The notes under the pieces: generated by a model
What the model was told of the DNA's origin: nothing
Database searches by the model: none
Seen by the model: only the letters and a program-made list of their open reading frames with translations
In this document: piece after piece, positions 1-64,000 of the stretch
Layout of the letters: every line of letters begins with the position of its first letter
Position numbering within the stretch: the first letter of the stretch is position 1
Position numbers and translations under genes: made by a program
From: Candidatus Acidulidesulfobacter diazotrophicus
GTDB lineage: Bacteria > SZUA-79 > Acidulodesulfobacterales > Acidulodesulfobacteraceae
Length of the DNA stretch: 64,000 nucleotides
Assembly: GCA_004195025.1 (NCBI GenBank)
Contig: SGBB01000001.1
Location: forward strand, 248,001 to 312,000
Direction of reading: 5' to 3'

Positions 1-1
1 A

Positions 2-730
2 ACATCGACAGGAGTTTATCATCCCGTTAAGGAAATAGCCGAAATAGTTAAAAAAAGGGAGAATACAATACTTATCGTAGATGCTATAACGGCTCTAGGT
101 GTAGTAAATATCCCGCAAGACGAATGGGGTATAGATGTCGTAGTCACAGGATCGCAAAAGGCTCTTATGCTTCCTCCTGGTCTTGCTTTTGCTTCTTTAA
201 ATGAAAAAGCATGGTCTTTTGTTGAGAAATCGGATTTGCCGAAATATTATTTTAATTTTAAGAAAGAAAAAAAATCTTTGGAAAAAAATCAAAATGCATA
301 TACTCCCAATGTTCAACTTATTGTCGGATTGCGTGAAATTTTAAAAGAAATTAAAGAGGAAGGGCTTGAACATGTTTTTAAAAGGCATGCAAATTTAGCT
401 AACGCTACAAGAAAGGCGGTTCAGGCGCTAGGTCTTAAATTATATCCTTCTGATGAGCCGTCCAATGCGCTTACGGCTGCCTGGGCGCCTGATGGTATAG
501 ATGCAGGAAAGATTACTAAATTAATTAGAGAGAAGTATGGTATTACTATAGCAGGCGGTCAGGATGCAGTAAAAGGCAAAATATTTAGAATTGCCCATTT
601 AGGGTACGCAGGTTGTTTTGACGTAATAACCGTTATTTCTGCTTTAGAAGCCGTGTTAAAAGAGCTTGGCTATAAATTTGAAACGGGTACCGGGTTGAAA
701 GCAGCTCAGGAAGCTCTGTTTGGCAACTAA
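2..730 (+). CDS. Class V aminotransferase, 3' part (5' end outside window)
   Basis: PLP-dependent class V aminotransferase of the alanine-glyoxylate / serine-pyruvate type. The frame is open from base 2, so the gene enters from the left edge; an internal ATG at 167 is not the start. The translated part carries DAITALG, with the Asp that contacts the pyridine nitrogen, and then TGSQKALMLPPG, whose Lys is the expected Schiff-base lysine. The small C-terminal domain runs to the TAA at 730. It lies directly upstream of serA. Class V aminotransferases beside serA often supply the transamination step of serine synthesis, so that role is a reasonable inference; exact substrate specificity cannot be read from the fragment. 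Confidence 0.85.
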   Translation, partial: TSTGVYHPVKEIAEIVKKRENTILIVDAITALGVVNIPQDEWGIDVVVTGSQKALMLPPGLAFASLNEKAWSFVEKSDLPKYYFNFKKEKKSLEKNQNAYTPNVQLIVGLREILKEIKEEGLEHVFKRHANLANATRKAVQALGLKLYPSDEPSNALTAAWAPDGIDAGKITKLIREKYGITIAGGQDAVKGKIFRIAHLGYAGCFDVITVISALEAVLKELGYKFETGTGLKAAQEALFGN

Positions 731-1027
731 TAAATAAGTACCAAGTTAAAAATTATAAAATTTAAATTATTTATTTATTATTTATATTATATAGATAAAA
801 GTATCTTTATATGTATTATATATTGCATTAATTAATAATTTATTGATAATTGTATTTTTATTATTTTACTATTTTATTATTTATATAAATTAAATAACAA
901 TAAATAAATAATAGTATTAATATTAAATCTGTATTTAATCAAATTTATTTTATTTCAAATTTATTTCACCAATTATATCTATGTTATTTTATTAAATTAA
1001 ATATTAAATTATACTAAAATATACTAT
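731..1027. other. AT-rich intergenic region upstream of serA
   Basis: About 300 bases of nearly pure A/T with no open frame of note, no RNA gene and no convincing hairpin. It probably holds the serA promoter, but the sequence is too A/T-biased to pick one -10/-35 pair with confidence. Confidence 0.4.
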
Positions 1028-1048
1028 ATGATAGAGGAGACCGTTAAG

Positions 1049-2626
1049 ATGCTTAAAGTTCTCGTCAGTGATAAGTTATCCAAAGAAGGTGTTGATATAT
1101 TATCTAAAACAGGTAAAATTCAGGTTGACGTTAAAGTCGGCTTAAAACCCGAAGAACTTAGATCTATAATACATGAATATCACGGGATAGTCATCAGGAG
1201 CGCAACAAAACTTACTAAAGATATAATTGAAGCGGCTAAAAATCTAAAAGTTATAGGCAGAGCAGGAAGCGGATTAGATAATGTAGATAAAGCTGCCGCA
1301 ACCGCTGCAGGAATTGTTGTGATGAATACCCCAGGAGGCAATACAGTTACCACGGCGGAACTTACTTTTGGAATGCTTCTTGCCATGTCAAGGCATATTC
1401 CCCAGTCTTTTTTATCTATTAAAGAAGGCAAATGGGAAAAAAGTAAATTTCAGGGCACTGAAGTATATGACAAGACATTAGGCATAATCGGTTTAGGCAA
1501 TATCGGACAAGCATTAAATAAAAGAGCAAAATGTTTTGGAATGAACGTTATAGGATACGACCCCTTCCTTTCAAAAGAAAAAGCTCAAGAACTTGAGATT
1601 AGCTATGTAAATTTAGACGAAATTTATGCAAAATCCGATTATATAAGCGTGCATACCCCGCTTTCCAAGGAAACAAAAGGTATGATAAATAAAGAAACCA
1701 TTGCAAAAATGAAAGACGGCGTGAGATTATTAAATATTGCAAGAGGCGGTATAATAAACGAGACTGATCTTTATGAAGCATTAAAGTCTAAAAAAGTTGC
1801 ATCATGCGCATTAGATGTTTTTGAAGTTGAACCTCCGGTCAATAATCCCCTTTTAACCTTAGACAATTTAATTGTCACTCCGCATTTAGGTGCATCTACC
1901 GAGGAAGCTCAGATTAATGTTGCGGTGGCTGTTTGTAATCAGATAGTTGATTATTTGCTTAACGGAACTATAAAAAATGCCGTCAACGTACCTTCCGTTA
2001 CAAAAGAAGAGCTTGAAGTAGTTGGTCCTTATCTGACTTTAGGAGAAAAATTAGGCAAACTTGCGGGAAATTTAGTTGCAGGAGCCATTAAATCTATTAA
2101 AATAGATTATAACGGACTTGTAGCTAATCATAACATATCTGCTATCACTCCAAATGCGATAAAAGGTCTGCTTTATCCATTGCTTGGCGAAGAGATTAAT
2201 TACATAAATGCTAATGAAACGGCAAAAAAACGAGGCATCTCGGTTGTTGAAGCCAAATCGGATTCTAATTTTGATTACACAAGCACAATTACTCTTTCAG
2301 TTGCGACCGATAAAGAAACTTTTGTTATTACAGGAGCTATATTCGGCAAAAAAAATCCGTGGATAGTTAAAATTAACGATTATGCAATTGAAGCTATTCC
2401 TGAAGGCCATATGCTTGCGATATTTAATCTTGATAAGCCGGGTGTAATAGCTTCTATCGGAAAAATTTTAGGAAAAAACAATATAAATATAGCAAGAATG
2501 CATCTCGGCAGAGATAAAGAACAAGCTATTTCTATATTGCAGCTTGATTCAAAAGCGGATAATAATGTTATAAATGAACTTTTAGCCGAACCTAATATTA
2601 TACGCGCGCAATATCTTGAATTATAA
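1049..2626 (+). CDS. serA: D-3-phosphoglycerate dehydrogenase
   Basis: Catalyses the NAD-dependent oxidation of 3-phosphoglycerate, the first committed step of serine synthesis in the cytoplasm. The Rossmann signature GLGNIGQ is visible, followed by the catalytic region LNIARGGIINE and the HLGASTEEAQ segment. The C-terminal half contains the intervening domain of long-form SerA and ends in an ACT domain (around FNLDKPGVIASIGKILG) that usually senses serine. An ATG exists at 1028, but the ATG at 1049 is preceded by GAGGAG nine bases upstream and gives 525 residues, the usual length for long SerA, so I place the start there. It lies downstream of a class V aminotransferase, consistent with a serine pathway pair. 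Confidence 0.95.
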   Translation: MLKVLVSDKLSKEGVDILSKTGKIQVDVKVGLKPEELRSIIHEYHGIVIRSATKLTKDIIEAAKNLKVIGRAGSGLDNVDKAAATAAGIVVMNTPGGNTVTTAELTFGMLLAMSRHIPQSFLSIKEGKWEKSKFQGTEVYDKTLGIIGLGNIGQALNKRAKCFGMNVIGYDPFLSKEKAQELEISYVNLDEIYAKSDYISVHTPLSKETKGMINKETIAKMKDGVRLLNIARGGIINETDLYEALKSKKVASCALDVFEVEPPVNNPLLTLDNLIVTPHLGASTEEAQINVAVAVCNQIVDYLLNGTIKNAVNVPSVTKEELEVVGPYLTLGEKLGKLAGNLVAGAIKSIKIDYNGLVANHNISAITPNAIKGLLYPLLGEEINYINANETAKKRGISVVEAKSDSNFDYTSTITLSVATDKETFVITGAIFGKKNPWIVKINDYAIEAIPEGHMLAIFNLDKPGVIASIGKILGKNNINIARMHLGRDKEQAISILQLDSKADNNVINELLAEPNIIRAQYLEL

Positions 2627-2638
2627 TTTATAATTACA

Positions 2639-3937
2639 GTGAATAAAAAAAATATAAAATTGGGAACCCAGCCGCCGGCAGGAACTAGAGATTTTTTGCC
2701 TTCTGAAGCAGCAATAATTACTGAAATAGGTAAAGTATTGCTTAGCGAATTTTCTAAGTGGGGATATAAAAGAATTATTACTCCAAGTATTGAATATATA
2801 GATACTTTGAGGATAAATTCCGATGTTAATAATTTATTTAAAGTTGTAGACGTAGGTTCAGGAGAGCTTTTGTCCTTTAGAAGCGATTTTACTTTGCAAA
2901 TTGGACGATTGAGTTCCGCTATAATAAATTCTAATGCACTGCCTTTTAAATTTTCTTACTGCGGTCCCGTATTGCGAAATATAGATGTAGTAAGCGGAAA
3001 ACATAGAGAAATATGGCAAGCAGGCGTTGAGATGATAGGACCTGATTCGCCCGAGAGCGATGCAGAGCTTATTGTTATGGCAATAGAATCTTTAAAAAAA
3101 TTAAAGATTAAAGATTTTAACGTTGACATAGGCAATGTCGAATTTTTTAGAGGAATTATTTCGGATCTTGATGAAAATATAAGCAAAAAAATTGAATACT
3201 GCGTTACAAGAAAAGATGTTTCTTCATTAATTAATATTCTTGAAAATGTCAATTTGAGCGATAGAAAAAAAGATATTATTATAGAACTGCCTTTTATGTT
3301 TGGTGAAGAAGATATTATTAAAAAAGCATGGGATATGGTTGACAATGACAGATCCAAAAGAGCGATAGAGAATATAGAAAGAATAATATCTTATATTAAA
3401 ACATATAAATTAGACGAATATATAACTATTGACCTTGGCGAAGTTCGCAGACTGCATTATTATACGGGAACAATTTTTGAATGTTATGCGCCTGGCAGCG
3501 GTTATGAACTGATAGGTGGAGGAAGGTATAACAATTTATTAGAATCCTTCGGGCAAAATTATGCAGGCGCTGGATTCGCCATTAATTTAGACATAATTTC
3601 GGAATTTATCGGCAGAAATAAAATAACCGCAAAATCAGATGATTTTTTAATAGCTAATAAAACGGCAGATCGTTTAATTCCCGTTGAATTAAATAAATTC
3701 TTAAAAAATGCAGGATTTAAGTCGGAAATTAATTTTATGGATTACGGTTATTTGGAACATATAGAATATATGAAGCAAAATTATATTAATAACTTAGTTT
3801 ATATATATAACGACAAAAATAATTCAGAAAAAGAAAAACTTATTATTTCTTATCAGAATATTAAAGATGAAAATAAAATCAACTTTTATTCTCTAAAAGA
3901 ATTCAAAGAATATATTGTAAACATTAAAAAAGTCTAG
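2639..3937 (+). CDS. hisZ: ATP phosphoribosyltransferase regulatory subunit HisZ
   Basis: A class II aminoacyl-tRNA synthetase-like protein that is not a synthetase: HisZ binds short-form HisG and confers histidine feedback control. The N-terminus (PPAGTRDFLPSEA) and the motif 2-like region around FRSDFT resemble the HisS/HisZ catalytic core. The late GGGRYNNLL motif is present, but the protein lacks a clear HisRS anticodon-binding domain. The GTG start is 12 bases after the serA stop, and purA follows 42 bases later; hisZ-purA is a recurrent bacterial gene pair. No hisG is in the window, so the partner must lie elsewhere. A divergent HisS paralogue is the alternative reading. Confidence 0.85.
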   Translation: MNKKNIKLGTQPPAGTRDFLPSEAAIITEIGKVLLSEFSKWGYKRIITPSIEYIDTLRINSDVNNLFKVVDVGSGELLSFRSDFTLQIGRLSSAIINSNALPFKFSYCGPVLRNIDVVSGKHREIWQAGVEMIGPDSPESDAELIVMAIESLKKLKIKDFNVDIGNVEFFRGIISDLDENISKKIEYCVTRKDVSSLINILENVNLSDRKKDIIIELPFMFGEEDIIKKAWDMVDNDRSKRAIENIERIISYIKTYKLDEYITIDLGEVRRLHYYTGTIFECYAPGSGYELIGGGRYNNLLESFGQNYAGAGFAINLDIISEFIGRNKITAKSDDFLIANKTADRLIPVELNKFLKNAGFKSEINFMDYGYLEHIEYMKQNYINNLVYIYNDKNNSEKEKLIISYQNIKDENKINFYSLKEFKEYIVNIKKV

Positions 3938-3979
3938 ATTCAATATTAAAATTAATTATTGATATTAAATATTAAAATT

Positions 3980-5272
3980 ATGAGAAAAAAAAATATTATA
4001 GTGGTAGGTCTTCAATGGGGTGACGAAGGAAAAGGGAAAATTGTAGATCTTTTATCTAAAAATGTTGATATAATTGCGAGGTATCAAGGCGGCAACAATG
4101 CAGGACATACGGTGGTTACAGGCAATATAAGTTTAGTATTCAGACTTGTTCCTTCAGGTATACTTAATGAAGATAAAATTTGTATTCTCGGTAATGGCGT
4201 AGTGGTAGATCCTGTTGTCTTATTTGAAGAATTAGAAGCATTGCAAAAAATAAACATAAGGATTAGAGAAAGATTTTATATTTCCCATAAATGCCATATT
4301 ATTATGCCGTATCATAAAAGATTGGATATAGCGCGTGAAAGATTAAGAGGCGCAGGAATGATCGGTACTACGGGAAGAGGTATAGGTCCTGCCTATGAAG
4401 ACAAAGTGGCAAGAATTGGAATCAGGGCTATTGATCTTACAAAAAAAGACGTGTTGTATGATAAAATTATCATGAGTCTTAAGGAAAAAAATTATTTATT
4501 TGAAAATGTATTGGGAGAAAATATATTTAATCCGGACGAATTAATTAACGAATATTTTGAATACGGCAATAAACTTAAGGATTATTTAATAGATTCTTCC
4601 GAATTTATAAATCAAAGCATAGAAGCAGGTAAAAATATTATGCTTGAAGGAGCACAGGGGACATTTTTAGATGTGGACCACGGCACGTATCCCTATGTTA
4701 CTTCTTCAAATACTGTTGCAGGCGGTTCAATGTCCGGAATCGGAATAGGTCCTACAAAAATTGACGAGGTAATAGGTATTACTAAAGCTTATACAACAAG
4801 AGTAGGCGAAGGCTATTTTCCTACGGAATTAAACGAAGGACTCGGGGATGCAATAAGAGATAAAGGCGAGGAATTCGGTTCTGTTACAGGAAGACCTAGG
4901 AGATGCGGCTGGTTCGATGCTAATTTGATAAAAACGGCGAAATATCTTAACGGTATTACAGGAATGGTTGTTACTAAACTTGATGTTTTGTCAGGTTTAA
5001 AAAAAATTAATATTTGCACAGGTTATCTTTTTAAGGGTTCAATTATAAATCATCTCCCGTATTCTTCAGATGATTTTAAAGATATAACGCCTGTTTATGA
5101 AGAGTCGGAAGGTTGGGACGGAGAAATTAGCGCCGTAAAAACATTTAAAGATTTGCCTGTTAATGCTCAAAAATATCTTATGAAACTTGAACAAATAACC
5201 GAAATACCTATAAACATTATATCATTAGGAAAAGATAGAATGCAGACTATCACTCTTAAAGAAATATTTTAA
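3980..5272 (+). CDS. purA: Adenylosuccinate synthetase
   Basis: Joins IMP and aspartate using GTP to make adenylosuccinate on the way to AMP. The diagnostic N-terminal P-loop GLQWGDEGKGK, the GGNNAGHT motif with the catalytic His, TTGRGIGPAYEDK and the C-terminal GRPRRCGWFD are all present. A TTG at 3959 extends the frame, but the ATG at 3980 gives 430 residues, the normal PurA size, and places the start just before the first beta strand. There is no strong ribosome-binding site, as for several genes here. It lies 42 bases after hisZ and is probably co-transcribed with serA and hisZ. Confidence 0.96.
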   Translation: MRKKNIIVVGLQWGDEGKGKIVDLLSKNVDIIARYQGGNNAGHTVVTGNISLVFRLVPSGILNEDKICILGNGVVVDPVVLFEELEALQKINIRIRERFYISHKCHIIMPYHKRLDIARERLRGAGMIGTTGRGIGPAYEDKVARIGIRAIDLTKKDVLYDKIIMSLKEKNYLFENVLGENIFNPDELINEYFEYGNKLKDYLIDSSEFINQSIEAGKNIMLEGAQGTFLDVDHGTYPYVTSSNTVAGGSMSGIGIGPTKIDEVIGITKAYTTRVGEGYFPTELNEGLGDAIRDKGEEFGSVTGRPRRCGWFDANLIKTAKYLNGITGMVVTKLDVLSGLKKINICTGYLFKGSIINHLPYSSDDFKDITPVYEESEGWDGEISAVKTFKDLPVNAQKYLMKLEQITEIPINIISLGKDRMQTITLKEIF

Positions 5273-5327
5273 GTCATATTGCTTTAACTTTTACAATAAA
5301 ACATTAGATTGCTAATGTTGCTAAGTT

Positions 5328-5347
5328 GTTTACGCAATGACGTAAAC
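5328..5347. terminator. Perfect 7-bp hairpin after purA
   Basis: GTTTACG and CGTAAAC flank a six-base loop about 55 bases after the purA stop. It is followed by mixed sequence rather than a T run, so termination is possible but not certain. Confidence 0.35.
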
Positions 5348-5422
5348 TCAATCGTAAAAGCAGGTAGCTGTGCTGTGTGCATATGCTATATTTATATAAA
5401 TATTTATTGTTAAAAAAATAAA

Positions 5423-6298
5423 TTGTCATCATTCGTTGAACAGTTTAAAGCAATTTACAATCAAAAAGACATCCCTGAAAATTTACGATTTTTAGCGCTT
5501 CAATCCTGCTATACCGCTAATTTTCTTTTGCAAGAATTAAATAGTCTCGCATATCCCAAAAATTGCAATGCCGATACAATGTCAAATACCTATACTATGA
5601 TAGACGTTGGAACAGGGCTAGGAATAATACCGTTAATTTTAAACTCACAGAAAATATACTATAATTATATTTGCGTAGATATAGATAATAACAGTTTAAA
5701 AATAGCTAAACAATTATTTGAAGAAAAGCATTTTAGTTTAGTATGCGCAGATGTTTATGCAATGCCTTTTAAAGACCCAATCGCAGATATTTTATTTGCA
5801 AGATACGTATTGCAGCACATAAATCGCATTGACCTATTTTTATTAGAATTAAAAAAAATAATGAAAACTAATTCTAAAATAGTTATTATAGACATTGAAG
5901 ATGACCTGAATATTTTTTATCCGGAGTTGCCGCCGGAAACTACAAAAGTTTTTGAAAGTTATGAAAAATTTCAAAAGCAATGCGGCGGAGATAGAAGTAT
6001 TTCAAAAAAATTGTCTTACTTTTTATTTAAAACAGGATTTAGAAATGTTGAAATAAAACCTTTTACTTCAACATTTTTTGCTTCCAAAGAAGATTATCCC
6101 GATTATTTTAAGCAAATAAAAAATTCTTTTTTATTGCTTAGCAGCGAACTTGAACTTATAAAAGATAAACTATTTAAAAATAAATTGATTAGTCCGACGG
6201 ATTTTCATAAAGGACTAAATAGTTATTTAAATTACCTAAATTATTCAGATAGCATTTTTATGTCAAAAACAGAATTTCTAATAACCGCAATGAAATAA
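5423..6298 (+). CDS. SAM-dependent class I methyltransferase
   Basis: A Rossmann-fold methyltransferase of 291 residues whose substrate I cannot name. Motif I, DVGTGLGIIPLIL, is near residue 60, followed by the acidic CVDIDNNSL strand that holds the SAM ribose. The motif around CADVYAMPFKD and the post-motif LFARYVLQHI match the Methyltransf_11/25 pattern. The frame opens at TTG 5423; the first in-frame ATG (5578) would delete part of the N-terminal helices, so the TTG is preferred. It is followed by an ABC-2 permease and an AlkP-superfamily gene on the same strand, which suggests a small-molecule or lipid modification setting but proves nothing. Confidence 0.8.
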   Translation: MSSFVEQFKAIYNQKDIPENLRFLALQSCYTANFLLQELNSLAYPKNCNADTMSNTYTMIDVGTGLGIIPLILNSQKIYYNYICVDIDNNSLKIAKQLFEEKHFSLVCADVYAMPFKDPIADILFARYVLQHINRIDLFLLELKKIMKTNSKIVIIDIEDDLNIFYPELPPETTKVFESYEKFQKQCGGDRSISKKLSYFLFKTGFRNVEIKPFTSTFFASKEDYPDYFKQIKNSFLLLSSELELIKDKLFKNKLISPTDFHKGLNSYLNYLNYSDSIFMSKTEFLITAMK

Positions 6299-6424
6299 TC
6301 TTAATGCAAATAATTTATAAATCAGATATTATAAATTTAAAATGATTATATTTTTCAATTTGCATTATAATATAAAAAATTTATTTATTTGATAGATCAA
6401 TTAATTATTACTTAAAACATAAAT

Positions 6425-7201
6425 ATGCTAAAAGATGAATTAAAAGCGTTTTATGCAATAAATATGCGGGAACTGCTAAAGTTTACAAGACAAAAATCCA
6501 GACTGATAACTGACCTGTCAAGGCCGGTAATATGGTTATTATTTGTAGGCTACGGCATCTCAACCTTAGTTAAACTCAAAAACGGTTCTTATATTGATTT
6601 TATATTTCCGGGAATTCTTGTGATGACCGTTCTTTTCAGGTCTATTTTTTCTGCAATTTCAATTATATGGGATCGTCAGTTTGGCGTTTTGAAAGAAATT
6701 TTGGTTTCTCCCGTGTCAAGAAAAACATTCGTTTTTGCAAAAATTACATCAGGAAGCATAATAAGCACGGCACAGGGTTTAATAATTTTAATATTTGCTC
6801 CTTTTTTAGGTATAAATTTAACAATAGGTATGTTTTTTCTAACACTGATAGCCCTTTTTTTTATTTCATCGTCTATAACCGCTTTCGGTATTTTAATAGC
6901 GTCAAGAATGACATCGTTTGAAGGATTTAACTCAATTATAAATCTGATAGTGCAGCCTATGTTTTTTGTAAGCGGAGCTCTATATCCGATAAAAAAATTT
7001 CCTCTTTTTTTAAAAATTTTAGCCTATATAAATCCTATAACATATTCGGTAGATTTGTTAAAATATATATTTTTTCATAATAAAGCAAAAAGTATTTTTG
7101 TGCCTGAAATTCCTGTTATAATAAGTATAGTATTTATTGCTCTTTTTTTAATAGTAATGGTGCTGTCTGCAAATTATTTTTTTGAAAAGGAAGAAAATTA
7201 A
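6425..7201 (+). CDS. ABC-2 type transporter permease
   Basis: A 258-residue inner-membrane protein with about six hydrophobic segments, in the family of DrrB/NodJ-like permeases that export drugs, polysaccharides or lipids. The conserved cytoplasmic segment WDRQFGVLKEILVSPVSR, which contacts the ATPase, and the late FVSGALYPI.KFP motif are clear. The protein ends within a few residues after the last membrane helix, as is normal. No ABC ATPase gene lies beside it, which is unusual because permease and ATPase are normally adjacent. The gap to the next gene is 6 bases, so those two are almost certainly translated from one message. Confidence 0.88.
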   Translation: MLKDELKAFYAINMRELLKFTRQKSRLITDLSRPVIWLLFVGYGISTLVKLKNGSYIDFIFPGILVMTVLFRSIFSAISIIWDRQFGVLKEILVSPVSRKTFVFAKITSGSIISTAQGLIILIFAPFLGINLTIGMFFLTLIALFFISSSITAFGILIASRMTSFEGFNSIINLIVQPMFFVSGALYPIKKFPLFLKILAYINPITYSVDLLKYIFFHNKAKSIFVPEIPVIISIVFIALFLIVMVLSANYFFEKEEN

Positions 7202-7207
7202 TTAGAT

Positions 7208-8953
7208 ATGAAAATCAATTTAAAGATATTTAAGAAATCTATAAGAAAAATAAAAATAACAAAACAGATAGATAAGAAAGGTTTTATTATTTTTCAAATA
7301 GACGGTCTTTCTAAAGAAGCTTTAGATAAAGCATTTAAACATAATCTGATGCCTTTTCTAAAAAAGATGACTTTAAAAAAAGGATATTTGCTAACCGATT
7401 ATCTTACGGGAGTTCCAAGCGATACCCCATTTTTTCAAGCAGGGCTGCTATACGGAGATAATAAAAATATTCCAGGATTCAGGTGGATTGAGAAAGATAC
7501 GGGAAATGAAATTATTTTTAAAAATCCTGAAAGCGCAGGGCATGTTGAAGCAATGCTTTCTAAAAATCATAAAGGTCTTCTTAAGGGCGGTTCAAGCTAT
7601 GTTAATTTGTTTTCAGGAGGAGCGTCTCGTTCAACATTTACATTATCGACATTTTCAGCGAGGTATCTTTTTAAAAAAAAAATAAGGAATTTTGATATTT
7701 TTATTATATTTATGTTTCATGTTTTTACTTTATTTAAAACTATTTTTTATGTGATGTTCGAATTTTTTTTTGAATTATATGAAAAAATATTAGATGTAAT
7801 CAAAAAAAGAGTCGTTAGACCGGAAGGTATATTTCCTTTTGCAAGAGTTATGTCCAATGTAATATTTAAAGAAATTGAGACATTCGGCGCAATTATGGAT
7901 ATTTCTAGAGGGGTGCCCTCTATATACATGGATTTTACAGGATACGACGAACTATCTCACCATAGAGGTCCATATTCAATTAGTGCGCTGAGAGCTCTAA
8001 AGGCAATAGACCGCAAAATAAAATATATTTTTAAAGAATTAGATAAATCAAGCAGAAAATATGATTTTTTTATTTTATCCGACCATGGACATACGCCGTC
8101 TGTCCCATTTGTCCATTTAAATAATAATGAAAAACTTGAAGCAGTCGTCAGTAAATTCATAACAAAAAATATTAACATTAATAATAATACAAAAAAAGAA
8201 TATACGGTGTATGAATTTGATACAGGCTACAATGCAGTTTTTAAACGGTTATTCTTATATATAGACGATTTGCTTAAGAAAAGCAGCTGCGATAAGATTT
8301 ATAATAAATTATTTAATAAATTTAAATATGATATTGAAACAAAAAACAATATTAACAATAAAAATGTTATAGATTGGAAAAATAAAAATGTAATATATAT
8401 AATGAATTCCGGACCTATGTCTAATATTTATTTTTCTGATAAAAAGACTAAAATGAATACTGAAGAAATTGAAGTTTTTTATCCGGGTTTAATCAAACGA
8501 TTATCCGATATTGAACATATCGGATTTATAATGGGTATAAATAAAAAAAACGATATAGTTATATCGTATAAAGGCTCGGAAGGTTTTGAACCTTTTTTTA
8601 AACACAATATAGCAGCGGACGAAAAACTATTAGATTCTTATCTAAAAAATATTTCTAATGATACCCTGAAAAATATTATAGAATATCTTAAGGTGTTTGA
8701 TAAAAAAAAAATAATAATAAATTCTATTAAAGATTTCTGCAGATTTAATAATTCAGGCGACTTAATAATTTTTGGAGCATACAATAAGGGATATATAGTT
8801 AATTTTGAAAATCAGCTTGGCGCTCATGGAGGCGCAGGAGGAGAACAAAACATTCCTTTTGCCGTATACCCGGAAACACTAAATTTTGATTTTGCAAGTG
8901 TGAATAATGCTTGTCAAATATATGATTTTATTTACAATAATTATGTTGTATAA
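7208..8953 (+). CDS. Alkaline phosphatase superfamily hydrolase (phosphodiesterase / nucleotide pyrophosphatase type)
   Basis: A 581-residue metal-dependent hydrolase. The expected metal and catalytic residues can be placed: Asp32 in FQIDG, the nucleophile Thr73 in GVPSDTPFFQAG, Asp247 and His251 in YDELSHHRG, Asp292-His293 in LSDHGH, and a late His540 in GAHGGAGG. A strongly hydrophobic stretch at about residues 165-190 may anchor or insert into the membrane; no cleavable signal peptide is seen. Related proteins hydrolyse phosphodiesters or pyrophosphates of nucleotides or lipids, but the substrate here is unknown. It starts 6 bases after the permease, so a lipid or polymer export-and-trim partnership is possible (inference). 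Confidence 0.85.
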   Translation: MKINLKIFKKSIRKIKITKQIDKKGFIIFQIDGLSKEALDKAFKHNLMPFLKKMTLKKGYLLTDYLTGVPSDTPFFQAGLLYGDNKNIPGFRWIEKDTGNEIIFKNPESAGHVEAMLSKNHKGLLKGGSSYVNLFSGGASRSTFTLSTFSARYLFKKKIRNFDIFIIFMFHVFTLFKTIFYVMFEFFFELYEKILDVIKKRVVRPEGIFPFARVMSNVIFKEIETFGAIMDISRGVPSIYMDFTGYDELSHHRGPYSISALRALKAIDRKIKYIFKELDKSSRKYDFFILSDHGHTPSVPFVHLNNNEKLEAVVSKFITKNININNNTKKEYTVYEFDTGYNAVFKRLFLYIDDLLKKSSCDKIYNKLFNKFKYDIETKNNINNKNVIDWKNKNVIYIMNSGPMSNIYFSDKKTKMNTEEIEVFYPGLIKRLSDIEHIGFIMGINKKNDIVISYKGSEGFEPFFKHNIAADEKLLDSYLKNISNDTLKNIIEYLKVFDKKKIIINSIKDFCRFNNSGDLIIFGAYNKGYIVNFENQLGAHGGAGGEQNIPFAVYPETLNFDFASVNNACQIYDFIYNNYVV

Positions 8954-9040
8954 TGTTAGTCGTATTTATAATATTTAGTTATTAAATTTAATATTTCTGT
9001 AAATAATAAATAATAAAGATAATAAAAAATTTATATTATA

Positions 9041-9697
9041 ATGGCAAATAAAATGAAAGGAGATATAAATAAATACAATTGTATAATATTTGACTTAGAC
9101 GGAACGCTTATAGATTCTTTTCAGGCTATTAACGATGCTTTTGATGCCGTATTTTTAAGATTTGACGGAAGAGTACTATCTGATAGCGAATCCAATTCAT
9201 ATGTGGGCGTTCCGCTTGAAGATTTACTAAGTGAGATGTTCGGAGAAGAAAATCAAGCCGAAGCGATAGAAATATTTAGAAATAAATACAAGGAAGTTTG
9301 TTTTGAGAAGACTACATTAATTAAAGGGGCAAAAGAACTTCTTACAGATTTAAAAGATAAAGGCAAGTCATTAAATATTGCCACAAATAAGACAGGCGAC
9401 ATATCTCGCGATTTATTGAAATCTTTAAACATTGACAATTTATTCGATTATGTGTACGGTGTGTTTGACGGTATGAAAGGCAAACCGTCCCCTGAAATGA
9501 TAAACAAAATAATAGAAAATACAGGATTTGAAAAACCCGATGTTATTTTTATCGGAGATTCTCCAATAGACATAATGACCGCAAAAAATGCCGGGGTGAC
9601 TATGCTTAGTGTTGCATCCGGAAATCATACATATGGCGAGTTGAGGTCTTTTAATCCGGATTTTTTATATGAACATATTGCAAATATAACTTCTTAA
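9041..9697 (+). CDS. HAD-superfamily phosphatase (phosphoglycolate phosphatase-like)
   Basis: A 218-residue haloacid-dehalogenase fold hydrolase of the Gph/PGP subfamily. Motif I FDLDGTLIDSF supplies Asp18 and Asp20. A helical C1 cap follows. Motif II is in NIATNKTG, and motif III/IV in GKPSPEMI and FIGDSPIDIMTAKNAG. Substrate specificity in this family is not readable from motifs alone, so 2-phosphoglycolate phosphatase is only the commonest annotation. The stop codon overlaps the left terminal inverted repeat of a MITE-like element. Confidence 0.85.
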   Translation: MANKMKGDINKYNCIIFDLDGTLIDSFQAINDAFDAVFLRFDGRVLSDSESNSYVGVPLEDLLSEMFGEENQAEAIEIFRNKYKEVCFEKTTLIKGAKELLTDLKDKGKSLNIATNKTGDISRDLLKSLNIDNLFDYVYGVFDGMKGKPSPEMINKIIENTGFEKPDVIFIGDSPIDIMTAKNAGVTMLSVASGNHTYGELRSFNPDFLYEHIANITS

Positions 9698-9851
9698 CCC
9701 AACTTCACCATAATTACCGGCAACCTGTTGATATTGCTGTATTTATGGGGGCAACAAAAATGTCTATGGGGACTACAAAATAAAAAATAAAATGTATTAA
9801 TATTTAATGGGTTATAATTTTAGAATAATAAAAATGGTGAAGTTGGGTTAA
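9694..9851. repeat. 158-bp MITE-like element with perfect 18-bp terminal inverted repeats
   Basis: The outer ends, TTAACCCAACTTCACCAT and its exact reverse complement, bound a non-coding 158-bp unit. A second, truncated copy in opposite orientation occurs at 61555-61670. The left end overlaps the stop codon of the HAD gene, and the right end lies 9 bases before mqnA. The structure fits a non-autonomous transposable element, but no target-site duplication is certain and no matching transposase is in the window. Confidence 0.75.
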
Positions 9852-9860
9852 AATAAATCA

Positions 9861-10745
9861 ATGATTAGAATAGGCGAAATTAATTATCTTAATGTTTATC
9901 CTATATTTTATTTTCTTAAAAAAGAAGCTGAGGAAAAAGAATCGGAATTAAATTTTCTTAGCTTTAAATCGGGAACGCCCGCTTTTTTAAATAATAGTCT
10001 TAAAAACGGCTTTATAGATTTAAGCCCTTCATCGTCTTTTTATTACATTGAAAATTATAGAAACTCTCTTTTATTTAAAAATATCTCAATAAGTTCAAAA
10101 AAAAAAGTTAATAGTATTTTTCTATTTTCTCCAAAAAAAATTGAAGATTTTTCAGATACCGAAACTATATATATAACACCTGAAACATTAACATCAGTTA
10201 ATTTGTTAAAAGTATTGTTTGCAGAGTTTTATAAATTAAATATAAATAAGATGAATTTTGTAATTATGTCATCCAATGAAAATATTGAATTGACGAAAAA
10301 TGCCGGGTTATTAGATGAATGTAAAATTTATTTACATATAGGCGATAAAGCTATAGAATATAAAAAAATTTATGAAAATATTTTTAAATATTCATATGAT
10401 CTCGCAGCAATTTGGTACAGTTTTACCGGATTACCGTTTGTTTTTGCATTGTTTATAATAAGAAAAGATTCATATGAAAATAATAAAAACGAATTTAATA
10501 TGCTTTATAAATATTTAATAAAATCCAAAGATAAAGCTGTTGCAAATTTAGACGAAATTGCACAAGAAATACTTAAAAATCCTTCTTATAAATTTATTGC
10601 ATATAACGAACTGATTAATTACTGGACAGATTGTTTAAGTTTTGATTTAAGCGAAAAAGAAATAGAAGGATTTATGCTATATTGTGATTTATTATACAAG
10701 TATAAAATAATTAAAGATATTCCTGAACTTAATTTTATAGAATAG
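9861..10745 (+). CDS. mqnA: Chorismate dehydratase MqnA (futalosine menaquinone pathway)
   Basis: MqnA converts chorismate to 3-enolpyruvylbenzoate, the entry step of the futalosine route to menaquinone. The fold is that of a periplasmic-binding-protein lobe pair without a signal peptide. The family signature is recognisable: an N-terminal GEINYLNVYPIF, the DLSPSSSFYYIEN segment, and DLAAIWYSFTGLPFVFALF near residue 190. Length is close to the usual 280. No other mqn gene is in the window. The main alternative is its relative MqnD, whose N-terminal motifs differ. Confidence 0.85.
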   Translation: MIRIGEINYLNVYPIFYFLKKEAEEKESELNFLSFKSGTPAFLNNSLKNGFIDLSPSSSFYYIENYRNSLLFKNISISSKKKVNSIFLFSPKKIEDFSDTETIYITPETLTSVNLLKVLFAEFYKLNINKMNFVIMSSNENIELTKNAGLLDECKIYLHIGDKAIEYKKIYENIFKYSYDLAAIWYSFTGLPFVFALFIIRKDSYENNKNEFNMLYKYLIKSKDKAVANLDEIAQEILKNPSYKFIAYNELINYWTDCLSFDLSEKEIEGFMLYCDLLYKYKIIKDIPELNFIE

Positions 10746-10807
10746 TCGCAAGTTGTTGTAAGGTTCGGATATACAGCAATTATTTTTTCTTGCCTTATAT
10801 ATTAATT

Positions 10808-12097
10808 TTATACCGGCATTGTATAATTATCTGCCGCATTTGAAGGATTTGGATTTATACGCATTTGAGGTATTAAAACAGTGAAAGTGAATCCGTTGCC
10901 GAGACTGCTTTGCAATATTGCCGTGCCGCTAAGTAATTTAAGAATATGTTTGATTATTGCCAAACCTAATCCCGTGCCTCCAGGATCTGTTGAGTGAGAG
11001 CTGTCAACCCTGAAAAATCTTTCGCCTAAACGCAGCAGATTAGGATAACTAACGCCTATCCCCGTATCTTCAACAGATATATATAAAAAATTGTCTGCAT
11101 TAGAATCTATAGACCCCCAAACAACGGAAGTTTCACTTAAATCCGTCATAATATTGTTTACGCCTAAATTTGTTTCAACGTATGCATCAACCGAAATTTT
11201 TCCGTTATTTTCGGTATACTTGATTGAATTTTGCAGCATATTAATGATAATTTGATTAATTTTTGAAAAATCAGAAAAAAAAGTAAAATCATCTAAATTT
11301 TTAATAATTTTTAGATTTTTAGATTTTATTTCGTTTTCAAATAATTGCAAAGAATTCTCAATTATATTTTTTAGGTCTATTTCTTCAATTTTTAAAGAAG
11401 CGTTGCCCGTCTCAATATTTGTTAAAACTATAAGGTCATCAATTAATGAATTGAGACGTTTTGCATGGTGTTCAATAATATTAAAAAATTTTATTGCAGT
11501 TTCATGGTTATCTAAGGCGCCGTTTTTTAATGTTTCAATAAAACCCATAATAGCAGTGATAGGAGTTTTTATCTCATGGGAAATATTTTGTATAAATGCC
11601 GATTTTATATTTTCAATTTTCTGAATATATGTAATGTCTCTTATTATTACGCAATAATACTTCGTTTCATTAATTTTAAAAATTTTGCACAAAACTATTT
11701 TTTCATCTGCTTTGTCAAAGTATGAAATTTTTTTTTCAATTATATTTGATTCTTTATTTTCTATAATTCTATTTATAAGATTATTCAATTCATAATTTCT
11801 TGTCAGCAGCTCAAATTTTTTAACATTATCTGATAAACCTGATCGGATGTTTTTCCTAAAAAAATTATTTACAAAAATAATATTTTTATTTTCGTCAATA
11901 ACTGCAATACCGTCGGTTATTTGCTGAAAGATATTTTTATAAATTTTTAAAAAATTTTCATTTTCTTTAATTTTGCTATTTATAGCTGCACCGGAAAATA
12001 TCGAACCGCCCTTCTTTTTTAGTAAAAAATAATATAAAAAAAATGCAAAAAATGTTATTATTAATATAAAAATTAAGATTGTAGATAAATATATCAT
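10808..12097 (-). CDS. Membrane sensor histidine kinase (PhoR-like), orphan
   Basis: A 429-residue sensor kinase. One N-terminal membrane segment (about residues 3-27) is followed by a PAS-like domain (about 50-155). The dimerisation domain carries the phospho-acceptor His174 in FIQNISHEIKTPITAIMGF. The ATPase domain shows an N box (NMLQNSIKYTE), a G1 box (DTGIGV) and a G2 box (GTGLGLAIIKHIL). With no second transmembrane helix there is no periplasmic sensing loop, so input is probably through the PAS domain or the membrane. No response regulator is adjacent, which makes it an orphan here; PhoR- and ResE-like kinases share this layout. Confidence 0.9.
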   Translation of the reverse strand: MIYLSTILIFILIITFFAFFLYYFLLKKKGGSIFSGAAINSKIKENENFLKIYKNIFQQITDGIAVIDENKNIIFVNNFFRKNIRSGLSDNVKKFELLTRNYELNNLINRIIENKESNIIEKKISYFDKADEKIVLCKIFKINETKYYCVIIRDITYIQKIENIKSAFIQNISHEIKTPITAIMGFIETLKNGALDNHETAIKFFNIIEHHAKRLNSLIDDLIVLTNIETGNASLKIEEIDLKNIIENSLQLFENEIKSKNLKIIKNLDDFTFFSDFSKINQIIINMLQNSIKYTENNGKISVDAYVETNLGVNNIMTDLSETSVVWGSIDSNADNFLYISVEDTGIGVSYPNLLRLGERFFRVDSSHSTDPGGTGLGLAIIKHILKLLSGTAILQSSLGNGFTFTVLIPQMRINPNPSNAADNYTMPV

Positions 12098-12296
12098 AAT
12101 TAAGGCAAATAAAATTAATGAATTAAGTAATTAATTAAGTTAAGATAAATATATTTTATATTTAATTTATTTATTATTATATAATATATGTTTATAATTT
12201 AACGCAAGTAAATAGATTAGATTGGAATATATTTTAACGATTAAATAATTATAATTTTAATAATATATAATTATATATTATACTATACGAAAATTA

Positions 12297-13067
12297 ATGA
12301 TTAATAAATATAAATTAGTTTTTTCTATTATTTTGTCAATTAATTTCTGCTGTTTTATTTTTATAAAAAATGCACAAGGTTTATCTTATAATAATATAAA
12401 TAAAAAATTAAATAATTATAAATCAGAAAATGTTCATGCCGCTCATGCGGTCAACAATGAAAGTACTTACGAGAATCCTGGGTTAGGCGATGAAATAATA
12501 GCTTCTGTAGATAACAATCCTATAACGTTAAACGATATATATTTTTTAGGAAATTTTAGAAGGATTTTATATGGGGAAAAAGGATTATTTAATAATAAAT
12601 TTTCAGACAAAAAAATAAATAAATTATTAAATATTTATATTAATAGATTTTTAATATTAAAAGAAGAGCATAAAATAGATATAATAAAGATACCTGTTAA
12701 GTATTTAAATTCTTATATAAAAAACTTTATGCAAGATTATAGAAAAAAATATAAAAATTTAAAATTTTCGCAATTTTTAATAATATTCGGGTACAATTAT
12801 ACGGAATTTGAAAATTTTATTAGAAATATCCTAATTGAAAGAGAATTCATAGCAGAACATTTAAAACTTTTTTTTAATATGTCAAAAAAAAATGTAATGA
12901 TTTTAAAAAAATTAGAACACAAAAAAAATTTTGAAAATAGTATTAAGAAAAGTAAAAAAGTTTCAGCAAAACAATTATCGGGCAGAAATATTATCTTAGA
13001 CTTAAAAACATGGATAAATAAACTTAGAAGTAAAGCTGTCATTGATATTGTCAGCACCAAATATTAA
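12297..13067 (+). CDS. Exported SurA N-domain-like protein without a PPIase domain
   Basis: A 256-residue protein with a probable signal peptide (hydrophobic residues 8-25). After a variable linker, the segment EIIASVDNNPITLNDI matches the opening of SurA/PpiD/PrsA-type chaperone domains, and a helix-rich Lys/Asn region follows. There is no parvulin domain: the C-terminus is a basic helical tail. A periplasmic chaperone or a domain-truncated SurA relative is the likely reading, inferred from this one motif. The gene is flanked by long A/T intergenic DNA and followed by a 28-bp palindrome. Confidence 0.55.
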   Translation: MINKYKLVFSIILSINFCCFIFIKNAQGLSYNNINKKLNNYKSENVHAAHAVNNESTYENPGLGDEIIASVDNNPITLNDIYFLGNFRRILYGEKGLFNNKFSDKKINKLLNIYINRFLILKEEHKIDIIKIPVKYLNSYIKNFMQDYRKKYKNLKFSQFLIIFGYNYTEFENFIRNILIEREFIAEHLKLFFNMSKKNVMILKKLEHKKNFENSIKKSKKVSAKQLSGRNIILDLKTWINKLRSKAVIDIVSTKY

Positions 13068-13083
13068 CGATCCTATAAATAAT

Positions 13084-13111
13084 AATTTAAAATATTATAA
13101 TATTTTAAATT
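13084..13111. terminator. Perfect 28-bp palindrome after the SurA-like gene
   Basis: The A/T-only sequence from 13084 to 13111 equals its own reverse complement (two 14-base half sites, no loop). It begins 16 bases after the stop codon. It could fold as a terminator or stabiliser in RNA, or bind a dimeric protein as DNA. Confidence 0.4.
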
Positions 13112-13278
13112 AGCTGCGATGCGAGGTTTTACTAAACGAATAAAGACCGCATTTATATATTATTTTCAAACTAAGTTTTAATTTAATTACTATGTGAGGC
13201 TTTTGCCGTCAGTAATATCAATAATATAAATATAAGAAAAAATATTTAATTTAATTTAAACAGGTATTAAATACTAAA

Positions 13279-13665
13279 ATGTATGAATTAAAAATATTAT
13301 CCGTATTCTCTTCGGCTCATAACCTAAGGGGATATAACGGTAAATGCGAAAATATTCACGGACATAATTGGCAGATTGAGGTTATCGTATGTTCCGAATT
13401 ATTAAATGAAATAGGAATTGCAATTGACTTCAAAATTCTTAAAAGTTATCTAAAAATAATAATGGAAAAATTAGACCATAAATATATTAATGAATTGCCG
13501 TATTTTGAAAATATTAATCCTTCCGCCGAAAATATCGCAAAATATATTTTTGAAGAATTTGGAATACTATTGAATAACAATCAAGAAAGTAAGAGTATTA
13601 ATATTAAAGTAAAAAAAGTAAATGTTTATGAAACAGCGACTTCCATGGCTTCTTATTTTGAATAA
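13279..13665 (+). CDS. queD: 6-carboxy-5,6,7,8-tetrahydropterin synthase (QueD family)
   Basis: A 128-residue 6-pyruvoyltetrahydropterin synthase-fold enzyme. In the queuosine pathway QueD converts dihydroneopterin triphosphate to carboxytetrahydropterin. The zinc ligands are His14 (SSAHNLRGY) and His27 and His29 (CENIHGHNW), with Cys23 as the catalytic cysteine. The late segment KVNVYETATSMASYF carries the conserved substrate-binding Glu. No queC, queE or queF is nearby, so the pathway assignment is by family only; a folate-pathway PTPS-III paralogue is possible. Confidence 0.88.
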   Translation: MYELKILSVFSSAHNLRGYNGKCENIHGHNWQIEVIVCSELLNEIGIAIDFKILKSYLKIIMEKLDHKYINELPYFENINPSAENIAKYIFEEFGILLNNNQESKSINIKVKKVNVYETATSMASYFE

Positions 13666-13799
13666 TGTTTTTATATTCAATATATAATAAAATAAATAAA
13701 TGAATTGACTTATTTGTTTATATATATTAAAAGATTATAATAGTTATCATTAAATAATTAATCATTAGATTTAATATTTTATTTTTTTATATTTATTGT

Positions 13800-14918
13800 A
13801 TGCTGCAAAAATTTAAAAAGAATATTCATTTAATTTTTATCTTTATAATATTGCTTTCTTTAATATTTTTTTACTTATCCTATAATTTTTCCTTTAAAAA
13901 AGAAAAACAAATAGGAAACATAATAAATAATAAAGAATTATTGCTTAAAAATATAAAATTAATTATTAATAGTAAAGAAACTGAAATAGGAAAATTAAAT
14001 ATTAAGCCTCTTATATTTAATTATTTTTCTAAAGAAAATAATTATTTTTTTATCTCTAAGATTTCAAAAACTGCAACTAACTGCAATTTGCATTTAGATT
14101 ATATAAATTATAAAGGATTAAAACAGTATCCGTACGGAAAGATATATTTTTTTAATATGGCAGGCAGAGGCAATTTTCTAAATATATATAATTTTGTTAA
14201 AACCTTAGAATATAAATATAAAATTATAATAAATAATTTTATATTTAAAAAAGACAAAAAAAATAACTTTTTATCATTTCATTCTAAATTAAGAATATAT
14301 GAAATAAAGAAAAATTATTTAACTGTTCCTGTTGCCTCTTCTTTCCTTAGCAAATTAAACCCGCCTTTTATTTATAATAAAAATATTAATCCTTTTAATT
14401 TTAAGGTTTTAAAAAAGAAAACGGAATTAACTAAAAAAATTGAGATTAAGCAAAAACCTAAACCTAGACCTAAAATAGTTAAGCCTTTTAAAAAAATATT
14501 AAAAAAAGAAAATAATACAGAATCGGTTTACGCTGTTAAATTATCTGAAGAGCATAAAATAGACATTAGCAAATCTGATAAATATAATAAAGAAGGAATA
14601 ATTTTATTTAAAAATAATAGATACAATGCAGCATTGAATAAATTTAAAAAGTCAATATCGTTAAATCCAAAAAATTATATTGCATTGTCAAACGCGGCAC
14701 TTGATTATTATATTAAAAAGAATTACAATAAAGCAAAATTTTATATAAAAAAGGCAATAAAATTAAAAAATAATAAATGGCAATTTTATTTCATTCTTGG
14801 TCTCATATATATAAAACATAATAAATTGTCACTATCCAAAAATAATTTTAAAAAAGCTTATTTGTTAGATCCCCAAAATAAAAAGCTGCTTTATTATATT
14901 AATATTAAACATTATTAA
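13800..14918 (+). CDS. Membrane-anchored PilO/GspM-like domain fused to TPR repeats
   Basis: A 372-residue protein with one N-terminal membrane helix (about residues 10-28). A short coiled region and a domain at about 65-165 follow; its pattern (cysteine-containing first strand, then FFNMAGRGNFLNIYNFVKTLE) resembles the ferredoxin-like periplasmic domain of PilO/GspM proteins. A basic, Pro-containing linker with KPKPRPK lies near residue 220. The C-terminus holds about three TPR units (from YNKEGIILFKNNRYNAAL onward). It stands alone, far from the pilus cluster at 47.8-57.7 kb. The PilO resemblance is pattern-based and modest; the TPR call is firm. Confidence 0.5.
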   Translation: MLQKFKKNIHLIFIFIILLSLIFFYLSYNFSFKKEKQIGNIINNKELLLKNIKLIINSKETEIGKLNIKPLIFNYFSKENNYFFISKISKTATNCNLHLDYINYKGLKQYPYGKIYFFNMAGRGNFLNIYNFVKTLEYKYKIIINNFIFKKDKKNNFLSFHSKLRIYEIKKNYLTVPVASSFLSKLNPPFIYNKNINPFNFKVLKKKTELTKKIEIKQKPKPRPKIVKPFKKILKKENNTESVYAVKLSEEHKIDISKSDKYNKEGIILFKNNRYNAALNKFKKSISLNPKNYIALSNAALDYYIKKNYNKAKFYIKKAIKLKNNKWQFYFILGLIYIKHNKLSLSKNNFKKAYLLDPQNKKLLYYINIKHY

Positions 14919-14991
14919 TAATTATTGAATTTATAATTTACAATAAAGTATAAAAATTTGCTTTCAATTTTAAATTTTAGAGGAATTTATT

Positions 14992-16074
14992 ATGAGGCCG
15001 TTCCAAAAATATTTCATTTTTATTTGTTTATCGCTATTTATGTTAATTTTATTTACCTGCTCCGATTCTTATGCTTTTTTAACTATTACAATTACGCCCG
15101 GCAGGTTAGATAGATATAAAATTATAACTCCCCATAAAGTTAGAGCCGGAAAAAATTTTACCGTTAAGATTATTGCTCTTGACGATTTTGGAAATATTAT
15201 AACTAATTTTGCCGCTAAAAATATAGGGTCTAATATAATTGTTAAATACGGCAGAAATTTAGACAAGAAAATAAGTCTGCCTGCTTCCGAATTTAAGAAA
15301 GGCGAAGTTAAATTTAATATTTCTTATAAAAAAGAAGGAAGAATATTTATAGAATCTTCATTCGAAGGGGTAGAAGGCAAAAGCGCTCCCATAAAAATAT
15401 ATCCGGGTCCTTTTAACAATTTGAAAATAAAATCGCCTACAGAAGTGACGGCGGGAAAGACTTTTCGTGTCAATGTATATGCCGAAGATCAATACGGCAA
15501 TCCTGTTGATATTCCTAAAAATAGCGTAATTAAAGTATTTCTTACAGGCGATAACTTTAAAGTGCATCCCCGCATATTACCGCCGCAATCGATTAGAAAC
15601 GGTTTTGGCAGATACAATTTTATTTCAGACAGATCAGGAATGAGCCAATTGAATTTTGAAATCCAGAATGATGGAGAAAACCCTGTATTTTCAAGTAAAA
15701 ATATTGAAATACGACCTGCCGGTTTATATAAATTTCATATTTCACTTAATGTCGCTCATATTTCTGCGGGGAAACCGTTTATGATAAAACTTGTTCCAGT
15801 AGATATGTACGGAAATGTAATACAGAATATAAATAAAATTAAAGGAAAAGTTAAATTAAGTTTAATTTCTGATTCAGGTGTAGAAAGGAGCAGCATAATT
15901 AATTTTAAAGATTTCGTAAAAGGAATTGCATTGATTAAAACAATTTTTAACAAAGTAGGAACATTTTCTATACATGCAAAACCCATTGGAGTAAGTATTA
16001 ATCAAAAAATAAAACGTAATAGAATTAAAATTAAAAATATAATACCGCCCAATAGTTTGCTTTTGTCAAAATAA
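14992..16074 (+). CDS. Exported protein with three Ig-like (filamin/invasin-type) repeats
   Basis: A 360-residue secreted or periplasmic protein. The start has a good GAGG ribosome-binding site, and a signal peptide ends near SYA|F at residue 28. A Cys precedes the cleavage region, but the lipobox is poor. Three repeats of about 100 residues share one pattern: a strand, then a K/S-P-x-V-x-AGKxF turn, a strand, and D-x-(Y/F)-GN. The clearest matches are VRAGKNFTVKIIALDDFGN, VTAGKTFRVNVYAEDQYGN and ISAGKPFMIKLVPVDMYGN. Such modules usually mediate adhesion or structural contacts. No anchor or sorting motif is seen. Confidence 0.7.
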   Translation: MRPFQKYFIFICLSLFMLILFTCSDSYAFLTITITPGRLDRYKIITPHKVRAGKNFTVKIIALDDFGNIITNFAAKNIGSNIIVKYGRNLDKKISLPASEFKKGEVKFNISYKKEGRIFIESSFEGVEGKSAPIKIYPGPFNNLKIKSPTEVTAGKTFRVNVYAEDQYGNPVDIPKNSVIKVFLTGDNFKVHPRILPPQSIRNGFGRYNFISDRSGMSQLNFEIQNDGENPVFSSKNIEIRPAGLYKFHISLNVAHISAGKPFMIKLVPVDMYGNVIQNINKIKGKVKLSLISDSGVERSSIINFKDFVKGIALIKTIFNKVGTFSIHAKPIGVSINQKIKRNRIKIKNIIPPNSLLLSK

Positions 16075-16083
16075 CACAAAATA

Positions 16084-16117
16084 GCCGATGTATTTAAAGT
16101 ATTTCTGCATACTCGGC
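16084..16117 (+). terminator. Imperfect hairpin after the Ig-repeat gene
   Basis: GCCGA(T)GTAT and ATACTCGGC form an imperfect stem with one bulge, starting 10 bases after the stop codon. There is a short CTTT but no long T tract, so this is only a candidate terminator. Confidence 0.4.
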
Positions 16118-16207
16118 AATCTTTACCTGCAATTTTAATAATATTTTTCTTGAATAAAAATTTTTAAATTGTTATTATATATAAATAAATTAAGTACATA
16201 TTGCTTT

Positions 16208-16431
16208 AATTCTGCAATAGAAACTATTTATAAGTTCTAATGTTAAATAACACTGGATTCCCGCTTACGCAGGAATGACATCCAAAAGGTGAAATAGTAT
16301 TGCCGCAAAGTCCCAACCCCGCTTAAGTTAAGCGGGAAAATTCCGAAGATAGAAACGCACGCCGTTTCTATTCACGAGACTATAAGCCGAGAGTGAAGCG
16401 GTCATCCTGTATATAAAATTATTGCAGAATT
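16208..16431. repeat. Composite palindromic repeat element (about 224 bp)
   Basis: Bounded by AATTCTGCAATA and its exact reverse complement. Inside are three further inverted repeats: ATTCCCGC/GCAGGAAT (shared with the elements at 38.3 and 47.5 kb), CCCGCTTAA/TTAAGCGGG, and ATAGAAACG/CGTTTCTAT. It also contains a 23-base segment (16220-16242) repeated exactly in inverse orientation at 27541-27563. No coding frame is seen. It ends 18 bases before tRNA-Cys. Confidence 0.6.
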
Positions 16432-16449
16432 AGGCAGAGATATTAAAAA

Positions 16450-16523
16450 GGCGGCATAGCCAAGCGGTAAGGCAGAGGTCTGCAAAACCTTTATCCCCGG
16501 TTCAAATCCGGGTGCCGCCTCCA
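16450..16523 (+). tRNA. tRNA-Cys (GCA)
   Basis: A full cloverleaf can be drawn. GGCGGCA pairs with TGCCGCC, the anticodon loop CTGCAAA presents GCA, the T-arm GGTTCAAATCC is standard, and discriminator T is followed by an encoded CCA. Confidence 0.95.
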
Positions 16524-16748
16524 CAAAAAATAAAATTGTAATAAATGGAAAAAATATGTGTATATAAAAAACTATTAATAATATTATTAAATCTAATTTA
16601 GCTAAGTTATTGGCAGCACTGTTACATTTTTAATGAATTTTTTATTTATATGCTGTTTTCGGATATCGTTAATTTTGTTTACTAACTTATATTATACAAT
16701 AAACTAATAGCTATATTATAGTTTTTAATGCAGCGTTGAAGATAATAG

Positions 16749-16778
16749 TTGACAAATGACTATTAATTATTAGATACT
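16749..16778 (+). promoter_or_regulatory. Probable sigma-70 promoter of the rpsU operon
   Basis: TTGACA (16749-16754), an 18-base spacer and GATACT (16773-16778) lie about 60 bases before rpsU. The rest of 16524-16839 is A/T-rich and shows no other feature. Confidence 0.6.
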
Positions 16779-16839
16779 ATAAATAGAACTAAAATATAAA
16801 GTGAAAAAAGTGCTCTTATAAAAGGAGGCGAGTTTACAT

Positions 16840-17034
16840 TTGTCAATTGTAAAAATCAAAGATAATGAATCATTCGAAAGCGCATTAAGGCGTTTCAAAA
16901 AATCTTGCGAAAGAGCAGGAATCCTTTCTGAAATCAGAAAAAGAGAACATTACGAAAAGCCCAGCGTTAAAAAAAAAAAGAAGGCTGCTGCGGCAAGAAA
17001 AAGAAATTCTAAAAAAAATCGCTATAATTACTGA
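16840..17034 (+). CDS. rpsU: 30S ribosomal protein S21
   Basis: A 64-residue basic ribosomal protein of the small subunit. The body ([20 protein letters not shown] then [12 protein letters not shown]) is diagnostic, and the Lys/Arg/Ala-rich tail is normal. It starts at TTG 16840 with a strong GGAGG eleven bases upstream, the best ribosome-binding site in this region; no ATG is available in frame. It opens the classic macromolecular-synthesis operon (rpsU-dnaG-rpoD), here with cvpA between rpsU and dnaG. Confidence 0.95.
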
Positions 17035-17070
17035 TTTATAATTTTAATAAATAATCCATAATTTGTTTGT

Positions 17071-17090
17071 CCTCGTCCGAAAGGACGAGG
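17071..17090 (+). terminator. GC-rich hairpin with GAAA tetraloop after rpsU
   Basis: CCTCGTCC and GGACGAGG form a perfect 8-bp stem closed by a GAAA tetraloop, 37 bases after the rpsU stop. It lacks a following T run, so a partial terminator, a processing site or a 3' stabiliser is likelier than full termination. In E. coli a terminator also separates rpsU from dnaG. Confidence 0.6.
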
Positions 17091-17117
17091 TAATCGGCTT
17101 ATTGTTTATACATTGTT

Positions 17118-17605
17118 ATGTATATAAATATTATAATTTTGATTATAATGCTTGCCGCAATGATTCGCGGTTTTTTTAGGGGACTCGCAAAAGAAGTTTT
17201 GTCTTTAGCCGGACTTGGAGCCGCTTTCTTTGCCGCTTATTATATGGCCGAAAATTTTGGCAGATTGCATCCAGCCTATTTGAATTTTATTAATAATATT
17301 AAAAATTATGATGTAAGAGAAATTATAATATTTGCTTCTGTTTTTATAATAGTCGGCTTAATATTTACTATAATTTCTTTTTTAATTACTAAACTGCTTG
17401 ATTTATTAATGCTTGGTTTTGTGAATAAAATAGGCGGTTTTTTTTTGCAGGAATCAAAATTTTTATAATACTCAGCCTCGTTATATTTTTCCTTTTTTCA
17501 ATGCCTATAATTAAAAATAATTATAGCTCATTCAGAAAAGTGGATGCGTTGCCTTATTTTTACTATACAGGAAATATTATCACCTCTTATATAAAGCATA
17601 TATAA
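17118..17605 (+). pseudogene. cvpA: CvpA-family membrane protein interrupted by a frameshift in a T9 run
   Basis: The first frame (17118-17468) encodes 116 residues typical of CvpA: four hydrophobic segments, an N-terminal MIRGFFRGLAKEVLSLAGL, and NKIGGFF just before a run of nine Ts (17438-17446). After the run the frame ends quickly in QESKFL. Adding one T joins it to the downstream frame, which reads AGIKIFIILSLVIFFLFS and continues to TAA at 17605. That restores a normal CvpA of about 162 residues. The downstream part is clearly coding in character. The break may be a sequencing or assembly error, a real mutation, or a slippage site; the last two cannot be told apart here. Confidence 0.8.
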
Positions 17606-17630
17606 AACAACAACACTCAAAATTATATGT

Positions 17631-17671
17631 TATGTATGCTATAAATTTTTTCATAATTTATAGCATACATA
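17631..17671 (+). promoter_or_regulatory. Perfect 17-bp inverted repeat just before dnaG
   Basis: TATGTATGCTATAAATT and its exact reverse complement flank a 7-base loop. The structure ends 10 bases before the dnaG ATG, where a ribosome-binding site would be, and no Shine-Dalgarno sequence is visible. It could limit DnaG translation, be cut by an RNase, or bind a protein as DNA. Confidence 0.6.
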
Positions 17672-17681
17672 AAACAAAAAT

Positions 17682-20078
17682 ATGAATTCGGACACACAGA
17701 CAATATTAGATTCCGTTAATATTACCGATGAGATTTCCGTTTTTGTTAATTTAAAAAAAGTCGGCAGAAACTATTCGGGGCTATGTCCTTTCCATTCTGA
17801 AAAAACACCTTCGTTTAATGTTGACAACGATAAGGGTCTTTTTTATTGCTTTGGCTGCGGCAAAGGCGGAAATGTAATTAATTTCTTAATGGATATTAAA
17901 GGGGAATCTTTTATAGAGATAATAACTTATCTTAGAGAAAAATATAATATTCCCGTTTCAGATGATTGGAATAAAAATAATTTTAAGCAGCATAAAAATT
18001 CTAATTATTATAGCGGTATTAATAATAATCCAGATAATTCAGCATTTTCTGAAAAAGCGGAAATAAAAAAAATATTAAAATTGGCCTTAAATTATTATTA
18101 TGAAAATTTATTTGTTTATAAAAAAATAGGCGCCGATACTTTAAATTATTTACAATCAAGGGGTATAAGCAAAGAATCCGCAAAGGAATTCAAATTTGGA
18201 TATGCGTCTTTTAACAAAGGACTTTCTAAAATACTTGCCGAAAATAAAATTCAATTAGATATTGCGGTTGATATAGGTTTGCTTTATAAAAACGGAAATA
18301 GTTACGCAGACAGGTTTATAAATAAACTTATAATACCTATTTTTGACCAATTTGACGAACCGATTGCTTTTGCGGCAAGAATTATAAATAGCGGCGGTAA
18401 AACAAATAATGCCGAAGGCGGGCCTAAATATGTCAATACTAATAATTCATTAGTTTTTAATAAAAATAAAACTTTATTCGGTCTAAATAAATCTTTAAAT
18501 TATATAAAAAATTTAAATTATGTAATTGTCGTAGAAGGCTATTTTGATATGATATCGCTTTATAACGGCGGTATTAAAAATATTGTTGCAACTATGGGAA
18601 CTGCTTTATCTAAAAATCATATATTAGCGTTATCCAGGCTTTGCGACAATATAGTTTTGCTTTATGACGGCGATGAAGCCGGATTAAATGCTATAAACAG
18701 AGGACTTGAATTATTTAAAGAATTTATGGATAATTCTGAGAAAAATATTTATGCAGTTTCATTAAAAGATGATGAAGACCCCGACAGTTTTGTGCAAAAA
18801 TTTGGCGGAGATAAATTAAAGTCATATTTAAACTGCAATAAAAAAAGAATTATAGAGTTTGTAATTGATTATTATATAAATAAATATTTAATGTCTGACA
18901 ATAAGCAAATCAAATATAAAAATAATATAATAAACAGACAATCTGACAAACCTCACGAAAAACAGAGTATTAATGAAAGCGGCATAGTATCGAATTATGA
19001 ATTAAATTTTAATGATGATATAGAATTTAATAAAGAAATTATTCTAAAAAAGAAAATTTTAATTATAGATAATATATTACCTTTTTTAAATATCGATAAT
19101 GTAATTTTGTTTTCCTATTATATTAATTTGATAGCCGGCAAGATAGGATTGAATGAAAAATTGGTCAGAGAATATATAAATAATAAAAAAATGCGGTATA
19201 ATAATAAGTATATAGGTCGTTTTACGAATTATAATTACAATAGCGCTGCCAATAATTCTATTAATTCTATGGATGTAAATTCTATAGGTATCGGTTCTAA
19301 TAATATTAATAAATATCCCGATAGGAGCAAAAACAACAAAATTAATTATAAAAATGACGAAAATAATAACGGCAATACTAACAACAATAGCGTTTCTCAA
19401 ATTATTGAAAATAATGAAATTGATAAAGATAACGAAAGCAAATATGATTTGTCGGATGATAAGTTAGAACAAGATTGTAAAATAGGAGACGAATTAAACA
19501 AACAGAGTTTTAGAATAGAAAAAATGATATTAATAGATATTTTTAGAAATTTTTTATTGACAAAGCTTATTAATGAGAGTATATTAAATGAATTTTCGGA
19601 TAAAGATATAGTTCTTATCATTAAAGAAATAAGATACTTGTTATCTAATGATGTTTCTGATGTTTTAAATTCTTCTGAAAATAAGTTAATTCAGGAAAGA
19701 CCGCGGATTTTACAGGCAAGATTTTCTAATTATATTAACATTAATGAAGTATTTGAGAAAACGCAAAATCCTTCAAAATGGAAAAAATTATATTATGAAT
19801 GTCAATTTGCAAATTGCAATACCGATAAAAACCTTACAATTACGAGTAACAGATTAGATAATTATTCAGAAGATAAAAGTAGCGGAACCGAAGAAAAAAA
19901 TTTTATAAGATTGATTATAAAGCGTAAAATAAATAATATAACTATACTGAAGTCTAATTTTATAAAAGAATTAAACAGCGGTTTATTAAGCTTAGAAGAT
20001 TGGAATAAAAAATCTAAAGAATTACTTGCTGTTAAAAATTTAATAGAAAAACTGCATAACAAAATGAACTCATTATAA
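17682..20078 (+). CDS. dnaG: DNA primase
   Basis: Makes RNA primers at the replication fork together with the replicative helicase. The N-terminal zinc-binding domain is intact: Cys35 and His38 in CPFHSEKTPSF, Cys56 and Cys59 in FYCFGCGKGG. The RNA polymerase domain and TOPRIM core follow (VVEGYFDM, then LLYDGDEAG with the metal-binding acids). At 798 residues it is about 200 longer than usual. Much of the excess is an Asn-rich low-complexity stretch at about residues 505-590, between the catalytic core and the C-terminal helicase-binding region. Third gene of the rpsU-cvpA-dnaG-rpoD operon. Confidence 0.96.
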   Translation: MNSDTQTILDSVNITDEISVFVNLKKVGRNYSGLCPFHSEKTPSFNVDNDKGLFYCFGCGKGGNVINFLMDIKGESFIEIITYLREKYNIPVSDDWNKNNFKQHKNSNYYSGINNNPDNSAFSEKAEIKKILKLALNYYYENLFVYKKIGADTLNYLQSRGISKESAKEFKFGYASFNKGLSKILAENKIQLDIAVDIGLLYKNGNSYADRFINKLIIPIFDQFDEPIAFAARIINSGGKTNNAEGGPKYVNTNNSLVFNKNKTLFGLNKSLNYIKNLNYVIVVEGYFDMISLYNGGIKNIVATMGTALSKNHILALSRLCDNIVLLYDGDEAGLNAINRGLELFKEFMDNSEKNIYAVSLKDDEDPDSFVQKFGGDKLKSYLNCNKKRIIEFVIDYYINKYLMSDNKQIKYKNNIINRQSDKPHEKQSINESGIVSNYELNFNDDIEFNKEIILKKKILIIDNILPFLNIDNVILFSYYINLIAGKIGLNEKLVREYINNKKMRYNNKYIGRFTNYNYNSAANNSINSMDVNSIGIGSNNINKYPDRSKNNKINYKNDENNNGNTNNNSVSQIIENNEIDKDNESKYDLSDDKLEQDCKIGDELNKQSFRIEKMILIDIFRNFLLTKLINESILNEFSDKDIVLIIKEIRYLLSNDVSDVLNSSENKLIQERPRILQARFSNYININEVFEKTQNPSKWKKLYYECQFANCNTDKNLTITSNRLDNYSEDKSSGTEEKNFIRLIIKRKINNITILKSNFIKELNSGLLSLEDWNKKSKELLAVKNLIEKLHNKMNSL

Positions 20079-20126
20079 ATTATTAATAAATTACCAATCG
20101 TTATACAATAAATTAAATATATATAT

Positions 20127-22220
20127 ATGAAAAAAAATACGAAAAATATAAAAAAAAATAAGAGCACATCAAATAAAAGTATTAATAAAAACATCAAAGA
20201 TGTTATTATTAATAATAATGATAATAATAAAAATCAAAATATGAGCGCTATTACAGAAAATAAAAAATTAAATTTAACGGACGGTGAATTAAACGGTAAG
20301 TTGAATGATGAGTTAAATGAGCCCGCTAAAAATAATAAAAAAGAGTTAGACGACTCAATATACAAGAAAACTTTAGATAAAGCTAAGGAAAATGGCGGAC
20401 ATATTTCTTATGACGAGTTAAATGAAATTTTTCCTGCCGATATTATCTCTCCGGATCAGATAGACGATTTAATGAATATGCTCGGTGAAAGGGATGTAGA
20501 TTTTATTAGCGATTCATCAAACAGCAGCTATTTGCTAAAATTAAAACACAATAAACATTTGCTTGACGGCACTTTCGTAGAAGAAGCCGAAGAAGAAGGG
20601 GAAGACGATACTTCTCTAAAAACAAATGATCCTGTCAGAATGTACTTGAGAGAGATGGGTTCCGTTTCTCTTTTGACAAGAGAGAGGGAAATAGAAATTG
20701 CCAAAACTATAGAAGAAGGCGAAGAAGAAATTCTATCGTCGGTTTTAAACTCGGATATTATGATAAATCGGGTTATTTCTCTTGCAGATAAATTAAACGC
20801 CAACAAAAGTATTATAACGGATATTGTATCGGATTTTGACGATGAGGAATTTCCAAGCGATAAAGATATTGAAAAATCGGTGGACAGGGTTATAGGAATT
20901 ATAGAAAAAATAAAAGAAACAATAGGCCATAATAAGCTTAATAAAAATAATCCCGAAAGTTTAAATACTGCTAAATCTAAATCTGAATCAAAAAATATAA
21001 AATCAAAAAACGACAAGCAAAAGCATGGTAAAATTGCAGCCTATTCAGAACATAATGCTGCCGCAGATTATACTGAAGAAATAGACGATGCGGATAGTAA
21101 AGATGAAAAGGAAGAATATGGAGTTAATATAAATACAAACAATTTTGAAAAATCTTTTAGCGTGAGACATACTAATTTAAGCCCCGAAATTGCAAAAAAA
21201 GTCATTGGATTACTAAAAGAACTCCATCTTAAAAAAAAGCAAACAGATAAAATTATAACAAAATTAAAAAATTTAAATTTAAAGGTTGCAAATTACACTG
21301 AAAATTATGTAAAATTAGAGAAAGAATTAATAGAATTAAATAATGAAAAATTTAAAGATTCAAAACGAATTGAAAGTATTTCTAAACTTATTGCAGAATC
21401 AAAAAATAAGATTGAAAGAATAGAAGATGAAGTCGGCGTTGATAGAAATTCTTTAAAAAAAATTGTAGATGCGATAAAAATAGGCGAAGAAAAATCTAAA
21501 GTTGCTAAAACTGAATTAGTGGAAGCCAATTTAAGATTAGTTGTATCTATCGCAAAAAAATATTCTAATAGGGGACTGCAGTTTCTTGATCTTATTCAGG
21601 AAGGGAACATTGGGCTTATGAAAGCCGTTGAAAAGTTTCAATATCAGAGAGGATATAAGTTTTCAACCTACGCCACATGGTGGATAAGGCAGGCTATAAC
21701 AAGAGCTATTGCAGATCAGGCTAGAACTATCAGAATTCCCGTGCATATGATTGAAACTATAAATAAATTAATTAGAACGTCAAGAAGTTTAGTTCAGGAA
21801 ATAGGCAGAGAACCTACCCCTGAGGAAATAGCAGAAAGAATGGATCTGCCTATTGATAAAGTTAGAAAAGTCTTAAAAATAGCTAAAGAGCCCATTTCTT
21901 TAGAAACTCCTATCGGAGAAGAAGAAGACAGCCATTTGGGAGATTTCATAGAAGATAAGACCGCTGTTCTGCCATTAGAAGCGGCTATTTCAAGCGATCT
22001 TGGCGAACAGACTACAAAAGTTCTCGGGACATTAACCGAAAGAGAAGAAAAAGTTTTAAGAATGAGATTCGGTATAGGTATAAAGTCGGATCATACATTA
22101 GAAGAAGTAGGACAGGAGTTCGGCGTTACAAGAGAGAGAATTAGGCAAATTGAAGCTAAAGCTTTGAGAAAACTCAGACATCCGAGCAGATCAAAGAGAT
22201 TAAAAAGTTTTGTGAAATAA
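20127..22220 (+). CDS. rpoD: RNA polymerase primary sigma factor
   Basis: The housekeeping sigma-70, 697 residues. After a basic Lys/Asn-rich N-terminal extension come region 1.1-like sequence, then region 1.2 ([19 protein letters not shown]). A charged non-conserved region follows. Region 2 is complete ([20 protein letters not shown], then [20 protein letters not shown]) and region 3 follows. Region 4 shows the helix-turn-helix [20 protein letters not shown]. The C-terminus RSKRLKSF is typical of RpoD. It lies 48 bases after dnaG and 13 before tRNA-Met, so all are probably on one transcript. Confidence 0.97.
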
Positions 22221-22233
22221 TGAAATACGAAAA

Positions 22234-22309
22234 GGGCCTATAGCTCAGCTGGTAGAGCCGCCGGCTCATAACCGGAAGGTCCCTGGTTCGAACCCGGGTG
22301 GGCCCACCA
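22234..22309 (+). tRNA. tRNA-Met (CAT), probably elongator
   Basis: GGGCCTA pairs with TGGGCCC. The anticodon stem CCGG/CCGG encloses CTCATAA, giving CAT. The T-arm GGTTCGAACCC and the encoded CCA are standard. A tRNA-Ile2 with lysidine-modified CAT is the alternative. Confidence 0.92.
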
Positions 22310-22323
22310 TTATTATTATAATA

Positions 22324-23454
22324 ATGACCTTTTTGATAAAAGAAATTATTGAAAAATTAGAAAATTTAGTCCCGTTGAGTCTCCAGGAAAAATGGGATAA
22401 TTCAGGTTATCAACTAAAATTGGCTGATGAACCTGTTAATGGAGTTTTAATATCTTTAGAATTAACTCCTGAAGCAGTTTTATCAGCCGTTAAAAGTAAG
22501 TGTAATCTGATAATTACGCATCACCCTTTCTTTTTTCATCCTATAAAATCAATAGATATAAACTCCAGAGATGCTACAATTATAAATACTTTATTAAATA
22601 ATAAAATTTGCGTGTATTCTATGCATACAAATTTTGATTCTTCAATTTATTCAATGAGCAGATTTATCGCTCAAAAAATTAATCTTAAATCCTTAGTTTC
22701 TATAAATCCTTTCAAAAAAAAACTTTACAAATTATCTGTATTTGTTCCTAAAGGCTATGTTCCTATTGTAAGGGAAGCTTTATTTAAATATGCAGACCCG
22801 GTTATAGGAAATTATAAAGATTGTTCATTTGAAACAAAAGGCAGGGGTTCTTTCAAGCCTGTCGGGAAAGCAGATCCGTTTATAGGGGAGCCTGAAAAAA
22901 CAAGTTTTGTCGATGAATCAAAGCTTGAAGTAATAATTGAAGAAAATAAATTAGGTAAAACTATTGAAGAAATTAAGAAAGTCCATCCTTACGAAGAAGC
23001 CGCCTATGACATATACCCTTTGTTTGATTACGGCAGTTTAGATATAGCAGGTTTAGGAGTGATAGGCGAATTTATTGGAAAAGAAAAAAATATCACTTTG
23101 CAAAATGTAATTATAAAATTAAAAAATGCAATAAACGCTGATTATATAAATTATACGGGGAAGCTTAAAAGAATTATAAAAAAAGCTGCAATAATTTCAG
23201 GCAGCGGTTTTTCTTATATAAATGAAGTTATCAACAAAGGAGCGGATGTTTTTATTTCCTCGGAATGTTCTTATCATAATGCAATAAAGGCTTATAATAA
23301 TAATTTATGTTTGATTGATATACCGCATTTTGATTCTGAAAAATCTTTCAATTTAATATTAAAAGAAATATTAGGACGTTATTTTGATATTAAAATAATA
23401 ACAAATAACATTGATTTTAACCCAATCTTAAATTATAAAGGAGACTCAATTTGA
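22324..23454 (+). CDS. Nif3-like dinuclear metal centre protein (YqfO type)
   Basis: A 376-residue Nif3-family protein. The N-terminal half begins EIIEKLENLVPLSLQEKWDN and carries ITHHPFFFHP, whose histidines bind the two metals. The C-terminal half ends with the matching metal-binding part around FISSECSYHNA and LIDIPHFDSE. A YqfO-type inserted domain sits in between (about residues 135-235, including KVHPYEEAAYDIYPL). The biochemical role of the family is unsettled, and names such as GTP cyclohydrolase type 2 are weakly founded. It follows tRNA-Met by 14 bases and overlaps the next gene by 4 bases, which implies translational coupling. Confidence 0.92.
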   Translation: MTFLIKEIIEKLENLVPLSLQEKWDNSGYQLKLADEPVNGVLISLELTPEAVLSAVKSKCNLIITHHPFFFHPIKSIDINSRDATIINTLLNNKICVYSMHTNFDSSIYSMSRFIAQKINLKSLVSINPFKKKLYKLSVFVPKGYVPIVREALFKYADPVIGNYKDCSFETKGRGSFKPVGKADPFIGEPEKTSFVDESKLEVIIEENKLGKTIEEIKKVHPYEEAAYDIYPLFDYGSLDIAGLGVIGEFIGKEKNITLQNVIIKLKNAINADYINYTGKLKRIIKKAAIISGSGFSYINEVINKGADVFISSECSYHNAIKAYNNNLCLIDIPHFDSEKSFNLILKEILGRYFDIKIITNNIDFNPILNYKGDSI

Positions 23455-24248
23455 ACGAACAAATCGCGTATATAATTGATATTCAGGATATAGATCTGAA
23501 TATCAAAAAAATTGAAGATGCTGAAGCAAAAAACATTTATGAAATAAATGAATCGGCTGTAAGTTTAAAAAATCAAAGCGAAAAATTGGAGGAATTAAAA
23601 AAAGAATTATCGGAATTGCAAAAAAAAGTTAATCTATGCGAATTAAATATTGAATCGTATAATGAAAAGATTTTAAAATATACGGAAGCCCAGAAACAAA
23701 TCAAAACAAACAAAGAATACAATGCAATGCAGAAGTCGGTTAAAGATAATGAGGCATTAAAGAGCGCCGAAGAAGAAGAAATTATAAAAACAATGACAGC
23801 GCAGGAAGAAATTAAATCGGCTATAAAAACAACGGAAGAAGATATACGACTCTTATCAGACATTATATTAAATAAAAAAGCTGAGGTAGAATCAGATAAA
23901 ATTAAATATTTTGATATAAAGAAAAATTTAACAGACAAAAGAAATGAAATTGAAAAAATATTGAAAGCCGAATTTTTAAATGTTTACGAGGCAATAAAAA
24001 ATAATAATAAATTTCCTGCCGTCATATCCGTCAATGACAATCGCGCCTGTACCGGATGTTTTAGAATATTACCCCCGCAGCAATTCAATGAACTTTTATC
24101 CGGAGAAATATTTATGCAATGCCCGATTTGCTCAAGAATACTTTATTATAAACAGGAGGATATGCCTGAGATAATAAATGATAAAACAGATAAGAAAGAA
24201 AAAAAGGACAAAACTAAAGCAAGTAAAAAAGCAAGGGTTAAAGCGTAA
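23451..24248 (+). CDS. Coiled-coil C4-type zinc ribbon protein (COG1579 type)
   Basis: A 265-residue protein with a long coiled coil over roughly residues 15-175. A C-terminal zinc ribbon follows, with CTGCFRILPPQ and CPICSRILYY as the two Cys pairs. The tail is a Lys-rich helix. It starts at TTG 23451 with AAAGGAGA in front, overlapping the nif3 stop. Members of this family recur next to nif3 and RNase H genes in delta-like bacteria; a nucleic-acid-binding or scaffold role is suspected but not established. Confidence 0.85.
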   Translation: MNEQIAYIIDIQDIDLNIKKIEDAEAKNIYEINESAVSLKNQSEKLEELKKELSELQKKVNLCELNIESYNEKILKYTEAQKQIKTNKEYNAMQKSVKDNEALKSAEEEEIIKTMTAQEEIKSAIKTTEEDIRLLSDIILNKKAEVESDKIKYFDIKKNLTDKRNEIEKILKAEFLNVYEAIKNNNKFPAVISVNDNRACTGCFRILPPQQFNELLSGEIFMQCPICSRILYYKQEDMPEIINDKTDKKEKKDKTKASKKARVKA

Positions 24249-24411
24249 ATAAATATTGTACTTCAGTCTCGGTAAGCGCTGGGGAAAAATATTTATATTA
24301 TTATTTTTTTACCAATAATTGGCGTACTAATAAACAGCATATGTTTATATCTTCACAGTTAGGTGTAGCAATAGCAATATAAGGCAATAACTTTTAAATA
24401 AAATATAAAAT

Positions 24412-24858
24412 ATGAATTTAAATTTAGATATTTATACAGACGGAGCATCAAGGAAAAATCCTGGACAGGCGGGAGCCGGAATTTTTATCAAGCATTTAAA
24501 CGGAGAAATTATTGCCGAAATAGCCAGATATTTAGGTATTACTACCAACAACGAAGCAGAATATATGGCTTTTATTATAGCGCTGGAATATTTATTAAAT
24601 GAATTTAAAATAGACGACGATGTTAATTTAATTAAAATAAATTTTTATTCTGATTCTCAGCTCCTTATAAGACAAATAAACGGCCAGTATTCTGTTAAAA
24701 GTCCAAATATATTGCCTTTACATAAAAAAGCATCAGAGCTTATAAATAAATTAAATAAAAAAAATTCCATATCCGTTAATTTTTCTTATATACCGAGAGA
24801 ACATAATAAGCAGGCAGATAGACTTGCAAATATTGCAATTGATAACAATATTCCATAA
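24412..24858 (+). CDS. rnhA: Ribonuclease HI family protein
   Basis: A 148-residue RNase H-fold nuclease that removes RNA from RNA-DNA hybrids. Catalytic acids are visible: Asp10 in IYTDGASRKNPGQAGAG, the Glu of TTNNEAEYMA, the Asp of NFYSDSQLLI, and the terminal Asp in NKQADRLAN. It is the compact RnhA-like form without the basic protrusion of E. coli RNase HI. It lies between the zinc ribbon gene and rnpB. The 163-base gap before it (24249-24411) holds no recognisable feature. Confidence 0.92.
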   Translation: MNLNLDIYTDGASRKNPGQAGAGIFIKHLNGEIIAEIARYLGITTNNEAEYMAFIIALEYLLNEFKIDDDVNLIKINFYSDSQLLIRQINGQYSVKSPNILPLHKKASELINKLNKKNSISVNFSYIPREHNKQADRLANIAIDNNIP

Positions 24859-24957
24859 TTAATTAATTAATAAGCAAATAAAATATCATAATATAATATA
24901 AAATATCTTAGGAGGAATTTTTATATTTCATTCAAGGGATTGTTTTAAATACTTTAT

Positions 24958-24986
24958 TTGACTATTGTTTTATAAATTGATAAAAT
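24958..24986 (+). promoter_or_regulatory. Sigma-70 promoter of rnpB
   Basis: TTGACT, a 17-base spacer and TAAAAT (24981-24986) lie about 20 bases before the first helix of RNase P RNA, the expected place for an rnpB promoter. Confidence 0.7.
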
Positions 24987-25005
24987 TAATTTGTTTAAAT
25001 AATTT

Positions 25006-25513
25006 CAGGCAAAATTAATAATCGCGGAATTAAATTATTATAATTTAATTTTGAGGAAAGTCCGGGCTCCACAGAGCATGACGCCGCTTTAAAACGGTGA
25101 AGGCAACTTCAAGGAAAGCGCAACAGAAAATATACCGCCGCATTTAATAAACAAATAATTAATTAATTAATAATTAAGTACAGAATTTAATAAAGCCTGT
25201 GTATGCGCATACATCAAATAATCGGCAAATGCGCTTATAAATTAAAAATAGATTTAACAAAATTTAATTTATTTCTTATTTCTTATTTCTTATTTATTTT
25301 AGTTATCGTTGATTATAGTTTATATTGCGGTAAGGGTGAAATAGTGAGGTAAGAGCTCACTCTGATATGCGGCAACGCATACAGTGGCAAGCCCCGTCAG
25401 GAGAAAGAACAAATAGGAAAACTTAAGGCTGCTCGTCTTGTATAGTTTTCGGGTTGTTCGCTTAGATAAATGATTATTTTTAATTTACAGAACTCGGCTT
25501 ATGATTTTGCCTG
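25006..25513 (+). ncRNA. rnpB: RNase P RNA (class A), with a large A/T-rich insertion
   Basis: The catalytic RNA that matures tRNA 5' ends. The conserved cores are unmistakable: GAGGAAAGTCCGGGCTCC at 25053-25070, GGTAAGGGTGAAATAGTGAG near 25330, CAAGCCCCGTCAGGAG near 25388, and the closing ACTCGGCTTATGA. The ends are set by helix P1, CAGGCAAAAT against ATTTTGCCTG. At about 508 bases it exceeds the usual 350-400. The surplus lies mainly between about 25145 and 25330, in a near-pure A/T stretch that probably extends a peripheral helix. Exact mature ends are approximate. Confidence 0.93.
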
Positions 25514-25640
25514 ATATTATTATATTTTATTGTTAAATTATTTTTTTAAAGATAAAATTATTAAAGATATTAAATAATTAGATATAGAATATAGTTAGAT
25601 ATACCAAAATATAACTTATTTGACTCAATAAAACTAATTA

Positions 25641-27446
25641 ATGAAAATAGAAAACATTAGAAATTTTTCGATAATTGCGCATATCGATCATGGCAAGTCA
25701 ACATTGGCAGACAGGCTGCTAGAATTTACTGGAACTATCAACGACCGTGAAAAGGTTTCGCAATTTCTTGATAATATGGAGCTTGAGCGTGAAAGAGGTA
25801 TAACGATAAAAGCGCAAACCGTAAGGCTTAAATATAATTTTGAAGGCAAACCTTATATATTAAACTTAATTGATACACCCGGACATGTTGATTTTTCTTA
25901 CGAAGTTTCAAAATCTTTAGCTGCTTGCGAAGGTGCATTACTTATAGTTGACGCTTCTCAGGGCGTTGAAGCGCAAACTCTTGCAAATGTTTATATAGCT
26001 TCCGATATGAATCTCAATATTATTCCTGTAATTAACAAAATAGATTTGCCAAGCGCAGATATTGAAAAAACTAAGCAGGAAATTGAAGAAATAGTCGGAT
26101 TAGATGCAAACGGCGCCATTCTTGCAAGCGCTAAAGAAGGAATAGGTATAAAAGAAATTCTTGATGATATCGTCAGGAAAATTCCTCCACCCGAAGGAGA
26201 CCCTGAAGCTCCGCTAAAAGCTTTAGTCTTTGATTCCTGGTTTGATTCTTACCAGGGAGTCGTTGCTCTTGTTAGAATATTTAACGGCCGTGTTGAGGCG
26301 GGGGATGATATTTTACTCATGAGTTCAGGTAAATCTTATGAAGTTCAAAAAGTTGGAGTTTATTCTCCGCATATGAAAGTGCTGTCTCAGCTAAGCGCAG
26401 GAGAAGTGGGCTGTATTATCGCAAATATAAAAGATTCCAGCAGGTTTAAAATAGGGGATACCGTAACATTGGCATCTAATCCTACCGATAATCCTCTTGT
26501 GGGATTTAAAGAACCTAAGCCCATGGTATTTGCTGGCATTTATCCAATAGATTCAGATGATTACCAAGAGTTAAAAGATTCAATAGAGAAGCTGAAACTT
26601 AACGACTCTTCTTTTACTTATGAGCCTGAAACTTCTTTAGCTTTAGGATTTGGTTTCAGGTGCGGTTTTCTTGGGCTGCTGCATATGGAAATTATTGTAG
26701 AGCGGTTGGAGAGGGAGTATAATTTAAATTTAATTACAACATCGCCCACAGTGCTTTATAAAATTACAACCAATAAAGGTGAAGTCAAGGAAGCTTTAAA
26801 TCCCTCAAAATTTCCTTCTTCAAAAGAAATACCTATGCAGGAAGTAAATTATATTGAAGAGCCGTTTATACATGCAAATATTTATGTTCCTACAGAATAT
26901 TTAGGCAAGATAATGACTCTTTGCATTGAAAAAAGAGGAATTCAAATAGAACTTAAATATATTACAAAACAGAGAGTATTACTTGTATACGAGTTACCCC
27001 TTTCTGAGATTGTTCTAGATTTTTACGATCAGCTAAAATCATTGTCTAAAGGTTATGCTTCTTTTGATTATGATACTTCGGGATACAGACAGTCGGATAT
27101 GATTAAACTTGAAATACTTGTCAATAAAGAGCCTGTAGATGCGCTTTCCGTTATTGCGCATAAAGACAAAGCATTTATGAGAGGACGCAATATAGTTGAA
27201 AAATTAAAGACGCTGATTCCGAGACAAATGTTTGAAGTTGTTATTCAAGCGCAAATAGGTTCTAAAATTATAGCAAGAGAAGAAATTAAAGCTCTTAGAA
27301 AAAATGTACTTGCCAAATGCTACGGTGGTGATATAACAAGAAAAAGAAAGCTGCTTGAAAAACAAAAAGAAGGCAAAAAAAAGATGAAAAATATCGGCTC
27401 GGTTGAAATACCGCAGGAGGCTTTTTTATCTGTTCTTAAAGTATAG
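25641..27446 (+). CDS. lepA: Elongation factor 4 (LepA)
   Basis: A 601-residue ribosome-associated GTPase that acts on stalled or misassembled ribosomes; its length is typical. G1 is [13 protein letters not shown], the switch region contains [14 protein letters not shown]3 is DTPGHVDF and G4 is NKIDLP. The LepA-specific C-terminal domain is present with [20 protein letters not shown] and [20 protein letters not shown]. It follows rnpB by 127 A/T-rich bases and precedes lepB, a common lepA-lepB order. Confidence 0.97.
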
Positions 27447-27797
27447 ATAATATAAATAAAGTATAAAAGAAAAAATTTGAAGAAAATATAATTATAATAC
27501 AGAATTACTTTTTTATTAATTTATATTCTTAGTTATTTAGCATTAGAACTTATAAATAGTTTCTGTTAAATAAAAGTTTGAGGTATATATTTTATATGTC
27601 AATTATCTGTTTAAATTTATAGACAGCATAATTTTTTTTATATATAATAAATAAGCTTTAATTAATAATAATTTTGAAAACAATTTATTTTATTATTATT
27701 AAAATTATGCAAATTTTTTATATATAATATAATAAGTTTGCAATTATAATATATCAAAAATAAAATTAATATTAATACTGCATAGGTAAAATTACAT
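27447..27797. other. Intergenic region lepA-lepB with a dispersed repeat copy
   Basis: About 350 bases of A/T-rich DNA. The only structured item I find is 27541-27563, an exact inverse copy of 23 bases in the repeat element at 16220-16242. No gene or RNA is apparent; a lepB promoter presumably lies here. Confidence 0.4.
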
Positions 27798-28439
27798 ATG
27801 AGTAATAGAAAACTGGGGGATTATTTTAAAGCTATAGTTATAGCTATATTAATCGCATTATTTGTCAGAGCCTTCGTTGTTCAGGCATTTAAAATTCCAT
27901 CAGGGTCGATGGAACCTACTCTTATACCCGGCGATCATATACTCGTCAATAAATTTATATGGGGGATACATATACCTTTTACTAAAGATATAATTCCTGT
28001 ATCGCATCCAAAAACGGGTCAGGTTATAGTTTTTAAATTTCCATATGCAAAGAAATACAATCTTCATCCAGGAATTGACTTTATTAAAAGAGTGGTAGGA
28101 ACCCCGGGGGATAAAATCCAGATTATAGATAATAATGTTTATATTAATAATCATTTATTTAATTGTAAATATGCTAGATGGACTTCTAAAAAAATATTGC
28201 CGGCATATAATTCTCCAAGAGACAATTACGGCCCTATAATAGTTCCTAAAAATGATTTATTTGTCATGGGAGATAATAGAGATAATAGTTTTGATTCAAG
28301 ATACTGGGGGTTTGTTCCTTACAAAGATGTAATAGGCGAAGCATTTATTATATATTTTTCATGGAATCCTAAAAATCATTTTGATATATACTGGCATAGA
28401 TTTTTTAAAACCATACCAGATTGTAATTTTAACGGTTAA
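27798..28439 (+). CDS. lepB: Signal peptidase I
   Basis: A membrane-anchored Ser/Lys endopeptidase that removes signal peptides after Sec export. One N-terminal membrane helix (residues 10-30) is followed by the catalytic Ser37 in KIPSGSMEPTL. Lys97 is the general base in FIKRVVGTPGD. The conserved box E FVMGDNRDNSFDSRYWG is present. At 213 residues it is the short form with a single anchor. It lies 15 bases before pyrR. Confidence 0.95.
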   Translation: MSNRKLGDYFKAIVIAILIALFVRAFVVQAFKIPSGSMEPTLIPGDHILVNKFIWGIHIPFTKDIIPVSHPKTGQVIVFKFPYAKKYNLHPGIDFIKRVVGTPGDKIQIIDNNVYINNHLFNCKYARWTSKKILPAYNSPRDNYGPIIVPKNDLFVMGDNRDNSFDSRYWGFVPYKDVIGEAFIIYFSWNPKNHFDIYWHRFFKTIPDCNFNG

Positions 28440-28454
28440 AAATAAAATTTATTA

Positions 28455-28988
28455 TTGATTTTGATTGACAAAAAATTGAATGAAATAATTTTTAAAAATG
28501 ATGAGGTAAATAAAATTATTGATGATCTTGCCGCTAAGATTATCAAATTTAAGTTTAATTTTAGCAATTTAATTATTGTCGGCATTAAAGAGGGCGGCGT
28601 TGCCTTGTCTGATTTAATTCATAAAAAAGTAAAAGAAGGTACAGGTTTTGATTGCCTTTCAGGATACGTTGATATAACATTATACAGGGACGATTCTTTT
28701 GCGGTGAAAAAAACTGTAAAATCAACAGAGATGCCTTTTAACATAAACGATAAAGACATACTCCTTGTTGACGATGTAATATACAGCGGAAGAACCGTAA
28801 GAGCCGCCATTGATGATTTGATTTGTTTCGGAAGACCTAAGAGCGTAAAATTAGCGGTTTTAATTGATAGGGGCGGCAGAGAAATCCCTATTTGTCCTGA
28901 TTTTACTGGAAAAAAAATTAAAATACCAAATAAATACGATGTAAAAGTTGAATTAGCAAGTAAAAATAAATTTATTGAAAAAATATAA
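28455..28988 (+). CDS. pyrR: Bifunctional pyr operon regulator / uracil phosphoribosyltransferase
   Basis: A type I phosphoribosyltransferase of 177 residues. The PRPP-binding loop LLVDDVIYSGRTVRAAIDDL and the downstream LIDRGGREIPICPDFTGK are specific to PyrR. In Gram-positives PyrR binds pyr leader mRNA to attenuate transcription, but I find no clear PyrR anti-antiterminator box in the leader before pyrB. It starts at TTG 28455 (TTG 28461 is an alternative) directly after lepB, and heads a pyrimidine cluster. Confidence 0.9.
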   Translation: MILIDKKLNEIIFKNDEVNKIIDDLAAKIIKFKFNFSNLIIVGIKEGGVALSDLIHKKVKEGTGFDCLSGYVDITLYRDDSFAVKKTVKSTEMPFNINDKDILLVDDVIYSGRTVRAAIDDLICFGRPKSVKLAVLIDRGGREIPICPDFTGKKIKIPNKYDVKVELASKNKFIEKI

Positions 28989-29039
28989 AATTATAATATT
29001 TGTTTAGAAATTAAACGTCAGTTTATCGGTATTTATAAA

Positions 29040-29061
29040 ATCGGCAGAAAAATTTGCCGAT
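29040..29061 (+). promoter_or_regulatory. Hairpin in the pyrR-pyrB gap
   Basis: ATCGGCA and TGCCGAT form a perfect 7-bp stem around an 8-base loop. The arms resemble the terminal TTGCCGATA of the MITE family at 38.3/47.5 kb, so this may be a remnant rather than a pyr-specific control element. Confidence 0.4.
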
Positions 29062-29074
29062 ATCTTCAAAGATT

Positions 29075-29122
29075 TCTGATTTCAAAGATTGCTGATTTCA
29101 AAGATTGCTGATTTCAAAGATT
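29075..29122. repeat. Three tandem 16-bp repeats before pyrB
   Basis: Three copies of a 16-base unit, KCTGATTTCAAAGATT, lie end to end, with a partial fourth copy just upstream (ending at 29074). They sit about 95 bases before the pyrB start. Confidence 0.8.
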
Positions 29123-29215
29123 TGCAAATATAATTATTACCTTATTTTTAGCTTATCCGTCATATGTTATCTATTTTTTAATAATGCAAAGTTAAAGCTA
29201 AGTAAACGCAAAGCA

Positions 29216-30142
29216 ATGAGCTACGTTAAAAAAGACCTTATTTCTATTAATGACCTGAGCAAATCGGATATTCTTTATTTTGTTGAAACGGCAAAAGAAT
29301 TCAAAAAAATTTCATTGCAGGATATTAAAAAAGTTCCGACAATGAGAGGCAAAACTATCCTGAACCTTTTTTTCGAACCTTCAACGAGAACAAAAACTTC
29401 ATTTGAAATTGCTCAAAAAAGACTTAGCGCAGATACTATAAATCTTTCTATAAGCCAAAGCTCTGTTGCCAAAGGAGAAAGTCTAAGCGATACAATCTTA
29501 AATTTGCAGGCGATGAAACCGGACGCCTTCATTATAAGACATTATGAATCAGGAGCGCCGTTTTTTATTTCTAATATTACAAATGCTTCGGTTATTAATG
29601 CAGGCGACGGAATAAATGAACATCCGACGCAGTGTCTTTTAGATATTATGACTATTTTTGAACATAAAAAAGAAATTAAATCTCTAAAAATTGCAATTAT
29701 AGGAGATATATTTCATTCAAGAGTTGCTAGGTCTGATATAGCCGGTTTATCAAAATTAGGTGCGGAAATCTATCTTTACGGACCTCAAACTTTAATGCCG
29801 AGATTTATTAATTCGGATAATATAAAAATAGCCGGCAGTATGGAAACGGCTGTTAAAGAAGCAGATGTTATAATAATGCTGCGAGTGCAGAAGGAAAGAA
29901 CTTCTTTTTATTTTATTCCTTCAATAGAAGAATACAGAAATTATTTTAAATTAACTAGCGAAATTTTAAAATTAGCATCAAAAGATGTTTTAATTTTACA
30001 TCCGGGTCCCGTAAACAGAGATGTAGAAATCTCAGGTTCAATTATAAATAGCGGCAAAACGGTTATATTAGATCAAGTGGAAAACGGTATTGCGATAAGA
30101 ATGGCATGTTTATATATATTATTGGGCGGCAGGCATTCATGA
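29216..30142 (+). CDS. pyrB: Aspartate carbamoyltransferase catalytic subunit
   Basis: Condenses carbamoyl phosphate and aspartate in pyrimidine synthesis. The carbamoyl-phosphate site FFEPSTRTKTSFE, the Lys-containing SQSSVAKGES loop, HPTQCLLD and LHPGPVNR are all intact. The frame extends upstream to 29105, but that part is a hydrophobic, unrelated leader overlapping the tandem repeats. The ATG at 29216 gives 308 residues, the normal length, and starts just before the first conserved helix. No pyrI regulatory gene is present. Confidence 0.95.
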   Translation: MSYVKKDLISINDLSKSDILYFVETAKEFKKISLQDIKKVPTMRGKTILNLFFEPSTRTKTSFEIAQKRLSADTINLSISQSSVAKGESLSDTILNLQAMKPDAFIIRHYESGAPFFISNITNASVINAGDGINEHPTQCLLDIMTIFEHKKEIKSLKIAIIGDIFHSRVARSDIAGLSKLGAEIYLYGPQTLMPRFINSDNIKIAGSMETAVKEADVIIMLRVQKERTSFYFIPSIEEYRNYFKLTSEILKLASKDVLILHPGPVNRDVEISGSIINSGKTVILDQVENGIAIRMACLYILLGGRHS

Positions 30143-30202
30143 TTTTAAAATAATAAATTATAGAATAAACCATTAGTTAAATATAAGTTAAATATAAAAT
30201 TT

Positions 30203-31486
30203 ATGGAAAAATTACTAATTAAAAACGGTATTGTCGTAGATCCTGCAACCGACACCCAAGTTAAAAGAGATATTTATATTGAAAACGGTCTAATAAAAGA
30301 AATAGCATATGAAAGTATCGGCAAAAACGGTATAGATATTAATGTTATTGATGCAAATAATTTATATGTATTGCCTGGGTTAGTAGATATGCATGTTCAT
30401 TTAAGAGAGCCCGGCTTTGAATATAAAGAGACAATTAAAACAGGTATGGAAGCTGCTATAGCTGGCGGTTTTACTTCTATCTGCTGCATGCCTAATTCTA
30501 ATCCCGTCAATGATTGTAAAGAAGTAAATTCATTTATTATAAATAAGGCTAAATCTTTTGATTTATGTAATCTTTTTACAATAGGAGCAATATCACGCGG
30601 CAATAAAGGTTTAAATCTTGCAAATATAGGAGATTTAAAACATTCAGGGGCAGTAGGAGTAAGCGATGACGGCAGACCGGTAGAAGACAGTTCTTTAATG
30701 GCTAGAGCTCTTTTATATGCAAAGACATTTGATATGCCGGTTATATCGCATAGCGAGGACATAAAACTGAGAGGAAAAGGTTTAATGAATGAAGGCATTA
30801 TTTCTCATAAATTGGGTGTTAACGGAATTCCTTCGGCATCCGAAGAAATAGCTATTTTCAGAGATATAAAATTAGCTGAGTATTATGGAGCTTCGCTTCA
30901 TATAGCTCATGTTTCCACAAAAGGTTCTGTTGAATTAATTAAAATGGCAAAAAATAAAGGAATAAATATAACTTTTGAAACCTGTCCGCATTATTTTTCT
31001 ATTACCGAAGAATCTTTATTGTCATATAATACAAATGCAAAAATGAATCCTCCGCTAAGAACCATGGAAGATGTTAATGCAATAAAAAATGCTCTAAAAG
31101 AAGGTTTATTTGATGTCATAGCTTCCGACCATGCACCGCATTCCGAAGACGAGAAAAATACAACATTAGATGAAGCGCCTTTCGGTATCATAGGATTAGA
31201 GACATCTCTTGCCTTAACTTTAAAGCTGTATCATGAAAAATATTTATCTATGCTTGATATTGCAAAATTAATGTCTTTTAATCCTGCAAGAATTTTAAAG
31301 CTGCAAAATAGAGGCGGCATTAGAAACGGAAATATAGCCGATATTACGATAGTTGATCCGGGAAAAAAATGGACTTATAAAAAAGAAAATATAAAATCAT
31401 TAAGCAAAAATTCTCCTTTTATTAATAAAATATTTAAAGGAGCAGCATTATATGTTATAATAAAAGGAAAAATTTTTAATTTATAA
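30203..31486 (+). CDS. pyrC: Dihydroorotase
   Basis: Amidohydrolase-fold enzyme that cyclises carbamoyl aspartate to dihydroorotate. The zinc ligands appear in VDMHVHLREPG, HIAHVSTKGS and ASDHAPHSEDEK; the HSED segment near residue 180 is the third ligand region. At 427 residues it is the long class I (PyrC/AllB-like) form. It lies 60 bases after pyrB and before carA, so pyrimidine synthesis genes follow in series. Confidence 0.95.
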   Translation: MEKLLIKNGIVVDPATDTQVKRDIYIENGLIKEIAYESIGKNGIDINVIDANNLYVLPGLVDMHVHLREPGFEYKETIKTGMEAAIAGGFTSICCMPNSNPVNDCKEVNSFIINKAKSFDLCNLFTIGAISRGNKGLNLANIGDLKHSGAVGVSDDGRPVEDSSLMARALLYAKTFDMPVISHSEDIKLRGKGLMNEGIISHKLGVNGIPSASEEIAIFRDIKLAEYYGASLHIAHVSTKGSVELIKMAKNKGINITFETCPHYFSITEESLLSYNTNAKMNPPLRTMEDVNAIKNALKEGLFDVIASDHAPHSEDEKNTTLDEAPFGIIGLETSLALTLKLYHEKYLSMLDIAKLMSFNPARILKLQNRGGIRNGNIADITIVDPGKKWTYKKENIKSLSKNSPFINKIFKGAALYVIIKGKIFNL

Positions 31487-31590
31487 TTTTAATCCTTTAT
31501 TTTAAATTTAATATTTTTTTAAATATTAAATAATAATTTATAATTATAAAATAAATATTATAAATACATTCACTATACACTACACTAATA

Positions 31591-32739
31591 ATGGTAAATA
31601 GCACAAATATTGCCGACAATACGGATAAAGAAAAAGAAGCCTTAATAATGCTGGAGGACGGAACATATTTTGACGGTTTTTATGAAGGCAAACCGATTGA
31701 ATCAGGCGGGGAATTAGTATTTAATACTGCAATGAACGGCTATCAGGAGCTTATCACCGATCCTTCATACAACGGACAGATAGTTATTATGACCTATCCT
31801 ATGATTGGAAATTACGGTATTAATAATGAAGATTCCGAATCTAAAAGGGCATGGCTCACAGCCTATGTTGCAAAAGATATCGTTTCTAAATATTCTCATT
31901 ACACTGCGGTAAAGAGTTTAACCGATTTTCTTAACGAAAATAATATTCCTGTCATAACAGGCGTAGATACGCGTGCATTAGCCATTTATCTTAGAGAAAA
32001 AGGTTCAATTAACGGATATATAGCCTTAAAATCAAAAGGCATCGATTATATAAAAGAAAAAATAAAAAATGTGCCTAGAATGGAAGGGCTAAGCTTAGTT
32101 TCCAATGTTTCGGTTTCTCAATTATATAAAAAATATGTAAAAGAACCTGAGTTCAATGTTACGATAATTGATTACGGCATTAAATACAGCACTATAAAAT
32201 GTCTTAATGATATCAATGCAAACGTGGTCGTAGTTCCCCATAGCAGTTCAAAAAAATATGTTCTTGATACAAATCCGGACGGAATACTTCTGTCAAACGG
32301 CCCGGGGGATCCCAAGGCTCTTATTGATGAAATAAAAATAATTCAAGAACTTACAGGAGAAAAACCTATTTTTGGAATTTGCCTCGGACATCAATTACTT
32401 GCTCTTTCGTTAGGTTTTAATACTTATAAACTGAAATTTGGACACCACGGTGTCAATCATCCGGTAAAAAATCTTAAAACTTCTAAAATAGAGATTACTT
32501 CGCAAAATCATGGTTTTTGCGTAGATATTAAAGACGCACATTTCAATAAAAATCTTAAAAATACCGAAATAACGCACATTAGTTTAAACGACGGTACGGT
32601 AGAAGGTATTAAAAATGAATCGTTAAACTTATTCTCTGTTCAATATCATCCTGAAAGTTCACCCGGCCCGAATGATTCAAAATACTTATTTGAAGATTTT
32701 AAGAAATTATGTTTGGAAAGCAAAATAGAAAATAATTAA
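31591..32739 (+). CDS. carA: Carbamoyl-phosphate synthase small subunit
   Basis: The glutaminase subunit that feeds ammonia to CarB. The N-terminal CPSase_sm domain begins MLEDGTYFDGFYEG and includes FNTAMNGYQE. The class I amidotransferase domain has the nucleophile Cys264 in GICLGHQLLAL and the His/Glu pair in QYHPESSPGP. The frame opens at ATG 31591 with about 19 residues before the usual family start; an ATG at 31648 is an alternative. A radical SAM gene separates it from carB. Confidence 0.95.
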   Translation: MVNSTNIADNTDKEKEALIMLEDGTYFDGFYEGKPIESGGELVFNTAMNGYQELITDPSYNGQIVIMTYPMIGNYGINNEDSESKRAWLTAYVAKDIVSKYSHYTAVKSLTDFLNENNIPVITGVDTRALAIYLREKGSINGYIALKSKGIDYIKEKIKNVPRMEGLSLVSNVSVSQLYKKYVKEPEFNVTIIDYGIKYSTIKCLNDINANVVVVPHSSSKKYVLDTNPDGILLSNGPGDPKALIDEIKIIQELTGEKPIFGICLGHQLLALSLGFNTYKLKFGHHGVNHPVKNLKTSKIEITSQNHGFCVDIKDAHFNKNLKNTEITHISLNDGTVEGIKNESLNLFSVQYHPESSPGPNDSKYLFEDFKKLCLESKIENN

Positions 32740-32755
32740 TATATTAAAATTAGAA

Positions 32756-33661
32756 ATGACGGGAGAGGATTTTTTATACAGGATAAAATATCTTTATAAA
32801 ATTACTGAAAGCTGTTCGTTGTGCCCAAGATGCTGCAATGCTAAAAGATTTAAAGCGGAAGAAGGTTTGTGCGGGGCAAAAGACAAATTGCGTATTGCAA
32901 GTTTTAATATACATAAAGGGGAAGAACCTTGTATTTCTGGACGTAACGGTTCAGGTACGATATTTTTTTCAGGCTGTTCCTTAAAGTGCAAATTTTGTCA
33001 GAATTATCCGATCAGCAGATTTTATAACGGAAAAAATTATAATGTATCAGAGTTAAGCGATATAATGATAAAACTTCAAAAAAGAGGGGCGCATAATATT
33101 AATTTAGTAACCTCAACGCATTTTATGCCGTTTATTGTTGAAGCTTTATATATTGCAAAAGATAAGGGTTTAAAAATACCTGTTATTTATAACAGTTCAG
33201 GATATGAAACGGAAGAGCTGATTGAAATATTAGACGGCATTATAGATATATATCTTCCCGACATAAAGTATTCCGATAATAAGATTGCTCTTAAATATTC
33301 AGGAGCAGATAATTATGTTGAAGTCAACAGAAAAGCTTTAAAAAAAATATATAAACAATCAGGAGAATTGCAGACCGATTTTAGCGGTATTGCTATAAAA
33401 GGAATGCTTGTCAGGCATTTGGTTTTACCGGAAGATCTTTCCGGATATAAAGAATCTTTTAAATTTATTGCCGAAGAGTTGTCTAAAAATATTCCAGTAA
33501 GCCTTATGAGCCAATATTTTCCTGCTTACAAAGCTTTTAATGATAATGCCGTAAATAGAAAAATAACCGCGGAAGAATATATTAAAGCTGTTGATTGTTT
33601 GTCCAATGCCGGTTTAGCAGGTTATTATCAAACAGATTTAATAAATGATTTAACTATTTAA
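32756..33661 (+). CDS. Radical SAM protein, PflX-like (COG1313 type)
   Basis: A 301-residue radical SAM enzyme resembling pyruvate formate-lyase activases, but of the uncharacterised PflX/COG1313 branch. The [4Fe-4S] motif is CX3CX2C, Cys74, Cys78 and Cys81 in FSGCSLKCKFCQN. An extra N-terminal cysteine cluster (Cys20, 23, 26, 27 and 39) may bind another metal site. The C-terminus contains MSQYFPAYKA and YYQTDL, typical of the family. It lies 16 bases after carA and 53 before carB, so it should be co-expressed with them. Its substrate is unknown. Confidence 0.85.
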   Translation: MTGEDFLYRIKYLYKITESCSLCPRCCNAKRFKAEEGLCGAKDKLRIASFNIHKGEEPCISGRNGSGTIFFSGCSLKCKFCQNYPISRFYNGKNYNVSELSDIMIKLQKRGAHNINLVTSTHFMPFIVEALYIAKDKGLKIPVIYNSSGYETEELIEILDGIIDIYLPDIKYSDNKIALKYSGADNYVEVNRKALKKIYKQSGELQTDFSGIAIKGMLVRHLVLPEDLSGYKESFKFIAEELSKNIPVSLMSQYFPAYKAFNDNAVNRKITAEEYIKAVDCLSNAGLAGYYQTDLINDLTI

Positions 33662-33714
33662 CTATTTAACTATTTAACGGTATATTTTAATAATTAATAT
33701 AAGGTATCTATATT

Positions 33715-36700
33715 ATGCCAAAACGAACAGATATAAAAAAAATTATGATTATAGGTTCAGGACCTATAATCATAGGACAGGCTGCAGAATTTGACTATTC
33801 AGGAACACAGGGTGCAAAAGCTCTGGCGGAAGAAGGGTACGAAACTATTTTAGTAAATTCTAATCCTGCTACTATTATGACCGATCCTGAGTATGCTTAT
33901 AAAACTTATATAGAACCGTTAAATGCTGATTTTTTGGAAAAAATTATTGAAAAAGAAAGACCTGATAGTATTATTCCTACTTTAGGCGGACAGACTGCTC
34001 TAAATTTAACCATTGAATTATATGAAAGAAAAATTATAGATAAATTTGGTATCAAAATACTTGGAGCAAGTATAGATGCTATAAAAAAAGCTGAAGATAG
34101 AGAATATTTTAAAAAAAGTATGGAAAAAATCGGAGTTCCCGTATTGCAGGGCGATTTTGCGCATAATATAGAAGAAGCGTTTGCAGTTTTAAAACAGATA
34201 GGGTTTCCGGTAATAATACGGCCTTCTTTTACTCTCGGCGGAACGGGAGGCGGCATTGCTTATAACATTGAAGAATTTAAAGAATATGCCCAAAGAGGAA
34301 TTAACGCAAGCCCTACAAATGAAATTTTGATAGAAAAATCAATTATCGGTTTTAAAGAAGTTGAGCTTGAAGTAATGACCGATAAAAATAAGAATACAAT
34401 TATAATATGTTCTATTGAAAATTTTGATCCTATGGGTATTCATACAGGAGATTCAATTACTATCGCCCCGGTTCAAACATTAAATAATAAAGATCTGCAA
34501 AAAATAAGAGACTGGACTATAAAAATAATGAGGGAAATTGGCGTAGAAACAGGAGGCGCCAATGTACAATTTGCGTTAGATCCCGATTCTGACGATGCTT
34601 ATGTGATAGAAATGAATCCAAGAGTTTCAAGAAGTTCAAGTTTAGCTTCTAAAGCAACGGGTTTTGCAATTGCTAAAATAGCGGCAAAATTAGCGGTAGG
34701 ATATACTCTTGACGAGCTGCCGAATGATATAACAAAGAAAACTATGGCATGTTTTGAGCCGTCTATAGATTATGTCGTTACTAAAATTCCGCGTTTTACT
34801 TTTGAGAAATTTCCGCAAACGGATTCTTCTTTAACGACTCATATGAAATCGGTCGGAGAGGTTATGGCTATAGGCAGGACTTTTTGCGAATCGCTGCAAA
34901 AAGCTGCCAGATCATTAGAAAATGGATATTACGGAATTGAATCATTATACGGTCTAGATCTATTGTATGATTGTCCAAACAATTTAGAATCGGTATTTTA
35001 TTCAATTAATAATACGGAAAATGCCGGCAGCGGCAGCCCGGTTATCCTAAATATTTCAGAATCCGCAGGTATAGGAATTTTTAATGTAAAAGAAGAAATA
35101 AAAACTTTAATTAAAAATGCCGATTGTAGAAGACTTTTATTAATAGCCGATTCTTTGAGAGCAGGTTTTACGGTTGATGAAGTTTATGAATTTTCAAAAA
35201 TTAACAGATGGTTTCTGGAGCAAATTTCATTAATTATAGATTTTGAAAAAAAATTGTTTTTATGCAATATTTTTAATGCCGCAGATGCGGGTGTGGATAA
35301 ATCTGATAAAAAAATTAAAGATATTTTTAAAGAAACTAATAAAGAGACTAATAAAGAGACTTTTAAAGAAACTGCAGAAATTTTAAAAGAAGCAAAACAA
35401 CTCGGTTTTTCTAATATAATTATTGCTAAATTAACCGCTGTTGATAAAAATGGCAGGCATATTAAACCTGATGAATATCTAAAGAAAAATAAAAATGCAT
35501 TTAAAATTATCAAAGAACAGGAAAAATATATAGAAAAGCTGTTAGATAAATTTCAAATATATCCGATTTATAAAAAGGTGGATACGTGCGGAGCGGAATT
35601 TGAAGCTGCTACCCCTTATATGTATTCTTCTTATGATAAAACCAATGAAATTAGTGCGCTTGAAGGCAAAAAAGCTATTATTCTCGGAAGCGGACCAAAC
35701 AGAATAGGACAGGGTATAGAATTTGACTATTGTTGTGTGCATAGCGCTTTTGCATTAAAAGAGATAGGATATAAACCGATAATGATAAATTGCAATCCCG
35801 AAACTGTATCTACCGATTACGATACTTCTTCAAGACTGTATTTTGAACCGCTTACGGCAGAAGATGTACTTCAAGTGTCAAAATTAGAAGGTTGCCCGCC
35901 GATTATATTGCAATTTGGCGGTCAGACCCCCCTTAAACTTGCTAAAGAATTTGAAAACAGAAAATTTAATATCCTTGGAACACCTTATAAATATATAGAT
36001 ATAGCAGAAGATAGAGAAAAATTTAAAGATATTATTCAAAAAATGGGACTTTTTCAGGCTGAGAGTTCAATGGCTTTCAATGAAGAAGAAGTTTATAAGA
36101 ACTCTATTTTAATAGGATTTCCTGTTCTTTTAAGACCTTCTTATGTTCTTGGAGGAAGAGCTATGGAAATTATTTACAATGAAAACTCATTAGATAAGTA
36201 TATTAAAAAAATATTTGCTCAGGATATTTCTTTTCCTATATTGATAGATAAGTTTTTGGAAGATGCTATTGAGGTGGATGCGGATGCATTATGCGACGGA
36301 GAAGATGTTTATATAGCAGGTGTAATGGAACACATTGAAGAAGCAGGAGTGCATTCCGGAGACAGTGCATGCTCTTTACCCGCATTTTCTTTGAACAATG
36401 ACATTGTAAATCAAATCAAAGAAATAACAAAAAAAATATGTTTGGAGTTTCATGTAATAGGATTGATTAATATACAATTTGCTATAAAATATGATAAAAT
36501 ATACATAATAGAAGTTAATCCGCGTGCTTCGCGCACAGTCCCTTTTGTCAGCAAGGCAACGGGCGTGCCTATTGCAAAATATGCTACGCTTTTAATGTTT
36601 GGCAGAAAATTAAAAGATTTAGGGCTGCAAGGGTCTTTTAATATTGATTATTATTGTGTTAAAGAAGCCGTGTTTCCTTTTACAAAATTTTCAAATGTAG

Positions 36701-37218
36701 ATCCAATGCTTGGACCTGAAATGCGTTCCACAGGCGAAGTTATGGGAATTGACAAAAGTTTTGGCATAGCTTATGCAAAATCGCAAATAGCCGCGGGTCA
36801 GAATATCCCGGAAAAGGGAAACATTTTAATAAGCGTAAAAGATGAAGATAAGAAATATTTAAAAGAACTTTGTCCGCAATTAATAGAAATGGGTTTTAGT
36901 ATTTTGGCAACGAAAGGTACTTCTGAATATTTAGACAAATTAAATATTAAAAATTTTAAAATAAATAAAGTTAAAGAAGGAAGACCGCATATTATAGATG
37001 CGTTAAAAAATAAAGAAATTAATATGATTTTTAATACTCCCAGAGGCATGAAGTCTTTAGAAGATTCTTATGTTATCAGAAGGAGTGCAATTGAATTTAC
37101 TATACCTTACTATACGACAATCAGAGGGGCATTTGCCGCCTCATCGGCTATAAAATCGCTTAAAGAAAAAAAATTATCGGTAAAACCGATTCAAGATTAT
37201 TATAAAAAAATGCAATAA
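33715..37218 (+). CDS. carB: Carbamoyl-phosphate synthase large subunit
   Basis: The synthetase subunit, made of two homologous ATP-grasp halves, an oligomerisation domain and a C-terminal MGS allosteric domain. Each half begins with a SGPIIIGQ / [14 protein letters not shown] glycine-rich motif, and both ATP-grasp cores end in [10 protein letters not shown] and EVNPRASRT. At 1,167 residues it is about 90 longer than usual. Part of the excess is a Lys/Glu/Thr-rich insert near residues 535-560, encoded by four 12-bp tandem units (35329-35376, reading [12 protein letters not shown]) between the halves. Bidomain structure is otherwise intact. Confidence 0.96.
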
Positions 37219-37237
37219 ATGCAATAAATGCAATAAA
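37211..37237. repeat. Three tandem 9-bp units across the carB stop codon
   Basis: TGCAATAAA occurs three times in a row, and the first copy contains the carB stop codon. Slippage here would not change the protein beyond the stop. Confidence 0.8.
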
Positions 37238-37452
37238 TATAATTATAATGAACCGTAATCATGCTTAGAAAATATAGATATCTCCCCATAATGATGAGGG
37301 AGGAGAGCTATATAAGTAATTATTCCCTATTGCATAATTAAGGATGAATATAATTAAAAAAGTAATAAAAATTTACTATTAATCTATTAATTATTTTTGC
37401 ATACTTTCTATATATTTTATATTTTTAAAGACTCTAAGGAGGTAAAATTTAA

Positions 37453-37938
37453 TTGAGCATCAGCAATGATTCTTGTCCTGTTACCAAAGAAGGCTATGAT
37501 AAAATGGTCAAAGAGCTAAAACGGTTGAAGTCCGTTGAAAGACCTGCAAATATATTGGCAATTGAAGAGGCGAGAGCGCACGGTGATTTGTCTGAGAATG
37601 CTGAATATAGCGCTGCCAAAGAAAAGCAAAGCTTTTTAGAAGGAAAAATTATTGAGCTTGAGGATAAAATAGCGAGAGCTCAAATAATAGACATATCTAA
37701 AATATGCGAAAGCAAAATTGTTTTTGGCGCAAAAGTAAAACTTTTGGATTTAGATACGGAAACAGAGGTTGCATATCAGATAGTCGGCGATACTGAATCA
37801 GATATAAGCCAAGGTAAAATTTCTATATCTTCTCCTATTGCAAAAGCACTAATAGGAAAATGCGCCGGCGATGAAGTGATTATAAATGTTCCTAAAGGAC
37901 AAAGAGAGTTTGAAGTTCTTGACATTGCTTATAGTTAA
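37453..37938 (+). CDS. greA: Transcription elongation factor GreA
   Basis: Rescues backtracked RNA polymerase by stimulating transcript cleavage. The N-terminal coiled coil carries the acidic tip segment ARAHGDLSENAEYSAAKEKQ, and the C-terminal FKBP-like domain follows (GDTESDISQGKISISSP). The start is TTG 37453, with AAGGAGG ten bases upstream (37436-37442); no ATG fits. At 161 residues it is standard. The preceding gap shows no other clear feature. Confidence 0.95.
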   Translation: MSISNDSCPVTKEGYDKMVKELKRLKSVERPANILAIEEARAHGDLSENAEYSAAKEKQSFLEGKIIELEDKIARAQIIDISKICESKIVFGAKVKLLDLDTETEVAYQIVGDTESDISQGKISISSPIAKALIGKCAGDEVIINVPKGQREFEVLDIAYS

Positions 37939-38009
37939 TGGTATATTATAAATAATGATGTTTATTAATATTAAGATATTTAATAAATTAAATATTTAAA
38001 GGAGGATTA

Positions 38010-38243
38010 ATGGCTTTAGATAAAATAGAAGTAGAAAAAGTATTAAATGAAATTAGACCGTCTCTTCAATTTGACGGCGGAGATGTAGAATTGGTTAATA
38101 TATTAGATGACGGCACCGTTAATGTTAGGCTTCAAGGCGCTTGCGCAGGATGCATGGGTTCAATGATGACTCTTAAAGGCGGTATTGAAAGGGTATTAAA
38201 AGAAAGAATACCAGGAGTCAAAGAAGTTAATGCCGTTAATTAA
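38010..38243 (+). CDS. NifU C-terminal-domain (NFU-type) iron-sulfur carrier
   Basis: A 77-residue stand-alone NFU protein that carries or delivers [4Fe-4S] clusters to apoproteins. The signature FDGGDVELVNI followed by LQGACAGCMGSMMTLKGGIE gives the CxxC cluster ligands. A GGAGG site lies close upstream. It sits 71 bases after greA and before a repeat element. No isc or suf genes are nearby. Confidence 0.92.
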   Translation: MALDKIEVEKVLNEIRPSLQFDGGDVELVNILDDGTVNVRLQGACAGCMGSMMTLKGGIERVLKERIPGVKEVNAVN

Positions 38244-38269
38244 CAAATTTAAATTTATATTAATATAAT

Positions 38270-38434
38270 CCCAAAATTGCCGATAGAGATTGTTAAATAT
38301 ACTGCAATGCATTAAGAATATTGGATTACTGCTTTCGCAGGAATGACACCCCATAGGTGAACTGTTAAAATCCATCAAAGTCATTTCCGCGCAGGTTCGA
38401 ACCTAGAATAAAATTTTATATCGGCAATTTTGAG
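38270..38434. repeat. 165-bp MITE-like element (CCCAAAATTGCCGATA family)
   Basis: Left end CCCAAAATTGCCGATAGA; right end TATCGGCAATTTTGAG, an inverse copy with a mismatch. Inside is the ATTACTGC/GCAGGAAT core also seen at 16.3 and 47.5 kb. It lies in the gap between the convergent NFU and alr genes. It is the more degenerate of two related copies. Confidence 0.7.
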
Positions 38435-38465
38435 ATAATATAAACATGAACTAATTGCTTTATAT

Positions 38466-39602
38466 TTATATGTAGACTCGTTTATTAGATTTCCCTATAT
38501 TTAGACATATTTCATAAGGTATTGTTTTAGCATAATTTGCAATTTCTTCAACCGTAATTCTTTTACTTTCGCTTTCTCCCATAATAATCGTTTCGTCCTC
38601 TAATGACGCGTTTTTAATTTTTGATATATCTACTATAATCATATTCATAGTTATAGTTCCGATGATATCGGCATATTGATTGTTTATTATAACCCTTCCT
38701 TTATTGGAAAGCATTCTCGGTATGCCGTTATCGTAACCAGCGTTGATAATCCCGATATTCATATCGTTAGGAGCTTTGAATGTTCCACCGTAAGAAACAG
38801 AACACCCTTTTTTTATTTGTTTAATCTGAATGATACCGGTTTTTAATGTCATTAAAGGCTTTAAATCCAAATTTATCTGCATCTGCAGGTTTACAGGATT
38901 GATTCCGTACAAAGATATACCCGGTCTTACAGAATTTGAAAAGTCGTCTTTTATTTCATTGCTAAGAATAGAAGAACTTGCATTAATGTGAGTATATAGC
39001 GGTTTTAATTTTCTGTCCGATATAATTTTTAAAATATTTTTATAATTATTAAGCTGAAATATTGTATAATCTACGTCCGTGTCAGCGGAAGAAAAATGGC
39101 TAAAAATACCTTCAAATTCTAAAAAATCTCCATTTTTTCCAATTTCTTCAATATAGCCTAATGCCTTAAATAATTCGCTATCTTTAAATCCTAGTCTATT
39201 CATTCCAGAATCGTATTCTAAATGTATAAGAGCTTTCTTATGAATTTTTTCGGCAGCTGCATAGACAGTTTTAAGATAATCTAAATCAAAAACACAAATA
39301 GAAATGCCCATTTCTATGGCATCTTTAATATGTTTTTCGTCAACCCCCGAAAGCATTAAAATTTTAGGATTATTTAATTTATTTTTTAACAAAATGGCGT
39401 CATCCAATTTAATTATTCCAAAAAAATTAATTCCTTGTTTTTCTAAAACTTGCGCAATTTCTAATAAACCATGCCCATAAGCATCCGATTTAACGATTGC
39501 AATTATTGTTTTGTTTTTGTTAAAGTTTAATGATTTTAATTGTTGAATATTATTTGATAGATTTTTTAAATTTATTTCCAGAATTGATTCCTGCATATTC
39601 AT
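38466..39602 (-). CDS. alr: Alanine racemase
   Basis: PLP enzyme that makes D-alanine for peptidoglycan. The Schiff-base Lys38 is in AIVKSDAYGHG. The C-terminal beta domain carries the catalytic Tyr in the VSYGGTFKAP region and ends normally. At 378 residues the length is standard. It is transcribed toward the NFU gene and divergently from tldD, with 169 A/T-rich bases between the two starts that presumably hold both promoters. Confidence 0.94.
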   Translation of the reverse strand: MNMQESILEINLKNLSNNIQQLKSLNFNKNKTIIAIVKSDAYGHGLLEIAQVLEKQGINFFGIIKLDDAILLKNKLNNPKILMLSGVDEKHIKDAIEMGISICVFDLDYLKTVYAAAEKIHKKALIHLEYDSGMNRLGFKDSELFKALGYIEEIGKNGDFLEFEGIFSHFSSADTDVDYTIFQLNNYKNILKIISDRKLKPLYTHINASSSILSNEIKDDFSNSVRPGISLYGINPVNLQMQINLDLKPLMTLKTGIIQIKQIKKGCSVSYGGTFKAPNDMNIGIINAGYDNGIPRMLSNKGRVIINNQYADIIGTITMNMIIVDISKIKNASLEDETIIMGESESKRITVEEIANYAKTIPYEICLNIGKSNKRVYI

Positions 39603-39771
39603 TGTTTTTATATTAAAAATTTTTAATTTTTATCGTTTTGTCTATTTATAAACATTATATTTTATGCTATACTTAACATAATTTATTATATTATTATAAT
39701 TATAAAATATAATTTTTAATAATGATAGCTTAAGTTTTTATATTTTAATATAACAAAAATCAGGAGCTGCA

Positions 39772-41178
39772 ATGAATGTTAAAGGCATAGATATAGATTT
39801 TAATAAAATTTTTAAAATTATAAGGACATCCGAAGATGATTTTATTGATATATTCATTGAATCAAATATATCTAATTTTCTTTCAAATGAGAATAAAAAA
39901 TTAGAAAAAGCTATTTCGGGAGTTTCGGGAGGCGCAGGACTAAGACTTATTTCAGAGAAAAAATCATATTATGCATTTACAAATAATATTGATGAAAAAA
40001 ATTTATTAGAAATAGGCAAAAATTTAAACAAAATAGCAAAAACCAATAGAACGGATAAAGATTTTAATAATTTAGATTTAAATTTTAAAAAGTCTGAGAC
40101 AAAAACAGAAATGCCTATCTTAAAAGAAGTTTTAAATGTTTCTATGAATAAAAAAATAGAAAAAATAGATGATGCGGTAAAATTTTCTTGGGGATACGAC
40201 AAAAGAATTTTACAAGCCAATGTTTCGTATAAAGATTACAAGCAAGATATATTTATTATAAATTCCGAAGGCAATATTGCCGAAGATAGCCGGGAAATTA
40301 TTACTTTTTTTGTAAATGTCGTAGTTTCTGACGGCAAAAAAACAGAAATGGGCTATGAGCCAGTTTCGGCGTTTATGGGTTTTGAATTTTTTGATAAAAT
40401 TGACCCCGCCGAAATAGCAAGAAAAGCATGTAAAAGAGCAATCACTCTGCTTGAAGCGCCTTTTGCCCCTTCAGGAACAATGCCGGTCGTATTGTCGAGC
40501 GAAGCAGGCGGAACAATGATACATGAAGCAATAGGGCATGGTTTAGAAGCCGATATAGCAGGCAGCGGTTTAAGCGTGTATTCCGATAAAATCGGCGAAG
40601 AAGTTGCTTCAAAACTTATTACCGTTGTTGACGATTCTTCATTAATAGGAAAAAGAGGCTCGTACAGATTTGACGATGAAGGCACTCCGTCAAACAAAAA
40701 TATATTAGTTGAAAACGGAATATTAAAGAAATATATGTCTGACCGTTTATCTAATATTAAGTACGGATATGAATTGACAGGCAACGGCAGAAGAGAGTCT
40801 TATGAACATCAGCCTATAGTCAGAATGTCTAATACAATGATTGCAAAGGGCGAAAGTCTGCCTGAAGATATAATTAAAACTATAGATAGAGGGCTATTTG
40901 TCAAAAAAATGGGCGGCGGTCAGGTAAATACGGTTACCGGCGATTTTGTATTTGAAGTAATGGAAGGATATATTTTAAAAAACGGCGCTGTTTGCGAAGC
41001 AGTAAGCGGCGCAACTTTAATGGGTAACGGGCCGGAAATATTGAATAACATAGATATGGTCGGAAACGATATGGGTTACAGCGTAGGTACCTGCGGCAAA
41101 GATGGACAGGGAGCGCCTGTATCCGACGGACAGCCGACTTTAAGAATACCTTCTATAGTCGTCGGCGGCAAAAGTTAA
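39772..41178 (+). CDS. tldD: Metalloprotease TldD
   Basis: TldD pairs with TldE/PmbA to degrade unfolded or peptide substrates, including RiPP precursors and CcdA. The zinc motif HEXXXH is present as His251 to His256 in MIHEAIGHGLEAD. The third ligand Cys is probably in the C-terminal GTCGKDGQG segment. A GGAG site precedes the ATG. Length 468 fits the family. No TldE partner is adjacent, so it must be elsewhere or absent. Confidence 0.93.
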   Translation: MNVKGIDIDFNKIFKIIRTSEDDFIDIFIESNISNFLSNENKKLEKAISGVSGGAGLRLISEKKSYYAFTNNIDEKNLLEIGKNLNKIAKTNRTDKDFNNLDLNFKKSETKTEMPILKEVLNVSMNKKIEKIDDAVKFSWGYDKRILQANVSYKDYKQDIFIINSEGNIAEDSREIITFFVNVVVSDGKKTEMGYEPVSAFMGFEFFDKIDPAEIARKACKRAITLLEAPFAPSGTMPVVLSSEAGGTMIHEAIGHGLEADIAGSGLSVYSDKIGEEVASKLITVVDDSSLIGKRGSYRFDDEGTPSNKNILVENGILKKYMSDRLSNIKYGYELTGNGRRESYEHQPIVRMSNTMIAKGESLPEDIIKTIDRGLFVKKMGGGQVNTVTGDFVFEVMEGYILKNGAVCEAVSGATLMGNGPEILNNIDMVGNDMGYSVGTCGKDGQGAPVSDGQPTLRIPSIVVGGKS

Positions 41179-41239
41179 GCAAAAACTATGTTAAAATTTA
41201 TAAAGAAAAAATATAAAGTATAAAACAAAATTATTAATA

Positions 41240-42700
41240 ATGGAAAGAATAAAAGACTGGAAGTCTTATCAGCATACTTTAAACAGGCGCAAAAGAAAAA
41301 ATCCTAATATTTCTAAACCCTTATTTATTTTTATATTTTTAGTTATGCTTACTGTAATCTCAATAGGCGGAATAAAATTATTTTCTTATTTAAAAAATTA
41401 TTATACAAAATCAGTGTTAAATAAACAGCAGGCTTTTTTAGGCACTGGAATAAGACCTATTAAATTTATAAATTCTAAAACAAATAATAAAATTGAAACT
41501 TTGTCTGCATCTTTAAGGGCAAACGGTATAAAAGGATCCGGGAAAAAATATTTTAACGGGCATAATTTTTCTATTGAATCCCTGCAAAAATATTTTCAAT
41601 CTTACCCACCTAAATTTAATACAATAAAAAATGGACATTATTTACAGAAAATAGGAAAATACACAATAATATATACACTTAATCCTGCAGTGCAAAATGA
41701 AGCAAAAAAAGTTTTAAAGGCTAATAATGTTCCATTCGGAGCCGTTGCGGCAGTTAATCCTGAGACGGGTGCCGTTCTTGGATTTTATTCATATGCAAGC
41801 AATAAATCCAAAAAATATGAAATTTCTGATTTAACGGCTTATAGACCCGGTTCGCTTGCAAAAATCGTTACGGCATCAGCAGCAATTGAATCTAAAGGAT
41901 TTTATCCAGGGTTTAATGTTTGTTATAACGGCGGATTATACGGAACAAATAAAAATTACTGGATACAAAATATAAATACCGGAAATAATAGAATATCTTT
42001 TAGACTGGCTTTTGCAAAATCATGCGATATTGCTTTCGGTAAAATTGCAGGATTTTATGTAGGGCACACATTGCTGCAAAAATATTTTGATAAATATTAT
42101 TTTAACCGCAAGATTCCTTTTATTTTAAATTTACAAAATAGTACTGCAAAAATACCGTCAAAATTTTATAATCTTGAATTAACCGGAGCAGGTTTTAAAA
42201 ATGCCAGAGTTACGCCTCTTCTTGCAGCATTAATGTCGGCAGCTGTTATAAACGGCGGTAAATTGCTTGATCCGTATATTATAAAAGAGGTAATAGATTC
42301 TAACGGGAATATAATCTATCAACATAAAGGCGTCAAGATTTTAGATTATCCTATTACTCCTTCAACTGCAGCCATTTTAAAGAAATTGATGATTAGCACT
42401 GTAACTCAAGGTATAGGCAGGTATGATTTTTATAATAATTATAATCAATATATGCTTCAGGGGGTTACTACAGGAGGAAAAACAGGAACCATATCAGGCA
42501 ATCATCCTACCGGTTTATACCAGTGGTTTACCGGTTTTGGAGAAACACGGAATAGAAAAATTGCAGTTTCTGCTTTAGTTGTTGAAAAACCTGTATGGAG
42601 AATAGAAGGCGGAGGGGTTTCGGAAAAAGTTATTTATTCCTATTTTTTTAATAATAATAATGAAAATAATAATGGGACTATAAAACTTGCAAAAAAATAA
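41240..42700 (+). CDS. Penicillin-binding protein, transpeptidase domain only
   Basis: A 486-residue single-pass inner-membrane protein (anchor at about residues 27-48) with a periplasmic transpeptidase domain. The active-site motifs are Ser205-Leu-Ala-Lys208 in RPGSLAKIV, a second motif Ser261-Cys-Asp263 where Asn is usual, and Lys414-Thr-Gly416 in GGKTGTISG. No glycosyltransferase domain is visible, so it is class B-like, but it lacks a full PBP dimerisation domain. The role (division, elongation or a specialised cross-link) cannot be assigned. It overlaps the next gene by 14 bases. Confidence 0.85.
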   Translation: MERIKDWKSYQHTLNRRKRKNPNISKPLFIFIFLVMLTVISIGGIKLFSYLKNYYTKSVLNKQQAFLGTGIRPIKFINSKTNNKIETLSASLRANGIKGSGKKYFNGHNFSIESLQKYFQSYPPKFNTIKNGHYLQKIGKYTIIYTLNPAVQNEAKKVLKANNVPFGAVAAVNPETGAVLGFYSYASNKSKKYEISDLTAYRPGSLAKIVTASAAIESKGFYPGFNVCYNGGLYGTNKNYWIQNINTGNNRISFRLAFAKSCDIAFGKIAGFYVGHTLLQKYFDKYYFNRKIPFILNLQNSTAKIPSKFYNLELTGAGFKNARVTPLLAALMSAAVINGGKLLDPYIIKEVIDSNGNIIYQHKGVKILDYPITPSTAAILKKLMISTVTQGIGRYDFYNNYNQYMLQGVTTGGKTGTISGNHPTGLYQWFTGFGETRNRKIAVSALVVEKPVWRIEGGGVSEKVIYSYFFNNNNENNNGTIKLAKK

Positions 42701-45203
42701 AAGCCTGGCTTTGTATGTTGATTATGAACGCTTTCAATCAAAAGAAGCTCCGCCTATTTTGTTTTTCATAGCATACTTAAGAAATATAGGGTTTGATGTT
42801 GATTTTTTTGTTAGCGAAGAAGATTTGCTTAATGCATTGCGGCAAAATTTAAATATATTAAATCATGCAAATAAATTACAAAATTCAGACAATAAAAATT
42901 ATTTTAAAAAATATAATGTTTGCCTGTTATCACTGATGAGCGCCGACAGTTTAAGGAGCATACTTCAAACTGCGATTAAAATCAAAAATATAGATCCGTT
43001 TATTGTTAATATATTGGGCGGCACCGGTGTATATGGGTATTATAAAGAGCTTATCAATGCTGAAGGCATAGATATAGTTATTGAAGGTGATGCCGAAAAA
43101 ACGCTTCCTGCCGTTTTAGATTCAATAAAAATATATGATGAGAGCGGCAATCACAATAAACTCCGTGCAAATATTTTTAAAAAATTCCCCGATGATACAA
43201 AATCTAATATTAAAAAAGATGAAGCTTATTTTTGCACTGACAATCATATGGAGCTTCTATTTAAAAACAGAGGCAGTTTTTCCTCTCCTATATCAGATAT
43301 ACCGGATCAAGTTTATTTTGAAAGAACATTAAAAAATTCATTAAATCCGCTAAATTACAATAGCCGCAATTTGCCTGATGATTTATTGTCTGCTGATAGG
43401 CCGCATAATTTAAGCGGTCAATCTATTACTTTTAAATGTCCGATATCTAATGCCGCCGTAAAGCTTAATGACGGCACTATACGTTATTTTAACAGAATAA
43501 ACCGCAGCGATCCTCTTTTTAAAAAATTTTATAATCCATATAAAGATTTGATATCAGGAACTGATTTTGAAAATTTAATAGCGCCGCATCCGACCGAAGA
43601 AGAAATAAATGAGCAATATACGGCGTATCCTTGGGATATATATGATTATTATAAATTTGAGTCTATCGGAATTTATGCTCAAAGAGGATGTAATTGGGGA
43701 AAGTGTTCATACTGCAGCATTGTAAATTATAAATATAGAAAATTAAATATAGAGTTTTTATTGAAAATATTAAACGAAGCTAAAAATCACAATGTTTTCG
43801 GGGTAAGTTTTGACGACGATATGTTTGTTCAAAATAAAAAATGGGTTAATAAGTTTCTTGATTTGATTATTTCTTATAACCTTAACGAAAGATTTAGCTT
43901 TACCGCAATGGTTAAAGTTGAGCATATTCACGATACAGATCTTCTTAATAAATTTAAAAAAGCTAATTTTTCAAAAATACAGATAGGAGTTGAAAGTTTT
44001 TTGCCTGAAAAAGTAAAGTTCTTTAGAAAAACTAAAGAAGGAAAGGAATCAGCTTACATAGAAAAAACAAAAGAAGTTATAGCATATTGCGCTTCAATAG
44101 GTATCACCGCTTCTTCTTTTATAATTTTGACTACTCCTGAAAAGAAATTCGGATTATTTGATATAATTAATGAAATTGGCGAAATTATAGATATATTGAT
44201 GAATGTTTACACTAAGTATAAGATTATGCCTGTTTTTGGATACAATGATTTTATTACGGCATACCCCAATGCCCCGCTATTAAAAAAACATATGTATTCA
44301 AATTTTATGGTCGCTATTTCCGGTTATATTACGCACAACAATGATGATGCAGATTTTACCAGCGAAAGAAATGATAGCAATGATAACAATAATATATTAA
44401 ATAAAAATACAGGTAAAAATATAGAATATAAAAAAAAATCAAATAACAAAAATGAGCTAAATCTATTGAATTTAAGAACTATTAAGATTCCTTATATGTA
44501 TAAATTTTACAATTATCGCACAGCGCATTTTATAGATGCGCTGTTTAAAAGCTATAATGAATCAAATGCCGATACTAACGCTAATAATGATAGCATAATA
44601 AATACAAATGTAAATACTAACGCTGATATATCTTTGCCTAAATCTAAAAACGCCGATTTTGATTTAAATACCGTAGATAATAAGAATAATGATAAGAATA
44701 AGAATAAAAACGAAAATAAACTAACAAATAGAAAAGTAAATAATAAGCATGAACCTGAATCAGACGAACAAATTATGTTTTTGCATACAAAGAAAATTTT
44801 AGATTCTTTAAATAATACATTTGATATGTACGGAACATCAATGTTTGTAATCTATGAAATATTAGACGAGTTAGAATCAAACATAAATGATAATGAAAAT
44901 AGATATCCTAAAGATATTATAGAAAAAATATTTAAAGAATTTTTCATTGCTAATATTAATAATAAAAATAATATTAGCAATGATAACGATAATAATTATA
45001 TTTCTGATTTTAAAAAATTAATTGCGTTAAATAAAATTGAACCGGATAAAGCGCTTAATATTTTCAATCATTTTTTTAAAGGAATAGATTATATTAAAGA
45101 TAATCAGAAAAAACAAAGGGATAAAGGTAAAGAAATTGTCGAAATTTTAATAAAAAGACTTGATTCGCTTGAAAAATTATATAATTTAAATAATAATAAA
45201 TAA
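42687..45203 (+). CDS. Large radical SAM protein with N-terminal B12-binding-like domain
   Basis: An 838-residue protein. The N-terminal part (about 1-160) has the alternating strand/helix pattern of a cobalamin-binding Rossmann domain (VCLLSLMSADSLRSI, then NILGGTGVYG, and IVIEGDAEKTLP), but the DXHXXG cobalamin-ligand motif is not seen. The radical SAM core has Cys335-X4-Cys340-X2-Cys343 in RGCNWGKCSYCS instead of the common CX3CX2C. The C-terminal third is rich in Asn/Asp and of low complexity in places. It starts at TTG 42687 inside the end of the PBP gene. Function unknown; anaerobic modification of a lipid, peptide or RNA is possible. Confidence 0.8.
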   Translation: MQKNKSLALYVDYERFQSKEAPPILFFIAYLRNIGFDVDFFVSEEDLLNALRQNLNILNHANKLQNSDNKNYFKKYNVCLLSLMSADSLRSILQTAIKIKNIDPFIVNILGGTGVYGYYKELINAEGIDIVIEGDAEKTLPAVLDSIKIYDESGNHNKLRANIFKKFPDDTKSNIKKDEAYFCTDNHMELLFKNRGSFSSPISDIPDQVYFERTLKNSLNPLNYNSRNLPDDLLSADRPHNLSGQSITFKCPISNAAVKLNDGTIRYFNRINRSDPLFKKFYNPYKDLISGTDFENLIAPHPTEEEINEQYTAYPWDIYDYYKFESIGIYAQRGCNWGKCSYCSIVNYKYRKLNIEFLLKILNEAKNHNVFGVSFDDDMFVQNKKWVNKFLDLIISYNLNERFSFTAMVKVEHIHDTDLLNKFKKANFSKIQIGVESFLPEKVKFFRKTKEGKESAYIEKTKEVIAYCASIGITASSFIILTTPEKKFGLFDIINEIGEIIDILMNVYTKYKIMPVFGYNDFITAYPNAPLLKKHMYSNFMVAISGYITHNNDDADFTSERNDSNDNNNILNKNTGKNIEYKKKSNNKNELNLLNLRTIKIPYMYKFYNYRTAHFIDALFKSYNESNADTNANNDSIINTNVNTNADISLPKSKNADFDLNTVDNKNNDKNKNKNENKLTNRKVNNKHEPESDEQIMFLHTKKILDSLNNTFDMYGTSMFVIYEILDELESNINDNENRYPKDIIEKIFKEFFIANINNKNNISNDNDNNYISDFKKLIALNKIEPDKALNIFNHFFKGIDYIKDNQKKQRDKGKEIVEILIKRLDSLEKLYNLNNNK

Positions 45204-45308
45204 AATTCATATAATTTAAACATAATCTTCATAATTTTGTAATATACAAATGATATACTTAAGTTAAGCAGTCTTATTTAATTATAATCATGCAATATTA
45301 CAAATTTT

Positions 45309-46997
45309 ATGATCACAAAATTACACAGCGCTACATTTCTTGGAATTAACGCAATTATTGTTGATGTTGAAGTATTTATTGCTAACGGAATACCCGGCAT
45401 TATGATTGTAGGCTTGCCCGATGCTTCTACCAAAGAATCAAAAGACAGGGTTAAAGCAGCAATAAAAAATTCAAGCTTTGAGTATCCTGCGAGAAAAATC
45501 ACTATAAATCTTGCTCCTGCCGATATTAAAAAATCAGGACCTATTTTTGACCTTTCCCTAGCAATAGGAATATTAATTTCTGCAAAATTATTAATTCCTA
45601 AAATAAATCTTGACGATTACATAATAGCTGGGGAGCTTTCATTAAACGGCAATATTAATAAAATTGACGGAGTAATCGCCTTAAGCTTGTTAGCAAAAAG
45701 ATTAAATAAAAAAATTATTATTCCGTATGAAAATTTAAACGAGGCAAAATATTTAGGGATTGAATATTATTGTTTTAATACTTTAACCGAAGTTTGCAAT
45801 TTTATATCGGTAATAAATAAAAAACAGAATTTGACTATTAATAGCAATAACGATAATAATAGCGGCAATATTTTATTAAGCAATGAAGAACAAGATTCTG
45901 AAACAATAAGCAGACAGGATTTATTTTATATTGAAAATAATAGTAATAGCAGTAATAGTAATAGTAATGAATTAATTGATAATTATAAGATAATTAATAA
46001 TAGCAGCAATGAAATATTTAATACGAATAATTATTACCCGGATTTTTCTGATATAAAAGGACATATAACAGTTAAAAGAGCAATGGAAATAGCCGTTGCA
46101 GGGCATCATAATATTCTTATGATAGGGTCTCCCGGCAGCGGCAAAACAATGATTGCCCAAAGCGCAGCAGGGATATTGCCTCTGCTGTCTCTTGAAGAAG
46201 CCATAGAAATAACAAATATTTACAGTTTTTCCCATAAAAAAATTAATGTTAAAAATGGTTTGATAACTTCAAGACCGTTTATGCAGGTACATTATTCCGC
46301 AACAATACCTGCATTATTGGGCGGCGGAGCTAATCCCGTTCCGGGAGACGTAAGCCTTGCCCATAATGGCGTGTTATTTATAGACGAATTTTCAGAAATG
46401 AATAAAAAGACTTTAGACAGTTTAAGGCAGCCTATGGAAGATAAAATTATCAATATATCAAGAAATAGATTTTTAGTTTCTTTTCCGTGTGATTTTATGC
46501 TTATTGCTGCAATGAATCCTTGTTCATGCGGATATTTAGGAGACCAGAGCCATGAATGCAGATGTTCGGGTGCCGATATTTACAAATTTTACAATAAATT
46601 GTCGGGACCTATACTTGACAGATTTGATATATTTGTGGAAGTCTATTCGGAAAGTTTAAATATTATTTCAAATAATATTCCTGAAGAAAGTTCATATGAA
46701 GTTCAAAGAAGAATAAATAAGGCAACCGATATACAAAATGAAAGATTTAAAAATATGGGTAAAAAATTTAACGTTTCAATAAAAAGTTCCGAAATAAAAA
46801 AATTTATAAATATATCCGAAGAAACTTTTAATTTTTATAAGTCAGCGGCTGAAAGTTTAAAATTATCTTCGCGCGGTTATTTTAGAATATTAAAAGTTGC
46901 AAGGACAATTTCGGATATTGACGGCAAAGACGAAGTTGATGAAGCATCAATACTTGAAGCATTAAATTATAGAAATACAAAATTTTTAGGCGTATAA
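45309..46997 (+). CDS. YifB/ComM-family AAA+ ATPase (Mg-chelatase-like)
   Basis: A 562-residue ATPase of the ComM/YifB family. ComM is a hexameric helicase that aids integration of transforming DNA. The N-terminal Lon-like domain (GIPGIMIVGLPDA) is followed by the P-loop GSPGSGKTMIAQ near residue 275 and Walker B VLFIDEFSEM. The zinc-containing NPCSCGYLGD comes next, then GPILDRFD and the final SRGYFRILKVARTI. An Asn/Ser-rich insert of about 60 residues (near 175-240), encoded by AATAGT-type microsatellite DNA, lies between the Lon-like domain and the ATPase. A role in natural transformation is inference. Confidence 0.92.
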   Translation: MITKLHSATFLGINAIIVDVEVFIANGIPGIMIVGLPDASTKESKDRVKAAIKNSSFEYPARKITINLAPADIKKSGPIFDLSLAIGILISAKLLIPKINLDDYIIAGELSLNGNINKIDGVIALSLLAKRLNKKIIIPYENLNEAKYLGIEYYCFNTLTEVCNFISVINKKQNLTINSNNDNNSGNILLSNEEQDSETISRQDLFYIENNSNSSNSNSNELIDNYKIINNSSNEIFNTNNYYPDFSDIKGHITVKRAMEIAVAGHHNILMIGSPGSGKTMIAQSAAGILPLLSLEEAIEITNIYSFSHKKINVKNGLITSRPFMQVHYSATIPALLGGGANPVPGDVSLAHNGVLFIDEFSEMNKKTLDSLRQPMEDKIINISRNRFLVSFPCDFMLIAAMNPCSCGYLGDQSHECRCSGADIYKFYNKLSGPILDRFDIFVEVYSESLNIISNNIPEESSYEVQRRINKATDIQNERFKNMGKKFNVSIKSSEIKKFINISEETFNFYKSAAESLKLSSRGYFRILKVARTISDIDGKDEVDEASILEALNYRNTKFLGV

Positions 46998-47092
46998 TTA
47001 TTTGACATGCTTCTCATTGCTAAAGCAATCTAATTATAGTACCGGCACAATTTTAAAATTATAAACTTTATTAATTACCGAATTAATTACCG

Positions 47093-47314
47093 ATGTTTAA
47101 TATAAACATAATTATAATTGAATCCGTTATATATATATTTGTAAGTATATTTATAGGCATTATTTTAAGAGGGGAAGATTTAAAGAAATTTAAAAGATTA
47201 ATTTTACTGTTTTATTTGATAATCGGTATAGCAGTTTATTCTGTTTTATATTTTATAATACTTTCTGCTGTCGTGATAATATTTGCTATATTTATTTTAA
47301 AAATTTTAGAATAA
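47093..47314 (+). CDS. Small two-helix membrane protein, unknown
   Basis: A 73-residue protein with two hydrophobic helices (about residues 8-26 and 36-70) separated by the basic loop RGEDLKKFKR. No family is recognised. It lies 95 bases after yifB, ahead of a repeat-dense gap. Coding status is plausible from the membrane-protein-like composition, but short A/T-rich frames can look like this by chance. Confidence 0.4.
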   Translation: MFNINIIIIESVIYIFVSIFIGIILRGEDLKKFKRLILLFYLIIGIAVYSVLYFIILSAVVIIFAIFILKILE

Positions 47315-47367
47315 TAAGATTTTTAATTTTAATTTCAATATTTATAAAATACAATATTCTAATTAGC

Positions 47368-47464
47368 GCCTGTATTATATAAATTATCATATGTAATCAA
47401 TAGTAAAAGATAAAAATATGCAAAAATACAGATGCCTGTATTATATAAATTATCATATGTAATC
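47368..47464. repeat. Pair of perfect 31-bp direct repeats
   Basis: The 31 bases at 47368-47398 recur exactly at 47434-47464, 66 bases apart. The second copy abuts the left end of the MITE at 47464. Confidence 0.85.
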
Positions 47465-47629
47465 CCAAAATTGCCGATAGAAAATTTATTTTCTGGATTC
47501 CTGCTTACGCAGGAATGACTTTGCGGGTATTCAGCTTTTCACCCAACGGGTGTCATTCCCGCGAAAGCGGGAATCCAATGTTCATATAACTTTAAAGCTA
47601 TTTTAAAGATTTCTATCGGCAATTTTGGG
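47464..47629. repeat. 166-bp MITE-like element with perfect 20-bp terminal inverted repeats
   Basis: CCCAAAATTGCCGATAGAAA at the left end is matched by its exact reverse complement at 47610-47629. Two internal hairpins are perfect: ATTCCTGC-TTAC-GCAGGAAT and ATTCCCGC-GAAA-GCGGGAAT. A second family member is at 38270-38434. No coding frame is present. Confidence 0.8.
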
Positions 47630-47630
47630 G

Positions 47631-47818
47631 TCATACTAATAATTGTAAAATAATCTTAGCTATATTATTTTTATCAGTTCAATTTCTTCTTCAACTTCTC
47701 TTCTGTCATACTAATAATTGTAAAATAATCTTAGCTATATTATTTTTATCAGTTCAATTTCTTCTTCAACTTCTCTTCTGTCATACTAATAATTGTAAAA
47801 TAATCTTAGCTATATTAT
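47631..47818. repeat. 75-bp tandem repeat, 2.5 copies
   Basis: Units at 47631-47705 and 47706-47780 are identical, and a third partial unit covers 47781-47818. The array ends next to the stop codon of the PilP/GspC-like gene. There are no spacers, so it is not a CRISPR array. With the repeats just upstream it fills the gene-free gap 47315-47819. Confidence 0.9.
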
Positions 47819-47819
47819 A

Positions 47820-48590
47820 TTAAGATATGTATAATTTTTTTATTTTACCGTCTTTAACAATAGTTATGGAACTATCACCTATGTTTAAAACCTTATAGCC
47901 GTCAAATTCACTGCCTGCTTGGACGACAAAATTAGATTTACCTATGCCGACATCTGCGGCTGCATTTGAAACACCTTTTAATTTCACTGCATTTTTCTTT
48001 CCAGCATAACCAGTAAAATATTTAGATAGCTTATTTATTTTATAGCTGTTTACGTTTGGATACTGAGAAAACAGCCGCTGCGGAGACATTTGACTGCCGG
48101 GTATGATGGTTTGGGTGTTTATCTTACCCTTTTTTGCAAACGTAAGCTCGTGTTTCAATTTTGCTATCTCTATTTGTTTGGTCAGCTTATATATGATAGA
48201 CGAATAATTGCCGGTCATATGCGCCTGCGGCGTTAGATGCGGCTTTAGATGTATTTTTTTATTGAAATTATCGGGTTTGACAAATTTATTCGAATGGACA
48301 GGCGAAAGCCGTTTACCTGTATTGCTAAAAGGCATAGGATGCTGCATTTTAACGGAAGGACTAAAATTTCTCACAGGCGAACTAAATTTAAGCGCAGATT
48401 TTGGCAATATAACTGTGCGATTAATATTCATAGACTTATAAATAATAAAACCTAATATTGTAATAAACACAAGCACAGGAACAATATATAATTTTTTATT
48501 AGATTTCTTTTTTCCAGATTTATTTTCTATAGTTAAATTATCAGTTTCTTTTACGTTTTCTTGAGAAGTTTTTCTTTTAAATAAATTCAT
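47820..48590 (-). CDS. PilP/GspC-like inner-membrane pilus or secretion protein
   Basis: The last gene of the pilus cluster, 256 residues. A cytoplasmic basic N-terminus is followed by one membrane helix (about residues 34-50) and a Pro/Lys-rich periplasmic linker. The small C-terminal beta domain, VVQAGSEFDGYKVLNIGDS, has the pattern of PilP and GspC HR domains that connect the inner-membrane platform to the secretin. The homology is by pattern and gene position. It starts 13 bases after the GspM-like gene. Confidence 0.6.
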   Translation of the reverse strand: MNLFKRKTSQENVKETDNLTIENKSGKKKSNKKLYIVPVLVFITILGFIIYKSMNINRTVILPKSALKFSSPVRNFSPSVKMQHPMPFSNTGKRLSPVHSNKFVKPDNFNKKIHLKPHLTPQAHMTGNYSSIIYKLTKQIEIAKLKHELTFAKKGKINTQTIIPGSQMSPQRLFSQYPNVNSYKINKLSKYFTGYAGKKNAVKLKGVSNAAADVGIGKSNFVVQAGSEFDGYKVLNIGDSSITIVKDGKIKKLYIS

Positions 48591-48603
48591 AATAAATCAC
48601 CTT

Positions 48604-48969
48604 TTAATATGATAATTTTATATTATTATTTGAAACGTTTTGAATTAAAACATAGCTTGGCAGATATTTTATTATACGGTAGTTTGTCGTTAAAATAGCC
48701 TGATTATTCTTTAATATCGTATATTTAATTCCGTTAGTTCTTAAAAAACCTAAAAATTTAAATGCTGTGCCGCCTATGACGGTATTAAACCGTACATTTT
48801 TCTGTTTAAGAGTTTTTACCTGCGCTATTTTTACATTTGAAATTTTAGCCGTAATCATATTTATATTTTTTTTTGTATGCAAGTATGTATTATATGCAGG
48901 CAAAAGTTTAAATATTAATATATAAATAATAGAAATAATTACTAATGCGTTTATTGTTTTATAAATCAT
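48604..48969 (-). CDS. Small bitopic GspM/PilO-like protein
   Basis: A 121-residue protein with one N-terminal membrane helix (about 7-25), a short coiled segment and a small periplasmic domain. Its start overlaps the stop of the preceding gene by 4 bases (ATGA), typical of tightly coupled operon partners. Position between a GspL-like and a PilP-like gene, and the topology, suggest a minimal GspM/PilO counterpart. Sequence alone would not prove this. Confidence 0.5.
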   Translation of the reverse strand: MIYKTINALVIISIIYILIFKLLPAYNTYLHTKKNINMITAKISNVKIAQVKTLKQKNVRFNTVIGGTAFKFLGFLRTNGIKYTILKNNQAILTTNYRIIKYLPSYVLIQNVSNNNIKLSY

Positions 48970-50003
48970 AGCCGCTCCTTAATAAGCCACTTAGATTGTC
49001 CAGTAAATATTAATTTATTTTTTTGTATCGTATAATGAAAAGAGATAGGAACATTGTAATGTTTTTCAAAATTTGTGCTAAAACTATATAAAATACTTTT
49101 AAAATTTAAAGGACTGTTTTCAATCTGAAACTTAAAATTGACGCTATAACCGTTATAAAGTTTAGAAATTTTTAAATTTAAAATATGACAATCTAACGGT
49201 TTTATAATGTATAAATCCTTAATTTTTTTATATAAATTTATGTCTTTTAATAATTTTAAATACAATATTTTATTATTTTCTAAAGAAAGTTTTTTTAAAT
49301 TTATTAGCGCTTGCTGTTTTTTAATATATAAATTATTTAAATTGTTATTTATATAATTTATATAGATAAATAAAATAACTAAGCTTATAAAAAACAAAGC
49401 CGATATTTTTGTTATAAAAATATCAAATTTAAATCTTTCTTTATTAAATGTTTTTTTTGAAGCAATAAAATCCTGACAGGAAAAAATATCAAATAAATCT
49501 ATTCTGTTAAATGTTTTAAAGGAATCTTTAAATTTTTCCGTATTTGAATATAGATTTGTTTTTCCTGCGGCTATTATTTGATTGATAAACGGCAAGCTTA
49601 AATTCATATCTATATCTAATATGTTTTTTCCGTCAAATATTCTTATTTTTTGACCGTAATCTTCAATTAAAACTGATTCTTTATTTATATCAAGATTATT
49701 ATTTACAACATAAGAATATAGCGTTATATTTTTTTGGCTATACGGAGAAATATCGGGAACTTCATATATGTAATAACCGCCGTCCTTATTAAAACACAAA
49801 ACCTGTTTACCTAAAGATTTTATATATTTTTTTAATAAAGATTTATTATAAAAATCTAATATTTTCGGTTCTATCTCTTTTGAGATTAAAAACAAATCTC
49901 CGTCCTGTTCTGGCAATCCTTTTATGAATGCCGCACCCCTCAATTCTTCGTCTAATACGGTAGATTCGTTTCTGTCTATATCGTATATTATTTTATATCT
50001 CAT
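48966..50003 (-). CDS. GspL/PilM-N-like bitopic platform protein
   Basis: A 345-residue protein with a cytoplasmic N-terminal domain (about 1-195), one membrane helix (about 198-220), a coiled linker and a ferredoxin-like periplasmic domain. This is the GspL layout; R64 PilO (pilin accessory protein) is similar. The first strands (YKIIYDIDRNES and DLFLISKE) fit a degenerate actin-like fold, as in GspL. The start codon follows the stop of the platform gene directly, with no gap. Confidence 0.6.
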   Translation of the reverse strand: MRYKIIYDIDRNESTVLDEELRGAAFIKGLPEQDGDLFLISKEIEPKILDFYNKSLLKKYIKSLGKQVLCFNKDGGYYIYEVPDISPYSQKNITLYSYVVNNNLDINKESVLIEDYGQKIRIFDGKNILDIDMNLSLPFINQIIAAGKTNLYSNTEKFKDSFKTFNRIDLFDIFSCQDFIASKKTFNKERFKFDIFITKISALFFISLVILFIYINYINNNLNNLYIKKQQALINLKKLSLENNKILYLKLLKDINLYKKIKDLYIIKPLDCHILNLKISKLYNGYSVNFKFQIENSPLNFKSILYSFSTNFEKHYNVPISFHYTIQKNKLIFTGQSKWLIKERL

Positions 50004-51269
50004 TTATCTTACTCCGTTTACTAAAGAGCCAATTAACGGCAGGTATAAATTTAAAAAGAAAAATATTATAAATCCGGCGGTTAAAAATAGCGTCATATAA
50101 GTTATAAAACTTGCAAAAATATTAATTTTATCATCGGATAACTCTTTATATCTATTTTTAAGGCTGTCAAATGTTTCGTCAATTTTGCCGGTCTTCTCGC
50201 CGGCGGATATATAGGTAGAAACAAGCGGATTTATATCCAATCTTTTTAGACCGTCTGATAAAGATTTACCTGTTTCTAAATCTTTTATTAATAATCCTAT
50301 ATTCTTTTTCCAGTATAAATTTCTTGTATGTTCTTGAACAATCTTAAACGATTCTATTACGGTAATCCCCCCTTTTGTTAAAACATAAAGCTGATAAAAT
50401 AAAATAGAAAGATAGCTTGAATTTATAACTTCAGATACAACGGGAAGTTTTGAAATAATTTCATAAGTTTTAGATTTTAAGCCTTTGTAATCTATAAAAA
50501 ATAAAGTAAAAAATAAAAGCGCAGCAACAGCGACTATTAATGATATTACTGGCACATAAGGTTTTATATTAGTCATTAAAGTTAAAACAAGAGGCGGTTT
50601 AATGCCTTTAACATTTTTAATAAAACTCATAAATTTAGGAGCGGCATAATATATAAATATAACAACGGCTGTTATCATTAATAAAAATAACATAACAGGA
50701 TATACTATAACCTTGCCTAACTTTTTCTTATACGAATATACGCTTTTATAATAATTAGAAATCTCTTTAAATCCTTTTTCTATATCGCCCTCTTTTTCCG
50801 CAGCGCTTAAAATTGCGACAACCTCTTCGGGAAAACCGAGCGCAGGATATTTAAAAATAGAAGTCAAGCTTTTACCGGATGCTGTTTCCGACAATAATTT
50901 AGAAATCAAAATGCTTATCGATTTATATTTATAATTTTTAAAAATTCTATTGATATATTTATAAAAATCTTCGTTATTCATTCTTTTTGAATCGTATGAA
51001 TAAACGGCAAGCATATTGGACAGAGAAGACAATAAACCGCTTGTCCCCAAGTAAAACGACAGCTCTTCAAAAAAGGAACTTAAATCGTTATTCTTGATTC
51101 TTTTTGTAAGAGGAATAGACAAAATGATAGATTTTAGGTCAGGGAATATATATTTTACTATAAACCCGTTGTTTAACAGTTTAGTTCTTGCCTGAGTCCA
51201 TGAAGAACTCTCTATATATAAATAATTCGTCTTTCCTTCTTTGTTTAAAACTATCCCTATGTATTTCAT
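50004..51269 (-). CDS. Type II/IV pilus inner-membrane platform protein (GspF/PilC/PilR type)
   Basis: Polytopic membrane core that works with the assembly ATPase. Two T2SSF domains are visible, each ending in a membrane helix region. The duplicated pattern is seen around FPEEVVAILSAAEKEGDIEKG and LVSTYISAGEKTGKIDETF, with three transmembrane helices at about 170-195, 215-240 and 390-420. A GTG 27 bases upstream (51296) is in frame, but the ATG at 51269 has GGAG in front and is preferred. It lies 80 bases after the ATPase gene. Confidence 0.88.
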   Translation of the reverse strand: MKYIGIVLNKEGKTNYLYIESSSWTQARTKLLNNGFIVKYIFPDLKSIILSIPLTKRIKNNDLSSFFEELSFYLGTSGLLSSLSNMLAVYSYDSKRMNNEDFYKYINRIFKNYKYKSISILISKLLSETASGKSLTSIFKYPALGFPEEVVAILSAAEKEGDIEKGFKEISNYYKSVYSYKKKLGKVIVYPVMLFLLMITAVVIFIYYAAPKFMSFIKNVKGIKPPLVLTLMTNIKPYVPVISLIVAVAALLFFTLFFIDYKGLKSKTYEIISKLPVVSEVINSSYLSILFYQLYVLTKGGITVIESFKIVQEHTRNLYWKKNIGLLIKDLETGKSLSDGLKRLDINPLVSTYISAGEKTGKIDETFDSLKNRYKELSDDKINIFASFITYMTLFLTAGFIIFFFLNLYLPLIGSLVNGVR

Positions 51270-51349
51270 AATGAGCTCCGTTACACTCAGTTTCACAGTA
51301 TTTTTTATTATCGCTAAATTTTTTTTCCATATTATTAATATCCTAATTG

Positions 51350-52951
51350 TTAATATCCTATTTTATAATATTGGTTAATATCTATTAAGCCGGTAATTAA
51401 CAAATCATAAGCCCGCCGTTTCAATGTCTTATAATTTATAGATTTTTCTATATTAAAAATAGAGATTTCGTTTAACATAGAAAGACGGACTTCGTCGGTA
51501 ACATCAATAGCCTCCAGTACCGCTTTTCTCTGAACATATCCTGCTCCGCCGCATGTTTTACATTGTCTATGTCCTTTATCGTAAACGGTAAAATCTGAAT
51601 TTATAGCTTCGCTTTTTCTAACAGCTTCTATTATTAGATTATCTTTTAAATATCTTTCGGGATAATCTCTAATATTTTTGGATTCTTTGCAATCGGGACA
51701 TAATTCGTTATAAAGCCTCTGGCCCATAAGAATCCTGACCGAATCCAATAAAATATTTTTATCTATTCCTAAATTTTCAAGCCGTCTTATAATTCCTAAA
51801 GATGAACTTGCATGAACGGTTGCAAAAACAAGGTGACCCGTTTCGGCGGCTACAATAGCTTGTCTCGCCACTTCCTTATCTCTTATTTCGCCGATTACGA
51901 TAACATTCGGAGCGCTTCTCAATATGCTTTTAATTGATTTTTCATAATTCATTACTTCATTAATTTCGCCTTGCGTTACGTTAGAATTTGATAAATGTAT
52001 TTCTATCGGATCTTCAATCGTATAAATATATCTGTCCATTTGTTCCGCTATCATTTTAATAATAGCAAACACCGTAGTGGATTTACCCGCCGATGTCGGT
52101 CCTGAAATTAAAATAAGCCCTGAATTATACAGCAGTATTTTGCTCAGCAGTTCCGCGGTTTCATCGTTAAAACCTAAATCCGTTAAATTTAAGAGTCTTT
52201 TATTTCCGCCTAAAAGTCTTAAGGTTATTTTATGCTGATTTTCCGGCACATCTTTTATTCGCTCAGGATAAAATTCTGCTCTAATTTGAATTTGTCCTAT
52301 CGTGAACATTAAACTTACCGTGTCTTTCGGATTAACATTAGCGGTTATTCCACCCTTATTTTTTATAATATTTTTGAGCTGATTAAAAAATACTACGCTA
52401 ATCGGATTTAATTTTTGTAAATTACCGTTTCTTACCATATGGCAAAATACCGTTTCATTGTTTATAGGATTAAGATGTATGTCTGAAGCGTTTTTAGAGA
52501 CAGCCATATCTATTATATTTTTTAGATATTTTTCAGGATCGGTCTGCTCTTCCATTGAATATCCTAAATTTTTCAAAATAAATTCAGCCGTTGTAAGATA
52601 TATTTTTGAAATATTCGTTAATAAAGATAAATCTTTATAAATATTACTATTAAAGATATTGACTATTAGCAAAACTTGCGCATTTTTTTTAAGGACAAGA
52701 CAGTTATTCGAAGCGCAGTATTCTTTTGTTAAAAAATCAAATGAAACCGTAAAACCGTCGGGGACTGCATTTATATAATCTATTCCAAGCTGAGAAGACA
52801 CGGCTTTTATAACAGTTTCTTCACTGACATATCTTAAATCCGTTATTATTTGTCCTAACAGTTTTTGAGATTTTGACTGCATTAAAATAGCTTCGTTAAG
52901 CTGTTCTTCTTTTAAATAACCGTTATTTATTAATATTTCGCCGAGTCTCAT
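51350..52951 (-). CDS. Pilus assembly / type II secretion ATPase (PilB/GspE type)
   Basis: Hexameric ATPase that drives pilin polymerisation. The N-terminal GspE_N domain (LGEILINNGYLKEEQLNEAI) is followed by the catalytic core. Walker A is GPTSAGKST near residue 286, the Asp box is YTIEDPIEI, and Walker B is NVIVIGEIRD. The zinc-binding pair LCPDCKES and CKTCGGAGY is typical of GspE/PilB. The frame also opens at GTG 52957, overlapping the pilin stop; ATG 52951 is the better start. No retraction ATPase gene is adjacent. Confidence 0.93.
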   Translation of the reverse strand: MRLGEILINNGYLKEEQLNEAILMQSKSQKLLGQIITDLRYVSEETVIKAVSSQLGIDYINAVPDGFTVSFDFLTKEYCASNNCLVLKKNAQVLLIVNIFNSNIYKDLSLLTNISKIYLTTAEFILKNLGYSMEEQTDPEKYLKNIIDMAVSKNASDIHLNPINNETVFCHMVRNGNLQKLNPISVVFFNQLKNIIKNKGGITANVNPKDTVSLMFTIGQIQIRAEFYPERIKDVPENQHKITLRLLGGNKRLLNLTDLGFNDETAELLSKILLYNSGLILISGPTSAGKSTTVFAIIKMIAEQMDRYIYTIEDPIEIHLSNSNVTQGEINEVMNYEKSIKSILRSAPNVIVIGEIRDKEVARQAIVAAETGHLVFATVHASSSLGIIRRLENLGIDKNILLDSVRILMGQRLYNELCPDCKESKNIRDYPERYLKDNLIIEAVRKSEAINSDFTVYDKGHRQCKTCGGAGYVQRKAVLEAIDVTDEVRLSMLNEISIFNIEKSINYKTLKRRAYDLLITGLIDINQYYKIGY

Positions 52952-52953
52952 AA

Positions 52954-53535
52954 TCACGCCCTAAAATATAAAGTTAAAGTTCCCGCTGCATTTGACGTCT
53001 CCGCCTGCGTATCGTTTGGAGTTAAAGCGGCTCCGTTAAATATCGCTCCGCTTCCCTGCCCCGAATCCGTGTTATCGAGGGAGTTAAAAAAATCGGAGGC
53101 TATTTTATATGCATCGTTTTCAGGTACTAAACCAAACTCTATTTCATAAACATTAGAAAAGTTTGTATCCTGCACTACGCTTATTGCCCCGTTCCACGGG
53201 TCGCAGTGATAAATTGTAGTTGAACCGGCAGGGCAGGCTGTTCCCGGCGCAAGCGCCGCCGTTGCCGTCCATGATTTACCTAAAACCCCCTGTGTAACCA
53301 TGTCAGACACGGTCACGCCTTGAATACTGCCTTGATTTTGACTCATATAATTTAATACCGAAGCTTTCATAGCGTTTACTTGACCTGCGGCAGACGTTAC
53401 CTTTGATACGCCCATGTATTTTGAATATACGTATAAACCGCCAGCGGTAAGTATAGATACGATTATCATAGCTACGATAAGCTCCATCATCGTAAAGCCC
53501 GCGTTATTATTTAATATGTTTTTAACCTTTTTCAT
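52954..53535 (-). CDS. Type IV prepilin (third pilin gene of cluster)
   Basis: A 193-residue prepilin. A 13-residue basic leader ends in AG|FTMMELIVAMII, with Glu5 present as required for docking in the filament. The hydrophobic helix continues to about residue 35. The C-terminal domain has two cysteines (in TACPAG and YHCDPW) that may form a disulfide, and ends in Gly/Ser/Asn-rich sequence. With its long leader and position before the ATPase it is a good candidate for the major pilin, but which of the three is major cannot be read from sequence. Confidence 0.85.
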   Translation of the reverse strand: MKKVKNILNNNAGFTMMELIVAMIIVSILTAGGLYVYSKYMGVSKVTSAAGQVNAMKASVLNYMSQNQGSIQGVTVSDMVTQGVLGKSWTATAALAPGTACPAGSTTIYHCDPWNGAISVVQDTNFSNVYEIEFGLVPENDAYKIASDFFNSLDNTDSGQGSGAIFNGAALTPNDTQAETSNAAGTLTLYFRA

Positions 53536-53561
53536 AAAAACCTCCGTTAATTTAAGTTAAT

Positions 53562-54365
53562 TTAATAGGCAGGTGAAGAAGAAAGCAAATAAGGCGACGC
53601 TGAACAGCCATCGGTTATAGTTATAGTGACGGATTGAGTGGGAGATAACTGTACATTTTGACCGCATACGCCGATATATTCATTAAGGTTATAAGCCGTA
53701 TCCGTAATATACCAGACATAGTTTGGGTCGCCATATCCACTTTCTAAAGCGCTAAAAGTAGGCGCTGTCTGAGTTGGCACCGGCGCGGCCGATATTTGAT
53801 TCGGCGCTGAAGTTGAATTTATTGTTGATGTTGCCGGATATGCCGAAAAACTAAAATTTACATTTACAGGCGTAATAATTGTTCCATTGTTATATGCGCT
53901 TGCCCCATTATAAATATCTTTTGTAAACATTCCTTGATATGCAGGCGGAACACCGGATATATTCAATTGAAATGTGCCGTTATGCGTATCATTAAGACAC
54001 ATATTTATAACATTAGTTCCGATAGACTGCTGAACACAATCATTGCCTTGATTTATACGTTGAAGTCCGGACGGCAGATAAGTCTGATTAACCCCATTTA
54101 CCGAAAGTCCTGCCTGTAATCCTGAAATATTTGAAAACAGTGGATTTTTGATACTATTCTGCGCATTATTACTATACGCTGCCAATTGATACTGTATTTC
54201 GGCTTTTATAATACTATTAGCCGTATTAACCGCCGCTTTAGCTTGATTGTTAAGATTAAAGCCTTCAAGAAACGGTATAGATGCGGCGGTTATAATCATT
54301 ATTATTATAAGAGCCGCTAATATACCGATTAAACCAAAACCCTTATTATTTTGTAATGTTTTCAT
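53562..54365 (-). CDS. Prepilin-like protein lacking Glu5 (candidate tip or minor pilin)
   Basis: A 267-residue protein whose leader MKTLQNNKG is followed by mature FGLIGILAALII. The Gly before the cleavage site is kept, but the normally invariant Glu at mature position 5 is Gly. Pseudopilins of the GspK type lack Glu5 because they sit at the filament tip. The large C-terminal domain has two cysteine pairs and many Asn/Thr/Ser residues. It lies between two ordinary prepilin genes. A tip adhesin or initiator is the likeliest role, by analogy only. Confidence 0.75.
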   Translation of the reverse strand: MKTLQNNKGFGLIGILAALIIIMIITAASIPFLEGFNLNNQAKAAVNTANSIIKAEIQYQLAAYSNNAQNSIKNPLFSNISGLQAGLSVNGVNQTYLPSGLQRINQGNDCVQQSIGTNVINMCLNDTHNGTFQLNISGVPPAYQGMFTKDIYNGASAYNNGTIITPVNVNFSFSAYPATSTINSTSAPNQISAAPVPTQTAPTFSALESGYGDPNYVWYITDTAYNLNEYIGVCGQNVQLSPTQSVTITITDGCSASPYLLSSSPAY

Positions 54366-54388
54366 GCTGCAATACCCCCTCTTAAAAT

Positions 54389-54955
54389 TTAAAATCCAAA
54401 AAGTATTGTAGATCCGCTGCTGTCAGATATTAGAGTATTATTATCAGGTATTACGGCTGCGCAAGCGCTGCTTGGCAAAGAATATGCAATATCTTGCCAA
54501 ATGATATAGGAAATCTGATTTTCTAAAGCATTGCAAATTTGTAATGCCTGTCTATCCGTCATATTAAGGGACATAATACCTATGATATAATTTGTGTTTA
54601 TATTTAACCCCCAATCCTTTGGCTCTCCTATCCAATAATCAGCCACTATTCCTTTATTATTTAAGGGGTTCACATTTTCACCGCCGTTTACAGGCAGCAG
54701 CCAGCCGTCCGGCAATAAGTTATCTTGCTGCAGCGCAGCGGCAGTAAGCCCGTTAAAACTCCCGCCGTTATCTGAAGAATATGTAACACAAGCCTTTGAT
54801 AATTTCTCAATATTAGATACGGTGCTTGAGACCTGCGCCGAACTGATAAATCCGCCGTAAATATAAATACTGCCCGCGGTTATAATTGATATAATTATCA
54901 TTGCAATTATAAGTTCTATAAGAGTAAAACCTTTATTATTTTGCAATATTTTCAT
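54389..54955 (-). CDS. Type IV prepilin (first pilin gene of cluster)
   Basis: A prepilin of about 188 residues, with leader MKILQNNKG cleaved before FTLIELIIAMII. Glu5 is present. The frame opens 12 bases earlier (MSIIM); the shorter start matches the leader of the next pilin gene. The C-terminal domain has cysteines in KACVTY, LQICNAL and SSACAAV. The leader and helix are very similar to those of the Glu5-less neighbour, which suggests gene duplication. Confidence 0.85.
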   Translation of the reverse strand: MKILQNNKGFTLIELIIAMIIISIITAGSIYIYGGFISSAQVSSTVSNIEKLSKACVTYSSDNGGSFNGLTAAALQQDNLLPDGWLLPVNGGENVNPLNNKGIVADYWIGEPKDWGLNINTNYIIGIMSLNMTDRQALQICNALENQISYIIWQDIAYSLPSSACAAVIPDNNTLISDSSGSTILFGF

Positions 54956-55032
54956 AATAATACTCATTTTTATTTAACAATTTATCTAAAAACGATATAG
55001 TAATAAACTAATTATAAAATACGGTATAGTTT

Positions 55033-56571
55033 TTATTTAACAATTTTTGGTTTAAGTAAAATATAAATTTCCGTTTTTGTTTTTGTATTATTTATTCCGC
55101 TAAAGATATAGCCCAGCACCGGAATATCGTCTAAAATCGGAACGCCGTATTTATTGTTGTTTGCGGAATCGGTCGTAAGTCCGCCCAATAACACTGATGT
55201 ATTGGATTTTACGGCAAATGTATCAATCATTGTTTTTGTATCCACATTGGGAACGTTAAAGCTATTTCCGTTAGAACTGAAAGAAGAATACCCGTTTACA
55301 TTGTTATCCACGACGGCTATCGTCGCATATACTTTATTTCCTTTCACGAGCGGCGTAAAAGAAATAGACAACCCCGTCTGAACCTGAGATATTTGAGGAT
55401 AGGACAAAGTTGAGCTTGAAAGACCTAATGATTCTACCTGCACGCCGGATTCGTAAGGTATTACGCTGCCCGAAGATATGACTCTTGTTTGACCGTTTAA
55501 AACCGAAAGAACCGCTGAATTAACGAGTCGGACATTGCCGTAAGTTTGCAGCGCATTAATAACCGCCTGATTAGAATTATTACCGGTAAAAGATAGATAG
55601 TCGCCTGAGTTATTTGCTCCCGCCTGCGTACCTGAATTTAAAGAAAAATTGATATTAGAAATACCTAAAGCATTGCCTTTCATTACATTTTGAAACAATT
55701 CTTGCATATTAATGCCGAATTGATATTGATTTGATAAAGAAATCTCTAAAATTTTTACCGTCAGGATAATCTTTTTGGTTGACAATTTTTTAAGCTCTTT
55801 AACCAATAAATCAACTTGTTTTATTCTTCTTTTTTTGGCGTGAATAGTTAAAAGACCGTAATTTGGAACTATATTGTAATACGACTTCTTTGAACCCTTA
55901 AAGATTGTTTTTAGGTTAGTTAGAAGAACCTTATAAAAGGAATTAGAAGGGGTAGTCATGGTATCAGACATCATTCCCGCCGGATTCGTAGAAGTTTGGC
56001 TGCCCATCATAGAACCTGACGGAGACATTGCCGCTGCAGCAGAACCCATTGCCGGAGCAGCAGCCTGCGAATTATTAGATACATTTGAAGAAGAAACGGA
56101 GCCTACTGAAAAATTAACTTTATTTGTAAGCGCTGTAATAGAGAATCTGTAAGTTTTATCTATATAAGCATGAACGGTTATTTTATTTAAATATTTATTA
56201 TAATGATAAACATAATTAGATAAAACCATTGAAAGAATTTTATATAAAGGTTTATTATTAAAAATAACGGTCATTTTTCTATTTATATTTATATTTTTGG
56301 AATAACTGAAATTGATTTGGCTATCCAAAGAAAGCATGTAAAAGATAGAACCTAAAGAAAGCCTGCCTTTTAGGGATAATTTTTGTTTTAAAGCTAAAGG
56401 TATTTTCTTTTTAGCAGTTATTTTAGGTTTAGCATAGCTGATTTTAATTTTAGGCAAGTTAAAAGCAAAAGTATTAACCGTTAATCCTAAATCTATTAAA
56501 GTTACTGCTATTAAAGTTACTGCTATTAAAGTTACTGCTATTAAAATTACCGTTTGAATTTTAATCATCAT
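55033..56571 (-). CDS. Outer-membrane secretin (PilQ/PilN/GspD family)
   Basis: A 512-residue secretin that forms the outer-membrane channel. The N-terminal signal peptide carries a triple AVTLI repeat. An STN-like domain lies at about residues 70-135. A low-complexity Ala/Ser/Met linker follows (about 160-210), then an N1-type KH region (LTNLKTIFKG, RIKQVDLLVKELKKL). The C-terminal secretin domain is clear, with VPYESGVQ-like and NTSVLLGGLTTDS motifs and the ending GVPILDDIPVLGYIF ... EIYILLKPKIV. No lipobox is visible, so a pilotin may help insertion; the lipoprotein at the head of the cluster is a candidate. Confidence 0.92.
   Translation of the reverse strand: MMIKIQTVILIAVTLIAVTLIAVTLIDLGLTVNTFAFNLPKIKISYAKPKITAKKKIPLALKQKLSLKGRLSLGSIFYMLSLDSQINFSYSKNININRKMTVIFNNKPLYKILSMVLSNYVYHYNKYLNKITVHAYIDKTYRFSITALTNKVNFSVGSVSSSNVSNNSQAAAPAMGSAAAAMSPSGSMMGSQTSTNPAGMMSDTMTTPSNSFYKVLLTNLKTIFKGSKKSYYNIVPNYGLLTIHAKKRRIKQVDLLVKELKKLSTKKIILTVKILEISLSNQYQFGINMQELFQNVMKGNALGISNINFSLNSGTQAGANNSGDYLSFTGNNSNQAVINALQTYGNVRLVNSAVLSVLNGQTRVISSGSVIPYESGVQVESLGLSSSTLSYPQISQVQTGLSISFTPLVKGNKVYATIAVVDNNVNGYSSFSSNGNSFNVPNVDTKTMIDTFAVKSNTSVLLGGLTTDSANNNKYGVPILDDIPVLGYIFSGINNTKTKTEIYILLKPKIVK
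56495..56550 (-). repeat. 15-bp tandem repeat inside the secretin signal peptide
   Basis: ATTAAAGTTACTGCT (plus strand) is repeated three times plus a partial fourth copy. In the coding strand it yields three AVTLI units in the hydrophobic core of the signal peptide. The unit length keeps the frame. Confidence 0.85.
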
Positions 56572-56652
56572 AAATTGTCAACGCCGATTTAAATTGTTAA
56601 TATAGATTTGAGATTAAATTAAATGAAAATAAAATAAAATTGTACTTTTTTT

Positions 56653-57081
56653 TTATTTTGAGAAATATTTATAATACACTGCGATATTTTTAATATAATT
56701 GTAGGTTGAATAAGGCACTCCGCCGTTAGGTCCTGCGTTATAACATGCTAACGCCAGAGCAATATTATTCCCTTTTAAATTTAAACAATATCTTATATAA
56801 TATACGCCGCCTATTATATTTTGAACCGGATTGTAAGGATTTATGCCGATACTCCTTGCTGTTCGCGGCATCAATTGCATAAGACCGATTGCCCCTTTAT
56901 CGGAAAGTGCATTTATATTAAAGTCAGATTCTTCTTTTATGACTGATAGCACTAATGCGCAGGGAACGTTAAAATATTTTGAAGCGATAAATACTGTTTT
57001 CGCTATTGTTTTATAAGAATAGCCGTAAGCATTAGAAATCTCGACGCTAATTATTAAAATAATCATACAAAATTTAGCCAT
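56653..57081 (-). CDS. Lytic transglycosylase (SLT domain), pilus-associated
   Basis: A 142-residue exported lytic transglycosylase that opens peptidoglycan for pilus or secretion assembly, as R64 PilT and VirB1 do. A signal peptide (about 1-20) precedes the SLT core. The catalytic Glu51 is in IKEESDFN, followed by GAIGLMQLMPRTA and ACYNAGPNGG. The start overlaps the upstream lipoprotein gene by 19 bases, so the two are coupled. Confidence 0.9.
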   Translation of the reverse strand: MAKFCMIILIISVEISNAYGYSYKTIAKTVFIASKYFNVPCALVLSVIKEESDFNINALSDKGAIGLMQLMPRTARSIGINPYNPVQNIIGGVYYIRYCLNLKGNNIALALACYNAGPNGGVPYSTYNYIKNIAVYYKYFSK

Positions 57082-57713
57082 AAAGTTATTCCTTTTTTAT
57101 ACCTGTTTGCGACTGTTAAGTTTTTTATAGTTTCCAATTTTTTTATTCTGAATGAATTACCTGCATTAGAATATTTAAAATTCTCGTTTATAACTGTTGT
57201 ATTGCCGTTATTTGTTAAACTTATATAAACAATTTCATAACCTTTTACGTATTTAAATCCTTTAATTATAACGTTAACTTGTTTAATGTTGATTGTTTTA
57301 TGTATTAATATCTTATTTTTTGTATTTATCTTTAAATAAATAGCGCGATCTTTATTCATTAAAATATAAGGTTTTAAACTAATTGTTTTCAATGCAGATA
57401 TTTTTATTTTTGGTCTAATATTTGTATTTTTCTTGGTATTTTTTAATTTAGCCGTTATTGTTTTATGTATTTTAATAATAGCAGCCATATTTTTGGGTAT
57501 ATAAACCCCTGCCCTTGTCTGTTTTAAAGACTTAATTTGCTGTTTTGCAGCGGCAGTCTTTAATACTGGAATATCAAGAACTGTAAGCATTATTCCATTT
57601 AATTTATCTGCCTGAGTTTTAGTTAAATGTTTATTAACTGCAGAAGCGTTATAAGCGCATCCCGATGTTATTAACGCAATAAATAAAATACTCAGAAATA
57701 GTTTTAATTTCAT
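57063..57713 (-). CDS. Putative lipoprotein at the head of the pilus cluster
   Basis: A 216-residue basic protein with a lipoprotein-type signal peptide ending LITSGC, giving a lipidated Cys19. The mature protein is Lys/Ile/Asn-rich, with a C-terminal beta-rich part and no recognised domain. Its position as first gene and its lipidation suggest a pilotin-like or outer-membrane accessory role for the secretin (inference only). An AGGA site precedes the ATG. Confidence 0.6.
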   Translation of the reverse strand: MKLKLFLSILFIALITSGCAYNASAVNKHLTKTQADKLNGIMLTVLDIPVLKTAAAKQQIKSLKQTRAGVYIPKNMAAIIKIHKTITAKLKNTKKNTNIRPKIKISALKTISLKPYILMNKDRAIYLKINTKNKILIHKTINIKQVNVIIKGFKYVKGYEIVYISLTNNGNTTVINENFKYSNAGNSFRIKKLETIKNLTVANRYKKGITLWLNFV

Positions 57714-58219
57714 TTATCCTAGTCTTATATTATTGGAATTTTTTAAAATATTTTTTTGATTATAAATTACCTTTATGATTAATTTATGATTTAATAAATT
57801 TAATAGATTAAATTAAAATTTTTCGAATGAAATTTTTAATCTATTAAAAATCATTTTACATTTTTATTTTTACAATTTTATGAAACAAATAATTCAAAAT
57901 TATTAAATTTTTGTTAATAAATTATTTCAATATTCGTTAAAATAAAATAAAAACAATAGCTTAATGTCAATTAGCTAATTTTTTATTAATTATTTATAAA
58001 TTTTTTAAGTAATAAATTAAATAACTAAATAACGGCAAAAAATAAAGACAAAAAATTTGATGTTGATGCTAATAATATAAATTAAGATTAAGGCGAAAAA
58101 TTAAGATTAAGCGGTAATGCGTTAAGTTAGCAGGATATCAGGATATTTTATTGACAATAAATAATTTTAATAGTAATATATAATATATTATTATATTTAT
58201 ATTGACTGTTATGCAATGT
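57714..58219. other. Gene-free region between pilus cluster and tRNA-Arg
   Basis: About 500 bases of very A/T-rich DNA. It must hold the promoter of the minus-strand pilus cluster, which I cannot place, and it holds the tRNA-Arg promoter near its right end. Nothing else is seen. Confidence 0.4.
58151..58179 (+). promoter_or_regulatory. Sigma-70 promoter of tRNA-Arg
   Basis: TTGACA, a 17-base spacer and TAATAT (58174-58179) lie 40 bases before the tRNA. Confidence 0.65.
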
Positions 58220-58296
58220 GCGTCCATAGCTCAGATGGATAGAGCAACAGCCTTCTAAGCTGTGGGTCGTGGGTTCGAATCCCGCTGGACGCACCA
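58220..58296 (+). tRNA. tRNA-Arg (TCT)
   Basis: GCGTCCA pairs with TGGACGC. The anticodon arm ACAGC/GCTGT encloses CTTCTAA, giving TCT. The T-arm GGGTTCGAATCCC and the encoded CCA are present. Its 3' part is duplicated downstream, so it is an integration site. Confidence 0.95.
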
Positions 58297-58298
58297 TT
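58248..58298. repeat. Attachment-site copy 1 (51-bp direct repeat, inside tRNA-Arg)
   Basis: From the anticodon stem through CCA plus two bases, this 51-base segment recurs exactly at 59609-59659. The arrangement is that of att sites made by a tyrosine integrase using a tRNA 3' end. Confidence 0.85.
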
Positions 58299-58426
58299 TA
58301 AAACCGCATTAAATAAGCCGCTTCTGGTAACATTCTGCTTGGCAGGCATATCCTTAAAAATGGTAAAATAATGTCAAATTTGGTAAAATATTGATACATA
58401 TTTGTCACATATATAAGGGGGATAAA

Positions 58427-58681
58427 ATGCCAGAAATTAAAAAGAGAAAGAATAGTAAATTCTATCAATATGACGTAATGGTTGACGGAGTGCGTTACCG
58501 GGGCAGCTGCCATACGGACGATAAAAGTTTGGTCGGGAAAATAGCCAGCATTAAAACCTTATCGGATGAAGATATAAATAAACTTACAAAGAATTTAATT
58601 ACTTTTGTTAATGCTAATAAAAATCTTACTCCCGCTGATTCAAGCGAGAGTAAGAGAATAAATAAATCGGATAACTCCTAG
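58427..58681 (+). pseudogene. Tyrosine-integrase N-terminal fragment beside tRNA-Arg
   Basis: The frame encodes an arm-type DNA-binding start (PEIKKRKNSKFYQYDVMVDG, then VRYRGSCHTDDKS), as found at the N-terminus of phage integrases, and ends at TAG after about 84 residues. ATG 58427 follows a GGGGG site; the frame also opens at 58391. Reading through the TAG continues 34 more sensible codons to TAA at 58784-58786. The catalytic domain is missing. It sits 129 bases after the att copy, the normal place for an integrase, so this is probably the remnant of the element that integrated here. Confidence 0.6.
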
Positions 58682-58791
58682 GAAACTAACCAGAATATAG
58701 ACCATGAAAAATTTAGCGAAGGCCTTCAGTTTTTTACAATAGGTTTAGCTATGCACGAGTTTGAAAATTATAAGGCAGGGAGATAAAATAT

Positions 58792-59199
58792 TTATTTGAA
58801 CGGATTGACGATTTCTAATCTTTTTTCTATTTCCTGCCCTGAATGCAAATCTTCGGAAAAAAGTATATTACAGTTACTTTCCAATGCGGAAGCTATTACC
58901 ATGCTGTCCCAGTAAGAATAGCGATATTTTACCCTGATCGCCGAAGCGGAAAAAAATATATCCTTAGAAAAATTAATTATCGAATATCTTTTATAGCAGC
59001 TATCGACAAAATCCATAATATTTAACTCATTAAACCCGAGTTTTTTAAGCATGTTATTGCTGACTTCATTTATTACTTGCGTGCTGATGGTGAAATCATC
59101 AGCTAATAAAACATCTTTTGCAATTTCATGTTTTTTTAAATCTATATCCGAAAAGCCGTAGAGGAATATGTTGGAATCAAGAAAGATATTATCTTTCAT
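58792..59199 (-). CDS. PIN-domain ribonuclease toxin (VapC-like)
   Basis: A 135-residue PIN-domain RNase. The acidic metal site is visible: Asp8 in FLDSNIFLY, the Glu of QVINEVSNN, and the Asp residues of YWDSMVIASAL and LFSEDLHSG. Such toxins cleave tRNA or rRNA and are held in check by the adjacent antitoxin. The start overlaps the antitoxin gene by 11 bases. It lies inside the att-bracketed islet. Confidence 0.9.
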   Translation of the reverse strand: MKDNIFLDSNIFLYGFSDIDLKKHEIAKDVLLADDFTISTQVINEVSNNMLKKLGFNELNIMDFVDSCYKRYSIINFSKDIFFSASAIRVKYRYSYWDSMVIASALESNCNILFSEDLHSGQEIEKRLEIVNPFK

Positions 59200-59395
59200 T
59201 GGCTTCTTCTCTCGATAAAAAAGATACGCCGCTATTAAGATGGACGGGGTTGTTTACGATCCTGAAAATAAAATCTTTATCGCTTCTAAAATCGTTATCC
59301 AGTATTATCACTTTCGCTTTTTTTGCGTTAAGATACTTCTTGGGCAAGTTAATTACACCGTTTTTTATTTCCGTTTCAAATTCCGAATTTCGCAT
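59189..59395 (-). CDS. Antitoxin partner of the PIN toxin
   Basis: A 68-residue protein. The N-terminal half, FETEIKNGVINLPKKYLNAK then KAKVIIL, has the short beta pattern of AbrB/SpoVT-like or related antitoxin DNA-binding domains. The C-terminal part (about 40-68) would wrap the toxin. ATG 59395 follows an AGAGGT site and is preferred over GTG 59404. It precedes and overlaps the toxin gene, the usual antitoxin-first order. Confidence 0.75.
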   Translation of the reverse strand: MRNSEFETEIKNGVINLPKKYLNAKKAKVIILDNDFRSDKDFIFRIVNNPVHLNSGVSFLSREEANER

Positions 59396-59608
59396 CTTTA
59401 ACACCTCTTAATATTGTGGTATTATAAATTTTAGTTTTAATAAATTAACTTAATTAATAAATATATCATTTAATTTATTAATATTATACCGCTTTTTTAG
59501 GATGCGTTCAATTATTGTTTCCGGCAGGCTCTTTGCTACTATATTGCTACCATATTTCAATATTTCATTAAAACACTAATAATATTAATATCTTATAAGT
59601 GCGATTTC

Positions 59609-59659
59609 CAGCCTTCTAAGCTGTGGGTCGTGGGTTCGAATCCCGCTGGACGCACCATT
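59609..59659 (+). repeat. Attachment-site copy 2 (3' part of tRNA-Arg)
   Basis: An exact 51-base copy of the tRNA-Arg 3' half, including CCA. It lacks the 5' half, so it is not a tRNA gene. It closes a 1,361-bp unit. The stretch 59405-59608 before it holds no gene I can support. Confidence 0.85.
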
Positions 59660-59788
59660 CAAAACACAAGCCCTTTAATCCTTTCCTGGCTTTTTACCAT
59701 AAAAATTTATCTTGACTAAAAAGCTAAAATCGTATAAATTTATGTATATTTATACAAATTTTACATACAAAAACCCACACAATTTTTT

Positions 59789-60010
59789 ATGAGAATTTAC
59801 AAACGCGGAAATATCTTCTGGTGCTAATTTCAAGTCGATAAAAAGACTTACAGACAGGTATTCATGTAAAACAAAAGCAAAAGATGTCGCCCATGAAGTA
59901 GCGGTCGCCCTGCACGCCGACGTCGTCAGGAAGAAATTCGACATACCCGCTAAATATAAAGCTAAAAAATTATTTAAAGACGTATGAGAAGAGTATATTA
60001 AAATATATGT
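59789..60010 (+). pseudogene. Decayed second tyrosine integrase, N-terminal part
   Basis: From ATG 59789 the sequence reads MRIYKRGNIFW, then hits TAA, continues FQVDKKTYRQVF, and is broken by a further stop and a frameshift. It resumes in another frame as DVAHEVAVALHADVVRKKFD ... KKLFKDV followed by TGA where Trp is expected, then EEYIKIY. This is a recognisable integrase arm and core-binding N-terminus. The ATG is 130 bases from att copy 2, mirroring the first integrase fragment (129 bases). Confidence 0.65.
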
Positions 60011-60235
60011 GTCAACTATGATGAGTTCAAAGTTATTAAAGATTATCAAAATGATCTTAAACTTCTGGAGATAAAAAATAAAGCTGAAAAATTTCTCGAA
60101 GAATGGCTAGACAAGGAATTTAAATCGCAATGTGGTTTTTTTCATTTTAATTTCAACCCCCTAACTATAAAAATTTACAAGCCTAAATTTAAAACGAGAT
60201 TCATAGCCGTATTGGAAGCATTGAAAAAACCTTAG
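60011..60235 (+). pseudogene. Open-frame remnant without a start codon
   Basis: About 74 codons reading NYDEFKVIKDYQNDLKLLEI, then KAEKFLEEWLDKEF and, near the end, RFIAVLEALKKP, closed by TAG. No start codon is available and no family is recognised. It may continue the decayed integrase region in another frame or be the end of an unrelated gene. Confidence 0.35.
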
Positions 60236-60262
60236 ATAAAACGGATGTGGTAAAATAAAATC

Positions 60263-60508
60263 ATGAAACACAGGCACATAAATGTAAATATTAATAAAAG
60301 TCTACCACTTGAAGCGATAGACGACATTGTCTCAAGGGGCGATATGCCGGAATGGTTGGAGTTAAGGGACTACGCTTTAAGCCATCCGGAAGCGTTAAAC
60401 GATATAATAAAAATTTGCAAACATTATATAGCAGATCCCTACGAACAGAAATATTATTTCTGGTATAATTTTGCTCTATATTTAATAAATGCCGGAGGAA
60501 CCCAATGA
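60263..60508 (+). CDS. Small protein coupled to a nucleotidyltransferase, unknown
   Basis: An 81-residue protein (NINKSLPLEAIDDIVSRGDM, then PEWLELRDYALSHPEAL and DPYEQKYYFWYNFALYLI). No domain is recognised; it is helix-rich and acidic/aromatic toward the end. Its stop overlaps the ATG of the nucleotidyltransferase gene (ATGA), so the two are translationally coupled. The size and order fit an antitoxin or partner, but that is inference. Confidence 0.6.
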   Translation: MKHRHINVNINKSLPLEAIDDIVSRGDMPEWLELRDYALSHPEALNDIIKICKHYIADPYEQKYYFWYNFALYLINAGGTQ

Positions 60509-61272
60509 ACGACAAGGAAGAATGGGAGAGCGTTGTTTCGAATATAGCGAGGATTAACGACATCCTGCCCGATGCCGTCATAGTAGGAGGAACAGCATCG
60601 GCTTTATATTCCGAACATAGAACGTCTAACGATACCGATTTTGTAGTTAAGGATTTAAAGGAAAGATTCAACGATATCCTTTCGACGCTTGAAGCGGTTT
60701 CTGGATGGAAGACTTCAAGGATAAAACCGCCGGTTTTAATTCTTGGAAATTTAAACGGTATCGAAACGGGTATAAGGCAGCTTATAAGAACCAAACCGTT
60801 AGAAACCACGGAAATGGATTATAAAGGCCAAAAATTAACAGTGCCTACCTCTGCCGAAATTTTAAGGATTAAAGGTTTTTTAATACTTGCCAGGAATGCG
60901 ACGCGCGATTACATTGATTTCGTCGCGCTGGCCAACCATCTGGGCGACGGTAAAACCAATGAGTCCTTAAAAAGCTTTGACGAGCTTTATCCGCAGGAAA
61001 ATAAAGCATCGGCCTTAAGGCAACTGGTGGTACAATTAACGAAACCATTACCGTATGATTTAAAGGAAACCGATTTAACCAAATATAAAAATCTCGACAA
61101 AAAGTGGCAGGATTGGCGTAACGTGGAAGAGTATTCCAAAAAGGTAGCGATTAATATTTTTACGGGATACAGGAATGAATTGGAGCCTAAACCCGAAACT
61201 CCTAAACCCGACGCTTTCTCGGAATGGCTCAATGAAAAAGAGCAGAATAAAAAGAAAGGGCCGAAGCTGTAA
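60505..61272 (+). CDS. Nucleotidyltransferase-fold protein (AbiEii/MenT-like)
   Basis: A 255-residue protein with a polymerase-beta-type nucleotidyltransferase core. The VIVGGTASALYSEHRTSNDT segment holds the Gly-Gly pair (28-29) and the first acidic residue of the metal site; the TDF that follows supplies the second. The pattern matches AbiEii toxins of type IV systems. The C-terminal half is helical and ends in a charged Pro/Lys tail. A GGAGG site precedes the ATG. The DNA is visibly less AT-rich than the surroundings, suggesting transfer. Acting as a toxin or abortive-infection factor is plausible but unproven. Confidence 0.7.
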   Translation: MNDKEEWESVVSNIARINDILPDAVIVGGTASALYSEHRTSNDTDFVVKDLKERFNDILSTLEAVSGWKTSRIKPPVLILGNLNGIETGIRQLIRTKPLETTEMDYKGQKLTVPTSAEILRIKGFLILARNATRDYIDFVALANHLGDGKTNESLKSFDELYPQENKASALRQLVVQLTKPLPYDLKETDLTKYKNLDKKWQDWRNVEEYSKKVAINIFTGYRNELEPKPETPKPDAFSEWLNEKEQNKKKGPKL

Positions 61273-61298
61273 TTTTAATAGAACAGGAGGTATATGTT

Positions 61299-61538
61299 AT
61301 GATAATAGATGACGACGAAAAGTGATTAACACCACAGGGACCGCCGGAAAAAGACAAAGAATTGCTGGACACAAAACTGGGACAGCCACTAAAAAGAATA
61401 AAAAGCAATGCAGGAGCATAGAGAAAACCTGCGGGTAACAGGGGAAGGGGAGCATCGCCGCCTACGAGGGTATTTAAAAAGGACGACACAAGGAAAATCA
61501 AAAAAACTGCGAGGAAAGGAAGCAAAAGTAGTAGGTAA
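61299..61538 (+). pseudogene. Basic 79-codon frame with two in-frame stops
   Basis: A strong AGGAGG site precedes ATG 61299, which encodes MIIDDDEK and then TGA (61323). The frame continues with Pro/Lys-rich coding-like sequence (LTPQGPPEKDKELLD, later KTARKGSKSSR) through TAG at 61419 to TAA at 61538. It looks like a recently inactivated small basic protein of unknown family. A long minus-strand frame over the same bases is its shadow. Confidence 0.45.
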
Positions 61539-61554
61539 TTTTAGTTTTGGGCTG

Positions 61555-61670
61555 TTTATATTATAAAATTATAACTTATTGATATTGTTGCATTTTATTT
61601 TTTATTTTGTAGTCCCCATAAATATAGTAATGTCAATATGTTGCTGGTAATTATGGTGAAGTTGGGTTAA
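61555..61670. repeat. Truncated second copy of the 9.7-kb MITE
   Basis: Inverse relative to the copy at 9694-9851. It retains the right terminal ATGGTGAAGTTGGGTTAA (61653-61670) and most of the interior (with a 21-base deletion or non-duplication), but the distal terminal repeat is missing near 61555. Confidence 0.75.
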
Positions 61671-61671
61671 G

Positions 61672-61794
61672 ATAATTGATATTAGAAATGCTCAGACTCT
61701 TATGCCCGAGATTGAGGATATTTTATCTATCCCTTTTGATATCTGGATGCATAAAAATATGCCTTTAGAAATTTCTGCAAATACAGTCTTGTAA
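61672..61794 (+). pseudogene. C-terminal gene fragment next to the MITE
   Basis: An open stretch of about 40 codons (DIRNAQTLMPEIEDILSIPF, then DIWMHKNMPLEISANTVL) ending in TAA at 61794. It begins right at the MITE edge, as if a gene had been cut by insertion or rearrangement. Family not recognised. Confidence 0.3.
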
Positions 61795-61903
61795 TATTTT
61801 CAAAAACTACAAACTGCTCCCGGTTTATTCTATGATTGTATTAGCAAAACAGACACTAACAATAAACGGTATTCTATTAAATTTAAATTTTAGTTTTATT
61901 ATA

Positions 61904-63850
61904 TTAAATATTAAGAAGTTTTTTAATCTGTTCAAAATCGCTATTCTTTGCTTCCGTAAATGCAGAATATCCTTTGTCAATAGATTGGAGTATGTTTTTG
62001 TCTTTAATATTTAGAAGAATATCTTTCATTTTTAATTTTAAATCCTCATCAATGCTGTTGCCGGCGCAAATTGGGAATTGCGGTATGGGATCCGAGTAAG
62101 CTATAATTTTTAAAGAATTCTTGAAATCTTCCGCAGCGGAATCCATCAATGCCCCGGCGTCAAATTCTCCTGATATGACGGCGTTTGCCACATTATCATG
62201 AGAACCGAGGTAATCATAAGCGGCAAGAGATATAAGTTCAATCCCTGCTGCTTTCAGCATTGCTTTTGGAATAAGCGAAGAGCCCGTTGACATTTTAGAA
62301 CCGAATGCTATTTTTTTTGATTTTAAATCTTGAATAGAACTTATTTTAGAATTTATCGGCGCAACAAAAACGCTTTTATAAGTGGGAGAGCCATTTTTGA
62401 TTGCATAGACAAGAGGTTCAATTTTATATTTTTTACTTGCTTCTAAATAGGTAGAGGGCGTCATGTAAGCAAAAGACACTTTATTAGTTCCTATCTCTTC
62501 AATTGAATCTTCATATGTAACTGCAACCAAATTACTGTAATGTAAATTTAAAGATTTATTTAAATAATTTATTAGCGGTTCAAATTTCTTTTTCATAATT
62601 ATTGCGCTTTCTAATGGAACTATTCCAAAAAGGTCTAATTTTAAGGAGCATAGTTCAATTTTTAATGAATTAGAAGACTTAGCTAACGATGAACTTATTA
62701 TTTTTGATTTTTTCGCCGCTTCGGTTGTATTGGCAGATACCTTTTGAACGACGGCAAGATTTTTTTCTACCTCGGCGACGGCAATTTCTAACTGTTCAGC
62801 TGAAGAATATATTATGTCTATGCTATTTTTTTCTTCGCTCGCAGCTTTCATAATATTGCTAAATAATTCCTCCGCCTGAACAGATTCTGAACTTATTTTT
62901 TTAACATTTTCTATTGCGTCTTTAATAGCCTGAACAGTTTTTGAAGTTTCCTGAAGCAGGCTTTCTATTATTTTTCTTGTATCGGAAGTTGATTTGCTTG
63001 TTCTTTCAGCCAATTTTTTAACTTCATCCGCTACAACGGCAAAACCTCTGCCCTGCTCTCCAGCCCGCGCAGCTTCTATAGCTGCATTTAACGCTAAGAG
63101 ATTGGTCTGGTCCGCTATATCGCTTATTAATGAAATAACGTCGCCTATTTCTTTAGATCTTTTATCAAGTTCGGACATAGTAGTATTTAAATTTTCTATG
63201 GAATTAGATACTGTTTTTATATCGTCTATAATATTTTCTATCATTAAATTTCCTTGAGTAGCTCTTTCTAGAGAAGTCTTAGAAGATTTCTGAGAATCTT
63301 TGGCGCTTTTTGTCATTTCTTTATGGGACATACTAATTTCGTCAATTGCGCTGGAAATTGAAGCCACCTGTACCGACAACGATTCATTTTCCCTATATAT
63401 TTTTTCCATAGAACCGCTTTCAATATTGGCATCAACGGCAACAATATTTGTTGAATCCAACGCTTTTTGAAATGTATCGTTTAAGTAATCAAATAAATCG
63501 TTAATTTTACTGTCTATATTGTATAAATCTATTGATGAAGGGAGACGTTTTCTCAGGTCTTTGTCAATAGTCAAAAAATCTGTCAAAAAGTTATTAATTT
63601 TGTTTGCCTTTGCTTTAACTATGACGTTATTAATAAAAATGCCTGCATAGTAAATAATAGCAACAATAATAACGGCAAATGATAATATATAATTTTTCTG
63701 GATAAACGAAAAAATAAGAATAAATAAAGCTATAATTGCGAATATAATTATTAAAGCCGTATTTATAATATTGATATTTAAAATATTATTTCTATTGATG
63801 TTACCATTTTTAGTTATATTCCTGTTTTTCATATTTCTCACCGCCTTCAT
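61904..63850 (-). CDS. Chemoreceptor (MCP) fused to a C-terminal PhnD-like binding domain
   Basis: A 648-residue protein. Two adjacent membrane helices (about 29-50 and 54-76) leave almost no periplasmic part, so both ends should face the cytoplasm. The MCP signalling domain follows, with the hairpin tip [20 protein letters not shown] and [20 protein letters not shown]. From about residue 395 comes a domain like PhnD phosphonate/phosphite binding proteins ([50 protein letters not shown]). Normally PhnD is exported and sensor domains precede the MCP part. The predicted cytoplasmic placement of the binding domain is the oddity. ATG 63832 with a nearby GGTGA is an alternative start. Confidence 0.88.
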
Positions 63851-63871
63851 TATTTAATTACCTTAATTGCT

Positions 63872-64000
63872 TTATAATAAATGATAATTTAAAAAAGATT
63901 TATAATTATTAGAAGCTATAATTGCCATAGCGGCAGAATACAGTCTTGCTTTTGGCGGATCCGATCTTGAAGTTAAGATAACAGGGACGGCAGCACCTAC
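63872..64000 (-). CDS. Phosphate acetyl/butyryltransferase-like protein, C-terminal end
   Basis: The last 42 codons of a gene that enters from the right edge. VGAAVPVILTSRSDPPKARL then YSAAMAIIAS matches the C-terminus of the Pta/Ptb family, which transfers acyl groups between CoA and phosphate. The stop is at 63872-63874 (minus strand), 22 bases before the chemoreceptor start, so the two may be co-transcribed. The precise substrate cannot be told from this fragment. Confidence 0.7.
   Translation of the reverse strand, partial: VGAAVPVILTSRSDPPKARLYSAAMAIIASNNYKSFLNYHLL

Follow-up and report, generated by a model that had tools for sequence, protein, structure and literature searches.

Type IV filaments have repeatedly been reused, for motility, secretion, DNA uptake and conjugation. 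A locus counts as a generic type IV filament system when an ATPase, an inner-membrane platform and a pilin are clustered, and 884 such systems have been left unplaced (PMC6668835; Denise, Abby and Rocha 2019). None of the published MSH loci has a peptidase of its own, and they are thought to borrow one (PMC6668835). Conjugative roles of type IV pili (T4P) have been described (PMC5297154, PMC9045228), and the MshEN domain is a receptor domain for c-di-GMP (PMC5013675).

The 11 genes analyzed here form a genuine operon encoding a surface pilus whose type is not yet classified. The category that suits it best is that of the unassigned (generic) type IV filaments, and its inner-membrane proteins include a GspL-like one. 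The operon resembles the generic systems (PMC6668835) in having an ATPase, a platform, pilins and a secretin, in fitting no specific model tested and in having its peptidase outside the locus. What sets it apart from them is a lipoprotein–lytic transglycosylase (LT) pair, a GspL-layout protein and two bitopic proteins, together with a location linked to a tRNA gene. Overall, we consider it fairly probable that the product is a type IV filament dependent on a secretin, most probably a thin pilus for adhesion, and that the operon came to its tRNA site most likely by replacement.

Operon Structure and Conservation

An earlier note on this DNA had claimed an 11-gene minus-strand pilus or secretion cluster, and we re-found all its open reading frames at 47820-57713, with place, strand and order verified (positions are those of the window, the whole 64,000-nucleotide stretch analyzed). 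The genes form an operon-like run with intergenic gaps of -19 to +81 bp and encode a lipoprotein, an LT, a secretin, three prepilins, an assembly ATPase, a platform protein and three membrane proteins:

57063..57713 (-): lipoprotein, 216 aa; lipobox ...LITSGC
56653..57081 (-): lytic transglycosylase (SLT), 142 aa; SLT 2.2e-20
55033..56571 (-): secretin, 512 aa; Secretin 6.8e-30, C-terminal half MshL-like
54389..54967 (-): prepilin 1, 192 aa; KG/FTLIE, N_methyl 3.1e-9
53562..54365 (-): prepilin 2, 267 aa; KG/F site, no Glu5, N_methyl 0.0038, below cut-off
52954..53535 (-): prepilin 3, 193 aa; AG/FTMME, N_methyl 4.4e-7
51350..52957 (-): assembly ATPase, 535 aa; T2SSE 7e-67, N-terminal MshEN c-di-GMP-type domain
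50004..51296 (-): GspF/PilC-type platform protein, 430 aa; T2SSF 2.5e-30
48966..50003 (-): GspL-layout inner-membrane protein, 345 aa
48604..48969 (-): short bitopic protein, 121 aa; GspM/PilO-like by position and layout only
47820..48590 (-): bitopic protein, 256 aa; GspC/PilP-like by layout only
58220..58296 (+): tRNA-Arg(TCT); marks the pilus site
45309..46997 (+): comM/yifB (Mg-chelatase-like), convergent neighbor kept in the genus

The true start of the platform protein is probably about 10 codons downstream, giving a protein of about 420 aa, since its relatives align from residue 10. Matches over the Pfam/NCBIfam cut-offs were found for SLT, Secretin, N_methyl (two genes), T2SSE and T2SSF, the last three placing the pilin, ATPase and platform of the generic definition in one cluster; the lipoprotein and the 345-, 121- and 256-aa proteins matched no family in these collections. 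All operon genes except the 267-aa prepilin (10 of 11) were kept in five related MAGs at 38-98% identity, and the open reading frames are therefore real genes and not chance ones. The operon was conserved in seven of the seven genomes of the genus and absent from the other genomes of the phylum (23/23). The filament lineage was seen here solely in this phylum, a small one with MAGs from mine water as its named relatives; the host seems to be uncultivated.

Placement among Type IV Filaments

The earlier description of a compact, divergent machine distinct from T4aP and T2SS held up in the phylogenetic analysis: grouping of the ATPase and secretin with ordinary T4aP or T2SS members had been named as the outcome speaking against it, and neither protein grouped in this way. 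The ATPase clustered with relatives from the phylum (support 100/99) to the exclusion of PilB, GspE and HofB, and its grouping with T4aP/T2SS was rejected by the AU test (p = 0.0003). It also branched outside the R64 PilQ clade, a placement given moderate weight because the branches are long. The trees held one or two systems per class, contained no MSH, Tad or diderm Com references and had several long branches; the TadA model (TIGR03819) scored 45.1 bits on the ATPase against a cut-off of 373. The secretin likewise fell outside T4aP, T2SS and R64-type T4bP. Its best model was MshL (TIGR02519), at 145.3 bits far under the cut-off of 250.2, and it had no match to TIGR02520 (R64-type PilN); in plasmid searches, secretin matches were no better than 24-31% identical. 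The T4aP parts PilM, PilN, PilO and PilP had no match within the operon, and matches to PilM, PilN and PilO were present in the two other pilus systems of the genome.

Comparison with the described classes gave partial likenesses. With MSH (MSHA) the operon shares MshL as best secretin model, an MshEN-type ATPase domain and a locus free of a peptidase, but its secretin is far below the MshL cut-off, no mshM-like gene is present in the operon and the gene order is different. The R64/IncI thin pilus and the PAPI-1 T4bP have the same lipoprotein, LT, secretin, GspL-like protein, ATPase, platform and pilins, and the operon's relatives are likewise T4SS-linked. Membership in the R64-type T4bP was nevertheless not supported: the operon gave no match to TIGR02520, PAP_PilO or TIGR03021 (in the R64 control, PilN and PilP match their own models), its ATPase lies outside the R64 clade, and it has neither a PilU peptidase nor a PilV shufflon. 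The likeness to T2SS (Gsp) consists of a predicted GspL-like periplasmic fold and an L-M-C-like trio by layout; the operon differs in an ATPase and a secretin outside the GspE/GspD clade, in having no Gsp pseudopilin model (GspG-K) over cut-off and in the presence of an LT.

The ATPase contains Walker A/B, Asp and His boxes and a CxxC...CxxC pair, and the motor motifs were invariant in six genomes. Its MshEN domain scored 53.5 bits with NF053729 (cut-off 38). The first 24-residue motif, RLGEILINNGYLKEEQLNEAILMQ, fits except at Tyr14 and Ile24, while the second is degenerate, with Arg and Gly10 both missing, which makes c-di-GMP binding by the ATPase uncertain. MshEN domains were also seen in the ATPases of the T4aP and second T4P systems of the same genome.

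Prepilins and Their Processing

Two of the three prepilins scored above the N_methyl cut-off of 21.2 bits, and the 267-aa prepilin reached 17.2. Within the genus, the latter was present solely in the source genome and its nearest relative and was not found in four more distant members; these have a prepilin of the 192-aa type upstream of the lipoprotein, where the contig reaches that far. The type of prepilin 1 was present in nearly all related operons, and this protein is the candidate major pilin. Prepilin 3 showed 68-98% conservation across the genus.

The cluster had been described as being without a peptidase or a retraction ATPase, which is true of the locus but not of the genome. A search for a prepilin peptidase elsewhere, as the earlier note had suggested, found a full-length, 363-aa PilD on contig C20, with a CxxC...CxxC pair and a GGGD motif; also present were two short A24 proteins (contigs C35 and C19) and PilT-type ATPases (contigs C4 and C15), and the genome houses two other pilus systems, a T4aP and a second T4P. 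A peptidase-free locus is not peculiar, because published MSH loci are likewise without one (PMC6668835) and the genome encodes PilD. Prepilins 1-3 would be cleaved in trans by the genome's PilD.

Inner-Membrane Proteins

The 345-aa protein consists of a cytoplasmic part (1-194), a transmembrane segment (195-213) and a ferredoxin-like domain at about 256-345. Its sequence matched neither GspL-type families nor PAP_PilO (PF06864), and a PDB profile search gave nothing useful. The predicted model is reliable in the C-terminal domain only, and the fold of this domain matched XcpY, PulL and EpsL in PDB at Z 8-9, along with unrelated ferredoxin-like proteins. The layout and the periplasmic domain, with these three among its best matches, agree with the GspL-like label given earlier. 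The GspM-like label of the 121-aa protein agrees with its layout and position, but not with any sequence match. For the 256-aa protein, the PilP-like label found no sequence support and no TIGR03021 match; the protein has a transmembrane segment (33-51), a long linker and a conserved C-terminal domain common to its relatives. Profiles of the 256- and 121-aa proteins showed no significant link to GspC, PilP, GspM or PilO, and a PDB profile search with the former gave nothing useful. No PilP or T2SSC match came from scanning 14 and 21 relatives against Pfam; PAP_PilO (PF06864) matched two relatives in the same scans. By homology and fold, the GspL-layout protein and its two bitopic partners would hold the platform protein, on which the MshEN-bearing ATPase would power polymerization.

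Relatives in DNA-Transfer Elements

Operons of about 30% identity were found phylum-wide, some of them directly downstream of VirB-type T4SS genes; pili built into such DNA-transfer elements are among the closest relatives of the 11-gene operon. These T4SS-linked relatives adjoin VirB8-VirB10-MoxR-VirB9, have module-internal GGDEF and HD genes and specifically share the lipoprotein and LT with the 11-gene operon. The LT is 63-71% identical to LTs adjoining VirB9/CagX genes (next best 52%), and the lipoprotein family is limited in the phylum to the 11-gene operon, the T4SS-linked pilus modules and one tRNA-linked R64-like operon. Sequence and profile searches found no relatives of the lipoprotein in Pfam or PDB, and its fold was not resolved by AlphaFold (pLDDT 36). 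The LT is predicted to open the cell wall, and the lipoprotein may aid the seating or gating of the secretin. By analogy with R64, TP114 and PAPI-1, the T4SS-linked modules would stabilize mating pairs. We infer that the 11-gene operon encodes a pilus rather than a pseudopilus because of the prepilin lengths (192-267 aa), the LT, the lack of a full GspG-K set and the T4SS-linked relatives.

Origin at the tRNA-Arg(TCT) Site

The 5' end of tRNA-Arg(TCT) lies 506 bp from the start codon of the lipoprotein gene, with the operon on the tRNA's 5' side. Six of the seven genus loci have the operon next to this tRNA. Other genera have a different (group-D) pilus operon at this site, bordered by the tRNA in 14 of 16 loci, and one genome (G014) has a third type, an R64-like operon, which shows that an operon of this kind can occupy the site too. 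As the pilus operon at the site varies from genus to genus, the 11-gene operon most likely reached it by replacement and not by simple descent. The idea that the operon belongs to the island 3' of tRNA-Arg was rejected because the operon lies on the 5' side; an integrase fragment and toxin-type genes are located on the 3' side.

The alternative is that the operon is a fast-diverged vertical ortholog of the group-D operon and no replacement took place. The two share the site and the side of the tRNA, their distributions are mutually exclusive and the group-D operons (L084-L088, same phylum) have the same core parts: secretin, ATPase, platform, prepilin 1 and L-, M- and C-like genes. However, the gene order is unlike that of group D, which is without the lipoprotein and LT common to the operon and the T4SS-linked modules, and the operon proteins are 27-35% identical across genera, against 61-65% for PilQ of the other two systems and 59% for ComM. 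A clade of the 11-gene and group-D operons was also rejected (p 0.018 for the ATPase, 0.021 for the secretin), although vertical descent with mobile modules derived from the group-D side fits the trees as well. With the R64-like occupant in G014 also counting against it, we regard vertical orthology as rather unlikely. A wider reading, offered tentatively, is of a new filament clade moving between VirB-type elements and a fixed tRNA site, with genera swapping machines; the 11-gene operon might then be a domesticated conjugation pilus that keeps the lipoprotein–LT pair of its former T4SS. Across about 30 genomes, one lineage occurs in chromosomal as well as T4SS-linked form, with a fixed landmark on the chromosome and a shared lipoprotein–LT pair, so that the path between conjugation pilus and chromosomal pilus could be followed directly.

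Function of the Filament

A machine for protein secretion, T2SS-like and with only a short pseudopilus, would account for the GspL-layout protein and two bitopic partners in L-M-C order at the operon end, the MshL/GspD-type secretin and the lack of a retraction ATPase. It is nevertheless unlikely, as the ATPase lies outside the GspE clade, no GspG/H/I/J/K set over cut-off or GspC-type domain match was found in the operon, an LT is present and the relatives occur in DNA-transfer modules. A DNA-uptake (competence) pilus is suggested by comM/yifB, which adjoins the operon throughout the genus and is no more than 6-7 kb away from the pilus site at two loci of other genera (L085, L087), but was not seen near that site in two more (L086, L088). 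The gene is widespread, convergent with the operon and 0.8 kb away with repeats between; the operon has no comEA or comEC, and the T4aP and second T4P systems are other candidates for the role, which leaves competence quite improbable here. The fusion of homologous modules to VirB-type T4SS operons raises the prospect of a still working mating-pair pilus, serving in trans the genome's own VirB4-type T4SS (contig C10); T4CP-like genes are present in the genome as well. No T4SS gene is found near the operon, however, and the C10 system belongs to a different subtype that nearly every genome of the phylum carries, the ones lacking the operon among them; we give this role very little credence. The most likely function is that of an adhesive pilus, possibly tuned by c-di-GMP acting on the ATPase, and such a pilus would be either non-retracting or borrow PilT from the T4aP system.

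Operon Content and Conservation

All eleven ORFs that the earlier note had placed on the minus strand were present, in the order claimed. Intergenic gaps ranged from -19 to +81 bp, with several genes overlapping. The operon and a repeat tract at its end occupy the following positions.

47820-57713, minus strand: pilus operon of eleven genes
47630-47821: tandem repeat with a 75-bp unit, present in about 2.6 copies and extending up to the operon's final gene at its 3' end
47464-47629: 166-bp MITE-like element with perfect 20-bp terminal inverted repeats, preceding the tandem repeat

Curated models supported the lytic transglycosylase (LT), the secretin, the T2SSE ATPase and the T2SSF platform protein; two prepilins scored above the cut-off and one below, and the remaining four proteins matched no family among these models. 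In five relative metagenome-assembled genomes, whose secretins are 77-95% identical to that of the window, the operon was found in near-identical order adjoining comM, and we thus consider the window genes real. The 267-aa prepilin is missing in the four more distant relatives, which carry a 192-aa-type prepilin upstream of the lipoprotein gene where the contig extends that far. In a search of 30 genomes of the phylum, the 345-aa inner-membrane protein was found in all 7 genomes of the genus and in no others; the named records L014-L018 belong to genomes also listed under G handles (L014 and G006, for example, have the same 48201-bp contig) and are therefore not independent of this count. The locus is a real, conserved and divergent pilus operon.

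Class of the Machine

The window secretin scored 145 bits with the MshL model (cut-off 250), ahead of GspD (92) and PilQ (67), while PilQ was the preferred model for the secretins of systems A and B, the two other type IV pilus systems of the genome. The PilN of the R64 type IVb pilus scores 483 bits with TIGR02520, whereas the window secretin gave no match to that model. In the ATPase tree, the window family and twelve relatives from the phylum formed a clade (support 100/99) separate from PilB, GspE and HofB (99/99) and also from R64. Grouping the ATPase with type IVa pili and type II secretion systems was rejected (p 0.0003), and the secretin tree concurred, with the window secretin outside PilQ/GspD. 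Models for the platform protein were ambiguous (ComGB, GspF and HofC, each below cut-off). In the terms of PMC6668835, the operon is a generic system.

The reported lack of a peptidase and a retraction ATPase held for the locus, which has no peptidase and no PilT, but not for the genome, which has both. Contig C20 encodes a 363-aa PilD-type peptidase with CPDC...CRSC and GGGD motifs; C4 carries a pilB-pilT-pilC run and C15 another PilT-family ATPase. The loci are paired by inference: system A unites the C4 genes with those of C2, which are pilM, pilN, a pilO-pilP fusion and pilQ; system B unites pilM-N-O-P-Q from C6 with an ATPase gene and a platform gene found on C10. Since all MSHA pilus loci are without a local peptidase (PMC6668835), its absence is usual and a part list without one ordinary. 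Two membrane proteins of the A24 family, both short and lacking the zinc CxxC motifs, are encoded at L025 8214-8825 and L026 9599-10198 (C35 and C19).

Inner-Membrane Proteins

The 345-aa protein crosses the membrane once (helix 195-213); its C-terminal domain has a predicted beta-beta-alpha-beta-beta fold, with a pLDDT near 70. Top PDB matches of this domain include the periplasmic domains of XcpY, PulL and EpsL (Z 8-9); because PilO and unrelated ferredoxin-like proteins match as well, the modelled fold makes a GspL-like identity likely but not proven. The 256-aa protein, proposed as PilP-like, showed no detectable link to PilP or to GspC; in it, a long linker joins a transmembrane helix to a C-terminal domain that the relatives share and that aligns with the T4SS-linked type at an hhalign probability of 96%. 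The GspM-like label of the 121-aa protein stands by place and layout (GspM/PilO-like), its one basis.

Proposed Working

The operon combines motor motifs, processing sites, a secretin, operon structure and genus-wide conservation. As in the family generally, PilD would cleave the prepilins, ATP would drive polymerization on the platform protein and the filament would leave through the secretin. The LT may open the cell wall and the lipoprotein may seat the secretin. Assembly may be tuned by c-di-GMP (PMC5013675); the c-di-GMP-type domain scored above its cut-off and has a degenerate second binding motif. The pilus is probably adhesive. Type IV pili of TP114 and PAPI-1 attach to recipient cells for conjugation (PMC9045228, PMC5297154), and such binding provides an analogy for window-type pili.

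T4SS-Linked Relatives

Secretins and ATPases about 30% identical to those of the window were widespread among the 30 phylum genomes. Modules linked to a type IV secretion system (T4SS) were found in genomes G001, G006 (two contigs), G019 and G020, in the order VirB-type genes, VirB8, VirB10 (TrbI), MoxR ATPase, VirB9 (CagX), lipoprotein and LT. Downstream of the LT, where the contig runs on, lie pilus genes and GGDEF proteins, with HD proteins in two of three; at L082 13932-15230 and L079 13882-15645, GGDEF and HD-domain proteins adjoin an MshEN-type ATPase. The labels VirB4 and VirB10 come from Pfam, VirB8 and CagX weakly so, and VirB2, VirB3, VirB5 and VirB6 from position and layout. A T4CP-type gene lies about 26 kb off on the G001 contig and about 35 kb off on that of G020; the modules may be conjugative. 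L082 and L165, modules of one type from two different genera, have almost identical ATPases, pointing to a recent transfer.

The window lipoprotein family was confined to the genus operon, the T4SS-linked modules and one R64-like operon (G014), a weak partial match in G003 being the sole exception. Module LTs are the closest to the window LT, with 63-71% identity; no other LT exceeds 52%. What makes the operon interesting is this lipoprotein-LT pair, which it shares with the T4SS-linked modules, together with the variable pilus site.

A second VirB-type T4SS locus, apart from these modules, lies on C10 of the window genome (L166 12767-19159). Its VirB4 is about 49% identical to the module VirB4 and occurs in almost every genome of the phylum; the locus is perhaps a core system, not a mobile one.

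The tRNA-Arg(TCT) Site

Between the operon start and the 5' end of a tRNA-Arg(TCT) gene lie 506 bp, and transcription of the operon runs away from the tRNA. This tRNA also borders all five other testable loci of the genus; the contig stretch of the seventh starts too late. Group D, another pilus operon type of the phylum, has tRNA-Arg(TCT) near the secretin start and on the same side in 14 of 16 loci (genera g2, g3 and g4); it was not found in g6. In G014, the R64-like operon with the window lipoprotein family occupies this site. The operon types exclude one another at the site, by genus or by genome.

Core proteins of the window and group-D operons are 27-35% identical; for the same pair of genera, identity is 61-65% in PilQ of systems A and B and 59% in ComM. 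A single clade of window and group-D types was also rejected (p ~0.02) for both ATPase and secretin. On these sequence comparisons we therefore favor replacement of the pilus operon at the site. Were the root to separate the window type from all the rest, vertical descent would also be allowed, the group-D side then being the source of the mobile modules.

Other features on the far side of the tRNA, in the window and in a relative, were as follows.

58391-61272: apparent decayed tRNA-borne island at the 3' end of tRNA-Arg, not on the side of the pilus operon; it contains an integrase-like N-terminal fragment, short and recognized by eye (no Pfam match), as well as one PIN-domain and one AbiEii-like protein
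61904-63850: chemotaxis receptor of odd topology, conserved in relatives: its periplasmic-binding domain, of the phosphonate-binding type, follows the MCP signaling domain on the C-terminal side
L084 12684-16223 (relative): Cas12a (Cpf1) gene 3' of tRNA-Arg(TCT), opposite the pilus operon

Follow-up and report, generated by a model that had tools for sequence, protein, structure and literature searches.

The closest described systems are integrative elements that use tRNA genes as attachment sites. Mapping of tRNA-borne islands with Islander gave a mean of 3 and a maximum of 19 islands per genome, the most frequent class having its crossover centred on the anticodon (subsite A); tandem arrays are also known (PMC4383910). 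The anticodon-centred subsite is known for tyrosine integrases (PMC4383910, PMC8371274). In Thermococcales, the suicidal integrases of pT26-2-like elements use 14 tRNA genes and have switched targets within a tRNA class, at least as outlined in a review (Badel et al., 2020, reviewed in PMC8371274). In a survey of satellites and prophages of Enterobacteriaceae, integrase clades were unified by one attB (PMC10111431). Tycheposons of Prochlorococcus, in the outline of their description, span 4–200 kb and occupy 7 tRNA genes (PMC10872708). For the element family described below, and for additive islands, the literature provided analogies only.

The locus considered here lies in a window of 64,000 nt, the whole stretch of DNA analyzed, from Candidatus Acidulidesulfobacter diazotrophicus (contig SGBB01000001.1). 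We take the host lineage to be uncultured and to live in acid mines, the habitat being assumed from how isolates of related genomes are named and from general background; Candidatus Acidulodesulfobacterales (PMC6776010) is a plausible placement. From sequence comparisons, an islet of the window is very probably a recent, integrase-defective element, stacked on an older one and belonging to a lineage-specific family of small elements anchored at tRNAs. Taken alone, the islet is a degenerate element of an ordinary kind; the family that it exposed is a dense natural data set on target change in tyrosine integrases.

The islet at tRNA-Arg(UCU)

The intact tRNA-Arg(UCU) gene, predicted with ARAGORN, is located at 58220..58296 on the forward strand and would represent both the target gene and the regenerated end of the element. 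Its 3′ half, reaching from the anticodon stem-loop through CCA with a further TT (58248..58298, forward strand), recurs as a displaced copy at 59609..59659 in the same orientation. The complete direct repeat (58248–58304 and 59609–59665) has a single mismatch in its 57 nt; its initial 51 nt are identical, the spacing is 1361 bp, and the repeat is far beyond chance. Repeat comparison thus agrees with the initial annotation, which had proposed a 1,361-bp islet flanked by perfect 51-bp repeats of the tRNA 3′ half. As in most detached halves of the family, the repeat begins at the anticodon stem-loop, and with its 1.36 kb the islet is the smallest copy of the family found.

Both inner borders resemble those of other elements. 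The left end (LE) together with the integrase leader, recognized by the family motif and by alignment, occupies 58300..58440 (forward strand), and its 19-bp motif at 58300–58318, directly after the CCA of the tRNA, has one mismatch to AAAACCGCAGTAAATAAGC. The first 143 bp past the tRNA recur at 82% identity after tRNA-Met and tRNA-Lys in the same genome. The right end (RE; 59535..59608, forward strand) contains the repeats GCTACTATATTGCTACC and AATAATATTAATATCTTATAA, and its motif (59578–59598) stands just 5′ of the displaced tRNA half; among the places listed, the RE stretch has 15 other matches, mostly at element ends. The identity to other elements is 69–88% for LE and 74–85% for RE.

The islet carries a remnant of an integrase gene (58427..58681, forward strand, profile match), in which an in-frame fusion joins the N-terminal 41 amino acids with the beginning of the catalytic domain. 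The remnant belongs to the family integrases by profile (E=4e-10), matches the profile built from a full-length relative at positions 2–41 and 175–199, and was aligned residue by residue to the integrase at C25 of the same genome. We therefore read it as an in-frame relic of an internal deletion. An N-terminal integrase fragment 129 bases inside the islet had been noted before; the position of the ORF start (58427, 129 bp inside) is correct, while the fragment is not solely N-terminal, since residues 1–41 are joined to a piece of the catalytic domain.

The tail of the same ORF is encoded by a copy of a dispersed palindromic repeat (58616..58685, no strand assigned), found in genome searches and consisting of a hairpin and AATAAATAAATCGGATA; for this reason the last 20 residues were rejected as part of the integrase. 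On the reverse strand, the repeat is a terminator-like hairpin downstream of the antitoxin/PIN pair described below. This genome contains dozens of copies, with about 60 pattern matches in the genome stretches examined (including L028, L032, L033, L035, L036, and L040), the copy numbers resting on the searches and on these stretches. Some copies form outward-facing, MITE-like pairs about 280–320 bp apart, and others form short clusters.

At tRNA-Arg(UCU), the islet is missing from all same-genus genomes examined. The chemoreceptor gene, which in the window has its 3′ end at 61904, lies within about 450 bp past the tRNA in G001 and G004, with only a short left-end scar between them. G002 carries another element at this tRNA, and G003 other DNA. 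In G006, the closest genome at the upstream flank, there is no left end at this tRNA, and the contig stops about 1 kb further on. A duplication shared by relatives with no sign of insertion polymorphism, named in the initial annotation as evidence against an insertion, was looked for and not found. Elsewhere in the window, 15-bp tandem repeats at 56478–56550, at the beginning of a secretin-like ORF of 512 aa, encode a repeated hydrophobic stretch (VTLIAVTLIAVTLI).

Immediately to the right of the islet, alignment to the tRNA-Arg(UCU) element of G020 identified the left end and the degraded integrase of an older, stacked element (59660..60130, forward strand), which starts with MRIYKRGNIFWC and has a stop-ridden integrase gene from about 59791. 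An 81-aa ORF and an AbiEii-like nucleotidyltransferase (60263..61272, forward strand; PF08843, E=4e-6) are its likely cargo. They are kept at the same place in G002 with 77% identity, compared to 81% for the neighboring gene; being similarly diverged, the cargo seems to fit an insertion of greater age that has been inherited vertically. No right-hand att could be located for the older element. A composite in which the tRNA runs directly into the sequence beyond the second att copy aligns with the intact G020 element through the tRNA and LE into the integrase. This suggests that the second att copy was the tRNA end before the islet inserted, and by this alignment the G020 arrangement is the equivalent of the empty site.

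The T-stem of tRNA-Arg(UCU) is GCAGG/CCTGC in same-genus relatives versus GTGGG/CCCGC in both window copies. In G001–G006, G008, G010, and the window, three variants occur, namely these two and GGGCG/CGCCC. The variation possibly comes from elements bringing their own 3′ half; we did not accept the difference as proof of such replacement, as the 5′ half differs too.

The element family and its integrases

An alignment of tRNA junctions yielded the LE motif AAAACCGCAGTAAATAAGC, located 3 nt past the CCA. Searching with up to three mismatches and with the CCA included in the pattern, we found 19 sites in this genome and the motif in all 30 genomes examined from the phylum, all of which belong to one family; the reversed pattern had no matches in the same 30 genomes. 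An exact scan of 84,980 GTDB species returned 73 stretches, all from uncultured MAGs and apparently all from this lineage. As IMG/VR contained no exact match to LE, a viral origin of the family ends is unsupported. Of 75 exact sites, 74 adjoin the 3′ end of a tRNA, either an intact gene (59) or a detached half (15), the one other site being neither; 16 tRNA types are represented.

Shortly 5′ of many detached halves there is an RE motif similar to AATAATATTAATAAGTTATAA. Most detached halves (41 of 47) start within −11 to +4 of the start of the anticodon loop, and the paired repeats are about 1.4–8 kb apart. The attP layout of the family is hence an RE similar to AATAATATTAATAAGTTATAA, the tRNA 3′ half from the anticodon loop, and LE (AAAACCGCAGTAAATAAGC).

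Some displaced tRNA halves form a second class that differs in its left context, e.g., AGTCGGTTT or AAAGGATATTTTA (L104 8031, L089 8086, L031 4638, L106, L109, L116, L155, L168, and L256). In some of these, the integrase points inward from the distal att, a second architecture sharing the same left end. On one contig, L112 has two near-identical copies of RE, at 9226 (reverse) and 11454 (forward), some 2.2 kb from each other and with oppositely oriented tRNA-Arg(CCU) halves.

A search with the G020 integrase found the family in 29 of the 30 genomes. Of the 84 full-length integrases collected, 74 start ∼115–285 bp (one 513 bp) past the 3′ end of a tRNA; the targets of these 74 belong to 22 tRNA species. 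A family integrase was present within 2.5 kb of 29 of 68 motif-bearing tRNAs versus 3 of 36 other tRNAs (Fisher p=0.0003). Uninterrupted copies occur at C25 and C16 of the window's own genome. The full-length related integrases that the initial annotation had suggested seeking elsewhere are thus present both in the same genome and in the phylum.

On a maximum-likelihood tree of the 74 integrases, the target has changed at least 44 times, 21 being the minimum possible. Shuffling of the targets gave 57.9 changes on average, and none of 200 shuffles was as low as 44. In a smaller tree of 19 integrases there was no clustering by target. Sister integrases are found at different tRNAs, such as Asp and Arg(UCU), Lys and Thr, or Pro and Gly, and Leu tRNAs, with their long variable arm, are placed in clades with Ala or His targets. 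By the tree of 74, close copies share targets, yielding clustering at the tips, yet switching is frequent. The family thereby offers related bacterial integrases with conserved left ends at different tRNA genes, so that the diversification of integrase specificity becomes directly testable.

It is conceivable, although we consider it rather unlikely, that it is chiefly the carried tRNA half, and not the protein, that determines the insertion target. A single lineage with near-constant arm sites would then accept any matching anticodon-loop site, and elements, as well as their integrase-less derivatives, would be re-addressed by swapping the half. If true, such target choice would be useful for programmable insertion.

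The presumed antitoxin and PIN genes

The cargo of the islet is a pair of overlapping genes on the reverse strand, transcribed inwards from the RE side. The downstream gene (58792..59199) encodes a PIN-domain protein of 135 aa (PF01850, E=6e-12), a candidate toxin in which the acidic residues D8, E45, D98, and D117 are all present. The closest solved chain by sequence is PcrIIC1 (8wmm, E=6.5e-14), which we take to be a Cas9-associated protein and not a characterized toxin. The PIN protein is also ∼41% identical to plasmid PIN proteins annotated beside DUF2281 or a small hypothetical protein. Upstream, the presumed antitoxin gene (59189..59395; 68–71 aa) overlaps it by 11 nt (59189–59199), in accordance with the overlapping pair that had been noted initially. 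The antitoxin had no match above the cut-off to curated families, and hence no named family; its AlphaFold model, built from a two-sequence alignment, had pLDDT 54, too poor for a fold search. The two genes are presumed to form an active toxin–antitoxin (TA) pair.

Homologs of the pair are scattered among relatives. In G012, which belongs to another genus, the pair adjoins the same tRNA and is 88% identical at the nucleotide level, while the adjoining chemoreceptor gene is only 68.5% identical to that of the window. The higher identity of the pair compared to its neighbor points to horizontal spread. Att halves of tRNA-Gln (G013 and another G012 locus), tRNA-Val (G002), and tRNA-Arg(ACG) (G020) also have homologs next to them, and further ones occur in G005 and G011. 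That other genomes have such pairs next to the att sites of four tRNA species suggests that the pair travels with the element family. In addition, the relative positions of LE, the pair, and RE differ between genomes, so that the pair may also have been shifted by ordinary recombination. TA cargo has apparently moved between tRNA sites and between genera in this uncultured acid-mine lineage.

Other likely TA modules were seen on or near sister elements (L085 7744–8402, L024 3310–4000, L095 2557–2966, and L087 2274–2808); by eye, these are nucleotidyltransferase/HEPN-like, HicAB-like, and BrnT-like, and they suggest that TA pairs are a frequent cargo.

Origin of the islet and comparison with known systems

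A full member of the family would be a circle whose attP consists of RE, the tRNA 3′ half from the anticodon loop, and LE, usually with the integrase gene beginning about 120–250 bp further in. The tyrosine integrase would recombine attP with the anticodon-loop region of a matching tRNA gene, strand exchange presumably taking place at the anticodon loop. The carried half would rebuild the gene, the host half would be displaced to the far end, and several elements could stack at one tRNA. At tRNA-Arg(UCU), we infer that the older element inserted first and decayed, and that the islet then entered at the rebuilt tRNA end. Its integrase would have been lost by an in-frame internal deletion, either before or after insertion; what remained would be both ends together with the perfect att pair and the antitoxin/PIN operon. 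That the insertion is recent is suggested by the identity of the repeats and by comparison with other species.

Two alternatives would deny an insertion altogether. The LE motif could be a conserved 3′ trailer of tRNAs in this lineage, with the duplication a fortuitous copy of a tRNA segment. Indeed, the motif stands exactly after the CCA, is common at intact tRNAs, and at 39 of the 68 motif-bearing tRNAs has no integrase nearby. However, it also follows the 15 detached halves, is absent at the 36 other sampled tRNAs, varies between close relatives (as in G006, where this tRNA lacks LE), and tends to occur with family integrases. We therefore rejected the trailer and consider this explanation highly improbable. 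An assembly artefact at the 51-bp repeat could be suspected, as the assembly is a draft of 47 contigs and several sister elements stop where a contig does, at repeats that interrupted the assembly. Still, a contig of 323 kb encloses the islet, whose inner ends independently match the RE and LE of the family, and the TA pair adjoins the same tRNA in a separate MAG, G012; hence an artefact is the least probable of all the explanations considered.

Other alternatives concern the present state of the islet and its persistence. It might be a still-mobile, MITE-like non-autonomous element, composed of recombination ends and cargo and moved by the abundant sister integrases, among them the uninterrupted ones in its own genome. 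Its intact borders would suit this, as would an integrase at tRNA-Met (L182) whose N-terminal 41 residues are likewise joined to a later part, and several elements in which only the integrase N-terminus is left beside LE. On the other hand, we found no near-identical integrase-less copies at several sites of one genome, integrase pieces near LE are equally expected from simple decay, and no integrase of this genome is known to accept the tRNA-Arg(UCU) core. Thus, a still-mobile islet seems doubtful. Somewhat less probable still is addiction, that is, persistence of the islet chiefly because a cell losing the antitoxin would die. The intact, overlapping operon with all four acidic residues and the commonness of similar pairs on plasmids would be consistent with it. 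Against it, and against the retention by a TA module proposed in the initial annotation, the PIN gene is damaged in relatives, with a stop in the G012 copy at the same tRNA, a frameshift in G005, a broken start region in G011, an acid-to-Y change in G013, and truncation to its start in G002, G020, and the second G012 copy, mostly with much or all of the antitoxin still present. Moreover, loss by excision is improbable for an islet that has no integrase, so its presence can be explained without addiction.

The deleted-down integrative element proposed in the initial annotation is well supported by the family ends on both sides, the internally deleted integrase, the full-length related integrases of the same genome and of the phylum, the relatives without the islet, and the empty-site equivalent in G020. 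The other reading of the initial annotation, a minimal element mobilized in trans, is possible, as both ends are still present with a perfect att pair and relatives have integrase genes; an integrase acting in trans might then excise or move the islet.

Like the islands mapped by Islander, the islet has an intact tRNA and a displaced 3′ fragment in the same orientation, with an anticodon-centred site. Unlike them, it lacks a functional integrase: in the Islander test for an integrase gene within the interval, it offers only the remnant, whereas sister elements contain the gene. With 19 LE sites in this genome, the density of islands is high, but these sites include scars and are thus not strictly comparable with the Islander counts. 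The antitoxin/PIN operon is similar to VapBC-like modules in having a small ORF upstream of an overlapping PIN gene with four acidic residues, and to the plasmid PIN/DUF2281 pairs in the sequence of its PIN protein; the difference from VapBC-like modules is that the antitoxin does not match a curated DNA-binding family above the cut-off. With tycheposons, as these are described, the family shares tRNA-anchored cargo elements with a tyrosine recombinase, and with additive flexible genomic islands, repeated tRNA tails. By the same description, the 1.36-kb islet falls below the tycheposon size range, and its recombinase at the tRNA border is a remnant only; the paired repeats of the family are about 1.4–8 kb apart, against 4–200 kb for tycheposons. 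As in Thermococcales, one integrase clade has many tRNA targets. The integrase gene of the bacterial family is, however, not split by its own att site, and its target range, compared with the switching within a tRNA class outlined in the review, apparently takes in class II Leu tRNAs in the same clades as other tRNAs. Finally, while the clades of the Enterobacteriaceae survey are each tied to one attB, related integrases of the acid-mine family are found at many tRNAs.

Follow-up and report, generated by a model that had tools for sequence, protein, structure and literature searches.

A chemoreceptor with a C-terminal PhnD/PtxB-like domain, apparently cytoplasmic, in Candidatus Acidulidesulfobacter diazotrophicus and relatives

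What does a chemoreceptor sense, and on which side of the membrane, when the domain that looks like its sensor is found at the C-terminus, behind the signalling core? The question is raised by a gene on the minus strand close to the end of the window, by which we mean the whole stretch of 64,000 nucleotides that was analysed. The features of this gene are as follows, with residues numbered from position 63850.

61904..63832, minus strand: MCP-PhnD receptor gene from its likely start, Met7 (642 amino acids)
61904..63850, minus strand: longest open reading frame of the MCP-PhnD receptor, start at 63850 (648 amino acids)
63620..63766, minus strand: predicted tight membrane hairpin, about residues 29-77, from hydropathy and K/R counts; AlphaFold helices 20-50 and 54-95
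62645..63430, minus strand: helical hairpin of the MCP signalling core, residues 141-402 (PF00015 at 190-371), from the profile match and AlphaFold model
61907..62638, minus strand: C-terminal PhnD/PtxB-like domain, residues 405-648 (PF12974 at 408-639), from profile, sequence and fold searches
62612..62614, minus strand: Leu413, equivalent of the Te_PtxB cap residue Asp22 in a hand-read alignment, with roles from the accessible part of PMC5700983
62075..62077, minus strand: Phe592, equivalent of the Te_PtxB cap residue Tyr208, in the motif PIPQFP, from the same alignment and source

The reading frame is open throughout its 648 codons, and its parts run from the membrane hairpin to the MCP core to the PhnD-like domain. 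The core matches PF00015 at residues 190-371 (E 3.3e-39, 134.9 bits against a cut-off of 34.6) and carries the conserved MCP hairpin tip. The C-terminal part matches PF12974 (Phosphonate-bd) at residues 408-639 (E 6.3e-57, 193.2 bits against a cut-off of 27), with the profile covered from end to end (1-242 of 242), and it also matches TIGR01098 (146.2 bits, cut-off 112.05); for PhnD proper, the equivalog TIGR03431, the score of 123.4 bits lies below the cut-off of 261.1. Pfam finds no HAMP domain in this receptor. The consensus pattern for MCP methylation sites is absent in its strict form; a relaxed form matches three times, and of these the match at the hairpin tip is not meaningful. The AlphaFold model of the whole receptor (mean pLDDT 67.1, pTM 0.39) has helices at 20-50 and 54-95, a long helical hairpin at 141-266/270-402 and an alpha/beta domain from about residue 413, in which the pLDDT per ten-residue block is mostly 74-94, with one block at 58 and one at 68. 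An earlier note, made from the letters alone, had described two tightly spaced helices, an MCP core and a full-length PhnD-like C-terminus, had named PF12974 and PF00015 as the domains to search for and had proposed structure prediction. Profiles, hydropathy and model agree with that architecture: both domains score above their curated cut-offs, and membrane hairpin, signalling hairpin and C-terminal alpha/beta domain are all present in the model.

The true start of the gene is probably Met7 at position 63832, since this residue is invariant among 16 aligned orthologues, most of the aligned orthologues start there, and a ribosome-site-like sequence stands directly before it both here and in a more distant member of the genus. 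Promoter-like sites (56, shuffled mean 46.0) and terminator-like sites (7, shuffled mean 3.1) upstream of the gene are not informative.

Two hydrophobic stretches lie near the N-terminus (about residues 21-50 and 53-80) with a short link between them, and no membrane segment is flagged after residue 85, where the highest 19-residue window scores 1.54 (residue 400) against a threshold of 1.6. That window is not far under the threshold, but it holds charged residues and belongs to the conserved start of the binding domain. The first 28 residues contain six K/R and no D/E (four K/R if the start is Met7), residues 78-100 contain five K/R and three D/E, and the hairpin link has a single K, a pattern that fits both ends inside. 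In the other scanned receptors the stretch from core motif to binding domain is free of flagged windows, with one exception in L163 that belongs to the signalling helix and is amphipathic, with acidic residues in it. We infer that the C-terminal binding domain is cytoplasmic, because the signalling core must reach CheA inside the cell and no later membrane segment is found. A cytoplasmic C-terminal sensor, as the note had supposed, is therefore well supported by anatomy, conservation and predicted topology; such a sensor may read an intracellular anion or metabolite, as the note had also proposed. PF12974 proteins are usually exported, and the family's own description reads "periplasmic", which would favour a C-terminus outside the membrane and an ordinary periplasmic phosphonate sensor; the same two points, the meeting of core and CheA and the lack of a membrane segment after the core, make this very improbable.

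Is the fusion itself real? A search of 146 genomes with the whole protein gives uninterrupted long matches in all seven genomes of the genus (the six relatives at 96-83% identity) and the MCP-PhnD fusion in 11 further genomes of the family, which makes 18 of 30 family genomes in all. The receptor gene of G003 runs off its contig, the copy in G023 is split over two contigs, and G027 holds a further C-terminal receptor fragment. Scanning titled genome contigs with the PhnD part gives 24 loci, namely 17 of the family, five of Nitrospirae and two of Gammaproteobacteria, one of the latter from Acidiferrobacteraceae. The 17 family loci, isolate SZUA-79 among them, are bacteria of the window's family or fragments and mostly overlap with the 146-genome search. 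All seven loci from Nitrospirae and Gammaproteobacteria show the same order of parts in 630-655 codons, and Pfam, applied to two of the seven, adds a HAMP domain in the Nitrospirae receptor. The survey of other genomes that the note had suggested thus finds the architecture in the family, in Nitrospirota and in Gammaproteobacteria. The probability that two separate genes were artificially joined, through a mistake in sequencing or assembly, is negligible. The note had named such a joining as its refuting case, but 17 more genomes of the family and members of two other phyla have the same fusion with no stop inside it, which refutes the artefact, and we found no point in its favour.

In a sample of 386 genomes, two from outside the family (G120 and G314) carry a strongly matching domain in a long receptor frame, and G287 encodes an MCP in which no membrane segment is flagged and whose C-terminal domain is more distantly related. 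No MCP core was seen by eye in 16 further long-frame loci of this sample, which are tandem-domain proteins or open reading frames extended past a transporter-type protein. Long receptor frames, mostly of 930-1000 codons, are common in Nitrospirota; the long receptor L118, from G314, carries at its N-terminus a predicted sensor flanked by two membrane segments, followed by HAMP, the core and a C-terminal PF12974 domain. In the plasmid collection no record covers 80% of the receptor protein.

The tree of the binding domain was built from 86 domains (54 receptor-borne, L127 and 31 others), omitting the duplicates L142, L108, L118 and L136-L138 as well as L106, identical rows and all those shorter than 180 residues. 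Two groups are supported, one (100/95) made up of short receptors from three phyla and the other (99/98) of the long receptors together with G120 and G314. The long-branch rows L120 and L128 fall between the two groups with weak support, so that a single origin of the fusion, with both groups in one clade, is not settled by the tree. L127, an MCP-PhnD fusion without a flagged membrane segment, sits elsewhere, in a place that is unsure because it is joined to another long branch.

Other forms of the domain were seen by eye in the same searches. Two tandem PF12974-type domains followed by a C-terminal C-G-x-G-C-H motif occur in L131 (904-2628), L140 and L141, the last two with a sensor-kinase-looking frame beside the tandem protein. 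L121 and L123-L126 have a PstS-like first half and a PF12974-type second half with CxxCH. The Nitrospirae genomes G386 and G387, from which L074 and L078 come, have eight and five PF12974-type matches at E 1e-20, receptor-borne and tandem forms included.

To which binding proteins is the C-terminal domain related, and is its pocket kept? The nearest solved sequences by phmmer are PtxB (5o2j, E 2e-32; 5jvb, E 4e-27), and ArrX scores lower (E 4.7e-10). Foldseek is likewise led by PtxB chains (5o2k, E 1.6e-19), followed by ArrX, HtxB, PhnD and AioX, the last of which is absent from the phmmer result list. In a hand-read alignment, five of the six oxygen-contact residues of Te_PtxB are kept (Y55, Y100, S130, T131 and H160) and S132 is replaced by Gly; these positions are invariant among 16 family orthologues. 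The PtxB cap pair Tyr208/Asp22 is not kept, and Phe592 and Leu413 stand in its place. Taken together, cap and contact positions do not vary within the family, and outside it they are mostly kept as well. In the accessible part of PMC5700983, the change Y208F in Te_PtxB is reported to lower phosphite affinity about 1000-fold and essentially to abolish phosphate binding. With this result and the greasy Leu/Phe cap, phosphite is not expected as the natural ligand, and phosphate binding by a Phe-capped site is not assured; a natural Leu/Phe pair, however, need not behave like the single Y208F mutant.

Of 55 distinct receptor-borne domains that could be scored, 53 have the Leu/Phe pair, a count that is inflated by the relatedness of the receptors and includes L162, whose receptor core is unconfirmed, among the 53. 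By group, it is present in the family (17/17 scorable, one truncated row being unscorable), the short Nitrospirota receptors (5/5), the long Nitrospirota receptors (27/28), Gammaproteobacteria (2/2) and G120 with G314 (2/2), and it is missing in L127 (0/1); the exceptions are L169 (Ile/Phe) and L127 (Phe/Asp). Duplicates were dropped before counting (L142, identical to L076, and L108, L118 and L136-L138). Among 34 other PF12974-type domains, several of which are tandem domains of one protein, nine have a gap at a cap position and one of the 25 scorable has the pair. The long receptor forms differ at two oxygen-contact positions, mostly with Phe and His for Y55 and Y100, so their ligand may be a different one.

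The genes upstream of the receptor suggest what this pocket might meet.

63872..64000, minus strand: 3' end (129 nt in the window) of the upstream phosphotransacylase gene, PF01515 (PTA_PTB)
L009 2373-3311, 3567-5066 and 5276-5995: phosphotransacylase, acetate kinase (PF00871) and PhoU-fold gene, the last two outside the window

The upstream gene, described in the note as phosphate acyltransferase-like, is borne out as a PTA_PTB protein (PF01515, E 2.5e-41). At all seven loci of the genus we find one operon-like order in a single orientation: PhoU-fold protein, acetate kinase, phosphotransacylase, receptor. The receptor frame follows after 21 nt in two of these genomes and after 277-543 nt in the other five, and the short gap makes a single transcript likely in those two genomes only. 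In genus g4, both receptor-bearing loci have a homologue of the PhoU-fold protein 102 and 136 nt upstream, without the two enzymes, and outside the genus the stretches read show no receptor beside acetate kinase and phosphotransacylase. The 239-residue neighbour (L009 5276-5995) has a PhoU fold according to its predicted structure (pLDDT 81.6, pTM 0.84): of its six best structural rows (Z 20.6-21.7) five are titled PhoU or PhoU-like and the sixth, 1sum, "hypothetical protein", further PhoU-like rows follow at Z 16.2-16.5, and the best row of another type reaches 14.2. Foldseek also places PhoU first, with a weak best E of 0.003. In Pfam the protein has no hit at E 0.1, and one homologue reaches 15.9 bits, below the PhoU (PF01895) cut-off of 23.5.

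The acetate kinase gene (L009 3567-5066) encodes an asparagine- and lysine-rich low-complexity insert, its homologues in the genus having 499-542 residues. Just beyond the window lie a tRNA-Arg(CCG) (L009 6447-6523) and then a tyrosine recombinase gene (6734-7762), a possible integration site. In the other direction, the receptor is followed by a nucleotidyltransferase-toxin-like gene, a PIN gene and then a type IV pilus/type II secretion-like cluster at about 50-57 kb; the PIN-domain gene between receptor and cluster is at 58792-59199 of the window. An AbiEii-like nucleotidyltransferase adjoins the receptor at four of 18 loci in two genera (window 60505-61272; L042 5167-5877; L051 2819-3544; L053 5847-6524). 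Flagellar and pilus transcripts are reported for the order in the accessible part of PMC6776010. The genome has eight PF00015 places, one of them broken, and CheW-family matches at four places, one within a 764-codon frame that is CheA-like by its length only. There is no second PF12974 place in the genome (98% complete), and so no transporter of the PF12974 kind is found that could share the ligand of the receptor; instead of the neighbouring permease and ATPase genes of an exported ABC binding protein, the upstream genes are those for PTA_PTB, acetate kinase and the PhoU-fold protein.

Inorganic phosphate or a small acyl phosphate is the most likely class of ligand, although we hold even this tentatively, at clearly less than an even chance. 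The genus neighbours (PhoU-fold protein, acetate kinase and phosphotransacylase) point to phosphate or acyl phosphate, but in one genus. The suggestion made from the letters, that acyl-phosphate or phosphate status is the signal, gains from the PhoU-fold gene that precedes acetate kinase and phosphotransacylase, and it loses from the fact that the enzymes are not adjacent outside the genus and that three receptor-bearing genomes (G012, G015 and G016, one of them 78% complete) have no PTA_PTB match at E 1e-10. Across the 30 family genomes, several of which are incomplete so that absences are soft, PTA_PTB is present in 15 of 18 genomes with the receptor and seven of 12 without (exact test, P = 0.21), and the PhoU-fold family in 17 of 18 and nine of 12 (P = 0.27); links of the receptor to acyl phosphate and to the PhoU fold by co-occurrence are unsupported.

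Sulfite is close in shape to phosphite, and a sulfur oxyanion made inside the cell, sulfite foremost, could also close the clamshell. In 198 Nitrospirota genomes, dsrA (E 1e-60; three of the 87 matches under the family's cut-off) is present in 38 of the 40 genomes scored as receptor-bearing and in 49 of the 158 others, and 23 of the 30 genomes of the window's family have it. The 40 comprise genomes whose best match scored 229 bits or more and lay in a frame of 640 codons or longer, together with G472, whose receptor frame is broken by a run of N and whose core is unconfirmed; frames of about 530-600 codons were excluded (those read, L131, L140 and L141, are tandem-domain proteins with an N-terminal hydrophobic stretch), as were G515 and G573, which have long frames with lower scores and both have dsrA. 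However, the Nitrospirota association may reflect shared ancestry alone, and 30 of the 40 genomes were scanned as loci. In the window's own family the association fails (12 of 18 with the receptor, 11 of 12 without; exact test, P = 0.19), and five of the seven genus genomes have the receptor without a dsrA match. We therefore keep sulfite as a rival only, and an unlikely one.

Waters of acid mine drainage are often arsenic-rich. Such an origin of the order is in print (PMC6776010, accessible part), ArrX and AioX are among the fold matches, and seven of the eight genus g6 loci have an ArsB-family pump gene at a distance of 0.3-6.1 kb from the receptor, which would suit a domain that senses cytoplasmic arsenate or arsenite as its periplasmic cousins do. 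Yet neither the side, the orientation nor the distance of the pump gene is constant, no ArsB-family homologue occurs among the reading frames of the other 11 loci within the fetched stretches, and PtxB is much closer in sequence than ArrX (E-values above); we consider an arsenic ligand improbable. It is also doubtful that the domain has ceased to read a small ligand and serves instead to dock another protein (the PhoU-fold neighbour would be a candidate) or to hold the receptor at a certain place in the cell. The cytoplasmic receptor TlpD is reported to need its C-terminus for its polar place (PMC13001251), and a PhoU-fold gene is near the receptor in two genera, but the constancy of the pocket positions, complete in the family and largely preserved outside it, fits a working pocket better than a docking platform.

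The explanation that we favour, and hold to be reasonably probable, is a membrane-anchored chemoreceptor that senses the cell interior with a C-terminal PhnD/PtxB-like clamshell. The short membrane hairpin would be an anchor, with no periplasmic domain for binding, and the signalling hairpin would feed a CheA/CheW array. The clamshell would close on a small phosphate-type oxyanion in the cytoplasm, and the signal would pass from it through the joining helix to the base of the signalling hairpin, a path that includes residues 372-415, where the pLDDT of the model is below 50. A more specific proposal, and a rather unlikely one, is that the receptor measures a cytoplasmic acyl phosphate (acetyl or butyryl), with the phosphate in the oxygen site and the acyl group against the Leu/Phe cap. 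If so, the receptor would be produced in this genus alongside a PhoU-fold partner and the two enzymes, kinase and transacylase, on which the amount of its ligand depends. The cell would then be guided by its own phosphate status and carbon overflow, and the Nitrospirota and Gammaproteobacteria homologues that share this cap would form a widespread class of inward-looking receptors based on the fold of a phosphite-binding protein. Were the ligand either phosphate or an acyl phosphate, the receptor would be a testable example of taxis by internal metabolic state and not by an outside attractant.

How does this receptor compare with known systems? ArrX and AioX share the fold of its C-terminal domain, ArrX being less similar than PtxB, but they are separate periplasmic proteins, and those of the AioX type feed signalling. 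PtxB (5jvb, 5o2j; PMC5700983, accessible part), the phosphite-binding protein of ABC transporters, shares the fold, the full domain length and the contacts Y55, Y100, S130, T131 and H160; the receptor differs from it in having Phe592 and Leu413 for Tyr208 and Asp22 and Gly for S132, in lacking a visible signal peptide and a detected transporter, and in being fused behind an MCP core, apparently on the cytoplasmic side. This pocket cap, kept across phyla, is unlike that of the characterised phosphite and phosphonate binders. Among chemoreceptors tied to phosphate, CtpH and CtpL of Pseudomonas aeruginosa are the closest known comparison (PMC4926252, accessible part): CtpH binds phosphate with its own ligand domain, and CtpL works through the phosphate-binding PstS, which is a separate periplasmic protein that docks on it.

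That MCP sensor domains normally precede the signalling part, as the note had stated, holds as the norm, but a minority class with the ligand domain at the C-terminus has been described. The available text of PMC7390727 describes a poorly characterised chemoreceptor subfamily of this kind, with at least 17 Pfam domain types, CZB being the commonest, so the kind of receptor is already known. Our receptor shares with these MCPs a sensor module behind the signalling core, with no predicted membrane segment between the two, which is the sequence criterion for the class. An open-access-weighted literature search listed no paper devoted, by its title or the opening of its abstract, to an MCP with a C-terminal PF12974 domain, which may be among those 17 types. 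The CZB-type members carry a small zinc-binding domain, whereas the module here has a two-lobed binding-protein fold. We thus regard the receptor as a real, conserved and apparently uncharacterised variant within the known C-terminal-ligand-domain MCPs, and it would show plainly how a binding-protein fold of two lobes can be relocated to the cytoplasm and serve a chemoreceptor as its direct sensor.
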